64,000 bases of DNA, from assembly GCA_934533075.1 (NCBI GenBank), contig CAKTBJ010000001.1, forward strand, positions 1 to 64,000, in the 5' to 3' direction. Both the position numbers and the translations under genes were made by a program. This document shows, in pieces, positions 1-64,000 of the stretch. Each line of letters opens with the position of its first letter. Position 1 is the stretch's first letter. The notes under the pieces are model-generated. The model was given only the letters and a program-made list of their open reading frames with translations. It had not been told where the DNA came from and searched no databases. This DNA comes from an uncultured Paracoccus sp. Lineage in GTDB: Bacteria; Pseudomonadota; Alphaproteobacteria; Rhodobacterales; Rhodobacteraceae.

Positions 1-920
1 CGGTCACGAGCCTGTCGCTTGCGGTCAACCCGATCCACGGCCATTTCATCGTCGATCAGGATGACGGCAAGACCTATTTCGTCTCCGACGATCCGCTGGA
101 TGCGGACCATATCGGCGTCAGCCTGTCCGGCACGCTGCTGGGCGCGCCCTTCGAGCTGCTGAACGTCAGCATTTCCGAGATGCTGGCCAACCCGCTGCTG
201 ACCCCGGTGCTGGGCCTGCTTCAGGGTGCGCTCGATGCGGCGGTCGTCAGCCTCGACTACGATCCCGACGGCACCCTCGACCTCGACGACGGCGACGTGG
301 TGCCCTGCTTCACCCGCGGCGTGATGATCGCCACGCCGGACGGCCCGGTGCCGGTGGAGACGCTGCGGGTCGGCGACCTGGTGCTGACCCGCGACCACGG
401 CCCGCAGCCGGTGCGCTGGATCGGCTCGCGCAGGCTGGACGCCGTGGACCTGGCCCACCGTCCGAACCTGCGCCCCGTCCGCATCGCGGCCGAGGCGCTG
501 GGGAAACGCATCCCGGCCGAGGACCTGCTGGTCTCGCCGCAGCACCGGATGCTGGTGCAGTCGAAGATCGCCCACCGCATGTTCGGCGCCCCGGAGGTTC
601 TGGCCGCCGCCCGGCAGTTGCTGGAGCTGGACGGGGTCGAGATCGCCGGGGACGTGGAATCGGTGGAATATTTCCACATCCTCTTCGACCGGCACGAGGT
701 GGTGAGCGCGAACGGCGCCCTGTCCGAATCACTCTATCCGGGGCCGATGGCGATGAAGGGCGTCGGTCCCGTCGCGCGGCGCGAGATCACCGAGCTGTTC
801 CCCGAACTGCTGCGGGTGGACTTTGCCCCGGCCTCGGCCCGGCCGCTGGTCGCCGGCCGGCAGGCGCGCAAGCTGGTCGCCCGGCATATCGAGAACCGCA
901 AGCCGCTTTACGCCCACTGA
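1..920 (+). CDS. Hint-domain protein, 5' end outside window
   Basis: The frame is open from base 3 to the TGA at 918-920 with no stop, so this is the C-terminal part (305 residues) of a longer protein; an internal ATG at 180 is not the likely start. The Hint (hedgehog/intein) domain begins at the Cys of the PCFTRG motif (about residue 102 of the visible part) and continues through the GVMIATPDGPVPVETLRVGD stretch, typical of this fold. A later SPQHRML block supports the assignment. Hint_2-type proteins of Rhodobacteraceae usually carry this domain behind RTX or other secreted modules, but the N-terminal part is not visible, so partner domains and any self-processing activity are unknown. Confidence 0.8.
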   Translation, partial: VTSLSLAVNPIHGHFIVDQDDGKTYFVSDDPLDADHIGVSLSGTLLGAPFELLNVSISEMLANPLLTPVLGLLQGALDAAVVSLDYDPDGTLDLDDGDVVPCFTRGVMIATPDGPVPVETLRVGDLVLTRDHGPQPVRWIGSRRLDAVDLAHRPNLRPVRIAAEALGKRIPAEDLLVSPQHRMLVQSKIAHRMFGAPEVLAAARQLLELDGVEIAGDVESVEYFHILFDRHEVVSANGALSESLYPGPMAMKGVGPVARREITELFPELLRVDFAPASARPLVAGRQARKLVARHIENRKPLYAH

Positions 921-943
921 GCCACGATCCGCCCCGCCGGCCA

Positions 944-970
944 GGCCCCGCCCCCCCGGCGGGGCCTTTG
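944..970 (+). terminator. Rho-independent terminator after the Hint gene
   Basis: A perfect 9-bp stem, GGCCCCGCC (944-952) and GGCGGGGCC (958-966), with a five-C loop is followed by TTT. It starts 24 bases after the stop codon of the Hint gene. Confidence 0.7.
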
Positions 971-1162
971 CCCTGCCCGCGGGCCAGCGGCGGAAAAATG
1001 ACCCAGCGTCACGATCTTGCCCGACCTCTGGACAAGCTATGCGCGCTGCGCAATGCTGCATTGAATGAAGCGGTCAACACGCCGAGGGGACAGAACGATC
1101 GTGCACGCGGACAGGCAGACGGCCCTATGGCCCTTGCGTGCCCTCCCCTGCCCGACCGCCCC

Positions 1163-1180
1163 GGCGGCGGGCCGCCTTTT
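1163..1180 (+). promoter_or_regulatory. Terminator-like hairpin in the leader of the first liv-type operon
   Basis: GGCGGC and GCCGCC form a short stem (1163-1176) followed directly by TTTT (1177-1180), 25 bases before the first ATG of the operon. It looks like a terminator inside the leader. No leader peptide rich in Leu, Ile or Val was found, so an attenuation role is only a guess. The rest of the 971-1204 interval shows no gene; no convincing promoter was identified. Confidence 0.35.
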
Positions 1181-1204
1181 CCCCCTTGCGTTCCCGGAGA
1201 GCCG

Positions 1205-1960
1205 ATGACCGCTGACGTGATTTTGCAGGCGCGCGACCTGACCAAGGAATTTCGCGGCTTCTTCGCCGTCGAGGGCGTGGATCTCGCCATCCGGCGCGGC
1301 GACATCCACGCGCTGATCGGCCCGAACGGCGCGGGCAAGACCACCTGCTTCAACCTGCTGACCAAGTTCCTGCAACCCTCGCGCGGGGTCATCACCTTCA
1401 AGGACCGCGACATCACCGCCATGACGCCGGCCGACATCGCGCGGCTGGGGCTGGTGCGCAGCTTCCAGATCTCCGCCGTGTTCCCCTATCTGACCGCGCT
1501 GGAAAACGTCCGCATCGCCCTTCAGCGCCAGCGGGGCGACAGCTTCGACTTCTGGCGCGCGGACAAGGTGCTGCACGGCTATGACGCGCGGGCCGAGGCG
1601 CTGCTGGACGATGTGGGCCTGTCGGATTTCGTCGATACCCCGGCCTCGGACCTGTCCTATGGCCGCAAGCGCGCGCTGGAGATCGCCACCACGCTGGCGC
1701 TGGACCCCGAGATGCTGCTGCTGGACGAGCCGATGGCCGGCATGGGCCACGAGGATGTCGAGCGGATCGCCAGGCTGATCAAGCGCATCAGCGCAAACCG
1801 CACCATCCTGATGGTCGAGCACAACCTTTCGGTCGTCGCCAGCCTGTCGGACCGCATCACCGTGCTGGCGCGCGGCAAGGTCCTGGCCGAGGGCGACTAT
1901 GCCAGCGTTTCCAAGGACCCGCGCGTGGTCGAGGCCTATATCGGAGCCGAGCATGCCTGA
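1205..1960 (+). CDS. livG: Branched-chain amino acid-type ABC importer, ATPase LivG
   Basis: ATP-binding subunit (251 aa) of a HAAT-family importer, acting on the cytoplasmic face. Walker A GPNGAGKTT is at residues 39-47, the signature appears as LSYGRKR at 150-156 and Walker B LLLDEP at 171-176. The frame is open further upstream, but the ATG at 1205 is preceded by GGAGA (1196-1200) and gives the normal family length and N terminus (MTADVILQARDLTKEF). The stop overlaps the next gene by eight bases (ATGCCTGA), showing translational coupling. The substrate cannot be told from the ATPase. Confidence 0.9.
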   Translation: MTADVILQARDLTKEFRGFFAVEGVDLAIRRGDIHALIGPNGAGKTTCFNLLTKFLQPSRGVITFKDRDITAMTPADIARLGLVRSFQISAVFPYLTALENVRIALQRQRGDSFDFWRADKVLHGYDARAEALLDDVGLSDFVDTPASDLSYGRKRALEIATTLALDPEMLLLDEPMAGMGHEDVERIARLIKRISANRTILMVEHNLSVVASLSDRITVLARGKVLAEGDYASVSKDPRVVEAYIGAEHA

Positions 1961-2693
1961 CGCCCTCACCGCCGCCGCCGCCGCGACCACCGGCACGCCC
2001 TTGCTGAAGGTGCGCGACCTTCAGGGCTGGTATGGCGAAAGCCATGTCCTGCACGGGGTGAATTTCGACGTGATGCCCGGCGAGGTCGTCACCCTGCTGG
2101 GCCGCAACGGCGCCGGCAAGACCACCACGCTGAAGGCGATCATGGGGGTGCTGGGCAAGCGGTCCGGCTCGGTCGCCTTCGAGGGGCGCGAGATCGGCCG
2201 CCTGCCCGCGCGTCTGGTGGCGCGGTCGGGCATCGCCTGGTGCCCGGAGGAGCGCGGCATCTTCGCCTCGCTCTCGGTCGAGGAGAACCTGATGCTGCCG
2301 CCGCGCGTCCGCCCCGGCGGCATGTCGGTCGAACAGATATTCGGCCTGTTCCCCAACCTCAAGGAGCGCCTCAACAGCCAGGGCACCAAGCTGTCGGGAG
2401 GCGAGCAGCAGATGCTGGCCATCGGCCGCATCCTGCGCACCGGCGCCAAGATGCTGCTGCTGGACGAGCCGACCGAAGGGCTGGCCCCGGTCATCGTCCA
2501 GCAGATCGGCCACACCATCGCCCGGCTGAAGCAGGAGGGCTTCACCATCGTGCTGGTCGAGCAGAACTTCCGGTTCGCCGCCTCGGTCGCGGACCGGCAT
2601 TATGTGGTCGAGCAGGGCAAGGTGATCGACATGATCCCCAATGCCGAGCTGGACGCCAACAGCGAGAAGCTGCACGCCTATCTGGGCGTGTGA
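1953..2693 (+). CDS. livF: Branched-chain amino acid-type ABC importer, ATPase LivF
   Basis: Second ATPase (246 aa) of the importer. Walker A GRNGAGKTT is at residues 50-58, signature LSGGEQQ at 147-153 and Walker B LLLDEP at 168-173. The start is the ATG inside the end of livG, which gives the N terminus MPDALTAAA; upstream in-frame codons lie within livG and are not credible. It is followed by a small hairpin and then the binding protein. The gene order ATPase-ATPase-binding protein-permease-permease is one of the usual arrangements of this family. Confidence 0.9.
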   Translation: MPDALTAAAAATTGTPLLKVRDLQGWYGESHVLHGVNFDVMPGEVVTLLGRNGAGKTTTLKAIMGVLGKRSGSVAFEGREIGRLPARLVARSGIAWCPEERGIFASLSVEENLMLPPRVRPGGMSVEQIFGLFPNLKERLNSQGTKLSGGEQQMLAIGRILRTGAKMLLLDEPTEGLAPVIVQQIGHTIARLKQEGFTIVLVEQNFRFAASVADRHYVVEQGKVIDMIPNAELDANSEKLHAYLGV

Positions 2694-2698
2694 CGAAT

Positions 2699-2717
2699 CC
2701 CGCCCCCCGTGGGCGGG
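2699..2717 (+). promoter_or_regulatory. Intercistronic hairpin before binding-protein gene
   Basis: CCCGCCC (2699-2705) and GGGCGGG (2711-2717) form a 7-bp perfect stem with a five-base loop in the 48-base gap between livF and the binding-protein gene. There is no T tract, so it is more likely an mRNA end-stabilising or processing structure than a terminator. Confidence 0.4.
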
Positions 2718-2741
2718 TCAACAGGGAAGGAAGTCTAGAAC

Positions 2742-3938
2742 ATGAAGAAAACCGGATTCGTGGCCGCCTCGGTGATGGCCTCGCTGCTGGCCGGCACCGC
2801 GCTGGCCGATACCGCCGTCAAGCTGGGCGTGCTGAACGACCGCTCGGGCGTCTATGCGGACCTGTCGGGCGAGGGCTCGGTCGTGGCCGCGCGCATGGCG
2901 GTCGAGGATTTCGACGCGGCCAGCAAGGGCATCACGGTCGAGATCGTCTCGGCCGACCACCAGAACAAGCCCGACGTGGCCTCGAACATCACAAGGCAAT
3001 GGCTGGACCAGGACGGGGTGAACGCCATTCTGGACGTGCCGACCTCCTCCGCCGCGCTGGCGGTGAACGAGCTGGTGCGCGAGGCCAACGCGGTGATGAT
3101 CAATTCGGGCGCGGGCAGCACCGACCTGACCGGCAAGTCCTGCTCGCCCCATACCATCCACTGGACTTATGACACCTGGGCGCTGGGCAACGGCACCGGC
3201 AAGGCGATGGTGGCCGATGGCGGCGATACCTGGTTCTTCATCACCGCCGACTATGCCTTCGGCCATTCGCTGGAATCCGATACCGCCGCGCTGGTGGAGG
3301 AAGCCGGCGGCCAGGTGCTGGGCACCGTGCGCCATCCGTTCCCCGGCGGCGACTTCTCGTCCTACCTGCTTCAGGCGCAATCCTCGGGCGCCAAGGTGAT
3401 CGGCATGGCCAATGCCGGCGGCGACACCATCAACACCATCAAGCAGGCGGCCGAGTTCGGCATCACCCAGGCCGGGCAGACGCTGGCCGGGCTGCTGATC
3501 TTCATCAGCGACGTGCATGCGCTGGGGCTGGAGGCCGCGCAGGGCCTGGTGCTGACCGAAGCCTTCTACTGGGACCTGAACGACGACACCCGCGAATGGT
3601 CGGCCCGTTTCGAGGCGGTGCACGGCTCCAAGCCGACGATGGTGCATGCCGGCGTCTATTCCGGCACGCTGCACTACCTCAAGGCCGTCGAGGCCGTGGG
3701 CAGCGCCGATGCCGATGCGGTGATGGAATGGATGAAGGCCAACCCCTCCGAGGACCCGCTGCTGGGCACGGGCGAGGTGCGGGCCGACGGCCGCCACGTG
3801 CATGACATGTATCTGTTCCGCGTGAAGTCGCCGGACGCCTCGACCGGGCCGTGGGACTATTACGACCTGGTGGCGACCATCCCGGCGGCGGAAGCCTTCC
3901 GTCCGCTGGAAGACGGCGGTTGCGCCCTGGTCCAGTAA
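2742..3938 (+). CDS. Branched-chain amino acid-type ABC importer, substrate-binding protein
   Basis: Periplasmic binding protein (398 aa) of the Peripla_BP_6/LivJ family. The first 22 residues are a Sec signal peptide (KK, hydrophobic core, cleavage after ALA). The mature start TAVKLGVLNDRSGVYADLSGEG is the usual first strand and ligand-binding loop. A strong ribosome site (GGGAAGGAAG, 2723-2732) fixes the ATG. These proteins bind amino acids, amides, urea or aromatic acids depending on clade; I cannot tell which here. It lies between hairpins at 2699-2717 and 3946-3973, consistent with separate control of its message level. Confidence 0.88.
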   Translation: MKKTGFVAASVMASLLAGTALADTAVKLGVLNDRSGVYADLSGEGSVVAARMAVEDFDAASKGITVEIVSADHQNKPDVASNITRQWLDQDGVNAILDVPTSSAALAVNELVREANAVMINSGAGSTDLTGKSCSPHTIHWTYDTWALGNGTGKAMVADGGDTWFFITADYAFGHSLESDTAALVEEAGGQVLGTVRHPFPGGDFSSYLLQAQSSGAKVIGMANAGGDTINTIKQAAEFGITQAGQTLAGLLIFISDVHALGLEAAQGLVLTEAFYWDLNDDTREWSARFEAVHGSKPTMVHAGVYSGTLHYLKAVEAVGSADADAVMEWMKANPSEDPLLGTGEVRADGRHVHDMYLFRVKSPDASTGPWDYYDLVATIPAAEAFRPLEDGGCALVQ

Positions 3939-3945
3939 ACCCATC

Positions 3946-3973
3946 GGGCGCGCGCGGCCTGTCGCGCGCGCCC
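3946..3973 (+). promoter_or_regulatory. Strong hairpin just after the binding-protein stop
   Basis: GGGCGCGCGCG (3946-3956) and CGCGCGCGCCC (3963-3973) form an 11-bp perfect stem with a six-base loop, eight bases after the stop codon. No T run follows and the permease genes continue on the same strand. This fits a stability or partial-termination element that raises binding-protein message over permease message. Confidence 0.55.
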
Positions 3974-3996
3974 CCTGCCCCTGACGGATCACGCGC

Positions 3997-4881
3997 ATGT
4001 TCGAGCTTTTGGGAATCACGCCGCAGGCGCTGTTCGGTCAGCTTCTGCTGGGCCTCATCAACGGGTCCTTCTATGCCATCCTCTCGCTGGGGCTGGCGAT
4101 CATCTTCGGCCTGCTGAACATCATCAACTTCGCCCACGGCGCCCAATACATGCTGGGCGCCTTCGTGGCCTGGATGCTGCTGAACTGGCTGGGCATCGGC
4201 TACTGGTGGGCGCTGATCCTGGCGCCGCTGGTGGTGGGGGCTTTCGGCATCGTGCTGGAACGGCTGATGATCTCAAGGCTTTACCATCTCGACCACCTGT
4301 ATGGGCTGCTGCTGACCTTCGGGCTGGCGCTGATCATCCAGGGGCTGATGCGCAACCAGTTCGGCATCTCCGGCATGCCCTATTCGATCCCCAAGGCGCT
4401 GGCCGGCGGGCAGAATCTGGGCTTCATGTTCCTGCCCAACTATCGCGCCTGGGTGGTGGTGGCCTCGCTGGTGGTCTGCATCGCGACCTGGTTCGTGATC
4501 GAGAAGACCCGGCTGGGCGCCTATCTGCGCGCCGCGACCGAGAACCCGACGCTGGTCGGCGCCTTCGGCATCAACGTGCCGCTGATGATCACGCTGACCT
4601 ACGGCTTCGGCGTGGCGCTGGCCGGGTTTGCCGGCGTGCTGGCGGCGCCGATCTATTCGGTCAACCCCAACATGGGGGCCGAGCTGATCATCGTCGTCTT
4701 CGCCGTGGTGGTGATCGGCGGCATGGGGTCGATCATGGGCTCCATCGTCACCGGCTTCGGCCTCGGGCTGGTCGAAGGGCTGACCAAGGTCTTCTACCCC
4801 GAGGCGGCCTCGGTCGTCATCTTCGTGATCATGGCCATCGTGCTGCTGGCGAAGCCCGCCGGCCTTTTCGGGAGGGCCTGA
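3997..4881 (+). CDS. livH: Branched-chain amino acid-type ABC importer, permease LivH
   Basis: Inner-membrane permease (294 aa) of the LivH type, with roughly eight hydrophobic segments. The N-terminal motif LLGLINGSFYAILSLGLAII and the FGLLNIINFAHGAQYMLGAF block are diagnostic of the family. The cytoplasmic loop around residues 175-190 (AATENPTLVGAFGINV) is the ATPase-coupling region. It is separated from livM by a single base (TGA G ATG), so the two permease subunits are translated together. Confidence 0.92.
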   Translation: MFELLGITPQALFGQLLLGLINGSFYAILSLGLAIIFGLLNIINFAHGAQYMLGAFVAWMLLNWLGIGYWWALILAPLVVGAFGIVLERLMISRLYHLDHLYGLLLTFGLALIIQGLMRNQFGISGMPYSIPKALAGGQNLGFMFLPNYRAWVVVASLVVCIATWFVIEKTRLGAYLRAATENPTLVGAFGINVPLMITLTYGFGVALAGFAGVLAAPIYSVNPNMGAELIIVVFAVVVIGGMGSIMGSIVTGFGLGLVEGLTKVFYPEAASVVIFVIMAIVLLAKPAGLFGRA

Positions 4882-4882
4882 G

Positions 4883-5854
4883 ATGACCGACGTGACCCAA
4901 AGCACCATTGCCCGCCCCACGCGCTCGCGCACGAAGGCGCATATCCCGCTGATCGCGCTGGCGCTGCTGGCGCTGGCGATCGCGGCGCCGTTCTTCCTCT
5001 ATCCCGTCTTCCTGATGAAGGTGCTGTGCTTTGCGCTGTTCGCGGCGGCCTTCAACCTGCTGCTGGGCTATGGCGGCCTGCTGTCCTTCGGCCATGCCGC
5101 CTATTTCGGCGGCGCGGCCTATGTCTCGGCCCATGCCGCCAAGGTCTGGGGCCTGACGCCCGAACTGGCGATCCTGTCCGGCACGCTGGCGGCCGGGGTG
5201 CTGGGGCTGGTGATCGGCGCGCTGGCGATCCGCCGGCAGGGCATCTATTTCGCGATGGTCACGCTGGCCTTCGCGCAGATGGTGTTCTTCTTCGCCCTCC
5301 AGGCCCCCTTCACCGGCGGCGAGGACGGCATCCAGGCCGTGCCGCGCGGGCACCTGTTCGGCCTGCTGTCGCTGCAATCCAACCGGACGCTTTACTTCGT
5401 GGTGCTGGGCATCGTGACGCTGGGGCTGCTGGCGATCTATCGCATCGTGAACTCGCCCTTCGGCCAGGTGCTGAAGGCCATCCGCGAGAACGAGCCGCGC
5501 GCCATCTCGCTGGGTTACCGGGTCAACCAGTACAAGCTGGCGGTGTTCGTGCTGTCGGCGGCGCTGTCGGGCATGGCCGGGGCCACCAAGGCCATCGTGT
5601 TCCAGCTGGCTTCGCTGACCGACGTGGCCTGGACCATGTCGGGCGAGGTGGTGCTGATGACGCTGCTGGGCGGCATGGGCACGATCTTCGGCCCGCTGGT
5701 GGGCGCGGGGGTGATCGTGGCGATCCAGAACTATTTCGCCACCGCCGGCGCCTGGGTGACGGTGATCCAGGGGGTGATCTTCGTCATCGCCGTGCTGCTG
5801 TTCCGCGAGGGCATCGTCGGCGTCATCGCGCGCTGGCTCAAGCGGCCCCTCTAG
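4883..5854 (+). CDS. livM: Branched-chain amino acid-type ABC importer, permease LivM
   Basis: Second permease (323 aa), LivM type, forming the transmembrane heterodimer with LivH. Family blocks visible are FNLLLGYGGLLSFGHAAYFGGAAY near residue 55 and the coupling loop VLKAIRENEPRAISLGYRVN near residue 200. It is the last gene of the operon; a hairpin with a T run follows 27 bases after its stop. Confidence 0.92.
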   Translation: MTDVTQSTIARPTRSRTKAHIPLIALALLALAIAAPFFLYPVFLMKVLCFALFAAAFNLLLGYGGLLSFGHAAYFGGAAYVSAHAAKVWGLTPELAILSGTLAAGVLGLVIGALAIRRQGIYFAMVTLAFAQMVFFFALQAPFTGGEDGIQAVPRGHLFGLLSLQSNRTLYFVVLGIVTLGLLAIYRIVNSPFGQVLKAIRENEPRAISLGYRVNQYKLAVFVLSAALSGMAGATKAIVFQLASLTDVAWTMSGEVVLMTLLGGMGTIFGPLVGAGVIVAIQNYFATAGAWVTVIQGVIFVIAVLLFREGIVGVIARWLKRPL

Positions 5855-5881
5855 GGGCAGGGGCGCGGCGCGACTGCGCCC

Positions 5882-5922
5882 GCGCGCGGGCCGGCCTCGA
5901 TGGCCGGGCCGCGCGCCCTTTT
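5882..5922 (+). terminator. Terminator of the first liv-type operon
   Basis: A 15-bp stem with one mismatch (5882-5896 with 5902-5916, loop TCGAT) is followed by CC and TTTT (5919-5922). The core 5887-5908 is identical over 22 bases, on the opposite strand, to the core of the terminator at 33439-33479. A second perfect stem, TCGCGCAAG (5929-5937) with CTTGCGCGA (5941-5949), follows at once. Confidence 0.7.
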
Positions 5923-5977
5923 CCCCCTTCGCGCAAGACCCTTGCGCGACGACCGCAGGGATCGGCAAGAAAATGTC

Positions 5978-6030
5978 TTGCCTGATGGCGTGGAATCGCA
6001 TCTATAGGTGAACCAATCAGCCATTGGTTC
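5978..6030 (+). promoter_or_regulatory. Promoter and palindromic operator of the peptide-importer operon
   Basis: A possible promoter reads TTGCCT (5978-5983) and TATAGG (6003-6008) with a long 19-base spacer. Directly on the expected transcription start lies a perfect inverted repeat, GAACCAAT (6010-6017), five-base spacer, ATTGGTTC (6023-6030). It ends eight bases before the ATG at 6038. The length and position suit a dimeric repressor; the GntR/FCD gene at the end of the same operon is the obvious candidate. Confidence 0.6.
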
Positions 6031-6037
6031 AAGGTCG

Positions 6038-7039
6038 ATGCAAGGCTCCACCCAAACCGAAGCCACCACGCCACTGCTTGCGCTCGACGCGCTGACCATC
6101 CGCGTCCCGGCCGGCGACGAGCCGCTGCTGGACCGCGTGTCCCTCTCCGTCCGCCGGGGCGAAACCCTGTGCATCGTCGGCGAATCCGGCTGCGGCAAAA
6201 GCCTGACCTCGCTGGCGATGATGGGCCTGCTGGCGCCGGGCCTGCGCAAGGGCGTGTCCGGGCGCATGCATTTCGACGGCGCCAGCATCGACCTGACCGA
6301 TCAGCGCGCGCTGGCCGCCCTGCGCGGCAAGCGCATCGGCATGATCTTTCAGGAACCGATGTCCAGCCTGAACCCCTCGATGCGCATCGGCGAGCAGATC
6401 GCCGAGGGCTGGCGCCGCCACAATCCCGGCGACGGGCGCGAACAGGCGCTGGCCATGCTCAGGCGCGTCGGCATTCCCGCGCCCGAGCGCCGCTTTCGCG
6501 ACTATCCGCACCAGCTTTCGGGCGGCATGCGCCAGCGGGTGATGATCGCGATGGCGCTGGTGAACAACCCCGCCCTGCTGATCGCGGACGAGCCGACGAC
6601 GGCGCTGGACGTGACCATCCAGGCCCAGATCCTGCGCCTGATCGCCGAATTGCAGGCCGAGCGCGACATGGCCACCGTGCTGATCACCCATGACCTGGGC
6701 GTGGTGGCCGAGGTGGCGACCGCGGTGGCAGTGATGTATGCCGGCCGCGTGGTCGAGGTCGGGCCGGCCGAGGCGATCTTCCGCGACCCCCAGCACCCCT
6801 ATACCATCGGGCTGATGGCCTCGGTGCCGCCGCTGCGCGGGCCGCGCCACCGGCTGTCCACGGTGCCGGGCATGGTGCCCTCGATCGAGACCATGCCCCG
6901 CGGCTGCCGCTTCGTCACCCGCTGCCCCTTCGCGCGCCCGATCTGCGACACCGTGCCGCCGCTGGCGCCCATCGCGCCCGGCCACGCCGTCGCCTGCCAC
7001 CTCGCGCCGCTGGAGCGCAGCCTGGAGGGCGCCGCATGA
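6038..7039 (+). CDS. Peptide-type ABC importer, ATPase (DppD/OppD family)
   Basis: First ATPase (333 aa) of a PepT-family importer. Walker A GESGCGKS is at residues 48-55, signature LSGGMRQ at 160-166 and Walker B LIADEP at 181-186. The C-terminal oligo_HPY extension carries the usual cysteine cluster ([16 protein letters not shown]). A GTG at 6008 is in frame but lies on the operator palindrome and has no ribosome site; the ATG at 6038 has AAGG upstream and is preferred. The stop overlaps the next start (ATGA). Ligands of this family are di- or oligopeptides, glutathione or opines; the downstream gamma-glutamyltransferase points to gamma-glutamyl peptides. Confidence 0.88.
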
Positions 7040-8127
7040 CCGCCAGCCCGGTGATGATCGAGGCCAGGGGCCTTGCCAAGCGTTTCCCCGTCGGCGGCGG
7101 CCTGCTGCGCAAGGCGCGGCTGCTGCATGCCGTGGATGGCGTCGACCTGGCGATCCGCAAGGGCGAGACTTTCGCCATCGTCGGCGAATCCGGCTGCGGC
7201 AAGTCCACGCTGGCGCGGCTGCTGATGCGCCTGCTGGAACCGACCGAGGGCAGCATCCGCATCGACGGCGACGATATTTCCACCGTGACCGGATCGGCGC
7301 TGAAATCCCTGCGCCGCGACGTGCAGTTCATCTTTCAGGATCCGTTCTCCTCGCTGAACCCGCGCCTTTCGGTGGCCCGGCTGGTGGGCGAGCCGCTGGA
7401 GGCCCACCGGCCCGAACTGTCGCCCGGCCAACGCCGCGACGAGGTGGCCGGGCTGCTGCGGCAGGTGGGGCTGCGCCCCGAGCATATGGACCGCTATCCC
7501 CACGAGTTTTCCGGCGGCCAGCGCCAGCGCATCGGAATCGCCCGCGCGCTGGCCTCCGGTCCCAAGGTGCTGATCGGGGACGAGCCGGTCTCGGCGCTGG
7601 ACGTGTCGGTGCAGGCGCAGGTGGTCAACCTGCTGTCGGACCTGCGCGACAGCCTCGGCCTGACGCTGGTGGTGATCGCGCATGACCTGGCGATCATCCG
7701 CCAGATGAGCGACCGCATCGCCGTCATGTATCTGGGCCGCGTGGTCGAGACCGGCCCGACCGACCAGATCTTCGGCAATCCGCACCACCCTTATACCCGC
7801 GCCCTGCTGGCGGCGATTCCCGGACCGGATGGCGGCGGCGGCGCCAGCCTGTCGGGCGAGACGCCCAGCCCCATCGACCCGCCTTCCGGCTGCCATTTCC
7901 GCACCCGCTGCCCGCATGCCGTGGACGCCTGCGCCGAGGCCCGCCCGCCGCTGGAGGAGACCGGCGACGGTTCGGCCGTGGCCTGCATCCGCTGGCGCGA
8001 GATCGGCAGCGGCGCCGGCGCCCTGCCCGACCCGGCCCATCGCAGCCCCGGCGCGCAGGCCCGGTTCCAACTCTATCGCGACGCCCTGGCGAACGGGGCC
8101 GCGCAACCCACCCAACAGGAGACCTGA
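7036..8127 (+). CDS. Peptide-type ABC importer, ATPase (DppF/OppF family)
   Basis: Second ATPase (363 aa). Walker [10 protein letters not shown] is at residues 50-58, signature FSGGQRQ at 158-164 and Walker B VLIGDEP at 178-184. The C-terminal Cys motif (GCHFRTRCPHAVDAC) matches the OppF/DppF extension, and about 45 further residues follow. Start is fixed by the ATGA overlap with the upstream ATPase. The binding-protein gene begins three bases after its stop. Confidence 0.88.
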   Translation: MTASPVMIEARGLAKRFPVGGGLLRKARLLHAVDGVDLAIRKGETFAIVGESGCGKSTLARLLMRLLEPTEGSIRIDGDDISTVTGSALKSLRRDVQFIFQDPFSSLNPRLSVARLVGEPLEAHRPELSPGQRRDEVAGLLRQVGLRPEHMDRYPHEFSGGQRQRIGIARALASGPKVLIGDEPVSALDVSVQAQVVNLLSDLRDSLGLTLVVIAHDLAIIRQMSDRIAVMYLGRVVETGPTDQIFGNPHHPYTRALLAAIPGPDGGGGASLSGETPSPIDPPSGCHFRTRCPHAVDACAEARPPLEETGDGSAVACIRWREIGSGAGALPDPAHRSPGAQARFQLYRDALANGAAQPTQQET

Positions 8128-8130
8128 CCC

Positions 8131-9633
8131 ATGAAGATCGGAAAGACGCTGGCCCTGGCCGCGATCCTCGGCAGCACGGCACTGGCGGCGCAGGCCGCGA
8201 CGCTGCGCATCGGTCTGGAAAGCGATCCCGACGCGCTGGACCCGGCGAAAAGCCGCACCTTCGTCGGCCGCATCGTGTTCACCGCCCTGTGCGACAAGCT
8301 GATCGACGTGGCGCCGGACCTGACGCTGGTGCCGCAGCTCGCCACCGAATGGACCGTCTCCGAGGACGGGCTGACCGTGGACTTCACCCTGCGCGAGGGC
8401 GTCAAGTTCCATGACGGCACCGATTTCGACGCCGAGGCGGTCAAGGCCAACCTGACCCGCTCGCTGACGCTGGAGGACAGCGTGCGCAAGTCGGAGATCG
8501 CCTCGATCAAGGAGATCGAGGTGGTGGACCCGCTGCATGTCCGCCTGCATCTGAGCGCGCCGGACGCGCCGCTGCTGGCGCAGCTGGCCGACCGCGCCGG
8601 CATCATGCTGTCGCCGGCCACCTTCGACACCGATGTGGGCGCCAATCCGGTCTGCGCCGGCCCGTTCGCGTTCAAGTCCCGCGTGGCGCAGGACAAGATC
8701 GAGCTGGAGCGGTTCCCCGACTACTGGAATGCCGACGCGATCCATCTGGACGGCGTGACCTATCTGCCGATCCCGGATTCGACGGTGCGCTTCGCGAACC
8801 TGCAATCGGGCGACCTCGATCTGGTCAACCGGCTGGGCGCGACCGACGTGGATGCCGTCGAGGCCGCCGCGAATCTGCTCTTCGGCCGCGCCGACGGTCT
8901 GGGCTATCAGGGCATCACCTTCAACCTCGGCAATGGTCCCCGCGCCGACACGCCCTTCGGCAAGGATGCCCGCCTGCGCCGGGCGCTGTCGCTGGCCATC
9001 GACCGCGAGGCGATCAATCAGGTGGTCTTCTCGGGCCTGAACGCAGCCGCCAGTCAGTTCGTCTCGACCGCAAGCCCCTATTTCGACCCGGCCTTCCCCA
9101 TCCAGACCCGCGATGTCGAGGCCGCCCGCGCCCTGCTGGCCGAGGCCGGCTACCCGGACGGCATCAAGCTGGAATTCGACGTGCCGAACCGGCCCGAGAA
9201 CCTTCAGGTCGCGCAGATGATCCAGGCGATGGCCGCCGAGGCCGGCATCACCGTCGAGCTGGTCGCCAAGGAATTCGCCACGCTGGTCGCCGACGGCGCC
9301 GCCGGCGAGTTCGAGGCCGAATATATCGGCTGGTCGGGCCGTCTGGACCCGGATGGCAATATCTACAGCTTCGTGACCACCGGCTCGGGCTTCAACGATG
9401 CCGGCTATTCCAACCCCGAGGTGGACCGGCTGATGAACGAGGCCCGCGCCACCTCGGACATGGAGGCGCGCAAGGCGCTTTACCACGAGGCCAACGTGAT
9501 CCTGAACGAGGAGGCGCCGATCCTGTATCTCTACAGCGAGGCGTGGCTTTACGGCTTCACCGACAAGGTGCAGGGCTTTGCCCCCACCCCGGACGGCATG
9601 ATCCGCCTGCAAGGCGTCTCGCTGGCCGAGTGA
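8131..9633 (+). CDS. Peptide-type ABC importer, substrate-binding protein (SBP_bac_5)
   Basis: Periplasmic binding protein (500 aa) of the DppA/OppA/GsiB family. A Sec signal peptide ends near residue 22 (AAQA). The mature protein starts ATLRIGLESDPDALDPAKS, the usual first block, and continues with TLREGVKFHDGTDFDAEAVKANL, the family signature. CAGGAGA (8116-8122) precedes the ATG. It probably selects the operon's substrate, which I infer to be a gamma-glutamyl peptide or glutathione from the neighbouring transferase gene; the sequence itself does not prove this. Confidence 0.88.
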   Translation: MKIGKTLALAAILGSTALAAQAATLRIGLESDPDALDPAKSRTFVGRIVFTALCDKLIDVAPDLTLVPQLATEWTVSEDGLTVDFTLREGVKFHDGTDFDAEAVKANLTRSLTLEDSVRKSEIASIKEIEVVDPLHVRLHLSAPDAPLLAQLADRAGIMLSPATFDTDVGANPVCAGPFAFKSRVAQDKIELERFPDYWNADAIHLDGVTYLPIPDSTVRFANLQSGDLDLVNRLGATDVDAVEAAANLLFGRADGLGYQGITFNLGNGPRADTPFGKDARLRRALSLAIDREAINQVVFSGLNAAASQFVSTASPYFDPAFPIQTRDVEAARALLAEAGYPDGIKLEFDVPNRPENLQVAQMIQAMAAEAGITVELVAKEFATLVADGAAGEFEAEYIGWSGRLDPDGNIYSFVTTGSGFNDAGYSNPEVDRLMNEARATSDMEARKALYHEANVILNEEAPILYLYSEAWLYGFTDKVQGFAPTPDGMIRLQGVSLAE

Positions 9634-9640
9634 CACCACG

Positions 9641-9665
9641 GGCCGGGCGGCATCCCCGCCCGGCC
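9641..9665 (+). promoter_or_regulatory. Strong hairpin after the binding-protein stop
   Basis: GGCCGGGCGG (9641-9650) and CCGCCCGGCC (9656-9665) make a perfect 10-bp stem with a five-base loop, seven bases after the stop and within the operon. There is no T tract. It mirrors the hairpin at 3946-3973 behind the other plus-strand binding protein. Confidence 0.55.
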
Positions 9666-9694
9666 GAACCCCATCCCGAGGTGAAGGCCCCTTC

Positions 9695-10639
9695 ATGCTC
9701 AGCTATATGGCCCGCCGGCTGCTGATTACCGTTCCGACGCTGGTGCTGATCTCGATCTTCGTGTTCGCGCTGCAAAAGATGCTGCCCGGCGACCCGGTGC
9801 TGGCACTGGCCGGCGAGGACCGCGACCCCGAGACGCTGGCCCGCCTGCGCGAGCTGTATCGCCTGAACGATCCGCTGTGGATGCAATACCTGACCTGGAT
9901 CAAGGGCGCGGTGCAGGGCGATCTGGGGCGCAGCCTGCGCACCGGCATGCCGGTCACGGAAATGATCATCTCCAAGCTGCCGGTGACGCTGCAACTGGCG
10001 GTGATGTCGATGTTCTTCGCGGCGATCATCGGCATTCCGGCCGGCATCATCGCCGCCATCCGCAAGGGCCGCCCGGCCGATTACGCCGCCAACCTGGTGG
10101 CGCTGACCGGGCTGTCGGTGCCGAATTTCTGGCTGGGCATCATGCTGATCATGCTGGTCTCGGTGCGCTGGCAGCTGCTGCCGGCTTCGGGCTATGTCTC
10201 GCCGCTGGCCGATTTCTGGCAGTCGATGCGCACGATGCTGATGCCCGCCTTCGTGCTGGGCACCGGGCTGGCCGCCAGCCTGATGCGCCACACCCGCAGC
10301 GCCATGCTGTCGGTGATGCGGCAGGATTACGTGCGCACCGCCCGCGCCAAGGGCCTGCGCGAGGGCAGCGTGGTCATGCGCCACGGCTTTCGCAACGCGC
10401 TGACGCCCATCGTCACGCTGGCAGCGCTGCTGTTCGGCGAGCTGATCGCCGGCGCCGTGCTGACCGAGCAGATCTTCACCATCCCCGGCTTTGGCAAGAT
10501 GATCGTGGATGCGGTGTTCAACCGCGATTACCCGGTGGTGCAGGGCGTGGTGCTGTTCACCGCGCTGGGCTTCATCCTGATGAACCTGCTGGCCGACCTG
10601 GCCAACATGGCGCTGAACCCGCGACTGAGGGCCGGCTGA
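9695..10639 (+). CDS. Peptide-type ABC importer, permease (DppB family)
   Basis: Inner-membrane permease (314 aa). The N terminus MARRLLITVPTLVLISIFVFALQKMLPGDPV is the usual first membrane segment and GDP motif of DppB/GsiC. The binding-protein-dependent transport (EAA) loop is visible as DYVRTARAKGLREGSVVMRHGFRNALTP near residues 212-239. The stop overlaps the next start (TGATG). Confidence 0.9.
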   Translation: MLSYMARRLLITVPTLVLISIFVFALQKMLPGDPVLALAGEDRDPETLARLRELYRLNDPLWMQYLTWIKGAVQGDLGRSLRTGMPVTEMIISKLPVTLQLAVMSMFFAAIIGIPAGIIAAIRKGRPADYAANLVALTGLSVPNFWLGIMLIMLVSVRWQLLPASGYVSPLADFWQSMRTMLMPAFVLGTGLAASLMRHTRSAMLSVMRQDYVRTARAKGLREGSVVMRHGFRNALTPIVTLAALLFGELIAGAVLTEQIFTIPGFGKMIVDAVFNRDYPVVQGVVLFTALGFILMNLLADLANMALNPRLRAG

Positions 10640-11526
10640 TGACCGACATTCCCAACCCCACCGCGGCCGCCGTCGCCGCCCCCGCGCCGCGCCGTCCCAA
10701 AAGCCGTGCCTGGGCCAAGCTGCGGCGCCACCCCTCGGCCATCATCGGCGCGGTGCTGGTGGGGGTGTTCGTGGCGCTGGCGCTGCTGGCGCCGGTGCTG
10801 CCCATCGCCGACCCGAACCTGACCAACTGGGGCACGGTGCGGCTGGCGCCCTCGGCCGCGCATCCGCTGGGCACCGACGACCTCGGCCGCGACATTCTTT
10901 CGCGGATGATCTGGGGGGCGCGGGCCTCGTTGCAGGCGGGCGTGGTCGCCGTGGCCATCGCCATCGCCATCGGCGTGCCGCTGGGCATCGCAGCGGGCTA
11001 TTTCGGCGGCTGGGTGGATGCGGTCATCTCGCGCTGCACCGAGGCGCTGCTGGCCATCCCCTTCCTGATCCTCGCCATCGCGCTGGCCACCTTCCTGGGC
11101 CGGTCGCTGACCAATGCCATGATCGCCATCGGCATCGCGGCCACGCCGGTCTTCATCCGCCTGACCCGCGCGCAGGCGATCAACGTCGCCGCCGAGGATT
11201 ACGTGGAAAGCGCCCGCGCCATCGGCCTGTCGACCCGCGTGATCCTGACCCGCTATATCCTGCCCAACACGCTGCCGCCGATCCTGGTGCAGGCCACGCT
11301 GGCCGTGGCCAGCGCCGTGATCGCCGAGGCGTCGCTGTCCTTCCTCGGCCTCGGCCAGCAGGCGCCGAATGCCAGCTGGGGGGCGATGCTGGACGTGGCC
11401 AAGCGGTTCATGACGCAAGCGCCGTGGATGGCGCTGTGGCCGGGCATCGCCATCTTCCTGGTGGTGCTGGGCTTCAACCTGTTCGGGGACGGGCTGCGCG
11501 ACGCGCTCGACCCACGCGAAGACTGA
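10639..11526 (+). CDS. Peptide-type ABC importer, permease (DppC family)
   Basis: Second permease (295 aa). After a Pro/Ala-rich cytoplasmic N terminus comes a hydrophobic segment (IIGAVLVGVFVALALLAPVLP), the HPLGTDDLGRDILSRMIWGAR block that marks DppC/OppC proteins, and the EAA loop DYVESARAIGLSTRVILTRYILPN. The frame is open upstream, but the start overlapping the dppB-type stop is the only sensible one. The transferase gene follows 11 bases later. Confidence 0.9.
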   Translation: MTDIPNPTAAAVAAPAPRRPKSRAWAKLRRHPSAIIGAVLVGVFVALALLAPVLPIADPNLTNWGTVRLAPSAAHPLGTDDLGRDILSRMIWGARASLQAGVVAVAIAIAIGVPLGIAAGYFGGWVDAVISRCTEALLAIPFLILAIALATFLGRSLTNAMIAIGIAATPVFIRLTRAQAINVAAEDYVESARAIGLSTRVILTRYILPNTLPPILVQATLAVASAVIAEASLSFLGLGQQAPNASWGAMLDVAKRFMTQAPWMALWPGIAIFLVVLGFNLFGDGLRDALDPRED

Positions 11527-11537
11527 AAGGAACCGCA

Positions 11538-13328
11538 ATGACCGCCTTCACCACCCGCCCCGACATCCGGGGCACCTTCGGCACCGTGGCCTCGACGCAT
11601 TGGATCGCCTCGGCCGCCGGGATGGGTATCCTGGAGAAGGGCGGCAATGCCTTCGACGCCGCCGTGGCGACCGCGATGGTCTTGCAGGTGGTCGAGCCGC
11701 ATCTGAACGGTCCCGCCGGCGACCTGCCCGCCATCGTGCATCTGGCGGAAACCGGCGAGACCAAGGTGCTGTGCGGGCAGGGCGTGGCACCGAAGGGTGC
11801 GACGCTGGCGCATTACCGCGCGCTGCTGGGCGACGGGCTGATCCCCGGCTCGGGCCTGCTGGCCACCGTGGTGCCCGGCGCCTTCGACGGCTGGATGCTG
11901 ATGCTGCGCGACCACGGCAGCATGGAGCTGGCCGAGGTCATGGCCCCCGCCATCGCCTATGCAAGCGACGGCCACCCGGTGCTGCCGCGCGTGTCGGACA
12001 CCATCGCCGGGCTGGCGGAGTTCTTTCGCGCGGAATGGCCGAGTTCCGCCGCGACATGGATGCCGGGGGGCGAGGCCCCGGCGCCCTGGTCGCTGTTTCG
12101 CAATCCCGACCTCGCGGCAACGTATCAGCGCATCGTGGACGAGGCCGAGGGCGAGACCCGCGCGGCCCGCATCGACGCCGCCCGCCGCCTGTGGTCGCAG
12201 GGCTTCGTGGCCGATGCGATTTGCGATTACCTCACGGATGCCTGCGTGATGGATGTCTCCGGCAAGGCCCATGCCGGGGTGCTGTCGCGTGCCGACCTGG
12301 CCGGGTGGCAAGCGCATTGGGAGGCGCCGGTCAGCGTGGATTATCACGGCTGGACCGTCCACAAGCTGCCCACCTGGTCGCAAGGCCCGGTGCTGTTGCA
12401 GGCGCTGCAAATCCTGAAGAATTTCGACCTCGGCGCGATGGACCCGATGGGGGACGAGTTCACCCATACCGTGATCGAGGCGATGAAACTGGCCTATGCC
12501 GACCGCGAGGCCTATTACGGCGACCCGGATTTCTTCGAGGTGCCGGTGGACACCCTGCTGTCGGAGGCCTACGGCGCCGAACGCGCCAGGCTGATCGGCC
12601 CCGAGGCCAGCATGGAGCAGCGCCCCGGCCGCCTTCCGGGGCTGGAGCACCTGGCCGATGCCGCCATCGCCCGCGCCGCGCGGGATTTCGAGGCGGCGCG
12701 CGGCATTTCCGCCGGCGAGCCGACGATGGCCCACCTGACCGAGAAGCGCGGCGATACCGTGCATCTGGACGTGATCGACCGCTGGGGGAACATGGTCAGC
12801 TCGACCCCCTCGGGCGGCTGGCTGCAATCCAACCCGGTGATTCCGGGGCTGGGCTTCCCGCTGAACTCGCGCGCGCAGATGTTCTGGCTGGAGGACGGCC
12901 AGCCGCTGACCCTGCGCCCCGGCTCGCGCCCGCGCACCACGCTGACGCCCTCGATGGCGGAAAAGGACGGCGCCCGCATCGCCTTCGGGACGCCCGGCGG
13001 CGACCAGCAGGACCAGTGGCAACTGATCTGGTTCCTGCGCTATGTCCATCACGGGCTGGGCCTTCAGGAAAGCATCGACGCGCCGCTGTTCCACAGCCTG
13101 CATTTCCAGGCCAGCTTCTATCCGCGCGAATGCAAGCCCGGCGAGATGATGGTCGAGCCGAATCTCGGCGAGGCCACCATCGCGGCCCTGCGCGCGCGCG
13201 GCCACAAGGTGATCGTGGCCGAGCCGTGGAGCATCGGCCGCATGACCGCCGCAAGGCGCGATGCCGACGGCATGCTGACGGCGGCGGCGACGCCGCGCCT
13301 GATGCAGGCCTATGCGGTCGGGCGCTGA
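11538..13328 (+). CDS. Gamma-glutamyltransferase family protein
   Basis: Ntn-hydrolase of the gamma-glutamyltransferase family (596 aa), which self-cleaves and transfers or hydrolyses gamma-glutamyl groups from glutathione and related peptides. The expected nucleophile is Thr407 in the motif GDTVHLDVIDRWGNMVS, and PGSRPRTTLTPSM downstream is another family block. The N terminus (STHWIASAAGMGILEKGGNAFDAAVATAMVLQVVEP) is typical. There is no signal peptide, so it should act in the cytoplasm on imported substrate rather than in the periplasm like E. coli Ggt. AAAGGAA precedes the ATG. It sits in the operon of a peptide importer, supporting intracellular cleavage of imported gamma-glutamyl compounds. 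Hydrolase rather than transferase activity is possible. Confidence 0.82.
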   Translation: MTAFTTRPDIRGTFGTVASTHWIASAAGMGILEKGGNAFDAAVATAMVLQVVEPHLNGPAGDLPAIVHLAETGETKVLCGQGVAPKGATLAHYRALLGDGLIPGSGLLATVVPGAFDGWMLMLRDHGSMELAEVMAPAIAYASDGHPVLPRVSDTIAGLAEFFRAEWPSSAATWMPGGEAPAPWSLFRNPDLAATYQRIVDEAEGETRAARIDAARRLWSQGFVADAICDYLTDACVMDVSGKAHAGVLSRADLAGWQAHWEAPVSVDYHGWTVHKLPTWSQGPVLLQALQILKNFDLGAMDPMGDEFTHTVIEAMKLAYADREAYYGDPDFFEVPVDTLLSEAYGAERARLIGPEASMEQRPGRLPGLEHLADAAIARAARDFEAARGISAGEPTMAHLTEKRGDTVHLDVIDRWGNMVSSTPSGGWLQSNPVIPGLGFPLNSRAQMFWLEDGQPLTLRPGSRPRTTLTPSMAEKDGARIAFGTPGGDQQDQWQLIWFLRYVHHGLGLQESIDAPLFHSLHFQASFYPRECKPGEMMVEPNLGEATIAALRARGHKVIVAEPWSIGRMTAARRDADGMLTAAATPRLMQAYAVGR

Positions 13329-13349
13329 AACCGCGAAAAGGGACGGATC

Positions 13350-14180
13350 ATGGACAACATGACAACGGTGGCGCTGCTGCAACTGGCGGCGGTGGCGGTG
13401 GGTGCCGGCGTCGCGGGAGGCGTCCTCGCGGGGCTGCTGGGCGTGGGCGGCGGCATCGTCATCGTGCCGGCGCTGTATTTCGCCATGACGCTGGTGGGCT
13501 GGGACCCCGACCTGACCATGAAGGTGGCGGTGGCGACCTCGCTGTCCACGATCGTCTTCACCTCGCTGGCCTCGTCGCGGGCGCATTACCGGCGTGGGGC
13601 GGTGGATACGGCGCTGATCCGGCGCTGGGCGCCGTGGATCATCACCGGCGTGGTGCTGGGCAGCGCCATCGGCGGCTTCGTCTCCGGCAAGGTCTCGCTG
13701 GCGGTGTTCGCCACGGTGGCCCTGGTGGTCAGCTTCGACATGATCCTGCGCAAGGGCAGGGCCGAGCCGGAGCCGCGCGACTTCCCCCCCGCCGTCTGGG
13801 CCGGCTTCGGCATCTTCACCGGCGGGGTGTCGGCGCTGATGGGGATCGGCGGCGGCACCGTGGGCGTGCCGCTGCTGAACTTCCTCGGCTATGACATCCG
13901 GCGCGCGGTCGGCACCTCGACGGTGCTGGGTTTCCTGATCGGCGTGCCGGGGACCATCGGCTACATCATCACCGGCTGGGGGGCCGAGGGGCTGCCGCCC
14001 TTCTCGCTGGGCTATGTGAACCTGCTGGCGGCGGCGGTGGTGATCCCGCTGACGATGGTGTTCTCGCAGCTGGGGGCGAAACTGGCGCATACCATCCCGC
14101 GCCGGGCTTTGCGGCTGTGCTTCGGCGCCTTCCTGCTGCTGACCTCGCTGCGGATGTTCATGGACCTGCTGGGGGGCTGA
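13350..14180 (+). CDS. TauE/SafE family membrane exporter
   Basis: Integral membrane protein (276 aa) of the TauE/SafE (former DUF81) family, with about seven or eight hydrophobic segments. The family repeat appears twice, as AGLLGVGGGIVIVPAL near residue 30 and ALMGIGGGTVGVPLL near residue 165. Members export sulfite, sulfoacetate or other organosulfur anions. Its place behind the gamma-glutamyltransferase suggests removal of a sulfur product from cysteine or another thiol released from a gamma-glutamyl peptide; this is inference. A single base separates it from the regulator gene. Confidence 0.82.
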   Translation: MDNMTTVALLQLAAVAVGAGVAGGVLAGLLGVGGGIVIVPALYFAMTLVGWDPDLTMKVAVATSLSTIVFTSLASSRAHYRRGAVDTALIRRWAPWIITGVVLGSAIGGFVSGKVSLAVFATVALVVSFDMILRKGRAEPEPRDFPPAVWAGFGIFTGGVSALMGIGGGTVGVPLLNFLGYDIRRAVGTSTVLGFLIGVPGTIGYIITGWGAEGLPPFSLGYVNLLAAAVVIPLTMVFSQLGAKLAHTIPRRALRLCFGAFLLLTSLRMFMDLLGG

Positions 14181-14181
14181 G

Positions 14182-14838
14182 ATGCCGGCCGAGGACGAGG
14201 TGATCCGCGCCCTCGCGCCGCTGCTGGCCCGCGCCGCCGCCGGCGACGGCCGCCTGCCGGCCGAACGCAGCCTGTCCGAAACCCTCGGCATTCCCCGCCG
14301 CCGGCTGCGGCTGGCGCTGGACGAGCTGGCGCGGCGCGGGGCGCTGTTCCGCCGGCGCGGGCAAGGCACCTGGGTCGCGCCGCCGCCGCCCTCCGACAAG
14401 GCCCGCCCGCGCCTGCTGGCCGGGCGGCTGACGCTGGCGCAGCTGATGGATGTGCGCCGGCAGGTCGAACCGCGGCTGGCCGAGCTGGCGGCGCTGAATG
14501 CCGGGGCGGAAGACCTGGCGGCGCTGGAGGCGCTGATGATCCGCACCCGCAGCACCGAGGCGCCGGCCGATTACGACCTCGCCGACGAGGTGTTCCATTA
14601 CCGCATCGCCGAACTGGCCGGAAATGCGCTGTTTCTGGAAATCTACGACCTGATCCGCCAGACCCGGCACGAATCCGACTGGCGTATCCGCCGCGAACGG
14701 ATCAACCGGCCCGCCCTGCTGCGCGTGCTGGGCCGGCAGCATGGCCGCATCTTCGAGGCGATCGCCTCCGGCGACAGCGCCGAGGCCGGGCGGGCGCAGC
14801 TGGCGCATATGGATTTCGTCGCCAGCACGATCCGCTAG
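14182..14838 (+). CDS. GntR-family regulator with FCD domain
   Basis: Transcription regulator (218 aa) with an N-terminal winged helix (LPAERSLSETLGIPRRRLRLALDELARRGAL, residues 25-55) and a C-terminal all-helical FCD domain. The FCD metal/ligand pattern is visible as D(E)VFHYRIAE, RQHGRIFEAI and a final AHM. Such proteins are usually repressors released by a carboxylate ligand. It is the last gene of the operon, so it probably binds the palindrome at 6010-6030 and controls its own operon. Confidence 0.88.
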   Translation: MPAEDEVIRALAPLLARAAAGDGRLPAERSLSETLGIPRRRLRLALDELARRGALFRRRGQGTWVAPPPPSDKARPRLLAGRLTLAQLMDVRRQVEPRLAELAALNAGAEDLAALEALMIRTRSTEAPADYDLADEVFHYRIAELAGNALFLEIYDLIRQTRHESDWRIRRERINRPALLRVLGRQHGRIFEAIASGDSAEAGRAQLAHMDFVASTIR

Positions 14839-14843
14839 GCCCG

Positions 14844-14859
14844 GCGGTCAGAACCGCCG
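14844..14859. terminator. Short inverted repeat between convergent genes
   Basis: GGCGGT (14844-14849), four-base loop, ACCGCC (14854-14859) lies at the 3' ends of the converging GntR and small membrane-protein genes. It may act as a bidirectional terminator but lacks a clear T tract. Confidence 0.35.
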
Positions 14860-15213
14860 CCGCCCGTGCGTGGCCCGCCGCCAGGCCACCGCGAAGGCCC
14901 CGATCCCCGCCCCGGTCAGCGCCAGGTTGATCAGTGCCGACAGCGCCTGTTGCCGCCCGGCCGCGTCCAGCGCATCGCTGGCGGTCAGTGCCTCGGCCCC
15001 CTCGCGCCGGGCATCCATCATCTTGACCATCGCCCGGCGGGCACAGAGCGGCAGCAGCTCGGCCAGCGCGCGCGCATCGGCATCGTGGTCGGCATGCACC
15101 ACCGCCTCGCAGCGCAGCCGCTCGTCCAGCGTCACGTTGCGGTCCAGAAACTGGCGCCAGGAGGCCAGCGCCAGCATCGCCAGCCCCAGCGCGATGAATA
15201 GCCAGACCTTCAT
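14848..15213 (-). CDS. Small hypothetical membrane protein
   Basis: Unrecognised protein of 121 aa. The frame can be extended to 15273, but the Met at 15213 starts directly with a membrane segment (MKVWLFIALGLAMLALASW) and is preferred, although only a weak GGGG lies upstream. The middle is charged and alpha-helical, with three Cys in the region around RCEAVVHADHDADARALAELLPLC. A second hydrophobic segment (ALSALINLALTGAGIGAFAVAW) lies near the C terminus, giving a hairpin topology with a periplasmic centre. It lies downstream of the amino-sugar operon on the same strand, but a 63-base gap separates them and the link may be accidental. Confidence 0.55.
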   Translation of the reverse strand: MKVWLFIALGLAMLALASWRQFLDRNVTLDERLRCEAVVHADHDADARALAELLPLCARRAMVKMMDARREGAEALTASDALDAAGRQQALSALINLALTGAGIGAFAVAWRRATHGRRRF

Positions 15214-15276
15214 GGCATGCGCCCCATGCGACCCCTGCCCCGCAAAGGTTAACGCAAAACCGCGCCCCGGCATAGG

Positions 15277-16341
15277 CTAAGGGGCGATGCGGGCCTCGGT
15301 GGCGGGGTCGAACAGGTGCAGGACCGCCGGATCGGCGGTGAACCAGCGGGTTTCGCCGGGGCTGGCGGGCAGGCGCTCATGCGTCTGCACGGTCAGCTCG
15401 CGCCCGTTCCTGCGGCCTTGCAGCCAGGTCTCGGCCCCGGTCGGCTCGACATTGAAGATCTGCATGGCAATCCCCTCGCCCTCGGCGGCGGGGCGCAGAT
15501 GCTCGGGGCGCACGCCCAGCGTGACCGTGCCGCTGCGCGTGGCGGGGCCGGGCAGGGTCAGGCTTTCGCCGCCGCCCAGATCGGCGCGGCTGCTGCCCAC
15601 GGTCAGCGCGGCCTCCAGGAAATTCATCGCCGGCGAGCCGATGAAGCCGGCCACGAACAGGTTCTGCGGATGGTCGTAGAGGTCCAGCGGCGTGCCCATC
15701 TGGGCCACATGCCCCTCGCGCATGACCACGACCAGATCGGCCATCGTCATCGCCTCGATCTGGTCATGGGTGACGTGGATGATCGTCGCCCCAAGGCGGC
15801 GGTGCATGGCCTTCAGCTCGGCCCGCATCTGAACCCGCAGCTTGGCGTCGAGGTTGGAGAGCGGCTCGTCGAACAGGAACACCTTGGGCTGGCGGACGAT
15901 GGCCCGGCCCATCGCCACCCGCTGCCGCTGGCCGCCCGAAAGCTGGCGCGGATAGCGGTCCAGAAACTCCGTCAGGCCCAGGATCTGCGCCGCGCCCTCG
16001 ACGGCGGCGGCGATCTCGGCCCTGGACTTGCCCAGCAGGCGCAACGAAAAGCCCATGTTCTGCGCCACGGTCATATGCGGATAAAGCGCATAGTTCTGGA
16101 ACACCATCGCGATGTCGCGGCTCTTGGGGGCGACCTCGTTGATGACGCGGCCGTCGATGGCGATGGTGCCGGCGGTGATCTCCTCCAGCCCGGCGATCAT
16201 GCGCAGGATGGTGGATTTCCCGCAGCCCGAGGGGCCGACCAGCGCCACGAAGGCGCCGTCGGGGATGGAAAAGGACACGCCGTGGATGGCCTCGTGCTGG
16301 CCGTAGGTCTTGCGCAGGTCGGTGATGTCAACCGAGGCCAT
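15277..16341 (-). CDS. ugpC: Sugar ABC importer ATPase (MsmX/UgpC type)
   Basis: ATPase (354 aa) of the CUT1 carbohydrate importer family. Walker [10 protein letters not shown] is at residues 36-44, signature LSGGQRQ at 134-140 and Walker B FLFDEP at 155-160. A C-terminal TOBE/OB regulatory region follows (GVRPEHL near residue 280). The ATG at 16341 has a good AAAGGAAA site; longer frames reach into the epimerase gene. It overlaps the epimerase 3' end by 14 bases and is the last gene of the transport operon. The name reflects family only; the operon context points to an amino sugar, not glycerol 3-phosphate. Confidence 0.88.
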
Positions 16342-17524
16342 GAGGTTTCCTTTGCGTCTGGCCGGCCAGCCGGCGCGCGGCCCGGGCGGCGGCATGCAGG
16401 CTGAGGGCGGTATGATAGCCGGGATCGAGGTCGGGGGTCGCCGGAACGTAGTCGACCGGACCCTCGGCATTCAGGGTCTGATAGGCATAACCGTGCCGGT
16501 TCTGCCAGAAGTTGCCGAAGAACAGGCGCTCGGCGGCCTGCCAATGCGCCAGCAGGTCGGCGCCGGTTTCCTGCGCCAGCGCACAGGCGCGGATGGCTTC
16601 GGGCAGGCTCCACCACGGGAAGTAACCCGAGGCCGGGATGCCATCCCCTTGAATGAACAGGGGAATGCCGGGACCGATCAGCGACAGGTCCAGCGTGCGG
16701 GACAGCAGGGCCGCCAGCCGCGCCGCAAGGTCCGGGTCGGGCGGCAGGTGGCGCAGGTGATCCAGCGCAAAGCCGACGAACTCGATGGAATGGCCGGGAT
16801 TGCGGCGGTCCTCGCCCGGCACGGTCCAGAGCAGGCCGGTGGCGGGGTCGTCATAGCGGGTCAGGATCGCGTCGATGAAGCGATCCGCAAAGCCGGCATG
16901 CGCGCCAAGGCCCAGCCGGTGCAGCATCCCCGCCGCACCCAGCAGGATCATGCGGGGGCCGAAATCGTCGGGCTGCGCGGCCAGTGCCTGCGGGCCGATG
17001 GCGGTGGATTCGTCCATCTGGAAGCGGTTGTCCTCGACGGCCGCGATCACCCGCATCAGATAGTCCAGCTGCCGGGGCACGTCCTGCGGCGCGAACAGGG
17101 CGGCGGCGGCCACCAGCCCCTTGGCGAAGAAGGCGTCGGAATAGGTGTAAATCTCGCCCGCCACCGGGCGCAGCGGGTGCCCGTCGCGATAGAGGAAAGC
17201 GCCATGCCCGTCCCGCGCCACCAGCCCGTCCAGCGCCGCATAAAGCGGGCGGGCGCGGTCCAGCAGGCGCGCCGACAGGGCCGGGTCGCTTTCCGCCGGA
17301 TCGCGGGCGAAGGTCACAAGCGCCTCCAGCCCGCGCCCCTGAATCCAGCCATAGACCCAAGCCCCCCCGCGCTGGCCGTCACCGGGGCCATAATCCGCCC
17401 CGGTCAGCGGGTTGACCTTGGTGTCCAGAAACGGCCCCGCCGGCGGGCGCGCCAGCATCCAGCCCAGCGCCTGCCGGTTGGCGGCCTCGTAGCGCCGCGC
17501 GGTGAGGGTCAGCGCCAGGCTCAT
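16328..17524 (-). CDS. AGE-family N-acylglucosamine 2-epimerase-like protein
   Basis: Cytoplasmic (alpha/alpha)6-barrel protein (398 aa) of the AGE family, which interconverts N-acyl-glucosamine and N-acyl-mannosamine or isomerises related free sugars. Family-like features are the early DTKVNPLTGADYGPGDG stretch, AWVYGWIQGRGLEAL and NPGHSIEFVGFALDHLRHL, the last including the His used by AGE enzymes. Length is normal. The ATGA overlap with the upstream permease fixes the start. With nagA and nagB in the same operon, an entry step that turns an imported N-acylated hexosamine into a usable epimer is likely, but the exact sugar is not shown. Confidence 0.8.
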   Translation of the reverse strand: MSLALTLTARRYEAANRQALGWMLARPPAGPFLDTKVNPLTGADYGPGDGQRGGAWVYGWIQGRGLEALVTFARDPAESDPALSARLLDRARPLYAALDGLVARDGHGAFLYRDGHPLRPVAGEIYTYSDAFFAKGLVAAAALFAPQDVPRQLDYLMRVIAAVEDNRFQMDESTAIGPQALAAQPDDFGPRMILLGAAGMLHRLGLGAHAGFADRFIDAILTRYDDPATGLLWTVPGEDRRNPGHSIEFVGFALDHLRHLPPDPDLAARLAALLSRTLDLSLIGPGIPLFIQGDGIPASGYFPWWSLPEAIRACALAQETGADLLAHWQAAERLFFGNFWQNRHGYAYQTLNAEGPVDYVPATPDLDPGYHTALSLHAAARAARRLAGQTQRKPHGLG

Positions 17525-18348
17525 TCCTTCATCCCGCTGGCCGAAATCCCTTGCACGAATTGCCGCCGCAGCAGGATGAACACCAGCACCGAGGGGATCA
17601 GCACCGCCGCCGAGGCCGCCGACAGCCGCCCCAGATCGACGGTGTAGCCGGTCTGGAACTGCGCCAGCCCGACCTCGATCGTATAGGCCTGCCGCCTGGT
17701 GGCGACGATCATCGGCCAGGCGAAGGCCGTCCAGGCCTGAAAGAAGGCCAGCACCCCCAGCGCCGCCAGCGGCCCGCGCAGCAGCGGCAGGCCGATGCGC
17801 CAGAAGATCCACCATTCCGACGCGCCGTCGATACGCGCGGCCTCGATCAGCTCGTCCGGGATGGCGGTGTCGACGTTCTGGCGGATCAGGAAGATGCCGA
17901 AGCTCATCACCAGATAGCCGATCAGCAGCCCCCAGACCGTATTCAGCGCCCCCACCGCCTTCACCTGAAAGTAAAGCGGGATCATGTAGACCTCGAACGG
18001 GATGATCGCCGTCGCCAGGAACAGGAAGAAGATCAGGTTGATGGTCCGAAAGCGGAATTTCCCGATGACATAGCCGGCGATGGAGGAGGTCAGCACGATG
18101 GAGGCGCTGGACATCAGCGCGAAGGCCAGGCTGTTGCCGATCCAGCGCAGCAGCGGCGTGTCCCCCAGGACCGAGCGGAAATTCTCCAGCGTGGGGGCAT
18201 GGGGGATGATGGTGGGCGGCCAGGCGATCATCTCGGCCGGGGTCTTGAAGGCATTGGCGACCAGCAGGATCAGCGGCAGCAGCATCAGCAGGCCGAACAG
18301 GCCCAGCGTGATGTCGATGGCCAGCGCGGCGCGGCGTTGCGGCGTCAT
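17521..18348 (-). CDS. Sugar ABC importer permease (MalG family)
   Basis: CUT1 permease (275 aa) with six hydrophobic segments. The EAA loop is visible as DELIEAARIDGASEWWIFWRIGLPLLRGPLAALG near residues 165-198, followed by a C-terminal FVQGISASGMKE tail of the MalG type. The start Met (MTPQRRAALAIDITLG) overlaps the stop of the partner permease (ATGA). The longer frame upstream is an out-of-frame reading of that partner gene. Confidence 0.9.
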   Translation of the reverse strand: MTPQRRAALAIDITLGLFGLLMLLPLILLVANAFKTPAEMIAWPPTIIPHAPTLENFRSVLGDTPLLRWIGNSLAFALMSSASIVLTSSIAGYVIGKFRFRTINLIFFLFLATAIIPFEVYMIPLYFQVKAVGALNTVWGLLIGYLVMSFGIFLIRQNVDTAIPDELIEAARIDGASEWWIFWRIGLPLLRGPLAALGVLAFFQAWTAFAWPMIVATRRQAYTIEVGLAQFQTGYTVDLGRLSAASAAVLIPSVLVFILLRRQFVQGISASGMKE

Positions 18349-19235
18349 CGGCGGCCCCCTTTCTGGCGCAGCAGGCCGAACTGCACCCCGGTCAGCAGCA
18401 GCACGATCAGCAGCAGGATCACCGCCTCGGCCGCCGCGTAACCCACGCGATAGTTGCGGAAGCTGTTTTCCAGCATGTCGATGACCAGCACCCGCACCAG
18501 CCGCCCCGGCGCGCCCTGCGTGTCCGAGGCCAGCACGAAGGCCTGCGCATAGACATTGAAGCCCGAGACCAGCGTCACCACGGACACGTAGAGCGTGATC
18601 GGCTTCAGCAGCGGCACCGAGATATACAGGAACGACTGCCAGCCCGACGCCCCGTCCAGCGTCGCGGCCTCGTAGACGCTGGTGGGCAGGTTGCGAAAGC
18701 CCACCATGTAGATCAGCACCGCATAGCCCAGCGCCTGCCAGCTGCACAGGATGATGATCGACAGCACCGACAGCACCGGATCGAACAGCCAGGGCTGCGC
18801 GGTCCCCCCCAAGCCCACGATCAGCGCGTTCAGCGGCCCGACATTGGCGTCGAAGATCCATTTCCACGCCATCGCCGCCGGCACCAGCGAGACGACATGC
18901 GGGATGAACACCGCCGTCTCGAAGAACCCGGCAAAGCGCGAGCGCAGCCTTGTGTGGATCAGCGCCGCGATCACCAGCGCCAGCGGGATGGTGATGACCA
19001 GCACGCCGAAGGCGATGATGGCGGTATTGGTCAGCGCGTTCAGGAACAGCTGGTCGCCGAACAGCTCGCGGAAATTGCGCAACCCGACGAAGGGCTTGTT
19101 GCTGGACAGCAGGTTCCAGTCATGCAGGGAAAGGCGCAGCGTGTCGGCGATCGGGATCAGCCGCACCCAGGCGAAGATCGCCAAGGTGGGCAGGATCGCC
19201 AGCAGGGCAAAGGCGAAACGGCGTCTGCGCAGCAT
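18345..19235 (-). CDS. Sugar ABC importer permease (MalF/UgpA family)
   Basis: CUT1 permease (296 aa) with six hydrophobic segments. The first is FAFALLAILPTLAIFAWVRLIPIADTLRLSL, followed by FVGLRNFRELF, typical of UgpA-like proteins. The EAA loop reads VYEAATLDGASGWQSFLYISVPLLKP. AGGGAGG precedes the ATG at a good distance. It pairs with the MalG-type permease to form the membrane channel. Confidence 0.9.
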   Translation of the reverse strand: MLRRRRFAFALLAILPTLAIFAWVRLIPIADTLRLSLHDWNLLSSNKPFVGLRNFRELFGDQLFLNALTNTAIIAFGVLVITIPLALVIAALIHTRLRSRFAGFFETAVFIPHVVSLVPAAMAWKWIFDANVGPLNALIVGLGGTAQPWLFDPVLSVLSIIILCSWQALGYAVLIYMVGFRNLPTSVYEAATLDGASGWQSFLYISVPLLKPITLYVSVVTLVSGFNVYAQAFVLASDTQGAPGRLVRVLVIDMLENSFRNYRVGYAAAEAVILLLIVLLLTGVQFGLLRQKGGRR

Positions 19236-19253
19236 GGAACCTCCCTTGAGGGT

Positions 19254-19311
19254 GGCGCGGGACGCTGGCCCCCCGCGCCGTCATTGCGTAGGGTGCGTGC
19301 TTGCACGCACC
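19254..19311 (-). promoter_or_regulatory. Two hairpins after the sugar-binding-protein gene
   Basis: In the 83-base gap behind the binding-protein gene lie a perfect 9-bp stem GGTGCGTGC (19292-19300) / GCACGCACC (19303-19311) with a two-base loop, and an 8-bp stem GGCGCGGG (19254-19261) / CCCGCGCC (19272-19279). The first resembles dispersed palindromic extragenic repeats. As in the other ABC operons here, the hairpins follow the binding-protein gene and precede the permeases. Confidence 0.5.
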
Positions 19312-19318
19312 GTCCCCC

Positions 19319-20596
19319 TCACTCGGCCAGCAGCCCCTCGCGCGCGAGGATCTGGTTCGTTTCCTCGGCGGCCTTCTCCAGATAGGCCAGAATCGCCGCA
19401 TCGTCGCCGGCGAGGCTCTGGTTCGCGAAGGCGCCCTCAAGCTGGGCGGCCAGGCGGGTCAGCACCTCCTCGATGGGACCGATGGCCGGCAGGGTGAAGA
19501 ACTGATAGTCCTCCGGGTAATCGACAAAGGCCGCGAAGGCCGGGGTTTCGTCGGTCACGCTGGAATAATCCACCCCCGAGCGGTTGGGCAGCCAGCCGAC
19601 ATTGGCCAGCATCCAGACCAGGTTCTCCGGCTCGTTCGTGGCCTGCGCGAAGGCCCAGGCGGCGGCCGCGGCCTCGTCGTCACCGCCGGCGACGTAAAGG
19701 TTCGTCGGCAGCGCGATGGAGCCGACGGGCAGCGGCGCCGTGGCATAGGGCAGGTCCGGCGCCTTGGCTTTGATGTCGCCGATCACCCAGCTTTCGCGGA
19801 TGAACATGGCGGTCTGGCCGCGCTCGAACGCCTCGGCATCGGCGGGCATCTCGACCGAAACCGTGCCTTGCGCGATCAGGTCCAGATACTGGCCCAGCGC
19901 CTTGACCCCGGCCTCGTTGGCATAGTCGGCCCGGTAGCGGCCCTCGCCGTCCGAGACGATGACATTGCCGCCATACTGGAACAGGTTGATCCAGAACTTT
20001 TCGGCGATGCCCTGCCCGCCGCCCGACAGCCGCAGCGACCAGCCCGACACCGTGGCCTTGCCCGAACCGTCGCGCTGGGTCAGCTTGTCGGCATAGTCGG
20101 TATAGTCCTCCATCGTCGCGGGCGGACCTTCCAGACCGGCCGCGGCGAACATCTCGGTGTTGTAGAACAGCGAGCCTTGGCCGCGCATGAACGGAATGCC
20201 GTAGACCGTGCCATCGCGCGAGGCGGCCTCGACGAAGAACGCGCCGAAATTGGCCGGGTCGGTGACGAAAGCCGCCACCGCGTCGGGCGCGGCGGGGATC
20301 AGGTCGTTCTCGACATAGCGGCTGGCGGTCGAGCCGGACAGCTCGATCACCGTGGCGCCTTCGAGGCCCGAGGACAGGCCCAGCGCAAGGCGCCGCTCGT
20401 GCTCGCGCAGCGCGATGGCCTCGACGGTGACGGTCAGGTCGGGCCAGTCGGCCTTCATCCCCTCGGCGACGTGCTCATAGAAGGGGGCCAGTTCGGGATA
20501 GCCGCTCCAGACGGTGATGTCCTGCGCCGGCGCGGTCCCGGCCAGGCCCAGCGCCAGCGCCGTGGTCAAGGCAAGACGGGCTTTCAATGTGGTCAT
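19319..20596 (-). CDS. Sugar ABC importer, extracellular solute-binding protein
   Basis: Periplasmic binding protein (425 aa) of the SBP_bac_1 family that serves CUT1 importers. A Sec signal peptide ends at about residue 25 (AGTAPAQ), and the mature chain begins DITVWSGYPELAPFYEHVAEGMKADWP, the usual first strand. GGGAGGA lies six bases before the ATG. Later blocks (GQGSLFYNTEMFAAAGL; FERGQTAMFIRESWVIGDIKAK) are typical of sugar-binding members. The operon with nagA, nagB and an AGE epimerase suggests an amino-sugar ligand. Confidence 0.88.
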   Translation of the reverse strand: MTTLKARLALTTALALGLAGTAPAQDITVWSGYPELAPFYEHVAEGMKADWPDLTVTVEAIALREHERRLALGLSSGLEGATVIELSGSTASRYVENDLIPAAPDAVAAFVTDPANFGAFFVEAASRDGTVYGIPFMRGQGSLFYNTEMFAAAGLEGPPATMEDYTDYADKLTQRDGSGKATVSGWSLRLSGGGQGIAEKFWINLFQYGGNVIVSDGEGRYRADYANEAGVKALGQYLDLIAQGTVSVEMPADAEAFERGQTAMFIRESWVIGDIKAKAPDLPYATAPLPVGSIALPTNLYVAGGDDEAAAAAWAFAQATNEPENLVWMLANVGWLPNRSGVDYSSVTDETPAFAAFVDYPEDYQFFTLPAIGPIEEVLTRLAAQLEGAFANQSLAGDDAAILAYLEKAAEETNQILAREGLLAE

Positions 20597-20597
20597 G

Positions 20598-21887
20598 TCA
20601 TCCTCCCAGATGTTCGGTCGTTGCGGGGCGCGCGGCCCCGGTTTCGCTGGCCGCACAGGCGGCATCGGCCAGCAATTCGGCGGCGCCGGGGGCGAAGCCG
20701 GCGGGCAGGCCGTAAAAGCGATGCGCTTCCTCGACCTCGTAGCCGCCGATGGCATGCTCCGCGCGGGGCGGGATATAGCCGGGATTGTCGTCGGCATAGG
20801 CCAGGACGAAGATCGGCCCATTATGATCGCGCGCCAGCCGGGCACGCAAGTCCAGCGCCGTCTGCGCGAAGATCTCGCCCGGCAGGGCGATCAGGCGCGC
20901 GCCGGCCCAGTCCAGCACGGAGACGCGCGCGGGCAGCGGCGCGGGCGGGGTTTCGGGCAGGGCATCGGCCCAATCCGCCCAGATGCGCAGCAGATGCGCC
21001 TGAACGGGCGGCGCAGTCGCGGCCTGCGCGCGCCAGTCGCGGGCCAGCCCGGCGGGATCGGCCTCGCGGCGGGCGAAGGGCAGGGCCAGATGGGTTTCCG
21101 CCGCACCGGCCGGGCCGGAGACGGGCGCAAGCGGCGCGGCCAGAACCGCCTCGGCCAGTCCGGCGCCGATGCGGGCGGCCTCGGCAAAGGTGCGGGCGGG
21201 CTGGGCCGCCTGCGTCAGCGAGGCCTGCGCGGAATGCCCGGTATTCACATCGCCCGCGCAGCCGGTGGCGAAGATCGCGACCGCGCCGGGCAGCGCCGCC
21301 TCCAGCCGGGCGCGCAAGGCATGCGGATAGTCGGCGGTCCACAGCAGGTTGTCGGCGCCCAGAACCACCGGATGGCAGCCATAGCTGGTCAGGATCGCCA
21401 GCGGCGCGCCATCCGCCCGGTCGAAGCGCAGGACCGGCAGCACCCCATCCACCGGCCCGCCCGGATGGCGGCGATTCTTCGCGAAGCCCGGATCGGGGGC
21501 ATGGCCGGCGCGGATCGTCACCGGCCGGCGCGCGGCGGCGGCCGTGTCGATGGCCGCGACCAGTGCCGCCTCGAACCGCGCCATCCATGCCGGATCGGCC
21601 GGGGCCGACAGCCGGCCAGGCATCGAGACCGGCCCGCCGTGATTGTGCAGCGCGGCGACCACCACGTTCCGCGCCGGCAGGCAGCAGGCGGCCCGCACCC
21701 GCGCCGACAGCGCCGCATCCACGCCGATCACGTCCGCCGTGACCAGCGCGGTATCGCCCACCACCAGCGCCCGCACGCCCAGGCGGTCATGGGCGCCCCT
21801 CGCCCCCGCCATCCGCGCCCCGAAACCGGCCATCGCCAGCCCCTCGGGCGGCGTGATGTCGATGACGGCGGCGCCGGCGCGGATCAT
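20598..21887 (-). CDS. Neutral/alkaline ceramidase-fold hydrolase
   Basis: Protein of 429 aa resembling the N-terminal catalytic domain of neutral/alkaline non-lysosomal ceramidases, zinc amidases that cleave N-acyl bonds. Seen are VIDITPPEG at the N terminus, the metal-type motif HNHGGP at residues 81-86, SYGCHPVVLG near 169-177 and GCAGDVN at 209-215, all family positions. There is no signal peptide and no C-terminal immunoglobulin-like domain, so it is shorter than secreted ceramidases and should be cytoplasmic. It overlaps nagA by four bases (ATGA). An amidase acting on an N-acylated amino sugar or glycolipid headgroup would fit the operon; this is inference. Confidence 0.75.
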   Translation of the reverse strand: MIRAGAAVIDITPPEGLAMAGFGARMAGARGAHDRLGVRALVVGDTALVTADVIGVDAALSARVRAACCLPARNVVVAALHNHGGPVSMPGRLSAPADPAWMARFEAALVAAIDTAAAARRPVTIRAGHAPDPGFAKNRRHPGGPVDGVLPVLRFDRADGAPLAILTSYGCHPVVLGADNLLWTADYPHALRARLEAALPGAVAIFATGCAGDVNTGHSAQASLTQAAQPARTFAEAARIGAGLAEAVLAAPLAPVSGPAGAAETHLALPFARREADPAGLARDWRAQAATAPPVQAHLLRIWADWADALPETPPAPLPARVSVLDWAGARLIALPGEIFAQTALDLRARLARDHNGPIFVLAYADDNPGYIPPRAEHAIGGYEVEEAHRFYGLPAGFAPGAAELLADAACAASETGAARPATTEHLGG

Positions 21888-23023
21888 GGTCCCCGCCTTT
21901 CCCCGGCGATCACCGAATCGCGCAGGCGGATGACGGGCGCGTCGGGCGACCAGTCGAACAGGATGAAATCGGCGCGCGCGCCCTCGCGCAGGGCCACACG
22001 GCGACCGATCAGCGCCGCCGGGGCGGTGGTCGCAAGGTGCAGGACCTCGCCCAGGGTCAGGCCGGTGGCGGCGGGCACGCGGCCCAGAAACTCGATCAAG
22101 GCATGGCCCGAGCCGGCCAGATAGGGGGTGCCGGCGACCGAAATCCTGCCGGTGGCGTCGATCTCGACCGCGCCGCCGACGGGGTTGTCGTAGCGGCCCG
22201 GCGGCATGCCCGCCAGCCCCACGCTGTCCGAGACCAGGAACGCCCGCCCCGCCTTGGCACGCAGCATCGCCTTCAGCGCGGCATCGGGCAGGTGGTCGCC
22301 ATCGGCGATGAAGCCGGCGGTCAGGCCGTCCTCGGCCAGTTGCGCCCAGATCAGGTTGGGATGGCGCGGCAGCATGGCGGCCGCGCCATTGCCCAGATGC
22401 GTGGAGATGCTGGCGCCCGCCGCGACCGCCGCACCGATCTGCGCCGGGGTCGCATTGCTGTGGCCGATGGCGACCAGCACCCTTCGCGCCGCCAGCGCCC
22501 GGATCAGGGGAATCGCCCCCTCCGCCTCCGGCGCCAGCGTCACCTTGCGCACCAGCCCGCCGCAGGCCGCCTGCCAGCCCTCGAACTCCTCCAGCGTCAG
22601 GGCGCGGACATGGGCGGCCGGATGGGCGCCGCGCGGACCGTCCTCGGGCGCGATCATCGGGCCTTCGACATGCACGCCGGCGATCATCGCCGCCGCCAGG
22701 GGGTCGCGCATCGCCTGCGCAATCGCCTCCAGCCGCTGCACGAGCGCGGCGCGCGGGGCGGTAATCAGCGTGGGCAGGAAGCAGCCGACCCCGCGCGCCG
22801 CCAGCACCTCGCACAGGGCCACGACCGTTTCCGGCGCCAGTGCGCCATCGTTCAGGTCCAGCCCCCCAAACCCGTTCACCTGCAAATCGACCAGGGCCGG
22901 CGCCAGCCACGGCAGCCCCTCGGCCGGACAGGGGCGCATCTCGCGGATCGACCCGCCCCTGACGACAAGCGCGCGCCCCTCGCCATTGGCCAGCCGGCCG
23001 CGATATGCGCGCGCCTCGGTCAC
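21884..23023 (-). CDS. nagA: N-acetylglucosamine-6-phosphate deacetylase
   Basis: Amidohydrolase (379 aa) that removes acetate from N-acetylglucosamine 6-phosphate. Visible are DLQVNGFGG (residues 46-54), the metal-binding HVEGP with Glu120, His188 in IGHSN, His209 in the HLGNG motif and the catalytic Asp266 in LVSDS. The usual HLFNAM motif reads HLGNGAAAM here, a modest departure. The start is a GTG that overlaps the stop of the SIS gene (GTGA). The product feeds NagB, encoded two genes upstream. Confidence 0.88.
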   Translation of the reverse strand: MTEARAYRGRLANGEGRALVVRGGSIREMRPCPAEGLPWLAPALVDLQVNGFGGLDLNDGALAPETVVALCEVLAARGVGCFLPTLITAPRAALVQRLEAIAQAMRDPLAAAMIAGVHVEGPMIAPEDGPRGAHPAAHVRALTLEEFEGWQAACGGLVRKVTLAPEAEGAIPLIRALAARRVLVAIGHSNATPAQIGAAVAAGASISTHLGNGAAAMLPRHPNLIWAQLAEDGLTAGFIADGDHLPDAALKAMLRAKAGRAFLVSDSVGLAGMPPGRYDNPVGGAVEIDATGRISVAGTPYLAGSGHALIEFLGRVPAATGLTLGEVLHLATTAPAALIGRRVALREGARADFILFDWSPDAPVIRLRDSVIAGERRGP

Positions 23024-23784
23024 AACGCGCGCACCCGGTCGCGGAAGCGGTGGATGAAGCGCGCATTCGCCTCGTCCCCGCCGGGCGCATTGCCGGAGCG
23101 CCAGACCGGCGGCTCGATCCCCGCCTCGACCAGCCGGGCGATGGTCGCCATCACCAGCCAGTTCAGCGCGAAGGCATTGGCGAAGGTCGAGATCGCCGCC
23201 ACCGGCTCCTCCATGCCCGGAATGCGGATCACCGCGTCGCCGATGGGCACCTTGGTGTCGATGGCGACATCCACCAGATCGTGCAGGTTCCGTTTCGTCG
23301 GGTGCCGCGCGGGGTGGTCGGGCGCGGTGCCCTCGGCATGGGCGCGGGACGAAACCCCGATCAGCGTGGCGCCCAAGCCGCGTGCCTCCAGCGCGGCGTC
23401 GATCAGGGCGGCATTGATGCCGTAGGCGTTGACCAGGATCAGCAGGCTGTCCGGCCCCAGCCCGGCATTGCGGATCACCACGCGGCCATAGCCGGGCGTG
23501 CGCTCCATCGCCATCGAGCGCAGGGCGCCGTTCGACAGCAGCGTGCCCTCGTCGAGGATGGCGCTGACATGCATCAGCCCGCCGGCGCGGAAGAACACCT
23601 CCTGCGCGGCGAGGTTGGAATGGCCGCCGGGGCCGAAGACATGCACCAGCCGGTCGGCGGCGATCTGTTCGGCCATACGGGCCGAGGCGGCCTCGATGGC
23701 GGCCGCCTCCTGCTCGCGGATGCGGGTCAGGTGGGCGTCGATCCGCGCCTGATAGTCGGCGGCGAGGGCGGCGATGTCAGGCAT
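23020..23784 (-). CDS. SIS-domain sugar-phosphate-binding protein (UPF0309-like)
   Basis: Protein of 254 aa with a single SIS fold. The phosphosugar-binding loop reads FGPGGHSNLAAQEVFFRAGGL from residue 50, close to the FGxGHS-AEEVFYRAGGL pattern of the UPF0309 family. A GVSSRAHAEG stretch and a C-terminal His/Asn-rich tail follow. Members lie in amino-sugar and sugar-phosphate operons and probably isomerise or sense a phosphorylated sugar; none of this is proved for this protein. It overlaps nagB by eight bases. Confidence 0.8.
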   Translation of the reverse strand: MPDIAALAADYQARIDAHLTRIREQEAAAIEAASARMAEQIAADRLVHVFGPGGHSNLAAQEVFFRAGGLMHVSAILDEGTLLSNGALRSMAMERTPGYGRVVIRNAGLGPDSLLILVNAYGINAALIDAALEARGLGATLIGVSSRAHAEGTAPDHPARHPTKRNLHDLVDVAIDTKVPIGDAVIRIPGMEEPVAAISTFANAFALNWLVMATIARLVEAGIEPPVWRSGNAPGGDEANARFIHRFRDRVRAL

Positions 23785-24553
23785 GGGGATCGGCCTTTGC
23801 GTCGATATGCAGCCGCGCGCCGCAACGGCGCAGGATCGAGGCCGGGCAGGCGGTCGAGACCGGACCCGAGACCGTCGCCGCCAGCGCCGCGCGCTTGTGG
23901 GCGCCGGGGACGACGCCGATGCGGGTCTCGGCCGCCATGAGGCAGGGAATGGTCAGGGTGATGGCGCGTTTCGGCACATCGGCCAGCGCCGGGAAGCACC
24001 CGTCATCCACCTGTTGCTGGCGGCATGTCCGGTCCAGCTCCACCACCTTGACCCACAGCGGATCGTCGAAATCCGCCACCGGCGGGTCGTTGAAGGCCAG
24101 ATGCCCGTTCACCCCGATGCCGAAGCACAGGATGTCCAGCGGCGCGGCGCGCAGCAGCGCCTCGTAATCGGCGCAGATGCGGGCCGGGTCGCCCTGCGCC
24201 GGGATGCGATGGATGGTGCCGAAGGGGGCGTGGCCGAACAGGTGCCGGTCCAGCCAGTTGCCGAACCGCTGCGGCGCGTCGGCTGGCAGGTCGAGGTAAT
24301 CGTCCATGTGAAAGGCCGTCACCCGCTCCCACGGCAGGCCCGGCATGGCGGTCAGCGCGGCCATCATGTCGGCCTGGCTGGGCGCGGCGGCAAAGACCAT
24401 GCGCACGGCACCCTTGGCGGCGGCCACGGCGCGCATGGCATCCGCCACCTCGGCCGCCGCCGCCCGGCCCATCGCGGCCAGATCGGCATGCACGACCACC
24501 TCCAGCGCATCGGCGCGATGCTGCCTCGGCGGCGTTTCGACACGATCCTCCAT
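23777..24553 (-). CDS. nagB: Glucosamine-6-phosphate deaminase
   Basis: Converts glucosamine 6-phosphate to fructose 6-phosphate and ammonia. FHMDDYL at residues 81-87 carries the enolisation Asp, and GIGVNGHLAFNDP at 145-157 carries the ring-opening His. Length (258 aa) fits the family. It is the first gene of the operon and lies just downstream of a LacI-type operator. The first Met (MEDRVETPP) is preceded by only a GGGG-type site, so a start a few residues away is possible. Confidence 0.88.
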   Translation of the reverse strand: MEDRVETPPRQHRADALEVVVHADLAAMGRAAAAEVADAMRAVAAAKGAVRMVFAAAPSQADMMAALTAMPGLPWERVTAFHMDDYLDLPADAPQRFGNWLDRHLFGHAPFGTIHRIPAQGDPARICADYEALLRAAPLDILCFGIGVNGHLAFNDPPVADFDDPLWVKVVELDRTCRQQQVDDGCFPALADVPKRAITLTIPCLMAAETRIGVVPGAHKRAALAATVSGPVSTACPASILRRCGARLHIDAKADPHA

Positions 24554-24591
24554 TCCCCGGCCTCGTCTGTCTCCCTGCCCTCAGCGTCCCA

Positions 24592-24611
24592 TGCAACCGA
24601 TTGCAAGTCAA
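24592..24611 (-). promoter_or_regulatory. LacI-type operator and -35 box of the amino-sugar operon
   Basis: On the minus strand TGCAATCGGTTGCA (24605-24592) is a CG-centred 14-bp palindrome with one mismatched pair, the form typical of LacI-family operators. A TTGACT hexamer (24611-24606), five of six for a sigma-70 -35 box, abuts it one base into the repeat. The site is 39 bases upstream of nagB. No LacI-family gene is present in the window, so the regulator is elsewhere. Confidence 0.65.
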
Positions 24612-24895
24612 CAGTCATGCGAAATGCCGCCCGGACGGATCACGCCGCCGGGGGAAGGCGCGCGTTGCGGGGCGGGCCGGGCGGCCCCCTGGTGCCGGCG
24701 GCGCACGGGGCAGCAATGGGGCCAGCCTCGCCGGGTCGTGCGGGCACGGCTACCGGCATCGGGGAGGTTGCGGCCTCGCAGGGCGCAGCGGCGGCGTCCG
24801 CCGGACGATGAGAGGGCGGGACCGGCAGGCGCGCGGGGACCGGCCGCCCGGACCGGATCACCGCGCGGCTTGCCGCCCTCCGGCAGGCAGGCGCT
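24612..24895. other. Non-coding interval between nagB operon and aminotransferase
   Basis: This 284-base GC-rich stretch separates the start of the amino-sugar operon from the 3' end of the aminotransferase gene. Open frames in it are shadows without ribosome sites or recognisable products. I see no repeat or RNA gene. Confidence 0.5.
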
Positions 24896-26056
24896 TCAGG
24901 CCAGGTCGTTGAAGAAGCGCGACATGCGGTCCATCGCCTCCTCAAGCTGCTCATGCGTGACCGAGCCGAAGCAGACCCGCAGATGCCCCTCGCCGCCCGG
25001 CCCGTAGAAGGCGCCGGATTCGACCACGACGCCCGCACGCTCCAGCAGCGCATCGGCCGCCTGCTGCGAGGTCAGGCCGGTGCCGGTGATGTCGGGGAAG
25101 GCATAGATGGTCCCCTCCGGGCTGTGGCAGCGCACGCCGGGCATCTGGTTCATGCGCGTGACCACCAGGTCGCGCTTGGCGCGGTCGTCGTCCACCATCG
25201 CCGCCAGCACCGGCGCCGGGCCGGTGATCGCGGCCAGCGCGCCGTGCTGGATGAAGGTGTTCACATGCGTGACCACGGTGGAATGCAGCTTGACCAGCGG
25301 CCCGATCAGCGCGGCATCCGCCGCCAGCCAGCCCAGCCGCCAGCCATCCATCGCGAAGGCCTTGGTAAAGGCGAACATGCTGACCACCCGGTCGCGCATC
25401 CCCGGCAGCGAGGCGATGGAGATATGCGGGGTGCCGAAGGTGATCCGCTCATACACCTCGTCGCTGATCACGGCGAGGTCGTGCTCGATGCACAGGTCGG
25501 CGATGATCTGCAACTCCTCGCGCGTATAGCAGCGGCCGGTGGGGTTCGAGGGGTTGACCAATGTGATCACACGGGTCTTCGGCGTGATCACGGCCTCGAT
25601 CAGGTCGCGCTGGATGGTGAAGCCGGGGCCGGTGGCCGCGATCACCGGCCGCGCGCCGGCCATCTCGATCTTGCCGACATGCTGGGGGTAATAGGGTTCC
25701 AGCAGGATGGCCTCGTCGCCCTCGTCCAGCAGGGCCATGAAGGCGAGGTAGGAGGCTTCGGTCAGCCCGTTGGTGACGATCACCTCGTCCGGGGTATAGT
25801 CCAGCGCGTTCTCCGCCCGCATCTTGGCGGCCAGCGCCTCGCGCAGCGGCTGGATGCCGCGGAAATCGCTGTAATGCACCTCGCCGGCGCGCAGGGCGTC
25901 GATGGTGGCCTGCTTGATATGGTCGGGCGTGTCGTGGATCGGCATGCCCAGCTCCAGGTGGATCAGGTCCGGGCGCGGCCCCAGGGCCGCCGCCTTGGCG
26001 AACATCCCATAGCTTTTTGCCGATGTCTGGGTCAGGCGGCGGGCAAGGCGGGGCAT
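24896..26056 (-). CDS. Class I/II PLP-dependent aminotransferase
   Basis: Fold-type I aminotransferase (386 aa) of the AspC-like superfamily. Visible are HYSDFRGIQPLREALA (61-76), the NPSNPTG loop (168-174), SDEVYE (198-203), the PLP lysine Lys232 in AFTKAFAMDGWR and Arg240. The C-terminal carboxylate-binding Arg lies in GHLRVCFGS. It is the last gene of the importer operon, 28 bases after the alpha/beta hydrolase. A role in converting the imported amino compound, after or instead of the FAD oxidase, is inferred. The exact amino donor cannot be told. Confidence 0.85.
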   Translation of the reverse strand: MPRLARRLTQTSAKSYGMFAKAAALGPRPDLIHLELGMPIHDTPDHIKQATIDALRAGEVHYSDFRGIQPLREALAAKMRAENALDYTPDEVIVTNGLTEASYLAFMALLDEGDEAILLEPYYPQHVGKIEMAGARPVIAATGPGFTIQRDLIEAVITPKTRVITLVNPSNPTGRCYTREELQIIADLCIEHDLAVISDEVYERITFGTPHISIASLPGMRDRVVSMFAFTKAFAMDGWRLGWLAADAALIGPLVKLHSTVVTHVNTFIQHGALAAITGPAPVLAAMVDDDRAKRDLVVTRMNQMPGVRCHSPEGTIYAFPDITGTGLTSQQAADALLERAGVVVESGAFYGPGGEGHLRVCFGSVTHEQLEEAMDRMSRFFNDLA

Positions 26057-26084
26057 GGTGTATCTTTCTGTCTGATGGCGGCGG

Positions 26085-26966
26085 TCAGAGGGCGAGGCCC
26101 ATCGACGCGCGCACCTGCTTGTTGAAGGCGTTGTCCGGCCGGGCCAGTGCCTCGGTCAGGACGGTGACGTGGTTGGTGCCGGGGACCTCGACGGTCCGCG
26201 CCGGCTGGCTTTGCGCGCAAAGCGCCGCGAAGGCGCGGTTCTGGCGCAGGAACTCGTCGGTCTCGTCCCCGCCCACGGCGGCGATCACCGGCACCACGGG
26301 GCGATAGGGCCGGGTCAGGGGGCTGAGGTCGCGGACCTCCGCCGGGGTCAGTTGCAGCGGATCGTTCTGGAACGAGCGCGTCACCGGCTCCAGATCAAAG
26401 ATGCCGCTGATCGGCACGGCGCCGGCGATGGGCGTGCCCGGCCCCGGCGCGCCGGTTGCGCGGGTCAGGCCGCGCCCCATATCGGCCAGTTCCGCCACCA
26501 GATGCCCGCCGGCGGAGTTGCCGCAGATGGTGATGCGATCCGGGTCGCCCCCATAGTCCGCGATATGGGCATGAGTCCAGGCCAGCGCCTCGGCGCAGGC
26601 ATCCAGCACCTCGGCCAGCCGCACCGAGGGCATCAGCGGATAGTCGATCACCACCAGCACGGCGCCGAAGGGCACGAAGCCGTCGGCCAGGAAGCTGAAC
26701 GTATCGGCCTCCATCGAGCGCCAGAAGCCGCCGTGGATGAAGAACAGCACCGGCGCCGGGGTCGCCCCCTGCGCCGGGAAGATGTTGAGGCTGCGCCCCG
26801 CGCCCGCGCCGTAGCGCAGCCCGCGATGGACCGGCCAGCGGGCCAGGGCGGCCGCCGCCGCCTCGGCCCGCGCCGCGTTCAGGCCGGCAAGGTCCGGCAC
26901 ATGGGCCAGCGTGAACTGGGCGTCCATGTCATGCACTTGTCCGCTGGTCTGGTCCGCGCCCGGCAT
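26085..26966 (-). CDS. Alpha/beta hydrolase (esterase/formamidase-like)
   Basis: Cytoplasmic hydrolase (293 aa). The oxyanion motif FFIHGGFW covers residues 76-82 and the nucleophile elbow GNSAGG spans 149-154 with Ser151. Asp234 in VGGDETDEF and His266 in GTNHVTV complete a plausible triad. The overall pattern is that of arylformamidase/hormone-sensitive lipase-like enzymes acting on small esters or amides. The ATG at 26966 has GGGGAAGGGG upstream; an alternative Met is at 26927. Placed between the binding protein and the aminotransferase, it may hydrolyse the imported compound. Confidence 0.8.
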   Translation of the reverse strand: MPGADQTSGQVHDMDAQFTLAHVPDLAGLNAARAEAAAAALARWPVHRGLRYGAGAGRSLNIFPAQGATPAPVLFFIHGGFWRSMEADTFSFLADGFVPFGAVLVVIDYPLMPSVRLAEVLDACAEALAWTHAHIADYGGDPDRITICGNSAGGHLVAELADMGRGLTRATGAPGPGTPIAGAVPISGIFDLEPVTRSFQNDPLQLTPAEVRDLSPLTRPYRPVVPVIAAVGGDETDEFLRQNRAFAALCAQSQPARTVEVPGTNHVTVLTEALARPDNAFNKQVRASMGLAL

Positions 26967-26984
26967 GGCCGCCCCTTCCCCGCC

Positions 26985-28244
26985 TTATTCGCCGATGGCC
27001 GCGGTGGCGGCGTCCACGCGCGGGATGTCCCAGTTGTCCAGCGTGGCCAGTTCGCCGTCGCGCACGCCCCAGATCAGATAGGGACCGTTCACGTCGCCAT
27101 TGGCGTCGAAGGTCACCGGGCCGATGGCACCCTCATAGGTGAAGGGCTGGCCGGCGGCGATCAGCTCCTTGGCGCGGGCAAAGCCCTCGGGGCCGGGCAG
27201 CACTACCTCGCCCTCGCCGCCGGTCACCACGCGGACGTTCTCGGCGATGGCGGCGCCTTCGGCCTTGCCGGCCTTTTCCATCGCCAGCAGCGCGATGGCG
27301 GTGGCGTCATACATGCTGTGCAGGCCCGGCCCGTTCGGCGGCGAGCCGAAGCGGTCGGCCCAGACCTTCGCGAAGGCCTCGGCCCCGGCGCCCTCGATCT
27401 GGGCATTGTCGATGCCCACCGCATCGGCCAGGTTCTCGGCGCCCACGGCCTCGACGAACTCGTCGGCGCGCATGGCGTTGGAGAGGTAAAGCTTGCTGGA
27501 ACCGCCGAAGGACAGCCATTCGCGCACCACCGTCGCCCCGTCCGCCGGGAAGGCCACCAACCACATCGCTTCCGGGTTGCCCTGCATGGCGGCGCTAACC
27601 TCGACGCGGTAGCTGGCCTGCTCCTGGTTATAGCCGACCATCTGGGTGATGGTGCCGCCCAGCGCCTCGAAGGCGTCCTTGAAATCCTTGGCCAGCCCGG
27701 CGCCGTAATCCGAGTTCACATAGATGATCGCCATGTTCTCCAGCCCGGCCTCGCGGGCCAGCGTCGCCATCACGATCCCCTGCGGGCGCGAGGTCGGCAG
27801 GGTGCGGAACCACAGCCCGTCCGTGCCGCCCTCGGCCGCCAGATCGGTCAGCGACGGCGCCGAGGAGCAGCAGGACAGCTGCGCCACCTTCGAGGGCACC
27901 GCCACCGAGGTCAGGATCGGCAGCGTCACGCCCGAGGCGATGGCGCCCAGGATCACCGGCGACTTGTCGATCTCGACCAGCGCCTTGGCGGCATCGACGC
28001 CGACGCTGGGCTGGCCCTGGTCGTCGCGCAGGACGAAATCGACCTGGCAGCCCAAGCTTCCGCCGGTCTCGTTGAACGCGTCCACGGCCAGTTGCCCGGC
28101 ATCGCCGATGGCCTTGCCGATGGCGGCGTTCGGCCCGGTCAGCGACAGGATCGAGCCGAAGGTGATGTTGCAATCCGCAGCCATCGCCGGCGCGGCGCCG
28201 AGGGCCGCCACCGCAAGCCCGCTGCACAGAAGAAGTCGTTTCAT
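26985..28244 (-). CDS. Branched-chain amino acid-type ABC importer, binding protein
   Basis: Periplasmic Peripla_BP_6-family protein (419 aa). A Sec signal peptide ends after residue 23 (APAMAA). The mature chain starts DCNITFGSILSLTGPNAAIGKAIGD, the usual ligand-loop region. LSCCSSAPSL around residue 125 has two adjacent Cys where many homologues have Ser or Ala. It belongs to the importer encoded immediately upstream. The ligand is probably an amine or amino acid, given the adjacent FAD oxidase and aminotransferase genes; this is inference. Confidence 0.87.
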   Translation of the reverse strand: MKRLLLCSGLAVAALGAAPAMAADCNITFGSILSLTGPNAAIGKAIGDAGQLAVDAFNETGGSLGCQVDFVLRDDQGQPSVGVDAAKALVEIDKSPVILGAIASGVTLPILTSVAVPSKVAQLSCCSSAPSLTDLAAEGGTDGLWFRTLPTSRPQGIVMATLAREAGLENMAIIYVNSDYGAGLAKDFKDAFEALGGTITQMVGYNQEQASYRVEVSAAMQGNPEAMWLVAFPADGATVVREWLSFGGSSKLYLSNAMRADEFVEAVGAENLADAVGIDNAQIEGAGAEAFAKVWADRFGSPPNGPGLHSMYDATAIALLAMEKAGKAEGAAIAENVRVVTGGEGEVVLPGPEGFARAKELIAAGQPFTYEGAIGPVTFDANGDVNGPYLIWGVRDGELATLDNWDIPRVDAATAAIGE

Positions 28245-28286
28245 GGGTCCACCCTGTTCGTTGTCATGTCTTACCCGGGCCGGCGA

Positions 28287-29603
28287 TCAGGCGCCGGCGC
28301 GAATCTCCCTTGTCTTGCGGATCGCCCGCCGGTCGGCACGGTCGCCCTGGATCAGGAACAGCGACGGCGCCCAGCGCGCGAGGAACGGCGCCGGCACCGG
28401 CGCAGGCGGCGCCAGAGGCACCGGCAGGTCGTCCAGCGGGCGGTTTTCCAGAATGGCGGCACCCAGCGCCTCGCCCAGAACGGTGGTCATGGCGACGCCG
28501 CGCCCGTTGCAGGCGGTGGCGCCGACATAGCCCTCGCCGAACTGCACCAGATGCGGCAGGAAATCCGTCGTCACCGCCGCCGTGCCGCGCCAGCAGAAGG
28601 CGGCGCGCAGCGGCAGGTCCAGCCCCAATTCGGCCTGAAGGCGGGCGGCGATGCGTTTCGCCATGCGGGCCTCGGCCCCGGCGCCCGGAAAGATCGCCAT
28701 GCCGCCGGAAATCAGCCGGTCGTCCGAGGTCAGCCGGTAGGTGAAGATGTTGTTGCGGGTGTCCGAGACCGGCTCGCGATGCGGCGAGAACCGCGCGATC
28801 ACCGCGCCCGGCAGCGGGTCGGTGGCGATCTGATAGACGTTCAGCGGGATGACGGTGCGGCCCAGCGCCTTCGCCGCGCCCTCGTCGGCGGCATTGGTGC
28901 ACAGCAGCACGCGGCGCGCCTTGACCTGCCCCCTGGGCGTCGTCACCAGCCAGTCGGCCCCCTGCCGGGTGACGGCGCTGGCGGGCGTGCCCTCATGGAT
29001 CGCGGCACCGGCGGCTTCGGCGCGGTTGGCCAAGGCGGCGGCATGGGCGACGGGGTTGATCATCCCGCCCGAGGCATCGCGCAGCGCGCCGTGATAGATG
29101 CCGATGCCGGTGCGGCGCTCGGTCTCGGCCGGGTCCAGCCACTCGACCGGGCGGCCCAGCGCGGCCCAGGCCTCGACGCGGGCGCGGACTTTCACGGCCA
29201 TCTCCGGGGAATGGGCGGGTTGCAGCCAGCCGTTTTGCTCGGCCAGATCGCCCAGCCCCGCCTGCCGGGCCAGATCGAACACCCGATCCGCCGCGCCGCC
29301 GACCAGCGCCAGCAGGCGCTTGCCGCGCGCCTCGCCCAGCTTGGCCAGCACCTGCGCCGGATCGGCCTTGGAGAAGTTCGGCACCACGAAGCCGGCATTG
29401 CGGCCCGACGCGGAATAGGCCACGCTTTTCGCCTCGACCACCACGGCCTTGGCGCCGCCCTCGGCCAAGGTCGCCGCCGCCGACAGGCCGGTAAAGCCGC
29501 CGCCGATCACCGCGACATCGGCCTCCACCGCCCCGGACAGGGGCGGACGGTCGGGCAGCGTGACCTGGCTGTGCCAGAAGGTGGCGGGACGATCAGTCGA
29601 CAT
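28287..29603 (-). CDS. FAD-dependent amine/amino-acid oxidase (DAO family)
   Basis: Flavoprotein (438 aa) of the DAO family closest in layout to gamma-glutamylputrescine oxidase (PuuB) and similar enzymes. The FAD-binding motif GGGFTG is at residues 34-39, VVVEAKSVAYSASGRNAGF follows at about 54-72, and the C-terminal GYVGATACNGRGVAMTTVLG block is the second FAD contact. It would oxidise an amine or amino acid to an imine. It overlaps livM by 11 bases, so it is embedded in the importer operon and probably acts on the imported substrate. Confidence 0.82.
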   Translation of the reverse strand: MSTDRPATFWHSQVTLPDRPPLSGAVEADVAVIGGGFTGLSAAATLAEGGAKAVVVEAKSVAYSASGRNAGFVVPNFSKADPAQVLAKLGEARGKRLLALVGGAADRVFDLARQAGLGDLAEQNGWLQPAHSPEMAVKVRARVEAWAALGRPVEWLDPAETERRTGIGIYHGALRDASGGMINPVAHAAALANRAEAAGAAIHEGTPASAVTRQGADWLVTTPRGQVKARRVLLCTNAADEGAAKALGRTVIPLNVYQIATDPLPGAVIARFSPHREPVSDTRNNIFTYRLTSDDRLISGGMAIFPGAGAEARMAKRIAARLQAELGLDLPLRAAFCWRGTAAVTTDFLPHLVQFGEGYVGATACNGRGVAMTTVLGEALGAAILENRPLDDLPVPLAPPAPVPAPFLARWAPSLFLIQGDRADRRAIRKTREIRAGA

Positions 29604-30537
29604 GGCGCGACACGGTATCCCTCTCGCCGATCAGCCCGCGCGGGCGGAACAGCAGCGTCAGCACGATCAGCAACCCGATCAGCATGACCTGAATGGCGCC
29701 GCCCTGCGATTGCAGCGCCGGCGGCAGCAGGCGGCTGACCGCGACGCCCGACAGCGACCACAGGCCCCAGATGGCGAAGGCCCCGACGAAGGCGCCCCTG
29801 GTATTGCCCGAGCCGCCGACGATCAGCATGGCCCAGATCTGGAAGGTCAGGATCGGCAGGAAGTCCTGCGGGCTGACGAAGCCGATGAAGCCGACATAGA
29901 GGCCGCCGGCCAGACCCATCAGCGCACAGCCCAGCACGAAGGCGGTCAGCCGCACGGCGGGCGCGTTCTTGCCCAGCGAGCCGGCGGCGGTCTCGTCCTC
30001 GCGGATGGCCTTCAGCAGCCGGCCCCAGGGCGAGGACAAGGCCGCCTGCAAGGCCAGATAGACCGCGCCCGCAACCACGGCGACCAGCCCCAGATAGAAC
30101 AGGTTGAAGCCCACGGGCGAGCCGATGGTGCGCAGCATCGGGCGCGGCAGGCCGACCAGCCCCTCCGGCCCGCCGGTCAGGCTGGCGAAGTTCAGCGCCA
30201 CAAGCTGCACGGAAATCGCGATGCCGAAGGTGGAGATGGCCAGATAGTCGTCGCGTAATCGCAAGGTCGCCAGCCCGACCAATAACGCCGCGATGGCCGC
30301 CGCGATCACGCCGCCCAGCAGCGCCAGCGGGAAGGGCAGGCCGAAGCCGCCGATCAGATGCGCGCGGTCCGGCCCCATGAGGATCGCCGTGCCATAGGCG
30401 CCGACGGCATAGAAGGCCACCACCCCGGCATTGAACAGCCCGGTATAGCCCCATTGCAGGTTCAGCCCCATCACCACGATCGAATAGATCAGCGTGATGG
30501 ACAGGAAGAACATCAGGTAAGCGATCAGCCCGGTCAT
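29593..30537 (-). CDS. livM: Branched-chain amino acid-type ABC importer, permease LivM
   Basis: LivM-type permease (314 aa) with eight or more hydrophobic segments. The NLQWGYTGLFNAGVVAFYAVGAYG block near residue 26 and the coupling loop LLKAIREDETAAGSLGKNAP near residue 193 are family marks. The start overlaps the livH stop (ATGA). Confidence 0.92.
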   Translation of the reverse strand: MTGLIAYLMFFLSITLIYSIVVMGLNLQWGYTGLFNAGVVAFYAVGAYGTAILMGPDRAHLIGGFGLPFPLALLGGVIAAAIAALLVGLATLRLRDDYLAISTFGIAISVQLVALNFASLTGGPEGLVGLPRPMLRTIGSPVGFNLFYLGLVAVVAGAVYLALQAALSSPWGRLLKAIREDETAAGSLGKNAPAVRLTAFVLGCALMGLAGGLYVGFIGFVSPQDFLPILTFQIWAMLIVGGSGNTRGAFVGAFAIWGLWSLSGVAVSRLLPPALQSQGGAIQVMLIGLLIVLTLLFRPRGLIGERDTVSRHVD

Positions 30538-31442
30538 TTCGCCTGTCCTTTCGCAAGGGCAAACAGCCCGGAGGGCCGCAGATACAGGATCAGCAGCAGC
30601 AGCACGAAGGGCACCGCCATCTTGTAGCCGGGCGGCAGGATATAGATCGAGAAGGACTCGGCCAGCCCCACGATCAGCCCGCCGATCACCGCGCCGTGCA
30701 CGCTGCCCACGCCGCCCAGGATCGCCGCCGCGAACAGAGGCAGCAGCAGGTGGAAGCCCAGCTCGGGCCGGATCTGCACGGTCAGCCCGTAAAGCACCCC
30801 GGCCAAAGCCGCGAGGCTGGCGCCGATCACCCAGGTCCAGCGCAGCACCTTGCGCGCGTCATAGCCGTAGACGCCGACCAGTTGCGGGTTCTCGGCATAG
30901 GCGCGCATGGCCAGGCCCAGCCGCGTGCGTTGCAGGAACAGGTGCAGGCCCAGCACCACCACGATGGTGATGCCCAGCGTGAACACCTGGTCCGGCATGA
31001 TGCGAAACAGCCCGCCCACCGGGATCGCGATCTGGAGCGTGCGCGAGTAATAGGCCGCCGCGCCGCCGAAGGCCATCAGGATGGCCATGCGGATGATCAG
31101 CGACACGCCGAAGCTGCCGAACACCACCGTCATCTTCTTCGACCGCGCCTGTAGCCTGCGATAGATCAGCGCGTCGATGGCCAGCGCCAGCGCCGAGGTC
31201 GCCGCCATCGCCACCACCGTGGCCAGGATCAGCGGCACCCCGAACGAGAACGGCTTGATCGGCCCCATGAAGGCCCCGGTCAGCCAGACCACCGCCAGCG
31301 CGATATAGGCGCCGAAGGTGATCAGCTCGGCATGGGCGAAGTTGGGGAACCGCAGGACGCTCATGGTCAGCGTCAGGCCGATGGCCCCCAGCGAGATGAT
31401 CGAGCCGGTCAGGATGCCGTCCGCGATGGTCTGTGCCAACAT
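30534..31442 (-). CDS. livH: Branched-chain amino acid-type ABC importer, permease LivH
   Basis: LivH-type permease (302 aa). GSIISLGAIGLTLTMSVLRFPNFAHAELITFGAY near the N terminus and the coupling loop AYAENPQLVGVYGYDARKV are typical. It shares one base with the upstream livF stop. Confidence 0.92.
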   Translation of the reverse strand: MLAQTIADGILTGSIISLGAIGLTLTMSVLRFPNFAHAELITFGAYIALAVVWLTGAFMGPIKPFSFGVPLILATVVAMAATSALALAIDALIYRRLQARSKKMTVVFGSFGVSLIIRMAILMAFGGAAAYYSRTLQIAIPVGGLFRIMPDQVFTLGITIVVVLGLHLFLQRTRLGLAMRAYAENPQLVGVYGYDARKVLRWTWVIGASLAALAGVLYGLTVQIRPELGFHLLLPLFAAAILGGVGSVHGAVIGGLIVGLAESFSIYILPPGYKMAVPFVLLLLILYLRPSGLFALAKGQAK

Positions 31443-32163
31443 CAGTGCTTGCCTCCGCCGCCAAGGTAAAGGTCCGCGATCTCGTCCATCGCGCTCAGTT
31501 GCGCGGGCGTGCCGTCCAGGCGGTTGCGCCCCTCGGTCAGCACATAGGCCCGGTCGGCGACGGAGAACGCCGCCTTCACGTTCTGCTCGACCATCAGGAT
31601 CGCCACGCCCTGCGCGACCAGCGCCCGCAGGCGGGTGAACACCTCGGTCACCATCAGCGGCGACAGGCCGGCGCTGGGTTCGTCCAGCATCAGCAGGCGC
31701 GGCTTCGTCAGCAGCGCACGGGCCACCGCCAGCATCTGCCGCTGCCCGCCCGACAGCGCCCCCGCCGCCGAGGCGCGGAAGCGGTGCAGGTCGGGGAAGG
31801 TCTCGTAGGCGCGGGCGATGGCCTGCGCGGCATCCGCGCGCGACAGGGCGGCGGCGCCGAGGCGCAGGTTCTCGTCGATGGTCAGGCTGGTGAAGACGTT
31901 GGCGGTCTGCGGCACGAAGGCCAGCGACAGGTCGGCCAGCCGCGCCGTGGGCGCGTTGGTTACGTCGCGCCCGGCCAGCGTCACCCGGCCCTCATGGATC
32001 GGCACCATCCCGGCCAGGGCCTTCATCAGCGTGGATTTTCCGGCGCCGTTCGGGCCGATCAGGGCCACGAACTCGCCCTCGCCCACGGCGATCGAGGCGC
32101 CATGCAGGATCGGCAGGCCGGGGCGATAACCGGCATGGATGGCGTCGGCCTCCAGCAGCGCGG

Positions 32164-32167
<4 letters not shown>
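31442..32167 (-). CDS. livF: Branched-chain amino acid-type ABC importer, ATPase LivF
   Basis: ATPase (241 aa). Walker A GPNGAGKST is at residues 38-46, the signature is ALSGGQRQM and Walker B is LLMLDEPSAGLSP. The ATG at 32167 overlaps the livG stop (ATGA); the longer upstream frame is an out-of-frame reading of livG. Confidence 0.92.
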
Positions 32168-32958
<791 letters not shown>

Positions 32959-32981
32959 CCGATTCCCCGTTGCATCGTCCT

Positions 32982-33016
32982 ATCAATTGATCAAACTAAT
33001 CGCAGCCGAATATCTG
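32982..33016. promoter_or_regulatory. Divergent promoter with overlapping palindromes
   Basis: In the 84-base gap between livG and the Rid gene, ATCAATTGAT (32982-32991) and TTGATCAA (32987-32994) are two overlapping perfect palindromes. For the Rid gene a promoter TTGATC (32987-32992), 18-base spacer, TATCTG (33011-33016) can be read, so the palindromes cover its -35 box. The gap is distinctly AT-richer than its surroundings. No matching regulator gene lies next to it. Confidence 0.5.
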
Positions 33017-33042
33017 TGGCAAGCATTTTATGGGGGATTGCG

Positions 33043-33432
33043 ATGACGACTCGCAGGACAATCAACACCGGCTCGCGGTTCGAGGAACTGGCCGGCTATT
33101 CGCGCGCGGTGATTGACGGGAACTGGGTGTTCGTGTCGGGCACGGCCGGGTTCAACTTCGAGGACGGCTCGATTTCCGACGACGCGGCCGAGCAGGCGCG
33201 CCAGTGCCTGCGCACCATCGCGGCGACGCTGGAACAGGCCGAGGCCACGCTGGCCGACGTGGTGCGGGTGCGGGTGTTCATCCGCGACCGGGCCGACGTG
33301 CTGCCGGTCAGCCGCGTGCTGGGCGAGACCTTCAGCGACCCGCGCCCGACCAACACGACCATCCTGTGCGGCTTTGCCGAGGAAAGCATGAAGGTCGAGA
33401 TCGAGGTCACGGCGCTGCGCCCGGCCGGCTGA
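33043..33432 (+). CDS. Rid (YjgF/YER057c/UK114) family protein lacking the key Arg
   Basis: Small trimeric-type protein (129 aa) of the Rid superfamily, whose RidA members hydrolyse reactive imines and enamines. GNWVFVSGTAG (26-36) and the C-terminal MKVEIEVTAL are family blocks. The conserved arginine needed for deaminase activity, expected in a PAR-type motif near position 105, is replaced: the sequence reads RPTNTT at 101-106, with Asn104 in its place. This puts it among the Rid subgroups without canonical imine deaminase activity. GGGGGA (33032-33037) precedes the ATG; an upstream GTG at 33016 is in frame but lies on the -10 box. It is divergent from the importer/oxidase operon. Confidence 0.85.
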   Translation: MTTRRTINTGSRFEELAGYSRAVIDGNWVFVSGTAGFNFEDGSISDDAAEQARQCLRTIAATLEQAEATLADVVRVRVFIRDRADVLPVSRVLGETFSDPRPTNTTILCGFAEESMKVEIEVTALRPAG

Positions 33433-33438
33433 GGCGCG

Positions 33439-33479
33439 GGTGCGGGCGTCCCGGCCATCGAGGCCGGCCCGCCCGCACC
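33439..33479 (+). terminator. Long hairpin after the Rid gene
   Basis: An outer stem GGTGCGGGCG (33439-33448) / CGCCCGCACC (33470-33479) encloses an inner stem CCGGCC / GGCCGG with loop ATCGA. The block 33450-33471 is identical over 22 bases to the core of the terminator at 5882-5922 on the other strand. A clear T run is absent. Confidence 0.55.
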
Positions 33480-33562
33480 CCCCGATTGCCGTCTTGTGCG
33501 CCTCGCGCTGCATGCGTAACTAGGCTCTGGTCCACCCGATGGACCCGACAGGAGCCTTCACC

Positions 33563-34666
33563 ATGACCGATCCCAAGGCGCGCCCGCTCCATTCCTATTT
33601 CATCGCCGCCTACGCGGTCACCATCATCGGTCTCGGCCTTGGCGCATGGCTGGGCTTTGCCACCGCCCACACCACCGCCGGCGCGCTGAAGATCTTCTTC
33701 ATCGTCTCGGTGCTGGCGGTGCTGGAGATCTCGCTCTCCTTCGACAACGCCATCGTCAATGCCAACAAGCTCAAGGACATGACGCCGAAATGGCAGCATC
33801 GCTTCCTGACCTGGGGCATCATCATCGCCGTGTTCGGCATGCGGGTGATCTTCCCGCTGCTGATCGTGGTCATCGCCGCCAAGGTCGGCCCGTGGCAGGC
33901 GATGGTCATGGCCGCCAGCCAGCCCGAGGAATATGCGCGCATCATGCATGACGCGCATCTGCCCATCGCGGCCTTCGGCGGCACCTTCCTGATGATGGTC
34001 GGCCTGTCCTTCTTCTTCGATGGCGAGAAGGACATCCACTGGGTCCGCTGGATCGAGCAGAAGGCCGCCGACTATTCCTCGGTCAAGGGGGTCGAGATCG
34101 CGCTGGTGCTGGTGATCATGCTGGTCTTCTCGCGCATCATCGGCAATTCGGACGACCCGCGCCTCGGCCCGGTCGCGGCGAATACCTTCTTCCATTCGGC
34201 GATCTGGGGGCTGCTGACCTTCCTGCTGGTCGAGGTGATCGGCGGGTTGCTGGACCGCAGCCAGCAGATGCTGGAGGGCGCGGCCAAGGGCGGCGTCGGC
34301 GCCTTCCTGTATCTGGAGGTGCTGGATGCCAGCTTCAGCTTCGACGGGGTGATCGGGGCCTTCGCGCTGTCGCAGAACCTGTTCGTCATCGCCATCGGCC
34401 TCGGGATCGGGGCGATGTATGTGCGCTCGATGACCATCATGCTGGTGGAAAAGGGCACGCTGGCCCAATACCGCTATCTGGAGCATGGCGCCTTCTGGGC
34501 CATCCTGATCCTGTCGGTGATCATGTATCTGCAATCGCTGATCCACATCCCCGAGGTCATCACCGGCCTCGGCGGCGCCGGGCTGATCGGGCTGTCGCTG
34601 TGGTCCTCGATCCGCTGGAACCGCTCCAACGGCGAGACGGAGGCAGAGGCGGAGGCGAAAGCCTAG
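33563..34666 (+). CDS. DUF475 (TerC-like) membrane protein
   Basis: Polytopic membrane protein (367 aa) of the DUF475 family, related to TerC. Two copies of the acidic membrane motif are visible: EISLSFDNAIVNAN near residue 55 and EVLDASFSFDGVIGAF near residue 255; in TerC-type proteins these Asp-containing repeats are implicated in metal-ion movement. The C terminus ends in a charged ETEAEAEAKA tail. The ATG at 33563 has ACAGGAG upstream. Its TAG stop lies in a CTAG shared with the converging glycosyltransferase gene. Function is not established; metal export has been proposed for relatives. Confidence 0.82.
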   Translation: MTDPKARPLHSYFIAAYAVTIIGLGLGAWLGFATAHTTAGALKIFFIVSVLAVLEISLSFDNAIVNANKLKDMTPKWQHRFLTWGIIIAVFGMRVIFPLLIVVIAAKVGPWQAMVMAASQPEEYARIMHDAHLPIAAFGGTFLMMVGLSFFFDGEKDIHWVRWIEQKAADYSSVKGVEIALVLVIMLVFSRIIGNSDDPRLGPVAANTFFHSAIWGLLTFLLVEVIGGLLDRSQQMLEGAAKGGVGAFLYLEVLDASFSFDGVIGAFALSQNLFVIAIGLGIGAMYVRSMTIMLVEKGTLAQYRYLEHGAFWAILILSVIMYLQSLIHIPEVITGLGGAGLIGLSLWSSIRWNRSNGETEAEAEAKA

Positions 34667-35703
34667 GCCTCGCCCGCCAGCCTGTCGCGGCGGATGATGT
34701 CCAGCAGCCGGCGCAGCAGCGCCTGCTGCTCGGCCATCGGCAGCACCTGCGCCGGCCCGGAGGCCAGCAAAGCGGCATACAGATAGAAAGGATCCAGCTG
34801 CGCCTTCAGCGACGCGATCCGCCGGCGGCGCCAGTCCACGGCGGCCTCGTGCAGCGCGGCAAGCTGCGGATCGGCCAGCATCTCCGCCACGTCGGCCGCC
34901 AGTCCTGGCGCGTGGCGGGCCAGGCCGGCATCCTCCACGGCGTCGAAATTCCGCTCCTGCCAATAGTCCAGCCGGATCGGCAGGTCGGCGCGGTTGGGGC
35001 GGCCGCGATCGGCCTTGAGCAGGAAATCCTCGGCCGAGCCGAGCGCGTAATGGTTTATCTGCGCCAGCCCGTAGCGCGGGCCGGCATGGGTCAGCACGGT
35101 GCCGACGGGCGCGCGGATGCGCCGGCCGTTACCATCGGCCCAGACGGGTTCCGCGCCATCCCCGTATTTCGGCCGATGCACGCCAAGCTGGCGCAGGTTC
35201 CGGTTGCGAAACAGCGTCTTGAACTGAACCGCCCGCCAGGGCCAGACCAGAGCCTCCGGCGCGGCGCGGGTGAAGTGCCGGCTGACCAGCCCCGGCTCAT
35301 AGGCCACGCGCCCGCCGCTGCCGAACATGCGCCAGTCGATGGCGAAGGCCCCGGCCTCGGGCGCCGCCGCGAACAGGTCGTCCAGCCGACCCTGACCTGC
35401 ATGGATCACCAGAAACTCGTCGATGTCGGCGACCATGATCCATTCGGCGGCCTTCAGCACCGGCTCGCGTTTCGCGCGGGTCAGGGCCTGCCACTGGATG
35501 GTCTTCCTGCCCTCGGGCGGGTTGGGGCGGTGGGTGACCGGCCCGGTCTCGGCCAGCCGGTCGAGGATGCGGTCGGTGCCATCCTCGCAATCATTGGTAT
35601 AGACGAGGAAATGCGTGAAGCCGATGCGGCGGTGCCAGGCGATCCATTCGGGGATGAACGCGCCTTCGTTGCGCATCGTGGTGACCAGAAGCCGCTGCGC
35701 CAT
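34663..35703 (-). CDS. Glycosyltransferase family 2-like protein
   Basis: Cytosolic protein of 346 aa resembling Glyco_tranf_2_4/GT92-type glycosyltransferases. After MAQRLLVTTMRNEGAFIPEWIAWHRRIGF come YTNDCEDGTDRILDRL and the DXD-like metal motif WIMVADIDEFLVIH near residue 90. AFAIDWRMFGSGG and INHYALGSAEDFLLKADRG are common in this group in Rhodobacteraceae. The ATG at 35703 has AAAGGGGA upstream, preferable to the frame start at 35754. Acceptor unknown, probably a surface polysaccharide. It ends in the same CTAG as the DUF475 gene. Confidence 0.78.
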   Translation of the reverse strand: MAQRLLVTTMRNEGAFIPEWIAWHRRIGFTHFLVYTNDCEDGTDRILDRLAETGPVTHRPNPPEGRKTIQWQALTRAKREPVLKAAEWIMVADIDEFLVIHAGQGRLDDLFAAAPEAGAFAIDWRMFGSGGRVAYEPGLVSRHFTRAAPEALVWPWRAVQFKTLFRNRNLRQLGVHRPKYGDGAEPVWADGNGRRIRAPVGTVLTHAGPRYGLAQINHYALGSAEDFLLKADRGRPNRADLPIRLDYWQERNFDAVEDAGLARHAPGLAADVAEMLADPQLAALHEAAVDWRRRRIASLKAQLDPFYLYAALLASGPAQVLPMAEQQALLRRLLDIIRRDRLAGEA

Positions 35704-35777
35704 GCCATCCCCTTTCGCTGCCGGATTGGTCGCAGACCCGCGCCCGCCGCGCAAGGCCCCCGCCTGCCCTTACCTTT

Positions 35778-35831
35778 GTCAGAGATCATTGACGAATGTC
35801 GTTCCACTGCCGATAACGGACCAAAGGGAGG
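35778..35831 (+). promoter_or_regulatory. Promoter and 16-bp palindrome of the transketolase/RuBisCO-like operon
   Basis: A good sigma-70 type promoter is visible: TTGACG (35789-35794), 17-base spacer, GATAAC (35812-35817). The -35 box is the right half of a 16-bp imperfect palindrome, GTCAGAGATCATTGAC (35778-35793), four of whose outer pairs and the two central pairs match. The ribosome site AAAGGGAGG is at 35823-35831, so the leader would be only about 13 bases. A similar palindrome sits in the mtnK/importer promoter. Confidence 0.65.
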
Positions 35832-35836
35832 CAGCC

Positions 35837-36757
35837 ATGCGCAACGCCAAATCCACCGAGGAGATCGCCCTTGGCATCCGCCGGCGCGTGTTCGAGCACG
35901 CGATGCGCAACAATGGCGGTTACCTCAGCCAGGCCTGTTCGGCGGCCGAACAGCTGGCCTTCCTGTATAACGAGGCGCTGAATCTCGGCCCGCCCACGCT
36001 GCCGCCGGTCCCGCGCCCCTTCGGCGGCGTGCCCTCGGCCGGCAATCCCGATTACGTCACCGGCGCCGGCTATAACGGCCCCTTCACCCCCGAACACGAC
36101 CGGCTGTTCATCGCCCCGGCCCATTACGCGCTGGTGGCCTATGCCACCCTGATCGAGACCGGCCGCATGGCCCCCGAGGGGCTGGAGATGTTCAATCAGG
36201 ATGGCTCCTCGGTCGAGATGATCGGGGCCGAGCATTCGCCGGGGATGGAGGTGCATAACGGCACCCTCGGCATCGGCCTGTCCACCGGCGCCGGGCTGGC
36301 ATGGGGCCGCAGGCGCAAGGGCGAGACCGGGCAGGTCTGCGTGTTCATGTCCGACGGCGAGGTGCAGGAGGGCCAGACATGGGAGGCCGTGCAGGCCGCC
36401 GCCCATCACGGCATCGACAATCTCTGGGCGCTGATGGACGTGAACCGCCAGCAATGCGACGGGGCGATGGATTCGGTGATGGAGGTGGGCGACATCGCCG
36501 CCAAGCTGCGCGATTTCGGCGCCGTGGTGGTGGAAATCGACGGCCACGACCTGACCGCCCTGCGCCAGGCGCGGGCCGAGCCGCATGAGGGCCGCCCGCT
36601 GATCGTGCTGGCCCATACCTCGCCCTTCCGGGGCATGGCCTATCTGGAACGCCGCTTCCCGCGCCTGCACTATGTCCGCTTCAAGACCGAGGCCGAGCGC
36701 ACCGAGATGAACCACGCCATCGCCGCCGAGCTGGGCATCGCGCCCATCGCCGTCTGA
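35837..36757 (+). CDS. Transketolase-like protein, N-terminal (TPP-binding) subunit
   Basis: First subunit (306 aa) of a two-chain transketolase, carrying the TPP pyrophosphate domain. His96 in IAPAHYALVAY is in the position of the active-site His of transketolases. The TPP/metal motif reads SDGEVQEG (172-179) with Asn203 in DVNRQQ at the usual distance. AAAGGGAGG precedes the ATG; the longer upstream frame is not coding. Split transketolases of this size act in special sugar pathways (for example apulose-4-phosphate transketolase AptAB). Here it is followed 11 bases later by the second subunit and then by a RuBisCO-like gene. The substrate is unknown. Confidence 0.85.
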   Translation: MRNAKSTEEIALGIRRRVFEHAMRNNGGYLSQACSAAEQLAFLYNEALNLGPPTLPPVPRPFGGVPSAGNPDYVTGAGYNGPFTPEHDRLFIAPAHYALVAYATLIETGRMAPEGLEMFNQDGSSVEMIGAEHSPGMEVHNGTLGIGLSTGAGLAWGRRRKGETGQVCVFMSDGEVQEGQTWEAVQAAAHHGIDNLWALMDVNRQQCDGAMDSVMEVGDIAAKLRDFGAVVVEIDGHDLTALRQARAEPHEGRPLIVLAHTSPFRGMAYLERRFPRLHYVRFKTEAERTEMNHAIAAELGIAPIAV

Positions 36758-36768
36758 AAGGCCCCGTC

Positions 36769-37770
36769 ATGGATATGGTCAACCGCCCTTATGCCCGCGC
36801 CTTCGAGGCCCATGCGGTCCGGCACCCGGAGGTGCTTTGCCTTTCGGCCGACCTGACCTCCAGCTGCGAGATCGACGGCTTTCGCGATCGCCATCCCGGC
36901 CAGTTCCTGTCGATGGGCATGGCCGAGCAGAACATGCTGTCCTTTGCCGGCGGGCTGGGTCTGGCGGGCTTTCGCCCCTTCCTGCACAGTTTCGGGGTGT
37001 TCCTGTATCGCCGGCCCTATGACCAGCTGATGGCCTCGATCGCCTATCCGCGGCGCAAGGTGCGGCTGATGGGCTTTCTGCCCGGCGTGACCACCCCCGG
37101 CGGCATGACCCATCAGGCGATCGAGGATATTTCGGTCATGCGGGCCATTCCCAACATGACCGTGCTGGAAACCGGCGACGCGACCGAGGTCGAAGGCATC
37201 GTCGCGGCCGCCGACAGCATCGACGGTCCCGTCTATTGCCGCGTGCTGCGCGGATCGGTGCCGCGCCTGTTCGACACGCCCTTGCGCGTGGGCCAGATGC
37301 GGGTGCTGGCCGAGGGCACGGACGTGCTTGTGATCACATCCGGCATCACCACCGAGGAGGCCATGCGCGCCCGCGCGCCGCTGGAAGCCGCCGGCATGTC
37401 CGTGCGCCACCTGCATCTGCACACGCTGAAACCTTTCGATGCCGCCCAGATCGTCGCCCATGCCGAGGCCGTGCGCTTTGGCGTGATCACATTGGAAAAT
37501 CATGTGATCACAGGCGGCATCGGCTCGATGACCGCCGAGGCGCTGGCCGAGGCAGGCCTGGGCAGGCGCCTGATCCGGCTGGGCTTGCAGGATACCTATG
37601 CGCATGGCGGCTCGCGCCCCTACCTGATGCGCCATTACGGGCTGGACGCGATGGCGCTGATCGGCGCGGTGGAAGGGCTGACCGGCGCCGTTCTGGGCAT
37701 CACCGAGGCCGATCTCGCGGCGGCCCGCGTCGATGCCGTGCATTCGGCGGTGAAGGCCGAGGCGCTTTGA
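36769..37770 (+). CDS. Transketolase-like protein, C-terminal subunit
   Basis: Second subunit (333 aa) with the transketolase pyrimidine-binding and C-terminal domains. Glu53 in SMGMAEQNML is the conserved residue that activates the TPP aminopyrimidine. HSFGVFLYRRPYDQL and PGVTTPGGMTHQAIEDISVMRAIPNM are family blocks, and the C-terminal domain starts near residue 190 (GTDVLVITSG). The stop overlaps the start of the RuBisCO-like gene (TGATG), so the three proteins are made together and probably serve one pathway. Confidence 0.87.
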   Translation: MDMVNRPYARAFEAHAVRHPEVLCLSADLTSSCEIDGFRDRHPGQFLSMGMAEQNMLSFAGGLGLAGFRPFLHSFGVFLYRRPYDQLMASIAYPRRKVRLMGFLPGVTTPGGMTHQAIEDISVMRAIPNMTVLETGDATEVEGIVAAADSIDGPVYCRVLRGSVPRLFDTPLRVGQMRVLAEGTDVLVITSGITTEEAMRARAPLEAAGMSVRHLHLHTLKPFDAAQIVAHAEAVRFGVITLENHVITGGIGSMTAEALAEAGLGRRLIRLGLQDTYAHGGSRPYLMRHYGLDAMALIGAVEGLTGAVLGITEADLAAARVDAVHSAVKAEAL

Positions 37771-38888
37771 TGCGCCTTGCGGTCACCTACCGCATCTTCG
37801 CGCCCTCGCTGGCCGAGGCCCGCGCCCGCGCCGAGGCCATCGCGCTGGAACAGACCGTCGAGGTGCCCCGCGACGTGGTGCCGGAGGGCTTCATCGCCGA
37901 CGAGATCCTCGGCCGCGTCGAGGAGATCGGCACCGAGGCCGAGGGCCGCTTCCGCGCCACCATCAGCTATTCGCCCGACAGCGCCGGTCCCGACCTCGCG
38001 CAGTTGTTCAACGTGATCTTCGGCAACAGCTCGATCCAGCGCGGGCTGCGGGTGGTCGGCATCGACCCCGGCGCGACCATCCTTTCCCGCCATCCGGGGC
38101 CGGGCTTCGGCGTCGAGGGCATCCGCCGCCTGTGCGGCCGCGCCACGGGCGGCATGATCGCCCCGGTGCTGAAGCCGCAGGGGCTGGACACCGATGCGCT
38201 GGCGCGGATCGCCTATCTTTGCGCCCGTGCCGGCGCGGATGTGGTCAAGGAAGACCACGGCATCATGGACCAGCCGATGGCGCCCTTCCGTAAGCGCGTG
38301 GAAAAGACCGCCGCCGCCGTGGCCCGCGCCAATGCGGAAACCGGGGGCAAGGCGCTGTATTTCCCCTCGCTGGCGGGCAGCCCGGACCGGCTGGCGGCGC
38401 ATGCCGCCTTTGCCCGCGATGCCGGCGCCGACGGGCTGCTGGTCATGCCGGGCCTGCTGGGCTTTCCCGCCGTGCGGCTGGTGGCGGGGATGGGCCTGCC
38501 GGTGATGACGCATCCGGCCTTTCTGGGGCCTTACGTGCTGTCGCCGGATACGGGCTTCGATCACGGCGTGCTGTTCGGCACCATGCAGCGCCTCGCCGGG
38601 GCCGATATTTCCGTCTTTCCGAACACCGGCGGCCGTTTCGGCTTCACCCCGGCCGAGTGCCGCCGGATCGCCGATGCCTGCCGCGACCCGGCCGGGCCGG
38701 GCCGCCCCATGCTGCCCAGCCCCGGCGGCGGCATGAGCGTCGGGCGCGCCGCCGACATGGCCGCCATGTATGGTCCGGATGTGGTCTATCTGCTGGGCGG
38801 CTCGCTGCTGCGGCTGGGCGACGACATCGGCGACGGCATCCGCGCCATGCGCCGGGCCATCGGTGCGGTGCAAGCGCAGGACCCTTGA
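37770..38888 (+). CDS. RuBisCO-like protein (form IV)
   Basis: RuBisCO large-subunit homologue of 372 aa. The lysine equivalent to the general base is Lys135 in VLKPQGLD, and the carbamylation lysine equivalent is Lys160 in VVKEDHG. The metal-ligand triad K-x-D-E of true RuBisCO reads K-E-D-H here (His163), and the loop-6 lysine is replaced in PNTGGRFGF (Arg289). The C-terminal phosphate site (LLGGSLLRLGDD) is kept. Carboxylation is therefore not expected; sugar-phosphate isomerase, enolase or decarboxylase activity is likely, as in other RuBisCO-like proteins. With mtnK, mtnA and a DHWC cupin nearby, the best analogue is the Rhodospirillum rubrum 5-methylthioribulose-1-phosphate isomerase. 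The apionate-pathway RuBisCO-like proteins are an alternative. Confidence 0.87.
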   Translation: MRLAVTYRIFAPSLAEARARAEAIALEQTVEVPRDVVPEGFIADEILGRVEEIGTEAEGRFRATISYSPDSAGPDLAQLFNVIFGNSSIQRGLRVVGIDPGATILSRHPGPGFGVEGIRRLCGRATGGMIAPVLKPQGLDTDALARIAYLCARAGADVVKEDHGIMDQPMAPFRKRVEKTAAAVARANAETGGKALYFPSLAGSPDRLAAHAAFARDAGADGLLVMPGLLGFPAVRLVAGMGLPVMTHPAFLGPYVLSPDTGFDHGVLFGTMQRLAGADISVFPNTGGRFGFTPAECRRIADACRDPAGPGRPMLPSPGGGMSVGRAADMAAMYGPDVVYLLGGSLLRLGDDIGDGIRAMRRAIGAVQAQDP

Positions 38889-38942
38889 CCGGACGGGCGG
38901 CCGTGCCGTCCACTGCGCCCGCCCGCACAAGGAGCCGCGAAA

Positions 38943-39555
38943 GTGATGAAACTCCATTCCTTCTGGTCGCCCAATCCGCAGAAGGTGCGCTTTGCGATGG
39001 CCGAGCTTGGCCTGCCCTGCGAGATCGCCGAGGTGGATCTTTTCGCCGGTGCGCAGAAGGCCGATGCCATCCGCGCGCTGAACCCCATGCAGAAGGTGCC
39101 GATTCTGGAAGACGGCGCGGTGGTGTTGTGGGAATCGAACGCCATCCTTTGCTATCTGGGGGACAAGACCGGGTGCCTGTGGCCGGGCGATCCGGCGGCA
39201 CTCGGCCGGGGCGCTGAAATGGCTGTTCCTCGAAAGCCGGCACCTGTCCGAGCCGGCGGGCACCCTGTGGTTCAACGATTCCGTCGCGCCCAAGGCCGGC
39301 AGGCCGGTTGACGAGGATGCGGCGGCGGCCGCGATCAAGGCCCTTGGCCAGCCCCTCGGGGTTCTGGACCGGCATCTCGCGGCCCGGACCTGGATGCTGG
39401 GCGAGGATTTCTCGCTGGTCGATTGCTGCCTCGGCGCGATCCTGGCGGCGCTGGCGGCCAGCCGCTTCGACTGGTCCGGCTATCCGGCCGTCAAAGGCTA
39501 TGTGGACCGCATCCGCACCCGCCCCGCATGGCAGGCGACCGGCCCGCGATACTAG
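38943..39555 (+). pseudogene. Glutathione S-transferase-like gene with a frameshift
   Basis: The thioredoxin-like half is intact in one frame (KLHSFWSPNPQKVRFAMAEL to CYLGDKTGCLWPGDPAA). The helical half continues in the +1 frame from about 39211 (ALKWLFLESRHLSEPAGTLWF to the TAG at 39553-39555, with EDFSLVDCCLGAIL). The break is at the run of four G at 39208-39211; removing one G restores one reading frame of about 203 residues. AAGGAG (38929-38934) is eight bases from a GTG at 38943 and eleven from the ATG at 38946. As given the gene is broken, either truly or through a base-calling error. It follows the RuBisCO-like gene in the same direction. Confidence 0.8.
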
Positions 39556-39562
39556 CGCGCCG

Positions 39563-40195
39563 TTATCGCCGCGCCTCGGTCGCCATGCGCAGGGCAAGGC
39601 CGCCCAGAACCGCCCCCATCAGCCAGCGCTGCACCAGCACCCAGACCGGGCGGCTGGCGAGAAAGCCCGCAATCGTCCCGGCCGCGATGGCAATCGCCGC
39701 ATTCACGCTGACGCTGATCACGATCTGCGCAAAGCCGAGGACCAGCGATTGCGCCAGCACGCTGCCATGCTCGGGGCTGATGAATTGCGGCAGCAGCGAC
39801 AGATACATGACCGCGATCTTGGGATTCAGCAGGTTGGTCAGGAAGCCCATCATGAACAGCCTGCGCGGGCTGTCCTTCGGCAGGTCCCGCAGCTGAAAGG
39901 GCGAGCGCCCGCCCGGCCTCACCGCCTGCCAGGCCAGGTAAAGCAGATAGAGCGCGCCGCCGAACCGCAGCGCGTCATAGGCATAGGGCACGGCCATGAC
40001 GATGGCGGTGATCCCGAAGGCGGCGCAAAGCATGTAGAACACGAAGCCGAGGGCGACGCCGCCCAGCGAGATCAGACCCGCCACGCGGCCCTGGCAGATG
40101 GATCGCGAGATCAGATAGACCATGTTCGGGCCGGGCGTCAGCACCATGCCCAGCGCGATCAGCGCGAATGCGATCAGATTGCCCGTCTCCGGCAT
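39563..40195 (-). CDS. LysE/RhtB-family exporter
   Basis: Inner-membrane exporter (210 aa) with about six hydrophobic segments. The N terminus LIAFALIALGMVLTPGPNMVYLISRSICQGRVAG carries the TPGPN motif of LysE/RhtB proteins. FMMGFLTNLLNPKIAVMYLSLLPQF is the second family block. Members export amino acids or small metabolites. It converges on the broken GST gene with seven bases between the stops. Whether it belongs to the RuBisCO-like locus is unclear. Confidence 0.88.
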   Translation of the reverse strand: MPETGNLIAFALIALGMVLTPGPNMVYLISRSICQGRVAGLISLGGVALGFVFYMLCAAFGITAIVMAVPYAYDALRFGGALYLLYLAWQAVRPGGRSPFQLRDLPKDSPRRLFMMGFLTNLLNPKIAVMYLSLLPQFISPEHGSVLAQSLVLGFAQIVISVSVNAAIAIAAGTIAGFLASRPVWVLVQRWLMGAVLGGLALRMATEARR

Positions 40196-40275
40196 GTCGG
40201 CCCCCGTTCCATCCCTGCCGCGACTGTGCCGGGGCGCCCGCCCGCCGGCAAGCCCCCGTGCCCGGAGGGCGCGGC

Positions 40276-40308
40276 GGTTTCAAGGGGGCTGGATGCCCCC
40301 TTGAAACC
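40276..40308. repeat. Large perfect palindrome, possible extragenic repeat
   Basis: GGTTTCAAGGGGGC (40276-40289) and GCCCCCTTGAAACC (40295-40308) form a 14-bp perfect stem around the loop TGGAT. It lies between the terminator of the ribose-type importer operon and the start of the LysE gene. No second copy was noticed in this window. Confidence 0.55.
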
Positions 40309-40315
40309 GGCCCCC

Positions 40316-40345
40316 CAAAGGAAAGCGGGGACCAGCGGTCCCCGC
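40316..40345 (-). terminator. Terminator of the ribose-type importer operon
   Basis: On the minus strand the perfect stem GCGGGGACC / GGTCCCCGC (40345-40337 and 40333-40325) with a three-base loop is followed by TTTCCTTT (40324-40317). It begins six bases after the stop of the binding-protein gene. Confidence 0.75.
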
Positions 40346-40351
40346 ATGCCA

Positions 40352-41386
40352 TTACCGCGCCGGCAGGGTGATCCAGTCCGGCACCGCCACATCGGCATGG
40401 GCGAAGGCGGGGATCTTCGCGCCCAGCTCCTCCATGCTCTTCACGTCCTGCTCCTCCAGCATGGCCTGGGTGATCAGCGTCGGCGGCACGATCACCGATG
40501 CGCCGGGGTCCTCGCCGGCCAGCAGCATCGCCAGCGCCCGCACCGAGACCTCGCCCACCACCGCCGGGTTGGTCGCCGCCGTCGCCTTCCAGGCGGAACC
40601 GGCCTGCCGCATCTCGGCGATGTCGGCGGTGGAGATATCCGCCGAATAGATGGCGATGTCGCCCGACAGCCCGGCCTCGTCCACGGCGATCTTGGCGCCC
40701 TTGGCGAATTCGTCATAGGGCGCGAAGATGACCTGAATCCCCGGATTGGCCGAGATCACCGACCGCGCCTGATTGGCGACCGAATTGGCGATGGGATTGT
40801 CCAGCGTGCCGAACTGGGCCAACTCCTCGATGCCGGGATTGGCGGCCTTGACCTCGCGCCAGACCTCGTCGCGGCGGTCCAGCGGCGCGATGCCGGGCAC
40901 ATAGACATAGGCCGCCTTGAAGGCATCGCCATTGTCCGCGATGGCCTGCTCCAGCGCCAGCCGGGCGAGGTCGTGGTCCGATTGCTCGATCTGGGGAATG
41001 GCGTCGTTTTCGACATTCACGTCGAAGGCCACCACCTTGATGCCGGCCTCCACCGCCCGCTGCGCCGCGTCGCGCATGGATTCGGTCAGGCCGTGCTGGA
41101 TGATGATCCCGTCCACGCCCATCGCGATGGCCTGGTCGACCATATCCGCCTGCAAGGCCGCGTCCTGCCGGCTGTCCAGCACCCGCAGATCGACGCCCAG
41201 CGCCGCCGCCTGCGCCTCCACCCCGGACAGGTAGGCCTGAAAGAAGTCGCCCGTGGACAGATAGCGCACCAGCGCGATCCTGACCGCGCCGGGATCGTCG
41301 AAGGGCGCCGGCGCCTGGGCCAGCGCCAGACCCGGCAGCAGCGCCGCCGCCCCCATCAGGCCCGCGAAGATCCGTCTTGAAATCAT
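40352..41386 (-). CDS. Ribose-type ABC importer, substrate-binding protein
   Basis: Periplasmic binding protein (344 aa) of the Peripla_BP_4 (RbsB-like) family used by CUT2 importers. The signal peptide has an MISRR start and ends near ALAQA (residue 24). The mature part begins VRIALVRYLSTGDFFQAYLSGVEAQAAALG, and the second block reads MGVDGIIIQHGLTESMRDAAQRAVEAGIKVVAFD. GGGAGG is eight bases before the ATG at 41386 but only two before the in-frame ATG at 41392, so the inner start is chosen. Its neighbours mtnK and mtnA suggest that the ligand is 5-methylthioribose or another 5-deoxypentose; this is inference. Confidence 0.85.
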   Translation of the reverse strand: MISRRIFAGLMGAAALLPGLALAQAPAPFDDPGAVRIALVRYLSTGDFFQAYLSGVEAQAAALGVDLRVLDSRQDAALQADMVDQAIAMGVDGIIIQHGLTESMRDAAQRAVEAGIKVVAFDVNVENDAIPQIEQSDHDLARLALEQAIADNGDAFKAAYVYVPGIAPLDRRDEVWREVKAANPGIEELAQFGTLDNPIANSVANQARSVISANPGIQVIFAPYDEFAKGAKIAVDEAGLSGDIAIYSADISTADIAEMRQAGSAWKATAATNPAVVGEVSVRALAMLLAGEDPGASVIVPPTLITQAMLEEQDVKSMEELGAKIPAFAHADVAVPDWITLPAR

Positions 41387-41403
41387 GGTCATAGCCTCCC
41401 GTT

Positions 41404-42393
41404 TTATCCCCGGCTGCGGTTCGACAGCGCGAAAGTGAACACCAGCGCGACGACCAGCACCGCGCCCTTGACGAAATCCTGCGTATAGTAAGGCGCGTTC
41501 ATCATGGTCAGCCCCTGCATCAGGATGCCCAGGAACAGCGCCCCCATCGCGGTGCCGAAGGCATTCGGCTTGGACGCCCCCAGCACCGCAAAGCCGATCA
41601 GCGCGGCGGCCACGGAATCCAGCAGCAGGTTGTTGCCGGACGCCACATCCCCCCGCCCCAGCCGCGCCGCCAGCAATATGCCGCCCACCGAGGCCAGCAC
41701 GCCCGAGATCATATAGGCCGCCACCTTGTAGCGATCCACATTGGCCCCCGCCAAACCGGCCGCCCGCGCGTTCGAGCCGATGGCATACATCATCCGCCCG
41801 TGGCGCGTGGTCTCCAGAAACAGCCAGACGGCCACGGCGATGACGATCAGGAACACCACCGACAGCGGCACCAGCCCGCCGATGCGAAACCGGCCCAGCA
41901 TCAGGAAGGCCTCGGAAAACTGGCCCTGCGCCACCGCCCCGCCCGGCAGCGTCATCCCCGACGAGATCGAGCGCCCCTCCGTCGGGATGCGCTGGATGCC
42001 CAGCAGCAGGAACATCATCCCCAGCGTGGCCAGCAGGTCGGGCACCTTCATGCGCACGATCAGCAGCCCGTTGACCAGCCCGACGCCGGCGCCCATCAGC
42101 AGGCACAGCACCACGGCCCAGAAGGCGCCCATCTCCCACACGACCATGACATAGGCCGACAGCATCAGCGCCGAGGTCGCCACCGCGCCGATGGACAGGT
42201 CGAACCCGCCCACGACCAGCGTGCAGGTCACGCCCAGCGCCAGAATCCCGGTGATGGCGACCGAGGACAGGATCAGCACCGCCGAGGTCGGCGACAGGAA
42301 ATTGTTCGCGCCGAGGCTGAAGAACACCGCCAGCCCGGCCAGCAGCACCAGAAAGCCGTAGCGGATCGCCAGATCGCGGGTGGTTCGCTGCAT
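41404..42393 (-). CDS. Ribose-type ABC importer, permease
   Basis: CUT2 permease (329 aa) of the RbsC type with eight to ten hydrophobic segments. GVTCTLVVGGFDLSIGAVATSALMLSAYV is the family signature near residue 55, and AIGSNARAAGLAGANVDRYKVAAYMISGVLASVGGILLAAR the coupling region. The gene begins directly after the ATPase stop codon and is followed after 17 bases by the binding protein. Confidence 0.9.
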   Translation of the reverse strand: MQRTTRDLAIRYGFLVLLAGLAVFFSLGANNFLSPTSAVLILSSVAITGILALGVTCTLVVGGFDLSIGAVATSALMLSAYVMVVWEMGAFWAVVLCLLMGAGVGLVNGLLIVRMKVPDLLATLGMMFLLLGIQRIPTEGRSISSGMTLPGGAVAQGQFSEAFLMLGRFRIGGLVPLSVVFLIVIAVAVWLFLETTRHGRMMYAIGSNARAAGLAGANVDRYKVAAYMISGVLASVGGILLAARLGRGDVASGNNLLLDSVAAALIGFAVLGASKPNAFGTAMGALFLGILMQGLTMMNAPYYTQDFVKGAVLVVALVFTFALSNRSRG

Positions 42394-43911
42394 TCAGATC
42401 CCCCTTGCCGCCGGATGCGCGTCCACCACCTGCGCCATCACCGCCGCCATGTCGATGTTTTCATTGCGATGGCTGCCGGTGATGGCATGCTCGCTCATCA
42501 CCAGGATGCGGTCGGCGACCTCGCGGGCCTCGTCCAGTTCGGTGACGAAGACGATGGTGGCGCGGGTGTCGGCGGTGGCGCGGATGCGGGCGCCGATGTC
42601 GCGCCGCGCCTTGATGTCCACGCCCTGGAACGGCTCGTCCAGCAGCAGCAGGCGCGAGGCCTGCGCCATCCAGCGCGCCACCATCACCTTCTGCTGGTTG
42701 CCCCCCGATAGGGTCAGGATGCCGTCGCCCTCGGACTGGCAGACCACGCCCATCTCCGAAATCATCCGCCGGGCGGTGGCGCGCTCGGCCCTCCGGCGCA
42801 TGAAGCCGGTGCGGGCGTGGCGGGTCAGGAAGGGCAGCGTGATGTTGCGGGTCAGGTCGAAATCCGCGATCACCGCGTTCCGGCGGCGGTCCTTGGGGCA
42901 GAGGAACACCCCGGCGCGGATCGCCTCGGCCGGGCTGCGGGGCGCATAGGCGCGGCCGTCCAGCGCCATATCACCCGCGACGGGCGGCGCCAGCCCGAAC
43001 AGGGCCGAGGCCAAGGCCGACTTGCCCGACCCCACCAGCCCGGTGATGGCGATGACCTCGCGCGCATGCGCCACAAGGTCGAATTCCCGCGCCCCCTCGC
43101 GCAGGACGATGTTCCTCAATGCCAGCACCGGCGCGCCCGGCGCGGGGATCGCCACCTGCGCCTCGCCCAGCTCCTGCCCCAGCATGGCGGAAACGGCGCC
43201 TGCGTAATCCAGCGCCCCCTCGAACCGCCCGACGATCAGCCCGTCGCGCATCGACAGGATGCGGTCGGCCAGCCGGCGGATGTCGGACATGCGGTGCGAG
43301 ATATACAGCACCGCCACCCCGCGCGCCTTCAACGCCTCGACCAGCCGGAACAGCCGCTCGGCCTCGACCGCCGACAGCGAGCTGGTCGGCTCGTCCAGGA
43401 TCAGCAGCCGGGGCGCATGGGCCATCGCGCGGGCGATGGCGACAAGCTGGCGGTCGGCCAGCGACAGGTCCGCGACCTGCCGCCCCATGTCCAGATCGAG
43501 ACCGATGGAGGCGGCGATCTCGCGCGCCCGCGCCCTCAGGCCGCGCCGGTCGATGAACAGCCGCCCCCCGGCGGCGAGGCTGTCCAGCATCAGGTTCGAG
43601 GCCACATCGAGGTCGGGCACCACCCCGTCGTCGATGTTCTGATGCACGGTGACGATGCCGGCGCGCAGGGCCTCGGACGGGCCGGCGGGGGTGAAGGGAC
43701 GACCCTCCAGCATGACCGCGCCGGCATCGGGGGCATGGACGCCGCACAACACCTTGACCAGCGTGGACTTTCCGGCGCCGTTCGCACCCATCAGCACCGT
43801 GACCTGTCCGGCCGGAATCGCCAGATCGACGCCGCGCAGCACCTGGTTGCGGCCAAAGGCCTTGCGCAGGCCGGTCACGCGGATCGCTGCCTGGCTGTCC
43901 CCTGTCGTCAC
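42394..43911 (-). CDS. Ribose-type ABC importer, double-domain ATPase
   Basis: ATPase (505 aa) with two ABC domains, RbsA/XylG type. The first domain has Walker [10 protein letters not shown] and Walker [13 protein letters not shown]. The second has the degenerate P-loop [11 protein letters not shown], signature LSGGNQQK and [12 protein letters not shown]. The first signature reads LSLADRQL. The start is a GTG at 43911 (N terminus [19 protein letters not shown]) with GGGAGG six bases upstream; the frame before it has no ribosome site. It is the first gene of its operon and divergent from mtnK across a shared operator-like region. Confidence 0.88.
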
Positions 43912-43956
43912 GTCCTGCCTCCCTTGTCGGGGAAGGCTGGGGTGGCGGGTTTCAAA

Positions 43957-43974
43957 AGTCAATCCGGTTTGACA
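43957..43974. promoter_or_regulatory. Divergent promoter with palindromic operator between importer and mtnK
   Basis: GTCAATCCGGTTTGAC (43958-43973) is a 16-bp palindrome with one mismatched pair. Its right half contains a perfect -35 box, TTGACA (43969-43974), pointing to mtnK; its left half gives TTGACT (43962-43957) pointing to the importer operon. Neither direction has a good -10 box at 17 bases. A protein bound here would contact both promoters at once. A similar 16-bp palindrome is at 35778-35793. Confidence 0.65.
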
Positions 43975-44023
43975 AACGCCATGAAACTGGAAATCCTTGC
44001 CCTGAACGGGACGGAGGGGGACC

Positions 44024-45277
44024 ATGCCGCAGACCGCTTATGCGCCGCTGACACCGGAGAGCCTGCCGGCGCGGCTGGGCGCGGTGGCCCCGCTGCGCCG
44101 CGCCCTGGGCGACCCCGAAAGCTGGCAGGTGCGCGAGGTGGGCGACGGCAACCTGAACCTGGTGTTCATCGTCGAAGGCGCGGCCGGCAGCCTGATCGTC
44201 AAGCAGGCGCTGCCCTATGTGCGGCTGGTGGGCGACAGCTGGCCCTTGCCGCTGTCGCGCAGCTTTTACGAATACCACGCCCTGACGCGGCAGGCGGCGC
44301 GCGACCCCGGCCGGATGCCGGAGGTGCTGCATTTCGACGCGGATCAGGCGCTGATCGCGATGGAATACCTGCACCCGCATGTGATCCTGCGCCATTCGCT
44401 GATGGCGGGCGTGCGGCATGGCGGTCTGGGCGAGGCGCTGGGGCGGTTCTGCGCGCGCACGGCGTTCCTCGGTTCCGATCTGGCGATGGACACGGCGCAG
44501 CGCAAGGCCGATCTTGCGCTGTTCGCGGGCAATGTCGCCCTGTGCGACATCACCGAAAACCTCGTGTTTTCCGATCCCTATTTCGACGCGGCCATGAACC
44601 GCTTTACCCCGGCGCTGGCGCCGCTGGTGGCGCGGCTGCGCGCCGATCAGGACCTGAAGATCGCCGCCCAGCACATGAAGCTGGCCTTTGCCAACCATGC
44701 CGAGACGCTGCTGCATGGCGACCTGCATACCGGCTCGGTCATGGTGGCGGGCGACGATTGCCGGGTGATCGACCCGGAATTCGCCACCTATGGCCCCTTC
44801 GGCTTCGACGTGGGCATGCTGATCGCCAATTTCCTGATGGCCTTCCTTGCCCAGCCCGGCCACGGCGCCGACCGCGCCTATGGCGGTTGGGTGCTGGGCG
44901 TGGCCGAAACCGTCTGGGAGGTCTTCGCGGCCGAGTTCACGCATCTGTGGCGCACGGCCCGCACCGGCATCCTGTATCAATCCACCCTGTTCGAGGATCA
45001 AGGCGACTGGCAGGCCGCCGAACTGGCCCGGATCGAGCGGCTGGACGCCATCTGGCGCGATGCCCTTGGCTTTTGCGGGGTCGAGATGCATCGTCGCATC
45101 CTCGGGCTGGCCCATATCGCCGAGTTCGACCGCATCGGAGACGAGGCCCTGCGCGCGGCCTGCGAGGCCCGCGCGCTGGTTCTGGGCCGGGCGCTGGCGG
45201 TCGGGCGCAACCGGATCAACACGATGGGGCAGGTGCTGGACCTGGCCCGCGCGACGGCGGAAAGGGATTGCCTGTGA
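44024..45277 (+). CDS. mtnK: 5-Methylthioribose kinase
   Basis: ATP-dependent sugar kinase (417 aa) of the APH fold that phosphorylates 5-methylthioribose at C1. Visible are GDGNLNLVF (40-48), the nucleotide lysine in [12 protein letters not shown] (Lys60), the catalytic loop HGDLHTGS (231-238) and [15 protein letters not shown] (250-264), all typical of MtnK. GGAGG precedes the ATG. Its stop overlaps the mtnA start (GTGA). Related kinases act on 5-deoxyribose, so the true substrate may be either sugar. The divergent ribose-type importer suggests that the sugar comes from outside. Confidence 0.88.
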
Positions 45278-46374
45278 AGATCGACGGGACACATTACCGC
45301 TCCATCTGGCGCGAGCGGTCGGGGGCGGTCAGGGTGATCGACCAAAGATGGCTGCCGCATGAGCTGCGCATCGTCACGCTGGCCAGCCTCGACGATTTCG
45401 CCGCCGCCATTCGCGACATGTGGGTGCGCGGCGCGCCGCTGATCGGGGCGACGGCGGCCTATGGGGTGGCGGTGCAGATGGCGGCGGATGCCTCGGACGC
45501 CTCGCTGGATGCCGCCTATGCGCGCCTGCACGAAACCCGGCCCACGGCGATCAACCTCCGATGGGCGCTGGATTCCATGCGCGCCACGCTGGCGCCGCTG
45601 CCGCCCGCCGCCCGGCCCGCCGCCGCCATGTCCCGCGCGGCGGCGATCTGCGACGAGGATGTCGAGATCAACCGCGCCATCGGCCGCCACGGTCTGGGCC
45701 TGATCCGCGACATCAGCCTCGCCAAGCGCGGCGCCCCGGTCAATGTGCTGACCCATTGCAATGCCGGCTGGCTGGCGACGGTGGACTGGGGCACCGCCAC
45801 CTCGCCCATCTATCACGCCACGGAGGCCGGGATCGCGGTGCAGGTCTTCGTGGACGAGACCCGCCCCCGCAACCAGGGCGCCCAGCTGACCGCGTGGGAG
45901 CTGAACCACCACGGCGTGCCGCATCATCTGATCGTGGACAATGCCGGCGGCCACCTGATGCAGCATGGCGAGGTCGATCTGGTCATCGTCGGCACCGACC
46001 GCACCACCGCGCGCGGCGACGTGTGCAACAAGATCGGCACCTATCTGAAGGCGCTGGCGGCGCGGGCGAACGGGGTGCCCTTCTATGTGGCGCTGCCCTC
46101 GCCCACCATCGACTGGACGGTCCGGGACGGGCTGCGCGAGATCCCCATCGAGGAGCGCGGCGGCGCCGAGGTCACCCATGTGCAGGGCCGCGACGCCTCG
46201 GGCGCCACGGTGTCGGTGCAGATTTCGCCGGACGGCACCCCGGCCCGCAACCCGGCCTTCGACGTGACCCCGGCGGAGCTGGTCACCGGCCTGATCACCG
46301 AGCGCGGCATCTGCCCCGCCACGCCCGAGGGTCTGGCCGGGCTGTTCCCCGATCTGGCGCCTAGTCCACGATGA
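45274..46374 (+). CDS. mtnA: Methylthioribose-1-phosphate isomerase
   Basis: Converts 5-methylthioribose 1-phosphate to 5-methylthioribulose 1-phosphate. The length (366 aa) and motifs fit Mtn[14 protein letters not shown] (52-64), the catalytic Cys162 in [11 protein letters not shown] and Asp242 in [18 protein letters not shown]. The start is a GTG coupled to the mtnK stop. The last 14 bases overlap, on the other strand, the end of the cupin gene. MtnA is related to the ribose-1,5-bisphosphate isomerase that feeds archaeal RuBisCO, which makes its presence beside a RuBisCO-like gene notable. Confidence 0.92.
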
Positions 46375-46693
46375 ACAGGCGCGCCCCGGTCGCCGTCGAG
46401 GACCGATGTGCCGCATCGCCGAAATCGGAAACCTGATAGCTCATCCCCGCCGTCAGGGTGAAACGGCGGCCGTCGCGCAGCTCGGTCTCCAGCACGCCGT
46501 CGAGGACGTAAAGGATATGGCCCCGGTCGCACCAGTGATCGGCCAGATAGCCGGGCGTGTATTCCACCTGCCGGATGCGGATGTCGCCCAGCTCCAGTGT
46601 GCGCCACAGGGCCTTGCCGGTCACGCCGGGATGCTCGGTCGGGGCGATTTGCGACCAGTCGGTGGCGGTGAAGGGCAGGTCGGGGATCTTCAT
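46361..46693 (-). CDS. Small cupin with DHWC motif
   Basis: Single-domain cupin of 110 aa. The motif DHWCDRGH (residues 52-59) supplies His and a lone cysteine, Cys55, and a second cupin His may be His96 in FGDAAHR. It matches the DHCW-motif cupins. In R. rubrum a cupin (1-methylthioxylulose 5-phosphate methylsulfurylase) uses an active-site Cys to remove the methylthio group and form 1-deoxyxylulose 5-phosphate, directly after the RuBisCO-like isomerase. The equivalent role is likely here because mtnK, mtnA and a RuBisCO-like gene are all close; it is not proved. It is coupled to the SorC regulator (ATGA). Confidence 0.75.
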
Positions 46694-47661
46694 GGGCTTT
46701 CCTCCAGCAGGGCCTCGGCCACCGACAGCGCGGTGACCAGATGGGTGACATAGCCACCCCGTATCGCCGCCCGCGTCGCCGCCACCTTGTCGAGGCCCCC
46801 CGTCACCAGAATCCCCATCGGCAGGCCGACAAGCTGGTCGAGGGCGACGCCGATCATCCGCGGCTCCAGCGGGCCGTCGATGGCGCGGCCCTCGGCGTCG
46901 ATGAAATGGCCGCACAGCACGCCTTCGGCGCCCTGGGCGACATACCAGGCCATGTCCTCGGGCGTGGCGAGGCCGCTGACGACGATATGGCTGTCCTTCT
47001 GGCAGGTGCCCACGGCGAACAGCCACTTGTTCACGCTGGCCAGCCGGGCAAGCTGGGCGCGGATCAGCGGCTCGGCCCGCAGCGCGTCGGCCAGCCGGGC
47101 CGAGCTGAGGATCGCCGGGGCATGCAGGTTGTGGCATTCCGCGCCCAGCCGCTGGGCAAGGCGGGTGCTGCATGCCTCGGCGGTGAAGCCGTAGGGCGTC
47201 GCCATCGAGCCGATCAGTTGCAGCACCTGCACGTCCTCGATGCGGTGCTCGCCGAGGGCGCCGGTCAGCTCGTAGATGGTGCGGCCCCAGGCGACGCCCA
47301 GCCGGTCGCCCGGCGCCACCAGCTCCGGTAGCCAGTCCGCCGCGCCCTGCACCACGCGAAAGAACCGGGACGACCCGCCGTCGCCCTCGTCCGGGACTAC
47401 GAAGGCGGCCTTCAGCCCGTATTTCGCGCACAGGTCGCGGGCCAGCCGGTGGGTGGTAAAAGCGTCTGAATTCAGGGTGATGCGGATAAGGCCGCGTTCC
47501 CGCGCGGCTTGCAGGTAATTGACCACCGTGGCGCGGGACAGGCCCAGCCGCGCGGCGATGTCCTTCTGGTTCAGCCCCTCCTGATAATACAGCCAGGCGA
47601 CTTCGATCACGACATTCTCGCCGCTGACCCGGCCGGGGATTCGGCGTCTGTTCGGCGGCAT
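46690..47661 (-). CDS. SorC/DeoR-type sugar-binding transcription regulator
   Basis: Regulator (323 aa) with an N-terminal helix-turn-helix (EGLNQKDIAARLGLSRATVVNYLQAARERGLI, residues 28-59) and a C-terminal SorC sugar-phosphate-binding domain (GDRLGVAWGRTIYEL; AVGTCQKDSHIV; GGLDKVAATRAAIRGGYVTHLVT). Such proteins sense a phosphorylated sugar, here probably a ketose phosphate of the pathway. The longer upstream frame is a shadow of the divergent gene. It is divergent from the aldolase/dehydrogenase gene and probably controls several promoters of the locus. Confidence 0.88.
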   Translation of the reverse strand: MPPNRRRIPGRVSGENVVIEVAWLYYQEGLNQKDIAARLGLSRATVVNYLQAARERGLIRITLNSDAFTTHRLARDLCAKYGLKAAFVVPDEGDGGSSRFFRVVQGAADWLPELVAPGDRLGVAWGRTIYELTGALGEHRIEDVQVLQLIGSMATPYGFTAEACSTRLAQRLGAECHNLHAPAILSSARLADALRAEPLIRAQLARLASVNKWLFAVGTCQKDSHIVVSGLATPEDMAWYVAQGAEGVLCGHFIDAEGRAIDGPLEPRMIGVALDQLVGLPMGILVTGGLDKVAATRAAIRGGYVTHLVTALSVAEALLEESP

Positions 47662-47679
47662 GGCGGGTCCGTTATCTCT

Positions 47680-47722
47680 ATGACAGGGCAGGATTACTTT
47701 TGTATAAGCGGCGCAGGTAATC
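47680..47722 (+). promoter_or_regulatory. Promoter and inverted repeat of the aldolase/dehydrogenase gene
   Basis: ATGACA (47680-47685), 17-base spacer, TATAAG (47703-47708) is the best sigma-70 match in the window (five of six in each box). The inverted repeat GATTAC (47692-47697) / GTAATC (47717-47722) brackets the -10 box and start point. It is a candidate site for the divergent SorC regulator. Confidence 0.65.
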
Positions 47723-47737
47723 AAGCGGGGGACAGGC

Positions 47738-49420
47738 ATGGGCGACGGGCTGGGCGAAGGCATGCCGGCGGCGCTGCGGGCGGCGACGGCCTCGGCCAGG
47801 GGGCAGGTGCGCAACGCGCTGGGCGATGCGGTCGCGGTGCTGCATATCGCCGGCGGCACGGCGGCGCCGGTGGTGCTGCGGCTGGCGGATCTGCAACGGG
47901 CGCGGCCCGGCGCGGATGCGGCGGCGGTGCTGCGGCAAAGCCTGATCGAGGGCGATGCCGCGCCCGACCTGGCCTTCCTGCATGCGGCGCTGCCGGCGGA
48001 ATGCGCGATCTCCGGCGCGGCGCCGGCGCTGCTGGCGCTGGCCTCGCTGGCCGAGCCAGGGCCGGTGCTGGACGCGATCTTCGCCGGCGCGGTCGTGGCC
48101 TTGCCGCGTGCCGAGGGGATCGGGCTGGCCGAGGCCGCGCGGGCCGCCCTGGCCGCCCATCCGCAGGCGGAGGGATTCCTGTTGGCCGGGCAAGGGCATG
48201 TGACCTGGGGCGCCGATGCCGCCGCCGCGCATGCGAGGCTGCGGGCGCAGGAGGCGCTGGCCGAGGACTGGCTTGCCGCCCGCCGCACCGCGCCCCCGCC
48301 CGCCGCGCCGGTGCCGACAGACATGCGGGCCGAGGCGATGCTGGCCCTGCGCCGGGCTTTCGGTGCCCCGGTTCTGGCCTGCCGGACCTCTGATTTCATT
48401 GCCGGTTTCATGGCGCGGCCCGATCTGGCCGTGCTGGCGGCACGCGCGCCGGGCGTGGCGCTGGCGGATGCGCCGCAGCCCGGTGCGCGGGTGATCTGGG
48501 CGCCGGGGCTGGGGCTGGTCGGCATCGGCGCGGATGCGGCGCAGGCCGACATGAGCGCCGATCTGGGCGCCGGGATGCTGGCGGTGATCCGCGATGCGGA
48601 AGCGGCCGGCGGCTGGCTGCCCCATGCCCTTCCCGAAACCCCGGCGCCGGCGCCAAAACCCTTTACCGGCCGGATCGCGCTGATCACCGGCGGCGCCGGC
48701 GCCATCGGTCTGGCCACGGCGCAGGCCTTCGCCGCGCAGGGCGCCGCGATCTTCCTCGTGGACCGGGACGAAACCGCGCTGGAGGCGGCCCTTGCGACGC
48801 TCGGTCCCCATCATGCCGGCCTCGCCTGCGACATCACGGCCCCAGGCGCCCCGGCCGAGGCCGTCGCCGCCTGCGCGGCGCGGTTCGGCGGGCTGGACAT
48901 CCTGATCTCGAATGCCGGCGCGGCCATGCAGGGCGACATCGCCACCCTGCCCGACGCCACCCTGCGCGCCAGCTTCGAGTTGAATTTCTTTGCCCATCTG
49001 GCCTTCGCGCAGGCCGCCACCGCCACCTTCCGCGCGCAGGGCCGGGCGGGGCAGATGCTGTTCAACGTCTCGAAGCAGGCGGTCAATCCGGGCAAGGGCT
49101 TTGGCGCCTATGGCATTCCCAAGGCCGCCACCTTCTTCCTGCTGCGGCAACTGGCGCTGGAACTGGGACCGGAGGGGGTGCGCGTGAACGGCATCAATGC
49201 CGACCGCATCCGCTCGGGCCTGCTGACGCCCGAGATGATCGCCACCCGCGCCAGGGCGCGCGGCGTCACCGAGGCCGATTACCTAGGCGGCAACCTGCTG
49301 CGGCGCGAGGTCGAGGCCCGCCATGTCGCCGAGGCCTTCGTGGCGCTGGCGCTGGCCGAGCGCACGACCGGCCATGTGATGACCGTGGATGGCGGCAATA
49401 TCGAGGCGGCCTTGCGCTGA
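47738..49420 (+). CDS. Class II aldolase-like / short-chain dehydrogenase fusion
   Basis: Two-domain protein (560 aa). The N-terminal 180 residues follow the class II aldolase/adducin fold of bifunctional rhamnulose-phosphate aldolase/dehydrogenases. The zinc ligands are missing: the HxHPD position reads SGAAPA (92-97) and the later HG(L)FTWG reads GQGHVTWG (151-158). The C-terminal dehydrogenase is complete: TGGAGAIG (317-324), SNAG (391-394), Ser445 and YGIPK (458-462). Thus the dehydrogenase is probably active and the aldolase half probably not. In related pathways an aldolase splits 5-deoxyribulose or methylthioribulose phosphate and a dehydrogenase reduces the aldehyde. GGGGGACAGG precedes the ATG. 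Confidence 0.82.
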   Translation: MGDGLGEGMPAALRAATASARGQVRNALGDAVAVLHIAGGTAAPVVLRLADLQRARPGADAAAVLRQSLIEGDAAPDLAFLHAALPAECAISGAAPALLALASLAEPGPVLDAIFAGAVVALPRAEGIGLAEAARAALAAHPQAEGFLLAGQGHVTWGADAAAAHARLRAQEALAEDWLAARRTAPPPAAPVPTDMRAEAMLALRRAFGAPVLACRTSDFIAGFMARPDLAVLAARAPGVALADAPQPGARVIWAPGLGLVGIGADAAQADMSADLGAGMLAVIRDAEAAGGWLPHALPETPAPAPKPFTGRIALITGGAGAIGLATAQAFAAQGAAIFLVDRDETALEAALATLGPHHAGLACDITAPGAPAEAVAACAARFGGLDILISNAGAAMQGDIATLPDATLRASFELNFFAHLAFAQAATATFRAQGRAGQMLFNVSKQAVNPGKGFGAYGIPKAATFFLLRQLALELGPEGVRVNGINADRIRSGLLTPEMIATRARARGVTEADYLGGNLLRREVEARHVAEAFVALALAERTTGHVMTVDGGNIEAALR

Positions 49421-49426
49421 AGCATG

Positions 49427-49462
49427 TTCGGCAAAGGCGGATACCGCCTCTGCGTCCGAAAG
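49427..49462. terminator. Hairpin between converging aldolase/dehydrogenase and queG genes
   Basis: AGGCGG (49435-49440) / CCGCCT (49444-49449) with loop ATA is extended outward by TTCGG (49427-49431) / CCGAA (49458-49462). It lies in the 59-base gap between converging genes and may stop transcription from both sides. Confidence 0.45.
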
Positions 49463-49479
49463 TGCACCAGAACAAGGAA

Positions 49480-50550
49480 CTACGGCAGCCGCGCCAGCGC
49501 CCAGCGGGCGGCGTCGGCCACGGCGGGGTCGGGATCCTCCGCCAGCCCCGCCGCCACCGGCCGCAGCCGCGCCAGACCGCTGTTGCCGATGGCGTAAAGC
49601 ACGTTGCGCACAAAGCTGCCCCTGCCGATCCGCTTCACCGGGCTGCCCGAAAACCGCGCCCGGAATGCCGCATCGTCCAGCAAGGCCAGCTCCGCCAGAT
49701 CGGGCGGCGGGCCGCTGTCCAGATAGCGCATCTCGGTCGCCTCGCGGGCGAACTTGTTCCACGGGCAGACGGCCAGGCAATCGTCGCAGCCATAGATGCG
49801 GTTGCCCAGCGCGGGGCGCAGCGCCTCGGCCACCGCGCCTTTGTATTCGATGGTCAGGTAGGAGATGCAGCGCCGCGCATCCAGCTGGAACGGCGCCACG
49901 AAGGCCTTGGTCGGGCAGATGTCGAGGCAGGCGGTGCAGCTTCCGCAATGCTCGGTCTCGGGCGCGTCGGGGGGCAGCGGCATGGTGGTGAAGATCGCGC
50001 CCAGAAAGAACCAGTTGCCCAGACGCCGCGACAGCACCACCGAATGCTTGCCCTGCCAGCCCAGCCCGGCGGCCTCGGCCAGCGGCTTTTCCATCACCGG
50101 CGCCGTGTCGACGAACACCTTGATCTGATGGTCGGCAGGTCCGGCCTCCAGCAGCCAGCGACCCACGCGCTTGAGGCGCTTCTTGACCAGATCGTGATAG
50201 TCGCGGCCATGCGCATAGACGCTGATCGCCCCCTTGTCGGGCCGGTCCAGCACCGCCAGCGGGTCGTGCAGGGGGGTATAAGGCTCGGCCAGCATGATGA
50301 CGGATCGCGCCTCGGGCCACAGCGCGGCCGGATCGCCGCGCCAATGGGTGCGCTCGGCCATCCAGCCCATGTCGCCGTGGCGGCCATCGGACAGGAATGC
50401 GTCCAGCCGCCCCGCCGCCTGCGGGATCGCGTCGGGGGTGGTGATGCGCGCCTCGGCAAAGCCCTCGGCCAGCGCCTGCGCCACCAGCCGGTCCTTCAGC
50501 CCCGCCCAGTCCTCAGCGGTCGGGGAGGCCTCAGAAGTCGAGCTGCGCAT
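49480..50550 (-). CDS. queG: Epoxyqueuosine reductase
   Basis: Cobalamin- and iron-sulfur-dependent enzyme (356 aa) for the last step of queuosine synthesis in tRNA. The catalytic Asp148 lies in [26 protein letters not shown]. Two 4Fe-4S clusters are evident: [12 protein letters not shown] (202-213) and CDDCLAVCP (255-263). A short HEAT-like tail follows. The ATG at 50550 lies inside the end of the upstream GST gene (20-base overlap); a further-upstream start is in frame but less likely. Confidence 0.92.
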
Positions 50551-51208
50551 AATGCGGCGCCGGATGCACGCCGGGCACCTGATCGGCCAGGATCGAGCGG
50601 AAGGCCGGCCGCGACTTGATCTTGGCATACCAGTCGCGCAGATGCTCGGAGCGGTTCCAGTCCACGTCCGAGATATAGTCGAGGCAGGAGAAATGCGCCG
50701 CCGCCGCGAAATCGGCCAGCGTCAGGCTGTTGCCGGCCAGCCAGCGGCGTTCCTCCAGCAGGCCCGACAGATAGTCGATATGCAGCTTGATCGCCGCCAG
50801 CCCGTCCTTGACGGCGCGGCTGTCCGGGTAGCCCGCGCGCATTACCTTCTTCCACACCCGTTCCGTCATCACCGGCCGCGTGACCTCGGTGTTGAACTTG
50901 TCGTCGAACCAGGCGCAGAGGCGGCGGACCTCGTAACGCTCAGCCGGGGTTTTCGGCATCAGGGCCGGCTCGGGGATGGTTTCGTCCAGATATTCGCAGA
51001 TCGCCTGCGATTCCGACAACAGCATGCCGTCATGGCGCAGCACCGGGACGCGCCCGGCGGGATTGCGGCGCAGGATCTCGGAACCCGGCTCCCAATAGCG
51101 TTCCTCGACCAGCTCGACCTCGATCCGCTTTTCGCCCAGCACCAGCCGCACCTTGCGGCAGAAGGGCGACAGGGTGACGTGGTAGAGGCGGGTGGCGGGA
51201 GCGTTCAT
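50531..51208 (-). CDS. fzlA: GST-family protein, FzlA-like
   Basis: Glutathione S-transferase fold protein (225 aa): thioredoxin-like half with [27 protein letters not shown] and RVPVL, then an all-helical half ([22 protein letters not shown]). The C-terminal tail [14 protein letters not shown] and the early SPFCRKVRL block match alphaproteobacterial FzlA, an FtsZ-binding division factor of this fold. The match is from memory of the family, so a catalytic GST remains possible. It is coupled to queG. Confidence 0.72.
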
Positions 51209-51287
51209 GATTCAAGCCTGTCTTGCGCAAATCCGCCCCGGTGATACGCGCCCCCGGCGCGCGGGGCAACCGGCACGGGCGCGCGGA

Positions 51288-51989
51288 TCAGGATTTCACG
51301 CGGAAACAGGCGTCGCGCCCGTCGCGGGCGATGGTGGCGGCGCCGTCGGCGATGGCGCGGACCCGGCGGGTGGTCACGGCCTTGGGGTCGCGGGTTTTCG
51401 GCGCCGGCAGGATCGCCGCCAGCCGCGCCGCCTGGTCGGCGGTCAGCTTGTCGGGCGTGGTGCGGAAATGATAGGCGGCGCCGGCATGGATGCCGAACAC
51501 GCCCGGCCCGAACTCGGCCACGTTCAGATAGACCTCCAGGATGCGGCGCTTGGTCCACATGGCTTCCACCACCGGGGTCAGCGCGGCCTCGGGCAGCTTG
51601 CGCCACCAGCTGCGGCCCTGCCACAGGAACACGTTCTTCACCACCTGCTGGCTGATGGTCGACGCCCCGCGCGAGCCGCCCGATGCCACGACCCGGCGGA
51701 TCTCGGCCATGTCGAAGCCCCAGTGCAGGCAGAAATTCGCGTCCTCGGCGGCGACCACGGACCGCGCCATCACCGGCGCGATGTCGCGCAGGGGCACCCA
51801 TTGGCGCGGATGGGTGGATTCGGTCCAGATCGTCCAGGTGGTCGGCGGGCGGACCACCGCGAACAGGCCCACGACCAGCACCACCGCCGCCAGCGCGCGC
51901 AGGCCATAGCGCCGCACCCGCCGCCAGAAGCGGCGGCGGGGCGGCGCGGGGGGTGGTTCAGGTCTGGCCCGGCGGCGAAGGAATCCCAT
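51288..51989 (-). CDS. mtgA: Monofunctional peptidoglycan glycosyltransferase
   Basis: GT51 transglycosylase (233 aa) that polymerises lipid II. A basic, proline-rich cytoplasmic tail and one membrane anchor (residues 31-47) precede the catalytic domain. GT51 motifs are EDANFCLHWGFD with Glu82, RGASTISQQVVKNVFL and KRRILEVYLNVAEFGPGVFGI. There is no transpeptidase domain, as expected for MtgA. Confidence 0.92.
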   Translation of the reverse strand: MGFLRRRARPEPPPAPPRRRFWRRVRRYGLRALAAVVLVVGLFAVVRPPTTWTIWTESTHPRQWVPLRDIAPVMARSVVAAEDANFCLHWGFDMAEIRRVVASGGSRGASTISQQVVKNVFLWQGRSWWRKLPEAALTPVVEAMWTKRRILEVYLNVAEFGPGVFGIHAGAAYHFRTTPDKLTADQAARLAAILPAPKTRDPKAVTTRRVRAIADGAATIARDGRDACFRVKS

Positions 51990-52068
51990 GCCGGGCAGGT
52001 GTCACGGCGGCCCGCGCCCGGTCAAGCCGCACCGGCGCCCGGAAAGGGCCGGCAGGGGGCTTTCGCCC

Positions 52069-52581
52069 TCAGGATGTGGCATTTTGGACGGGATAGTCGC
52101 CCGAAAACACCTCGCGCAGCCTGGCCTCGTCGCTTTCCGACAGCGAGCTGCGCAGCACGCGGCCGCGATAGCCCGCCTCCTCGATGCGGGCCAGCACCTT
52201 GTCGGCGGTCATCGAGCGCACCAGCAGGAACACCGCCGAGCCGCCGGGGGCGACGGCCTGCCCGACCTCGCGGATGAAATTGTCCTCGATGCCGGTATCG
52301 GTCAGCATGCCAGCGATGGCGCCGGCCCCGGCGCCCACCGCCGCGCCGGCCAGCGGGTTCAGGAAGATCAGCCCGATCAGCGCCCCCCACAGGCCCCCGC
52401 CCGCCGCGCCGGCGGCGGTCAGGTTCACGGCCTGATGCAGTTTCACGTTCTCGCCATCGCGGGTGACGACGACCGCATCCTCCAGCGCGATCAGGTATTC
52501 GCGCTGCATCCTGACCAGCTCGGCACGAAGCTGGAATCCCGTGGCCTCGTCGTCGAAGGCGATCACAACCAGATCGGACAT
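52069..52581 (-). CDS. DUF1269-family membrane protein
   Basis: Protein of 170 aa. An N-terminal ferredoxin-like part (SDLVVIAFDDEATGFQLRAELVRMQREYLIALEDAVVVTRDGEN) is followed by glycine-rich hydrophobic stretches (AGAAGGGLWGALIGLIFLNPLAGAAVGAGAGAIAGML) and a second charged domain. This matches the DUF1269 family of uncharacterised membrane-associated proteins. The ATG at 52581 has AGGAG at seven bases; the ATG at 52587 is too close to it. It is divergent from the FadB-type gene. Confidence 0.82.
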   Translation of the reverse strand: MSDLVVIAFDDEATGFQLRAELVRMQREYLIALEDAVVVTRDGENVKLHQAVNLTAAGAAGGGLWGALIGLIFLNPLAGAAVGAGAGAIAGMLTDTGIEDNFIREVGQAVAPGGSAVFLLVRSMTADKVLARIEEAGYRGRVLRSSLSESDEARLREVFSGDYPVQNATS

Positions 52582-52707
52582 GGGCATTCTCCTTGCATGG
52601 ATCGCCGGACAACGCACGGGCCGCGACCGGCGTTCCCCGCGGGGACTTGACGCGACGGGCGCGGGCGGGGACTGTCCTGCCTGATATGTCCGAGGGGGGA
52701 GGGTGCC

Positions 52708-54801
52708 ATGACCCAGCCGGTTTCCTATACGCGCGAAGGGGCCATCGGCCTGATCCGCATCGACAATCCGCCGGTGAACGCCACCTCGCAGGCGGTGCGG
52801 GCGGGGCTGGACGCGGCGCTGGCCGCCTTCGCGGACGATGCTGCGGCGCAGGCGGCGGTGATTTACTGCGCCGGGCGCACCTTTGTCGCCGGCGCCGACA
52901 TCCGCGAATTCGGCAAGCCCCCGCAGGAGCCGCACCTGCCCGACGTGATCGCCCGGATCGAGGCCAGCCCGAAGCCGGTGGTGGCCGCGCTGCACGGCAC
53001 CGTGCTGGGCGGCGGGCTGGAGGTCGCCTTGGGCGCGCATTACCGCGTGGCGCTGCCCGGCACCCGGCTGGGCCTGCCCGAGGTCACGCTGGGCCTGATG
53101 CCCGGCGCCGGCGGCACCCAGCGCCTGCCGCGCCTGACCGGCACCGAGGCCGCGGTCGAGATCATCACCTCCGCCCGGCAGGTCGGCGCCGAGGAGGCGC
53201 GGACGCTGGGCATCATCGACGCCCTGGGCGAGGGCGAGCCGCGCGAGGCCGGGATCGCCCTTGCCCGCGCCCTGCTGGCCGAGGGCAAGGGCGCGCGCCC
53301 CACCGGCGCCCTGCCGGCCCCGGCCCCCCTGAGCGATTCGGCGCTGGCGGACTGGCAAAAGCGGCTGGCACGCGCCCATCCCGGCGACGTGGCCCGGCCC
53401 GAGGCGCTGGCCGCCGTGCAGGAGGCCGCCACCCTGTCCCTGCCCGAGGGGCTGGCATCCGAACGCGCCCGCTTCCTGCGGCTGATGCAGACGCCGCAGC
53501 GCGCCGCGCTGATCCATGCCTTCTTCGCCGAGCGCGAGGTGGCCCGCCAGCCCGATCTGGACGGGGTAGAGCCGCGCGCGCTGGACCGTATCGGGGTGAT
53601 CGGCGGCGGCACGATGGGGGCGGGGATCGCCGTGGCCTGCCTGCTGGCGGGCCTTGATGTCACGCTGGTCGAGCGCGACGCCGAGGCCGCCGGCAAGGCC
53701 CGCGACACCGTGGCCGGGCTGCTGTCGGGCAGCGTCAAGCGCGGCAAGCTGGCCCCGGCCCGGCGCGACGCGCTGCTGACAGACGCCTTCCGCGCCGTGG
53801 ACAATTACGAGGCGCTGGCCGAGGCCGATCTGGTCATCGAGGCCGTGTTCGAGAAGCTGGAGGTCAAGCGCGAGGTCTTTTCCCGCCTCGATGCCCTGTG
53901 CCGGCCGGGCGCGGTGCTGGCCACGAACACCTCCTATCTGGACGTGAACGAGATCGCCGGTTTCACCAGCCGGCCCGGCGACGTGGTGGGGCTGCATTTC
54001 TTCTCGCCCGCCCATGTCATGCGCCTGCTGGAAATCGTCGAGGGCGCGAAGACGGCGCCCGACGTGATGGCCACCGCCTTCGCGCTGGCCCGGCGGCTGA
54101 AGAAGATCGGGGTGCGGGCCGGGGTCTGCGACGGCTTCATCGGCAACCGCCTGCTGCAAGCCTATCGCAGCGCCGCCGATCACATGGTGCTGGACGGGGC
54201 CAGCCCGTTCCAGGTGGACAAGGCGCTGACCGATTTCGGCTTCGCGATGGGGCCTTACCAGACTTCGGACCTTGCCGGGCTGGACATCGGCTTCTTCAAC
54301 CGCCAGCGCAAGGCCGCGACGCGCGACCCGCGTGAGCGGGTGCCGGTCTTCGCCGACCGCCTCTATGAGCTGGGCCGGCTGGGCCGCAAGAGCGCGCGCG
54401 GCTATTACATCTATGACGATTCCACCCCGCGCGGCCGCCCGGACCCGGAGATGGAGGCGATGCTGGCCGGCATCCGCGCCGATCTGGGCATCACGCCGCG
54501 CGCCTTCACGGATGCCGAGATCGTCGCCCGCTACATGGCGGCGATGGTCAACGAGGCCGCCCGCATCGTCGAGGAAGGCATCGCCCGGCGCCCGCTGGAC
54601 GTGGATGTGACCTTGCTGAACGGCTATGGCTTCCCGCGCCTGCAAGGCGGGCCGATGCATTGGGCGGATGCCTACGGGCTGGAGCGTCTGGCCGGCGAGA
54701 TCCGCGGCTATGCCGAAGGCGACAGCTGGTTCTGGCGCCCCGCCCCGCTGCTGGAGCGGCTGGCGCGCGAGGGGGGCAAGTTCGCCGACCTGAACCGCTG
54801 A
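52708..54801 (+). CDS. FadB-type enoyl-CoA hydratase / 3-hydroxyacyl-CoA dehydrogenase
   Basis: Fatty-acid beta-oxidation fusion enzyme (697 aa). The hydratase half has CAGRTFVAGADIREFGK and the oxyanion/acid region GGGLEVALGAHYRV ... LPEVTLGLMPGAGGTQRLPRLTG. The NAD-binding motif VIGGGTMGAGIA starts at residue 297, followed by VIEAVFEKLEVKREVF and the catalytic His in LHFFSPAHVMRLLEIV. Two C-terminal dehydrogenase domains complete it. No thiolase gene is adjacent. An upstream GGGGGGAGG-type site fits the ATG at 52708. Confidence 0.9.
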   Translation: MTQPVSYTREGAIGLIRIDNPPVNATSQAVRAGLDAALAAFADDAAAQAAVIYCAGRTFVAGADIREFGKPPQEPHLPDVIARIEASPKPVVAALHGTVLGGGLEVALGAHYRVALPGTRLGLPEVTLGLMPGAGGTQRLPRLTGTEAAVEIITSARQVGAEEARTLGIIDALGEGEPREAGIALARALLAEGKGARPTGALPAPAPLSDSALADWQKRLARAHPGDVARPEALAAVQEAATLSLPEGLASERARFLRLMQTPQRAALIHAFFAEREVARQPDLDGVEPRALDRIGVIGGGTMGAGIAVACLLAGLDVTLVERDAEAAGKARDTVAGLLSGSVKRGKLAPARRDALLTDAFRAVDNYEALAEADLVIEAVFEKLEVKREVFSRLDALCRPGAVLATNTSYLDVNEIAGFTSRPGDVVGLHFFSPAHVMRLLEIVEGAKTAPDVMATAFALARRLKKIGVRAGVCDGFIGNRLLQAYRSAADHMVLDGASPFQVDKALTDFGFAMGPYQTSDLAGLDIGFFNRQRKAATRDPRERVPVFADRLYELGRLGRKSARGYYIYDDSTPRGRPDPEMEAMLAGIRADLGITPRAFTDAEIVARYMAAMVNEAARIVEEGIARRPLDVDVTLLNGYGFPRLQGGPMHWADAYGLERLAGEIRGYAEGDSWFWRPAPLLERLAREGGKFADLNR

Positions 54802-54807
54802 CCGGCC

Positions 54808-55485
54808 TTATCGCAGGCTGGAGACCTGCAACCGGCAGCCGAACAGCGGCGTCAGTGACCCGAAACCGGGCTGGCCGGGGCGGGCGAAGGCGCGCGGGGT
54901 GTCGTCGCTGATGCCGGTGGCGCCGGTCCAGTCCACCCATTCCTCGCGCCCGCCATAGAACCGCCGATGCGCGGGCGAGACGAATTGCCCGCCCTCGCGG
55001 GTATAGACCAGCGTGCCGTCCTCGGCGGTGGTGGCGACGTGGAACTCGGTCACCAGCAGCTCCACCCCGTCCACCCGCACCGTCTCGCCGGTCAGGCGGT
55101 CAAAGCCCTGGTAACGCAGGTGCAGCCCGTCGCTGCTCCGGGTCCAGAAGTCGTAATCGTCGTGCCCCTCGGCCAGCAGGGTGGACAGCGACGCGGCATC
55201 GGGTTCCTCGGCCAGCATCTCGGTCAGGCCGGTCTGGGGGTCGCTGGTCTCCATCCAGCGGGTTTCCGCGTCGATGCGCGAGACATGCACCGGCCCGCCC
55301 GATTCGGTGAAATAGGCCACCCACTGGTCGCCCGGCGCATCCGCCGCGCAGCGGTAATGCTGCGCCACCCGGCAGGAGGCCAGTTGCACCGTCATCTCCA
55401 GCGTGCAGCCTTCGGGCGGGGCATAGGGCTGGGCCGCCACGGGCATGGCGACGAAGATCATCAAGGAAACCAGCAGGTCACGCAT
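54808..55485 (-). CDS. Secreted hypothetical protein
   Basis: Protein of 225 aa with a Sec signal peptide (MRDLLVSLMIFVAMPVAAQ). The mature part has four cysteines (GCTLEMTVQLASC ... YRC ... FGCRL), consistent with periplasmic disulfides, and is otherwise beta-rich. I do not recognise the family. It follows uppP on the same strand after 24 bases and converges with the FadB-type gene. Confidence 0.75.
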   Translation of the reverse strand: MRDLLVSLMIFVAMPVAAQPYAPPEGCTLEMTVQLASCRVAQHYRCAADAPGDQWVAYFTESGGPVHVSRIDAETRWMETSDPQTGLTEMLAEEPDAASLSTLLAEGHDDYDFWTRSSDGLHLRYQGFDRLTGETVRVDGVELLVTEFHVATTAEDGTLVYTREGGQFVSPAHRRFYGGREEWVDWTGATGISDDTPRAFARPGQPGFGSLTPLFGCRLQVSSLR

Positions 55486-55509
55486 CCACAGCCCCCGATT
55501 CGGGGCGGA

Positions 55510-56313
55510 TCAGTAGCCCGCCGCCAGAAAGGCGAAGGCGACCAGGCCCAGCACGATCCGCCACCAGGCGAAGAAAGCGTAGCCGCGCCGCGAGACATAA
55601 TCCAGCAGCCCCCGCACCACCAGAACGGCGGCAATCAGCGCAAAGACGAAGCCGACGGCGATATTCAGCCCGGCCGCCGCATCCAGCACGTCGCGATTCT
55701 TGTAGAGGTCATAGGCAAAGGCGCCGGCCATCGTCGGCATGGACAAAAAGAAGCTGAACTCCGCCGCCGACCGCTTGTCCGCCCCCAGCGCCAGCGCGCC
55801 GACGATGGTGGCGCCGGAGCGCGACACCCCCGGAATCATCGCCAGACATTGCACGAAGCCGATCTTCAGCGCCATCAGCGGCGGGAAATCCTCGGCCTGC
55901 ATATAGCGCGGGTTCACCGCCAGCCGGTCGGCGAACAGCAGCACCACGCCCCCCAGCACCAGCGACACGGCCACCACCATCGGCGTCTCGAACAGCACGG
56001 TCTTGATGAAGCCATGCGCCATGACCCCGATCACCACCGCCGGCAGAAAGGCCAGCAGGACCGACAGGATGAAGCGGCGCGAGCGCGGATCGCTGCCGGC
56101 GGTGGAGAAGATCGCCCACAGCCGCCCGGCATAGACGCCCAGGATCGCCATGATCGCGCCAAGCTGGATCAGCACCTCGAAGGCGCGGCCGGGCGAGTGG
56201 AAGCCCAGGAAATGCCCCGCCAGCAGCAGATGCCCGGTGGAGGAGACCGGAATGAACTCCGTCAGCCCCTCGATCAGCCCGAGGAGAGCCGCGACGATGG
56301 TATCGTGCTGCAT
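55510..56313 (-). CDS. uppP: Undecaprenyl-diphosphatase
   Basis: Membrane phosphatase (267 aa) that recycles undecaprenyl pyrophosphate for cell-wall synthesis; it also gives bacitracin tolerance. The two active-site motifs are present: [15 protein letters not shown] (15-29) and [10 protein letters not shown] (161-170). About eight hydrophobic segments. It follows the NDUFA9-type gene after seven bases. Confidence 0.93.
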
Positions 56314-56320
56314 GAAACCC

Positions 56321-57310
56321 TCAGCCGCGCGGGCGCAACTGCCGGGCGGCCTTGTTCATCGCCGCGAACTGGCCCGAATCGCGGAAGCGCCACAGGTAAT
56401 CCTCGATCACGTCGTCCAGCGCCACCGGCTCGATCCCGAAGGCGGCGAGGCCGGGCGCGTCGGGCGAGACGACATTCGGATGCGCCAGCATGCGCACCTG
56501 GTCGCGGGTCAGCACGGTGTTGGTGACCAGCCCGCCGGTGACGGTCTGCGCCACGTCCAGCCCGGTGCCCATGATCGCGGCGATCCAGCGCGGCAGGCCG
56601 ATGACCGCCCGGCGCCGGTCGATGGCGGCGACGACGCGGCGCATCACGTCGCGCATGGTCATGCGCTCGGCCCCGCCCAGCTGGTAGATGCCGGCGGGCA
56701 CGGCGCCGTCCACGGCCCGCGCGGCGGCCTCGGCCACGTCGCCGACATAGACCGGCTGCACCTCGGTGCGGGCGCCGACCAGCGGCACGACGGGCGCCAG
56801 CGCCGCCAGCCCGGCGAACTTGTTCAGGAAACGGTCGTCCGGCCCGAAGATGATCGAGGGCCGCAGGATCACCGCGTCGGGGAAGGCGGCCAGCACCTCG
56901 GCCTCGCCCGCGCCCTTGGTGGCCAGATAGCGCGAATCGGATTCCGCGTCGGCGCCCAGCGCCGACAGATGCACCAGCCGGGCCACGCCGGCCTCTGCCG
57001 CCAGCCGGGCGACGCGGCCGGCGCCCGCGACATGCACCGAATCGAAGCGGTTCGGACCCTGCCGGACCATGATGCCCACGCAGTTCACCACCGCATCGGC
57101 ATCCGCCATCGCCGCGCGCACCGACAGGTCGTCGCGGATGTTGCAATGCACGGCCTCGACCTGGCCCACGGCGCCATAGGTGCGCACGAACAGCGCCTCG
57201 TTGGGGCGGCGCACGGCGACGCGCACCCGCCAGCCGCGCCGCGCCAGCGCCCAGGCGATCTGGCGCCCGACAAAGCCCGATCCTCCGTAAATGGTGACGA
57301 GTTTCGACAT
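56321..57310 (-). CDS. NDUFA9-type NAD(P)-binding protein
   Basis: Atypical short-chain dehydrogenase fold protein (329 aa), annotated in relatives as complex I NDUFA9 subunit family. The dinucleotide motif GGSGFVG is at residues 9-15, followed by VNCVGIMV and the [19 protein letters not shown] block that marks this group. It forms a two- or three-gene unit with uppP and the secreted hypothetical protein. Confidence 0.88.
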
Positions 57311-57461
57311 AGGGCGACCCCCCGGCTTGGCTGCTTGCGGCTTCGCCCGTGATAGCGCGGGGCACCGTCATGGGCAAGCCGGCAGCCTGTCGCGGAAAAA
57401 TCGTCGAAAAAGGCCGTTGACACTCCCCGCGCCGGGCCGTATCCACCCCTCCACGCGACCG

Positions 57462-57546
57462 GCCCAGGTGGCGGAATTGGTAGACGCGCACGGTTCAGGT
57501 CCGTGTGCCGCAAGGTGTGGAGGTTCGAGTCCTCTCCTGGGCACCA
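57462..57546 (+). tRNA. tRNA-Leu (CAG)
   Basis: An 85-base tRNA including the encoded CCA. The acceptor stem GCCCAGG pairs with CCTGGGC, the D region contains GGCGGAATTGGTAGACGCGC typical of tRNA-Leu, the anticodon loop TTCAGGT gives CAG, a long variable arm follows, and the T loop is TTCGAGT. It is followed nine bases later by a terminator. Confidence 0.95.
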
Positions 57547-57554
57547 AACGCTTG

Positions 57555-57584
57555 AAGAAGCCGCTGCACCCGCAGCGGCTTCTT
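57555..57584. terminator. Terminator between tRNA-Leu and the IclR gene
   Basis: AAGAAGCCGCTGC (57555-57567) and GCAGCGGCTTCTT (57572-57584) form a perfect 13-bp stem with loop ACCC, with A-rich and T-rich bases on either side. It can serve the tRNA on the plus strand and the IclR gene on the minus strand. Confidence 0.85.
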
Positions 57585-57589
57585 GCATT

Positions 57590-58345
57590 TCAGGCCCTTG
57601 GCGCCGCCGCCGGCGCCTGCCGGCTCATCTCGGCGCGCAGCTTGTCCAGGGCGAAGGCGATGTCCTCGCGCGCCGCCGCGTCCAGCAGGCTGGCGGGATA
57701 GGAGATGGCGACGCCGTAGATCTCGCCCGAATCCGGGTCGCGGATCGCCACGCTTTGCGAGGCCACGCCCTCATAGGATTCGTTTTCCGTGGCCGAGCGC
57801 CCGGTCGAGCGGATGCGGCCGATGATCTCGCGCAGCTCGGCATGGTCGGCGGGGGTCTTGCGCGACACGAAGGGCAGCGGCTCGGGCACGCGCTGCTGCC
57901 AGTCCCCGTCATCCAGCAGCGCCAGCATCGCCCGCCCGTTCGAGGTGCCATGCGAGGCCGCGCGATAGCCGGGCGCCGTGGCGATGGCCAGCGGGCTGGA
58001 GCCGCGGATCATCCGCAGCACCATCAGGTCGCTGCCGTCGAAGATGGTGATATAGCCGGTATGGCCGCAGGTCTCGCACAGCCGTTGCAGGCGCTTGTTC
58101 AGCAGGTCGAGGAAATGGCTCTGGCTGCGGAAGATCTGGCCCAGCTCGAACAGGCGCATGCCGGGCGAGTAAAGCCTTGTCCGCGCGTCGTATTCCAGCA
58201 GCCCGGATTCGCGCAGCGCCTTCAGCGCGCGATGGACCGTGGCCTTGGGATGGTCCAGCCGCCGGGCCAGGTCCGCCTGATTCAGCGCCGGCTCGGCAAA
58301 GGTGAATACCTTCAGGATGTCCAGGGCGACGCTCAGGGCGCTCAT
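57590..58345 (-). CDS. IclR-family transcription regulator
   Basis: Regulator (251 aa) with an N-terminal winged helix (ALNQADLARRLDHPKATVHRALKALRESGLL, residues 20-50) and a C-terminal IclR effector domain (GHTGYITIFDGSDLMVLRMIRG; ASHGTSNGRAMLALL; VAIRDPDSGEIYGVAISYPA). GGAGA is a good distance from the ATG. It is divergent from the oxoprolinase-type gene and probably controls it together with the downstream importer. Confidence 0.9.
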   Translation of the reverse strand: MSALSVALDILKVFTFAEPALNQADLARRLDHPKATVHRALKALRESGLLEYDARTRLYSPGMRLFELGQIFRSQSHFLDLLNKRLQRLCETCGHTGYITIFDGSDLMVLRMIRGSSPLAIATAPGYRAASHGTSNGRAMLALLDDGDWQQRVPEPLPFVSRKTPADHAELREIIGRIRSTGRSATENESYEGVASQSVAIRDPDSGEIYGVAISYPASLLDAAAREDIAFALDKLRAEMSRQAPAAAPRA

Positions 58346-58378
58346 CGCGAATTCTCCATGATTCGAGCCTAGCCGAAG

Positions 58379-58432
58379 GCCGGATTCCGGCGCAATCGTT
58401 TCATTATTGGAATTCTATATCAACAGTGAAAC
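58379..58432. promoter_or_regulatory. Operator-like repeats between IclR and oxoprolinase-type genes
   Basis: The gap 58346-58546 contains an AT-rich island. Inside are GCCGGA-T-TCCGGC (58379-58391) and GTTTCA (58398-58403) / TGAAAC (58427-58432), 23 bases apart. TATATC within the island could be a -10 box. These are candidate binding sites for the IclR protein; the remainder of the 201-base gap shows nothing else. Confidence 0.45.
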
Positions 58433-58546
58433 AAATTTCTGGACAGGTGCCGGTTTCGCACCCCTAATCCGGCAGCAGACCAGCCACCGCGCGGCAAGGG
58501 GACCGGCGGGGCGGGCGTGACACGCGACCGGGGAGAACGGACGGAC

Positions 58547-61500
58547 ATGCAGACCAGCCAGGGGCGCCTGCGCGCCGGGATCGACATCGGCGGCACCTTC
58601 ACCGACTTCATCCTTTTCGACGAGGCGCGCACGGCGATCCGCCTGCACAAGCACCTGACCACGCCGCAAGACCCCTCGCAGGGGGCGCTGAAGGGGCTGC
58701 GCGAGCTGGTCGGGGGCGCCGGCATCGCGATTGCCGACCTGGCCGAGATCGTCCACGGCACCACGCTGGTGACGAACGCCGTGATCGAGCGCAAGGGCGC
58801 CCGCATCGGCCTGATCACCACCGAGGGCTTTCGCGACATCCTGGAGATCGGCACCGAACAGCGTTACGACATCTACGACCTCACGCTGTCCTTCCCCGCC
58901 GCTTTGGTCGAACGCGCCCGGCGGCTGGAGGTGCGCGAGCGGATCGGCGCCGATGGCGGCGTGATCCGGCCGCTGGACGCGGCCGGCGTGCTGGCTGCCG
59001 CGCAGGCGCTGAAGGCGCAGGGCGTCGAGGCCATCGCCATCTGCTTCATGCATGCCTATGCCAATCCCGTTCACGAGCGCGCCGCCCGCGACCTGATCCG
59101 CGACGCCTTCCCCGAGATTTCGGTGTCGATCTCGTCCGAGGTGGTGGCCGAGATTTCCGAATACCAGCGTTTCGTGACAACCTGCGCGAATGCCTATGTG
59201 CAGCCGCTGATGGACCGCTATCTGCGCCGCTTCGAGGGCGAGCTTGCCGCCTTGGGCTTCCGGGGCGACTTCCGGCTGATGCACTCGGCGGGGGGGCTGG
59301 TCTCGCTGGAGGCGGCGCGGGCCTTCCCGATCCGGCTGCTGGAATCCGGTCCGGCCGGCGGGGCGCTGGCGACGGCATGGTTCGGCAGGAATGCCGGGCA
59401 GGACGACCTGATTGCCTTCGACATGGGCGGCACCACCGCCAAGGCCTGCCTGATCGAGGACGGCCGCGCGCATATCGCCTCCTTCCTTGAGGCCGGGCGC
59501 GAGCAGCGGTTCAAGAACGGCTCCGGCCTGCCGATCAAGGCGCCGGTGGTGGACATGATCGAGATCGGCGCCGGCGGCGGCTCGATTGCGTCCATCGACG
59601 CGGTGGGGCTGATGCGGGTCGGGCCGCATTCGGCGGGGTCGGAACCCGGCCCGGCCTGCTATGGCCGTGGCGGCGACAAGCCCACCGTGACCGATGCCAG
59701 CGTGGCCCTGGGCTATTACGACCCGGCGGCCTTTCTGGGCGGGCGCATGGCGCTGGACCGCGAGGCCGCGATGGCGGCGCTGGAAACCATCGCGCAGCCT
59801 CTGGGCATTTCCGCCGTCGAAGCCGCATGGGGCATCCATCAGGTCGTGGCCGAGAACATGGCCTCCGCCGCCCGCATCCATCTGGTCGAGAAGGGCAAGG
59901 ACCCGCGTTTCTATTCCATGATCGGCTTCGGCGGTGCCGGCCCGGCCTTCGCGGCCAAGGTGGCGCGCATCCTTGGGGTGCGGCAGGTGATCATCCCGCC
60001 GGCCAGCGGCGCGGCCTCGGCCTTCGGGTTTCTGACCGCGCCGCTTTCGTTCGACTTCGTGCGCTCGCATCGGGTGGTGCTGACGCCGGCGATGGACATG
60101 GCGCCGATCGCCGCCCTGCGCGACGCGCTGGCGGCCGAGGGGCGCGAGCAGTTGCGTCGTGCCGGCGTGGCGGAGGCCGACATCACCGTGGAATATTCCG
60201 CCGACATGCGGCTGGTCGGGCAGTTGCACGAGATCAACGTGCCGCTGCCGGCGGGCGATCTGGGCGCAGCCGCGCACGGCACCATCCGCGAGGCGTTCGA
60301 ATCGGTCTATTCCGCCCGCTACACCACCGTGCCGCCGGATGCGCAGATGGAGATCCTGTCCTTCCGCTGCCGCACCAGCGGGCCGGTGCCGCACCTGACC
60401 GTGCGCCAGGCCGGCATCGGCGGGCATGAGGGCGATGCGCACAAGCCCGGCCGCCAGACGTATTTCGGCACCGAATGGCTGGATGCGCAGGTCTATGACC
60501 GCTATTCGCTGCGCCCCGGCCATGTGATCATGGGGCCGGCGATCATCGAGGAAAACGAAGCCACCACGATCATCCCGCCCGGCGACCGGGTGACGGTGGA
60601 CGAGACCGGCAACCTGCTGATCAGTATCGCCACCGCCGCCAAGGGCGCCACGGTGGTCGATGCCGGCATGTCCATCGACGAGGCGATGGCGCGAATCGAA
60701 GCCGACCCCATCGCGCTGGAAGTGATGTGGAGCCGGCTGGTCAATGTCGCGGAAGAAATGTGGTCCACCGTCTGCCGCACGGCGTTTTCGCTGATCATCT
60801 CGGAAAGTCAGGATTTCGGCTGTGCGATCCTCGACCCGCAGGGCGAGACGCTGGCCCATTCCGCCCGCGTGATGCCGGTGTTCAACCTGACCCTGCCGAT
60901 GGCGGTCAAGGCGATCCTGGCCCGCTATCCGGTCGAGGCGATGAAGCCGGGCGATGTCTATATCACCAACGACCCCTGGCTGTGCGCGGGGCATCTGTTC
61001 GATCTGGCCATCGTCACCCCGGTCTTTCATCAGGACCGGGTGGTGGCGCTGATGGGCACGGTGGGCCATGTCGGCGATATCGGCGGCTCGCGCGACAGCC
61101 TCAACGTGACCGAGCTTTACGAGGAAGGCATCCAGATCCCCGCCATGAAGCTGGTGCGCGAAGGGGTCGAGAACGAGGACCTGTTCCGCCTGATGGCCGA
61201 GAACATCCGCGACAGCGATCAGGTGCTGGGCGATGTGCGCTCCTTCATCTCGGCCAATGCGACCGGGGTGGTGCGCATGCAGGCCTTCATGGACGAATAC
61301 GGCATCCATGACCTGCAAGCCTTCGCGCAGGTGGTGCAACGCCTGTCCGAGCGCGCCATGCGCGACGCCATCCGGGCGCTGAAGGACGGAGTTTATCATT
61401 CCTCCATCGCCAACAACCCGATGAGCGCGGTGATGGAATTCCCGCTGAAGGTCACGGTCAAGGGCGACGAGATCGAGCTGGATTTCGAGGGCGCGCCTCC

Positions 61501-62377
61501 GCAAACCAAGAAGGGCGGCATCAACTGCACTTTGTCCTATACCACCGCCCACGCGACCTATCCGCTGAAATGCATGCTGACGCCGGAGGTGCGCGGCAAT
61601 GCCGGCTGCTATCGCGCCTTCACGGTGAAGGCACCCAAGGGGTCGATCCTGAATTGCGACAAGCCGGCGCCGGTGTCGCTGCGCACCCGCACCGGCTGGT
61701 ATATCGCCCCCAACATCTTCCGCGCGATGGCCGAGGCCGCGCCCGAGGCGGTGCAGAGCTTTTCCGGCCTGCCCAGCCTGCTGAGTTTCTACGGCAAGGC
61801 CGAGGACGGCGCGCTGTTCTATGAACTGCTGCTGCTGGGCGGCGGGCAAGGGGCCTCGGTGCGGGCGGACGGAAAATCCTCGCTGCTGTGGCCGACCTCG
61901 GCGGCGACCTCCTCGATCGAGATGCTGGAAAGCCGCTCGCCCATCGTGGTCTGGGAAAAGGCGCTGATGACCGATAGCGGCGGGGCGGGGCAGTTCCGCG
62001 GCGGGCTTGGCGTGCGGGTGCGCATCTCGCGCCGGCTGACCACCGGGAACGACATCCGCGTCATCGTCTCGCCCGAGGGGGTGGACCTGCCGGTGGCGGG
62101 GCTGTTCGGCGGGCAGGCCGGGCTGACCGCGCATGGCGCCATCCTCAGCATGGCCGATGGCCGGCAGGTGGCGGATTGCGGCACCGGCATGATCCTCGAC
62201 CTGACCGGCACCGATCAGGTGGTGGAACTGCAACTGGCCGGCGGCTCGGGCTATGGCGACCCGCTGGAACGCGACCCCGCCCGCGTCGAGGAGGACCTGC
62301 GGCAGGGCTATGTCAGCCCCGAAGCCGCCGCCACCCTTTACGCGCTGCCCGCCGCCCGCAAGGCCGGTGCGGCCTGA
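58547..62377 (+). CDS. 5-Oxoprolinase / hydantoinase family, A and B halves fused
   Basis: ATP-dependent lactam/hydantoin hydrolase of 1276 aa. Residues 1 to about 700 are the HyuA half, with the actin-like phosphate motif GIDIGGTFTDF at 11-21, HGTTLVTNAVIERKGA and MGGTTAKACLIEDG. From about residue 708 the HyuB half begins (MARIEADPIALEVMWSRLVNVAEEM ... SQDFGCAILDPQGETLAHS). Bacteria often encode the halves separately; the single chain resembles eukaryotic 5-oxoprolinase. A GTG at 58517 is in frame, but the ATG at 58547 gives the usual short lead before the first motif. Substrate may be 5-oxoproline, a hydantoin or acetone-like compound; the next gene is a peptide-type binding protein. Confidence 0.88.
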   Translation: MQTSQGRLRAGIDIGGTFTDFILFDEARTAIRLHKHLTTPQDPSQGALKGLRELVGGAGIAIADLAEIVHGTTLVTNAVIERKGARIGLITTEGFRDILEIGTEQRYDIYDLTLSFPAALVERARRLEVRERIGADGGVIRPLDAAGVLAAAQALKAQGVEAIAICFMHAYANPVHERAARDLIRDAFPEISVSISSEVVAEISEYQRFVTTCANAYVQPLMDRYLRRFEGELAALGFRGDFRLMHSAGGLVSLEAARAFPIRLLESGPAGGALATAWFGRNAGQDDLIAFDMGGTTAKACLIEDGRAHIASFLEAGREQRFKNGSGLPIKAPVVDMIEIGAGGGSIASIDAVGLMRVGPHSAGSEPGPACYGRGGDKPTVTDASVALGYYDPAAFLGGRMALDREAAMAALETIAQPLGISAVEAAWGIHQVVAENMASAARIHLVEKGKDPRFYSMIGFGGAGPAFAAKVARILGVRQVIIPPASGAASAFGFLTAPLSFDFVRSHRVVLTPAMDMAPIAALRDALAAEGREQLRRAGVAEADITVEYSADMRLVGQLHEINVPLPAGDLGAAAHGTIREAFESVYSARYTTVPPDAQMEILSFRCRTSGPVPHLTVRQAGIGGHEGDAHKPGRQTYFGTEWLDAQVYDRYSLRPGHVIMGPAIIEENEATTIIPPGDRVTVDETGNLLISIATAAKGATVVDAGMSIDEAMARIEADPIALEVMWSRLVNVAEEMWSTVCRTAFSLIISESQDFGCAILDPQGETLAHSARVMPVFNLTLPMAVKAILARYPVEAMKPGDVYITNDPWLCAGHLFDLAIVTPVFHQDRVVALMGTVGHVGDIGGSRDSLNVTELYEEGIQIPAMKLVREGVENEDLFRLMAENIRDSDQVLGDVRSFISANATGVVRMQAFMDEYGIHDLQAFAQVVQRLSERAMRDAIRALKDGVYHSSIANNPMSAVMEFPLKVTVKGDEIELDFEGAPPQTKKGGINCTLSYTTAHATYPLKCMLTPEVRGNAGCYRAFTVKAPKGSILNCDKPAPVSLRTRTGWYIAPNIFRAMAEAAPEAVQSFSGLPSLLSFYGKAEDGALFYELLLLGGGQGASVRADGKSSLLWPTSAATSSIEMLESRSPIVVWEKALMTDSGGAGQFRGGLGVRVRISRRLTTGNDIRVIVSPEGVDLPVAGLFGGQAGLTAHGAILSMADGRQVADCGTGMILDLTGTDQVVELQLAGGSGYGDPLERDPARVEEDLRQGYVSPEAAATLYALPAARKAGAA

Positions 62378-62458
62378 CGCCATCACCACCCCGCGCGCGC
62401 CCCGGAGGAGGGGGCGCCGCGACAGGACGACCGACAACCGAAACAGGGAGCGAAACCG

Positions 62459-64000
62459 ATGAATATCAGCCGCCGGACCCTTCTGGGCACCGCCCTTTCC
62501 ACCGCCGCGCTGGCGGCGATGCCGCTGCGCGTGGTGGCGCAGGGCCGCAATATCCTGATCATGGCCAGCAGCGTGGACATCCCGAACTTCGACCCGCATG
62601 TGGCCAGCGGCTATGCGCCGGCCATGCTGCTGCGCAACACCTATGACGCGCTGGTGCGGGTGGTCGGCAACCCGCCCGAACTGGCCCCCAGCCTGGCGAC
62701 AAGCTGGACCGCCTCCGATGACGGGTTGCATTACGAATTCACGCTGGACCCCGACGCACGCTTCCAGGACGGCAGCCCCGTCACCGCCGAGGCCGTGGTC
62801 TATTCCTTCGAGCGCATCCTGCGCCTGAAGCGCGGCTATTCCTGGATGATCAACGGCATTCTGGAGCCGGGCGGCATCACCGCCAGGGACGACCGGACCG
62901 TGGCCTTCGACCTGACGGCACCCTTCGCGCCCTTCATGCAGGTCATGCCGTGGATGTTCATCGTCAACCCGGCGGTGGTCGAGGCCAACAAGGGCGACGA
63001 CGACGGGCAGGCCTGGCTGTTGCAGAACACCGCCGGCTCGGGCGCCTTCCGCATGGGCCGGGTCATGCCGGGCAACATGTATGAGTTCATCCGCGTCGAA
63101 GACGACTGGCACAAGGATGGCGGCAACCTCGACGGCGCCATCTGGAAGATCGTCCGCGAAGCCTCGACCGAGCGCATGATGATCCAGCGCGGCGAGGCCC
63201 ATATCGCGCTGGAACTGTATGCCGAGGACATGGAGGCGCTGGAGGGCGTGCCCGGCGTGGTCAGCGTGATCGAGACCGAATACCGGACCTTCTCGATCAA
63301 GATGAACACCGCCAGGGGGCCGCTGGCGGACCCGAACCTGCGCAAGGCGATCTCCTATGCCTACAACTATCAGGGCATGCTGGACAGCGCCGGCCCGGCC
63401 GAGCTGATGATCGGCCCGTTGCCGAACGGCATCTTCGGCCACGATCCCGATCTGGCGGTCTACCGGCAGGACATGGACAAGGCGCGCGAGTATCTGGCGC
63501 AGTCGGAATACAAGGACGGCGGCTTCACCCTGCGCGTGCAATATGCCGCCGGTTACGAGAATCAACGCCGCTGGTGCCTGCTGCTGCTGGAGGCGCTGAA
63601 GACGATGAACATCGACCTCGACATCCAGCCGGCGGTCTGGCCCGACATCGTGGCCTCGGCAGCCTCGGCCGAGACGATGCCGGACTTCTACTGTATCTTC
63701 CAGTCCGCCAACTATGCCGACCCGGACAATATCGCTTATGCCGCCTATCACTCGGCCCAGAACGGCCAGTGGCAAAACCCGGTCTATGCGAATCCGGAGG
63801 TCGACCGCCTGATCGACGCCGCCCGCGTCGAGACGGACGCCGGGAAGCGCAAGGACCTGTATCACCAGCTTCAGGTGCTGCTGGTCGAGGACGCGCCGGA
63901 CCTGTTCGGCGTTCTGGAAAAGCGCAAGCTGGCCATGCGCGACAGCGTGAAGGGCTATGTCTTCGCGCCGGTGGCGGCGAATTCGATCGAGCTGCTGCCG
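62459..64000 (+). CDS. Peptide-type ABC importer binding protein, 3' end outside window
   Basis: Open to the window end (514 codons seen). The N terminus MNISRRTLLGTALSTAALAAMPLRVVAQ is a twin-arginine signal peptide, unlike the Sec signals of the other binding proteins here. The mature chain (ILIMASSVDIPNFDPHVASGYAPAML; FTLDPDARFQDGSPVTAEAVVYSFERIL) is SBP_bac_5. AGGGAG lies upstream of the ATG. It follows the oxoprolinase-type gene after 81 bases and probably starts an importer for that enzyme's substrate; permeases would lie beyond the window. Confidence 0.88.
   Translation, partial: MNISRRTLLGTALSTAALAAMPLRVVAQGRNILIMASSVDIPNFDPHVASGYAPAMLLRNTYDALVRVVGNPPELAPSLATSWTASDDGLHYEFTLDPDARFQDGSPVTAEAVVYSFERILRLKRGYSWMINGILEPGGITARDDRTVAFDLTAPFAPFMQVMPWMFIVNPAVVEANKGDDDGQAWLLQNTAGSGAFRMGRVMPGNMYEFIRVEDDWHKDGGNLDGAIWKIVREASTERMMIQRGEAHIALELYAEDMEALEGVPGVVSVIETEYRTFSIKMNTARGPLADPNLRKAISYAYNYQGMLDSAGPAELMIGPLPNGIFGHDPDLAVYRQDMDKAREYLAQSEYKDGGFTLRVQYAAGYENQRRWCLLLLEALKTMNIDLDIQPAVWPDIVASAASAETMPDFYCIFQSANYADPDNIAYAAYHSAQNGQWQNPVYANPEVDRLIDAARVETDAGKRKDLYHQLQVLLVEDAPDLFGVLEKRKLAMRDSVKGYVFAPVAANSIELLP

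Follow-up and report, generated by a model that had tools for sequence, protein, structure and literature searches.

Two described pathways come closest to the locus analysed here. In the MTA-isoprenoid shunt of Rhodospirillum rubrum and Rhodopseudomonas palustris, as set out in PMC5893883, MtnA is followed by a RuBisCO-like isomerase of the DeepYkr type, together with the methylsulfurylase CupA. In the DHAP shunt, or 5-deoxyribose salvage, MtnK or MtnP is joined by MtnA and a class II aldolase, trios of MtnK, MtnA and aldolase being a known 5-deoxyribose route and some of the clusters also carrying a transporter (PMC6079011 and PMC12632272). Our locus resembles the first pathway in the succession of MtnA and a DeepYkr-type RuBisCO-like protein (RLP), with the same predicted intermediate, and the second in MtnK, MtnA, a transporter and the same predicted two-carbon fragment. 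It differs from the MTA-isoprenoid shunt in that no CupA was found at the locus, its place beside the RLP being taken by a split transketolase, and in that a free sugar is predicted to be imported and phosphorylated by MtnK. No description of an RLP paired with a split transketolase was found in the open-access literature (titles and starts of abstracts, among the matches listed), and a salvage pathway built on it would be new.

The window, a 64,000-nucleotide stretch of DNA from an uncultured Paracoccus sp., carries at 35778..49420 all the components that an earlier note had named there, as recovered by Pfam, NCBIfam and PDB matches. On the forward strand lie TKN, the ThDP-binding half of the split transketolase (35837..36757, 306 aa; PF00456, E 1e-16; nearest solved relative 6yak, a split transketolase N chain), TKC, its pyrimidine/C-terminal half (36769..37770, 333 aa; PF02779 and PF02780; nearest solved relative 6yaj), and the RLP (37770..38888, 372 aa; PF00016; best PDB match 3qfw), whose start overlaps the TKC stop. 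A ribose-type ABC importer follows on the reverse strand, its three genes lying together (40352-43911): a periplasmic sugar-binding protein (40352..41392, 346 aa; PF13407, E 2e-33), a ribose-type permease (41404..42393, 329 aa; NCBIfam ribose-type permease matches, all under equivalog cut-offs) and a sugar-type double ATPase (42394..43911, 505 aa; AraG/RbsA-type matches, likewise all under these cut-offs). MtnK, of the 5-methylthioribose kinase family (44024..45277, forward, 417 aa; TIGR01767, 459 bits against a cut-off of 275; PDB relatives 2pyw and 2olc), precedes MtnA, of the 5-methylthioribose-1-phosphate isomerase family (45274..46374, forward, 366 aa; TIGR00512, 425 bits against 279; PDB relatives 1t9k, 6a34 and 2yrf), and further on lies a SorC/DeoR-type sugar-responsive regulator (46690..47661, reverse, 323 aa; PF04198, E 3e-54). 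The same stretch also holds a GST-like gene broken across two frames and a gene assigned to the LysE type by eye; both are missing from a tally of 86 related loci. An Rfam scan of positions 33000-52000 gave zero matches.

We think it probable that these genes form a salvage or catabolic system for 5-substituted riboses, with the RuBisCO-like isomerase and the split transketolase as its core, the substituent X being most likely methylthio, with hydrogen also possible. The cluster appears to import and degrade a sulfur-bearing or deoxygenated ribose, a residue of S-adenosylmethionine use, and the RuBisCO-like enzyme probably passes its product to the two-part transketolase. The 5-X-ribose would be taken up by the ABC importer and phosphorylated by MtnK to 5-X-ribose 1-phosphate (a few relatives would instead obtain this from the nucleoside with a nucleoside phosphorylase); MtnA would then yield 5-X-ribulose 1-phosphate, and the RLP, a predicted 5-X-ribulose-1-phosphate 1,3-isomerase, would shift the carbonyl to give 1-X-xylulose 5-phosphate. 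The split transketolase would cut the C2-C3 bond of this compound into glyceraldehyde 3-phosphate and an X-CH2-CO unit, which may be released as X-CH2-CHO or transferred to an acceptor, and the dehydrogenase half of a fusion protein encoded nearby could act on the aldehyde. RLP and transketolase would thus do the job of the class II aldolase in the DHAP shunt and release the same two-carbon fragment, with glyceraldehyde 3-phosphate instead of DHAP. The activities of MtnK, MtnA and the RLP are established for related enzymes and predicted from sequence for the window proteins, whilst what the transketolase acts on, and what becomes of the two-carbon unit, are our inference. In two clusterings (87 stretches and 29 chosen loci, families named by eye) no additional gene recurred widely that might handle the two-carbon product or methanethiol.

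The RLP is predicted to be a DeepYkr-type 1,3-isomerase from its tree position with cupin-linked RLPs and from common residues, a class assignment by homology in a tree that did not include the shunt proteins characterised in R. rubrum and R. palustris. In a class-wide sample the cupin-linked, shunt-type RLPs formed one separate branch (support 100/100), and the window protein lies on a different branch, sharing 35-41% identity with the 13 cupin-linked ones; the most distant transketolase-linked RLPs (L088 and L089) share 38 and 42% identity with it. Sixty positions are fixed in common in both groups, including K135, K160, D162 and H163, which we take to be catalytic-type residues with RuBisCO-type roles. 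A further ten are fixed differently (e.g. V256/R and H265/gap), so substrate or product may differ between the groups. Relatives of the window RLP occur mostly in the Rhodobacterales and Hyphomicrobiales. Apionate-pathway RLPs, the alternative family weighed in the earlier note, share the RuBisCO-like fold and a part in carbohydrate catabolism; membership is ruled out by a score of 80.6 bits with the OiaX model against a cut-off of 700, and the protein is also far from three distant RLPs (L104-L106, 26-28% identity). Canonical methionine salvage was similarly rejected, as the two MtnW models gave 159.8 bits against 409 and 114.3 against 513.6, and acireductone dioxygenase was found in none of 42 genomes with this RLP type. 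MTA phosphorylase (MtnP) is present in 26 of these 42.

To place the locus among its relatives we used the best 80 of 258 loci retrieved with an alignment built from close relatives, which, being picked by closeness, carry no information on the share in the whole clade. TKC directly adjoins the RLP in 77 of these best 80 of 258, whilst the other three encode a TKC (about 77% identity) at another place in their genomes; MtnA occurs in 63, MtnK in 58, a SorC-type regulator (>35% identity) in 60 and a FucU-type mutarotase in 19 of the same best 80 of 258, and most carry the importer too. The genes thus stay together in relatives, where the earlier note had allowed that they might prove separate, and its proposal that import, MtnK and MtnA feed a RuBisCO-like isomerase in a manner unlike the described shunt is consistent with this survey and with the RLP tree. 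Among 295 genomes of one family, 19 have the RLP, 24 have TKC (>=74% identity) and 18 have both, adjacent in all 18 (hypergeometric P about 1e-22, kinship ignored); one genome (G630) has the RLP and no transketolase at E <= 1e-90. Since the same genes are found together in dozens of genomes, their grouping in the window exceeds chance, and they constitute a real, conserved system.

The two halves of this system also occur apart. MtnA and MtnK were in none of the 11 transketolase loci without RLP that we examined, of which three (L107-L109) belong to genomes that carry an RLP locus at another place and four (L110, L112, L114 and L115) are shortened by contig ends, and importer, MtnK and MtnA occur without transketolase and RLP in stretches of 18-20 kb (L005 and L120). 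The RLP therefore bridges two modules, one of MtnK and MtnA and one of the transketolase, as expected of an enzyme that turns the MtnA product into the transketolase substrate. In some relatives a molybdoenzyme of the S/N-oxide-reductase type (reference residues Tyr114, Trp116 and Ser147 of DMSO reductase) lies beside the transketolase, which favours a sulfur substrate; Ponticoccus alexandrii (L003) and Marinovum algicola (L006) are among the species with the molybdoenzyme. Transketolase and molybdoenzyme also serve some RLP-free pathway; in four of the loci examined they are accompanied by a kinase of the xylulokinase type, a zinc dehydrogenase and an AraD-like epimerase, partners which suggest that a second enzyme set may supply the same intermediate, starting from a pentitol or pentulose with a sulfoxide group. 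Other neighbours in relatives, too rare for use, were a homocysteine S-methyltransferase-like gene (near L071 and L076), a PLP enzyme of Cys/Met metabolism (near L005, L043 and L067) and a sulfatase-like gene (near L006, L061 and L111).

The last gene of the cluster encodes a relative of aldolase/short-chain dehydrogenase fusions (47738..49420, forward, 560 aa), and of the fusion described in the earlier note only the dehydrogenase half holds. Pfam recognised this half alone, with its YxxxK motif. The aldolase half, which extends to about 48475, can be aligned with intact relatives without a break in the reading frame and lacks the GGGNTS, DHTH and NHG motifs. Judged by the roles of the zinc histidines of class II aldolases, the window fusion would, on paper, have no working aldolase. 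This bears on the reading that MtnK, MtnA and the fusion run a DHAP shunt for 5-deoxyribose or 5-methylthioribose, with RLP and transketolase as a side branch on other duty, which we consider unlikely. The known MtnK-MtnA-aldolase trios speak for it, as do the intact aldolase motifs, both kept in 30 of 31 testable fusion relatives, and the presence of the fusion in at least 50 of the best 80 of 258 loci, a lower bound because 25 of these stretches cover less than 20 kb. However, the window has MtnK and MtnA together with a fusion whose aldolase half has lost its motifs (a separate aldolase may be encoded elsewhere in the genome), Ensifer canadensis (L121) has the order importer-MtnK-MtnA-TKN-TKC-RLP with no fusion in its 20 kb, and the TKC-RLP pair recurs more regularly than the fusion does (77 against at least 50 of the best 80 of 258). 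We therefore assign cleavage in the window, provisionally, to RLP and transketolase; as an intact aldolase/dehydrogenase is often present in relatives too, the two branches may have different jobs there.

The earlier note, which placed importer and transketolase outside the described shunt, understated the transketolase. Far from being an accessory, this enzyme accompanies the RLP more constantly than any other partner and occupies the position that the cupin holds beside shunt-type RLPs. Apulose-4-phosphate transketolase and sulfoquinovose transketolase are likewise split and cleave unusual ketoses. By sequence the window enzyme is a two-chain transketolase like that of Carboxydothermus (6yaj/6yak), from which its family differs in its link to the RLP and in four altered positions, found in every aligned row: Tyr29 and Ile129 of TKN replace His of 6yak (89/89 rows), and Leu104 and Gly111 of TKC replace His and Asp of 6yaj (96/96 rows, one being a duplicate genome). 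We take these four to be substrate-site residues of ordinary transketolases (E. coli H26, H100, H461, D469 and H473), which are thus not conserved in TKN and TKC. As proof of a C1-modified substrate the changes are weakened by a 52%-identical transketolase beside a sugar kinase (L116), which has the same four and no RLP, so that the changes alone do not point to the RLP product and the family may be akin to another sugar transketolase. Scores of both halves under the curated transketolase cut-offs were dropped as a sign of an odd transketolase, the models being full-length and out of reach for one half.

A variant of the proposed route, which we regard as quite unlikely, has the transketolase act as a lyase with elimination, so that 1-methylthioxylulose 5-phosphate would give glyceraldehyde 3-phosphate, methanethiol and an acetyl unit. 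Sulfoacetaldehyde acetyltransferase and phosphoketolase carry out the same kind of elimination with their own leaving groups, and a methylthio group next to the thiamine-bound carbon could leave in this way. The enzyme that releases methanethiol in the shunt, CupA, is missing from nearly all genomes with this RLP type, and the Asp and His replaced in TKN and TKC are presumably the binders of hydroxyl and phosphate groups in ordinary transketolases. These changes recur in the RLP-free locus just described, however, and among recurrent neighbours no gene that handles acetyl phosphate was recognised by eye.

Much less credit is due to the view that the locus runs the MTA-isoprenoid shunt as in R. 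rubrum, a cupin methylsulfurylase turning the RLP product into 1-deoxyxylulose 5-phosphate and the transketolase being accessory, although the RLP is akin to shunt-type RLPs, MtnA is present and a small cupin lies in the window (46361..46693, reverse; NF038084 'DHCW motif cupin', 170 bits against a cut-off of 70). The earlier note took this protein for the methylsulfurylase, a claim we do not sustain: it showed no relation to shunt-type CupA (probability 0.2%), had no PDB match at E <= 1, was found in 0/80 related loci (best 80 of 258) and occurs in 2/42 related genomes, on contigs other than that of the cluster. On these grounds we judge it to lie outside the conserved system. Of 46 genomes with this type of RLP, one yielded CupA itself, in a search with no separate positive-control genome. 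In the class-wide sample 3 of 17 RLPs of this type were transketolase-linked, one of them in the centre genome; of the other 14, 13 adjoin a CupA-type cupin and the last stops at a contig end. Least probable of all is that the transketolase takes 5-deoxyribose or its derivatives as acceptor with the RLP product not its donor, as the precedent in Synechococcus, where a promiscuous transketolase turns 5-deoxyribose into 7-deoxysedoheptulose (PMC8102628), is outweighed by the absence of MtnK and MtnA from the 11 RLP-free transketolase loci and by the close pairing of TKC with an RLP that such a reaction does not need.

On balance we lean towards an oxygen-independent, undescribed route for 5'-methylthioadenosine, 5-methylthioribose and 5-deoxyribose, in which the RLP would feed a dedicated two-chain thiamine enzyme that replaces the cupin of the shunt and yields glyceraldehyde 3-phosphate and a two-carbon fragment (or methanethiol and an acetyl unit). 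RLPs related to those of the shunt are met here in another context, without its signature enzyme. Should the RLP product indeed be the substrate of the transketolase, the widespread by-products 5'-methylthioadenosine and 5'-deoxyadenosine would have one more fate, organic sulfur compounds might have one more origin in soils and the sea, and the recruitment of a RuBisCO-like isomerase into new pathways could be studied in a ready test case.

At 35.8–49.4 kb the window carries, on the forward strand, the thiamine-diphosphate-binding half of a split transketolase (TKN, 35837–36757), its pyrimidine and C-terminal half (TKC, 36769–37770) and a RuBisCO-like protein (RLP, 37770–38888) whose start overlaps the TKC stop. 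There follow a GST-like gene split over two frames (38946–39556, forward, GST N-terminal domain in the first frame), found in none of 86 tallied relative loci, and on the reverse strand a LysE-type gene (39563–40195, named by eye) and a ribose-type ABC importer (40352–43911). MtnK (5-methylthioribose kinase family, 44024–45277) overlaps MtnA (5-methylthioribose-1-phosphate isomerase family, 45274–46374), both forward, a small DHCW cupin (46361–46693) overlaps a SorC/DeoR regulator (46690–47661), both reverse, and an aldolase/dehydrogenase-type protein (47738–49420, forward) completes the cluster. In the family-model scan MtnK, MtnA and the cupin exceeded their curated cut-offs, all curated matches of the RLP, importer parts and regulator fell under theirs, and the curated models available for the transketolase halves were full-length. 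The genes named in the earlier note are in place, although its cupin step fails and the aldolase half of the fusion is degenerate.

The neighbourhood survey which that note had named found these genes together in relatives. To collect RLP relatives, one genome per species was searched using aligned sequences of 19 close relatives as query, and neighbouring genes in the best 80 of 258 coding stretches were scored by tblastn, using query proteins from the window and relatives. In these best 80 of 258, TKC was present in 77 loci, adjoining the RLP in all 77, and TKN in 74; 25 of the 80 stretches were shorter than 20 kb, so that counts for outlying genes are lower bounds: MtnA in at least 63, the SorC-type regulator in at least 60, MtnK and the importer binding protein each in at least 58, the aldolase/dehydrogenase fusion in at least 50, a FucU-type mutarotase in at least 19, a purine-nucleoside phosphorylase in at least 6 and a molybdoenzyme in at least 5. 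Three loci (L040, L048, L050) had no adjacent transketolase and TKC at ~77% identity elsewhere in the genome (TKC search, matches in 25 of 25 genomes or records). Among 295 evenly sampled genomes of one family, RLP occurred in 19 and TKC in 25 (24 at ≥74% identity, one at 53%), both together in 18 and adjacent in every one of these (hypergeometric P ~1e-22, kinship ignored); in one genome with RLP and importer (G630), TKC was not found at E ≤ 1e-90. The same cluster is carried on Shinella and Ensifer plasmids. We conclude with high confidence that the linkage of RLP and split transketolase is a conserved system.

The TKN-TKC-RLP trio also appeared in two MAGs, one labelled Myxococcales and one unassigned (L082, L083), through horizontal transfer or mis-binning. 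Look-alikes of dihydroxyacetone-kinase-type subunits, recognised by eye (e.g. L021 17957–18967, L034 7913–8524), recur in five and four clustered loci.

The RLP is found where two gene sets meet. The first, comprising importer, MtnK or nucleoside phosphorylase, MtnA and often the aldolase fusion, would produce a 5-substituted ribulose 1-phosphate, and lies without RLP or transketolase on Sinorhizobium (L120) and Shinella (L005) plasmids (18–20 kb fetched). Eleven fetched loci carry the second set, the transketolase, but no RLP (L107–L109 from genomes with RLP elsewhere; L110, L112, L114 and L115 shortened by contig ends), and none of them contained MtnA or MtnK. Six of the 11 have a molybdoenzyme, accompanied in four (L006, L109, L111, L114) by an FGGY xylulokinase-type kinase, a zinc dehydrogenase and an AraD-like epimerase, kinds of enzyme that could make a xylulose 5-phosphate derivative from another precursor. 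An RLP at the junction of both sets is the pattern expected if it converts the MtnA product into a transketolase substrate. Transketolase cleaves xylulose 5-phosphate-like ketoses, and the RLP would turn the MtnA product into such a ketose for TKN-TKC. This type of RLP is known to convert 5-methylthioribulose 1-phosphate to 1-methylthioxylulose 5-phosphate and 1-methylthioribulose 5-phosphate at 3:1 (PMC5893883). That the transketolase acts on the RLP product is the reading we moderately favour; our confidence is low as to what exactly becomes of the two-carbon unit. The Sinorhizobium meliloti plasmid locus (L120) places importer, MtnK and MtnA near thiO, thiE and a purine-nucleoside-exporter-type efflux-pump gene, and its 20 kb held neither RLP-transketolase nor aldolase fusion.

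The earlier note had set the DHCW cupin beside the cupin methylsulfurylase (CupA) of the known MTA-isoprenoid shunt; this cupin step falls because the window cupin showed no relation to CupA on comparison, had no PDB match at E ≤ 1 and belongs to a family present in 2 of 42 related genomes; it was in none of the best 80 of 258 RLP loci (tblastn, 25 stretches <20 kb). A CupA search over 46 genomes that carry this type of RLP found it in one (Roseiarcus, the search's only internal positive). The cluster is not the known shunt; our confidence is high that the cupin step is missing.

A class-wide sample of 385 genomes gave RLP-family matches in 20, of which 17 (E ≤ 1e-85) were taken as DeepYkr type and three were distant. 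Since 13 of the 17 directly adjoin a cupin and three are transketolase-linked (one being the centre genome; the last lies at a contig end), the cupin-linked kind is the commoner across the class. Adjoining cupins (11 of the 13 in our alignment) were taken as CupA because the R. palustris methylsulfurylase gene neighbours its RLP by locus number (RPA2169/RPA2170; PMC5893883). Maximum-likelihood analysis of 104 RLPs placed the cupin-linked proteins and L095, whose linkage is cut by a contig end, on one branch (100/100, long stem); all other rows except the three distant RLPs were transketolase-linked or had the transketolase elsewhere in the genome. The tree has a poorly supported base and several long branches and is built on RLPs other than those characterised from R. 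rubrum and R. palustris, and the transketolase-linked set may be paraphyletic. Sixty positions are fixed in both groups, including K135, K160, D162 and H163, and ten are fixed differently, including V256/R and H265/gap; judged from these residues, the chemistry is probably the same, whilst the substrate need not be.

Relative to the Carboxydothermus split transketolase (6yaj/6yak), His is replaced by Tyr29 and by Ile129 in TKN (89 of 89 near-full-length rows; Tyr29 in a weakly aligned stretch, 5.6 bits), and His by Leu104 and Asp by Gly111 in TKC (96 of 96, one duplicate genome), with TKC Glu53, TKN His96 and TKC His115 retained. By its aligned residues TKN-TKC is an unusual transketolase with four altered substrate-site positions. 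All four changes recur in a 52% identical transketolase without RLP (L116, genome G422), so they mark a wider subfamily and were set aside as proof of substrate; an FGGY kinase, sugar importer genes and a SorC-type regulator neighbour it, possibly as another sugar pathway.

The fusion in the window stood only in part: its dehydrogenase half keeps YxxxK, but its aldolase half, which aligns to intact relatives without a frame break, lacks the motifs GGGNTS, DHTH and NHG. Of the other fusion stretches, 31 were long enough to be judged and 23, truncated where the fetched DNA stops, were not counted; both motifs examined (GGGNTS; DHTH or DYTH) are intact in 30 of the 31, and L011 keeps one. If RLP and transketolase together yield the X-CH2-CHO expected from the aldolase, X being the substituent on the ribose, the dehydrogenase half would remain supplied with substrate, and this would account for decay of the aldolase half alone. 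In Ensifer canadensis the gene order is importer-MtnK-MtnA-TKN-TKC-RLP, and an aldolase fusion was not found within the stretch.

As to X, hydrogen is possible, and E. coli MtnK and MtnA accept methylthio and 5-deoxy sugars alike (PMC12632272). Two observations favour sulfur: an S/N-oxide-reductase-like molybdoenzyme in a few such clusters (5 of the 80 loci), and the existence of its presumed target, MTA sulfoxide, which appears in a list of metabolites analysed for supernatants of cultured human cells (PMC2219991). The Ponticoccus locus (L003) reads purine-nucleoside phosphorylase, amidohydrolase, MtnA, molybdoenzyme, TKN, TKC, RLP; the amidohydrolase resembles 5'-deoxyadenosine and MTA deaminases, scoring below their cut-offs, and the molybdoenzyme is closest to the BisC-type S/N-oxide reductases (901 bits, under the curated cut-off of 1017.55), with DMSO reductase 1eu1 as nearest solved relative. 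It keeps the residues aligned with DMSO reductase Tyr114, Trp116 and Ser147, which we take to be functional positions. Such BisC/DMSO-reductase-like genes lie close to the split transketolase whether or not an RLP is present (L003 9716–11992, L006 6646–8916; also L061, L064, L071, L072, L076, L109 and L111–L114). A homocysteine S-methyltransferase-like gene, seen by eye (L071 15236–16213, L076 7039–7950), sits some kb off the TKN-TKC-RLP-molybdoenzyme cluster.

None of the 42 related genomes yielded acireductone dioxygenase, which belongs to canonical methionine salvage (positive controls Bacillus subtilis and Synechococcus elongatus were detected), and 26 of them yielded MTA phosphorylase. 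CupA was confined among the 42 to Roseiarcus, itself one of the 26, and in the other 25 neither acireductone dioxygenase nor CupA was found. RLP-transketolase, the aldolase fusion where it is intact, excretion, a stand-alone aldolase or something else are possible outlets for those 25. Our searches of open-access literature yielded no description of this RLP-transketolase arrangement. The earlier suggestion of a variant or new pathway fits the conserved TKC-RLP linkage and the missing cupin step, and we read the cluster as a real, widespread variant of RLP-based 5-deoxypentose salvage.
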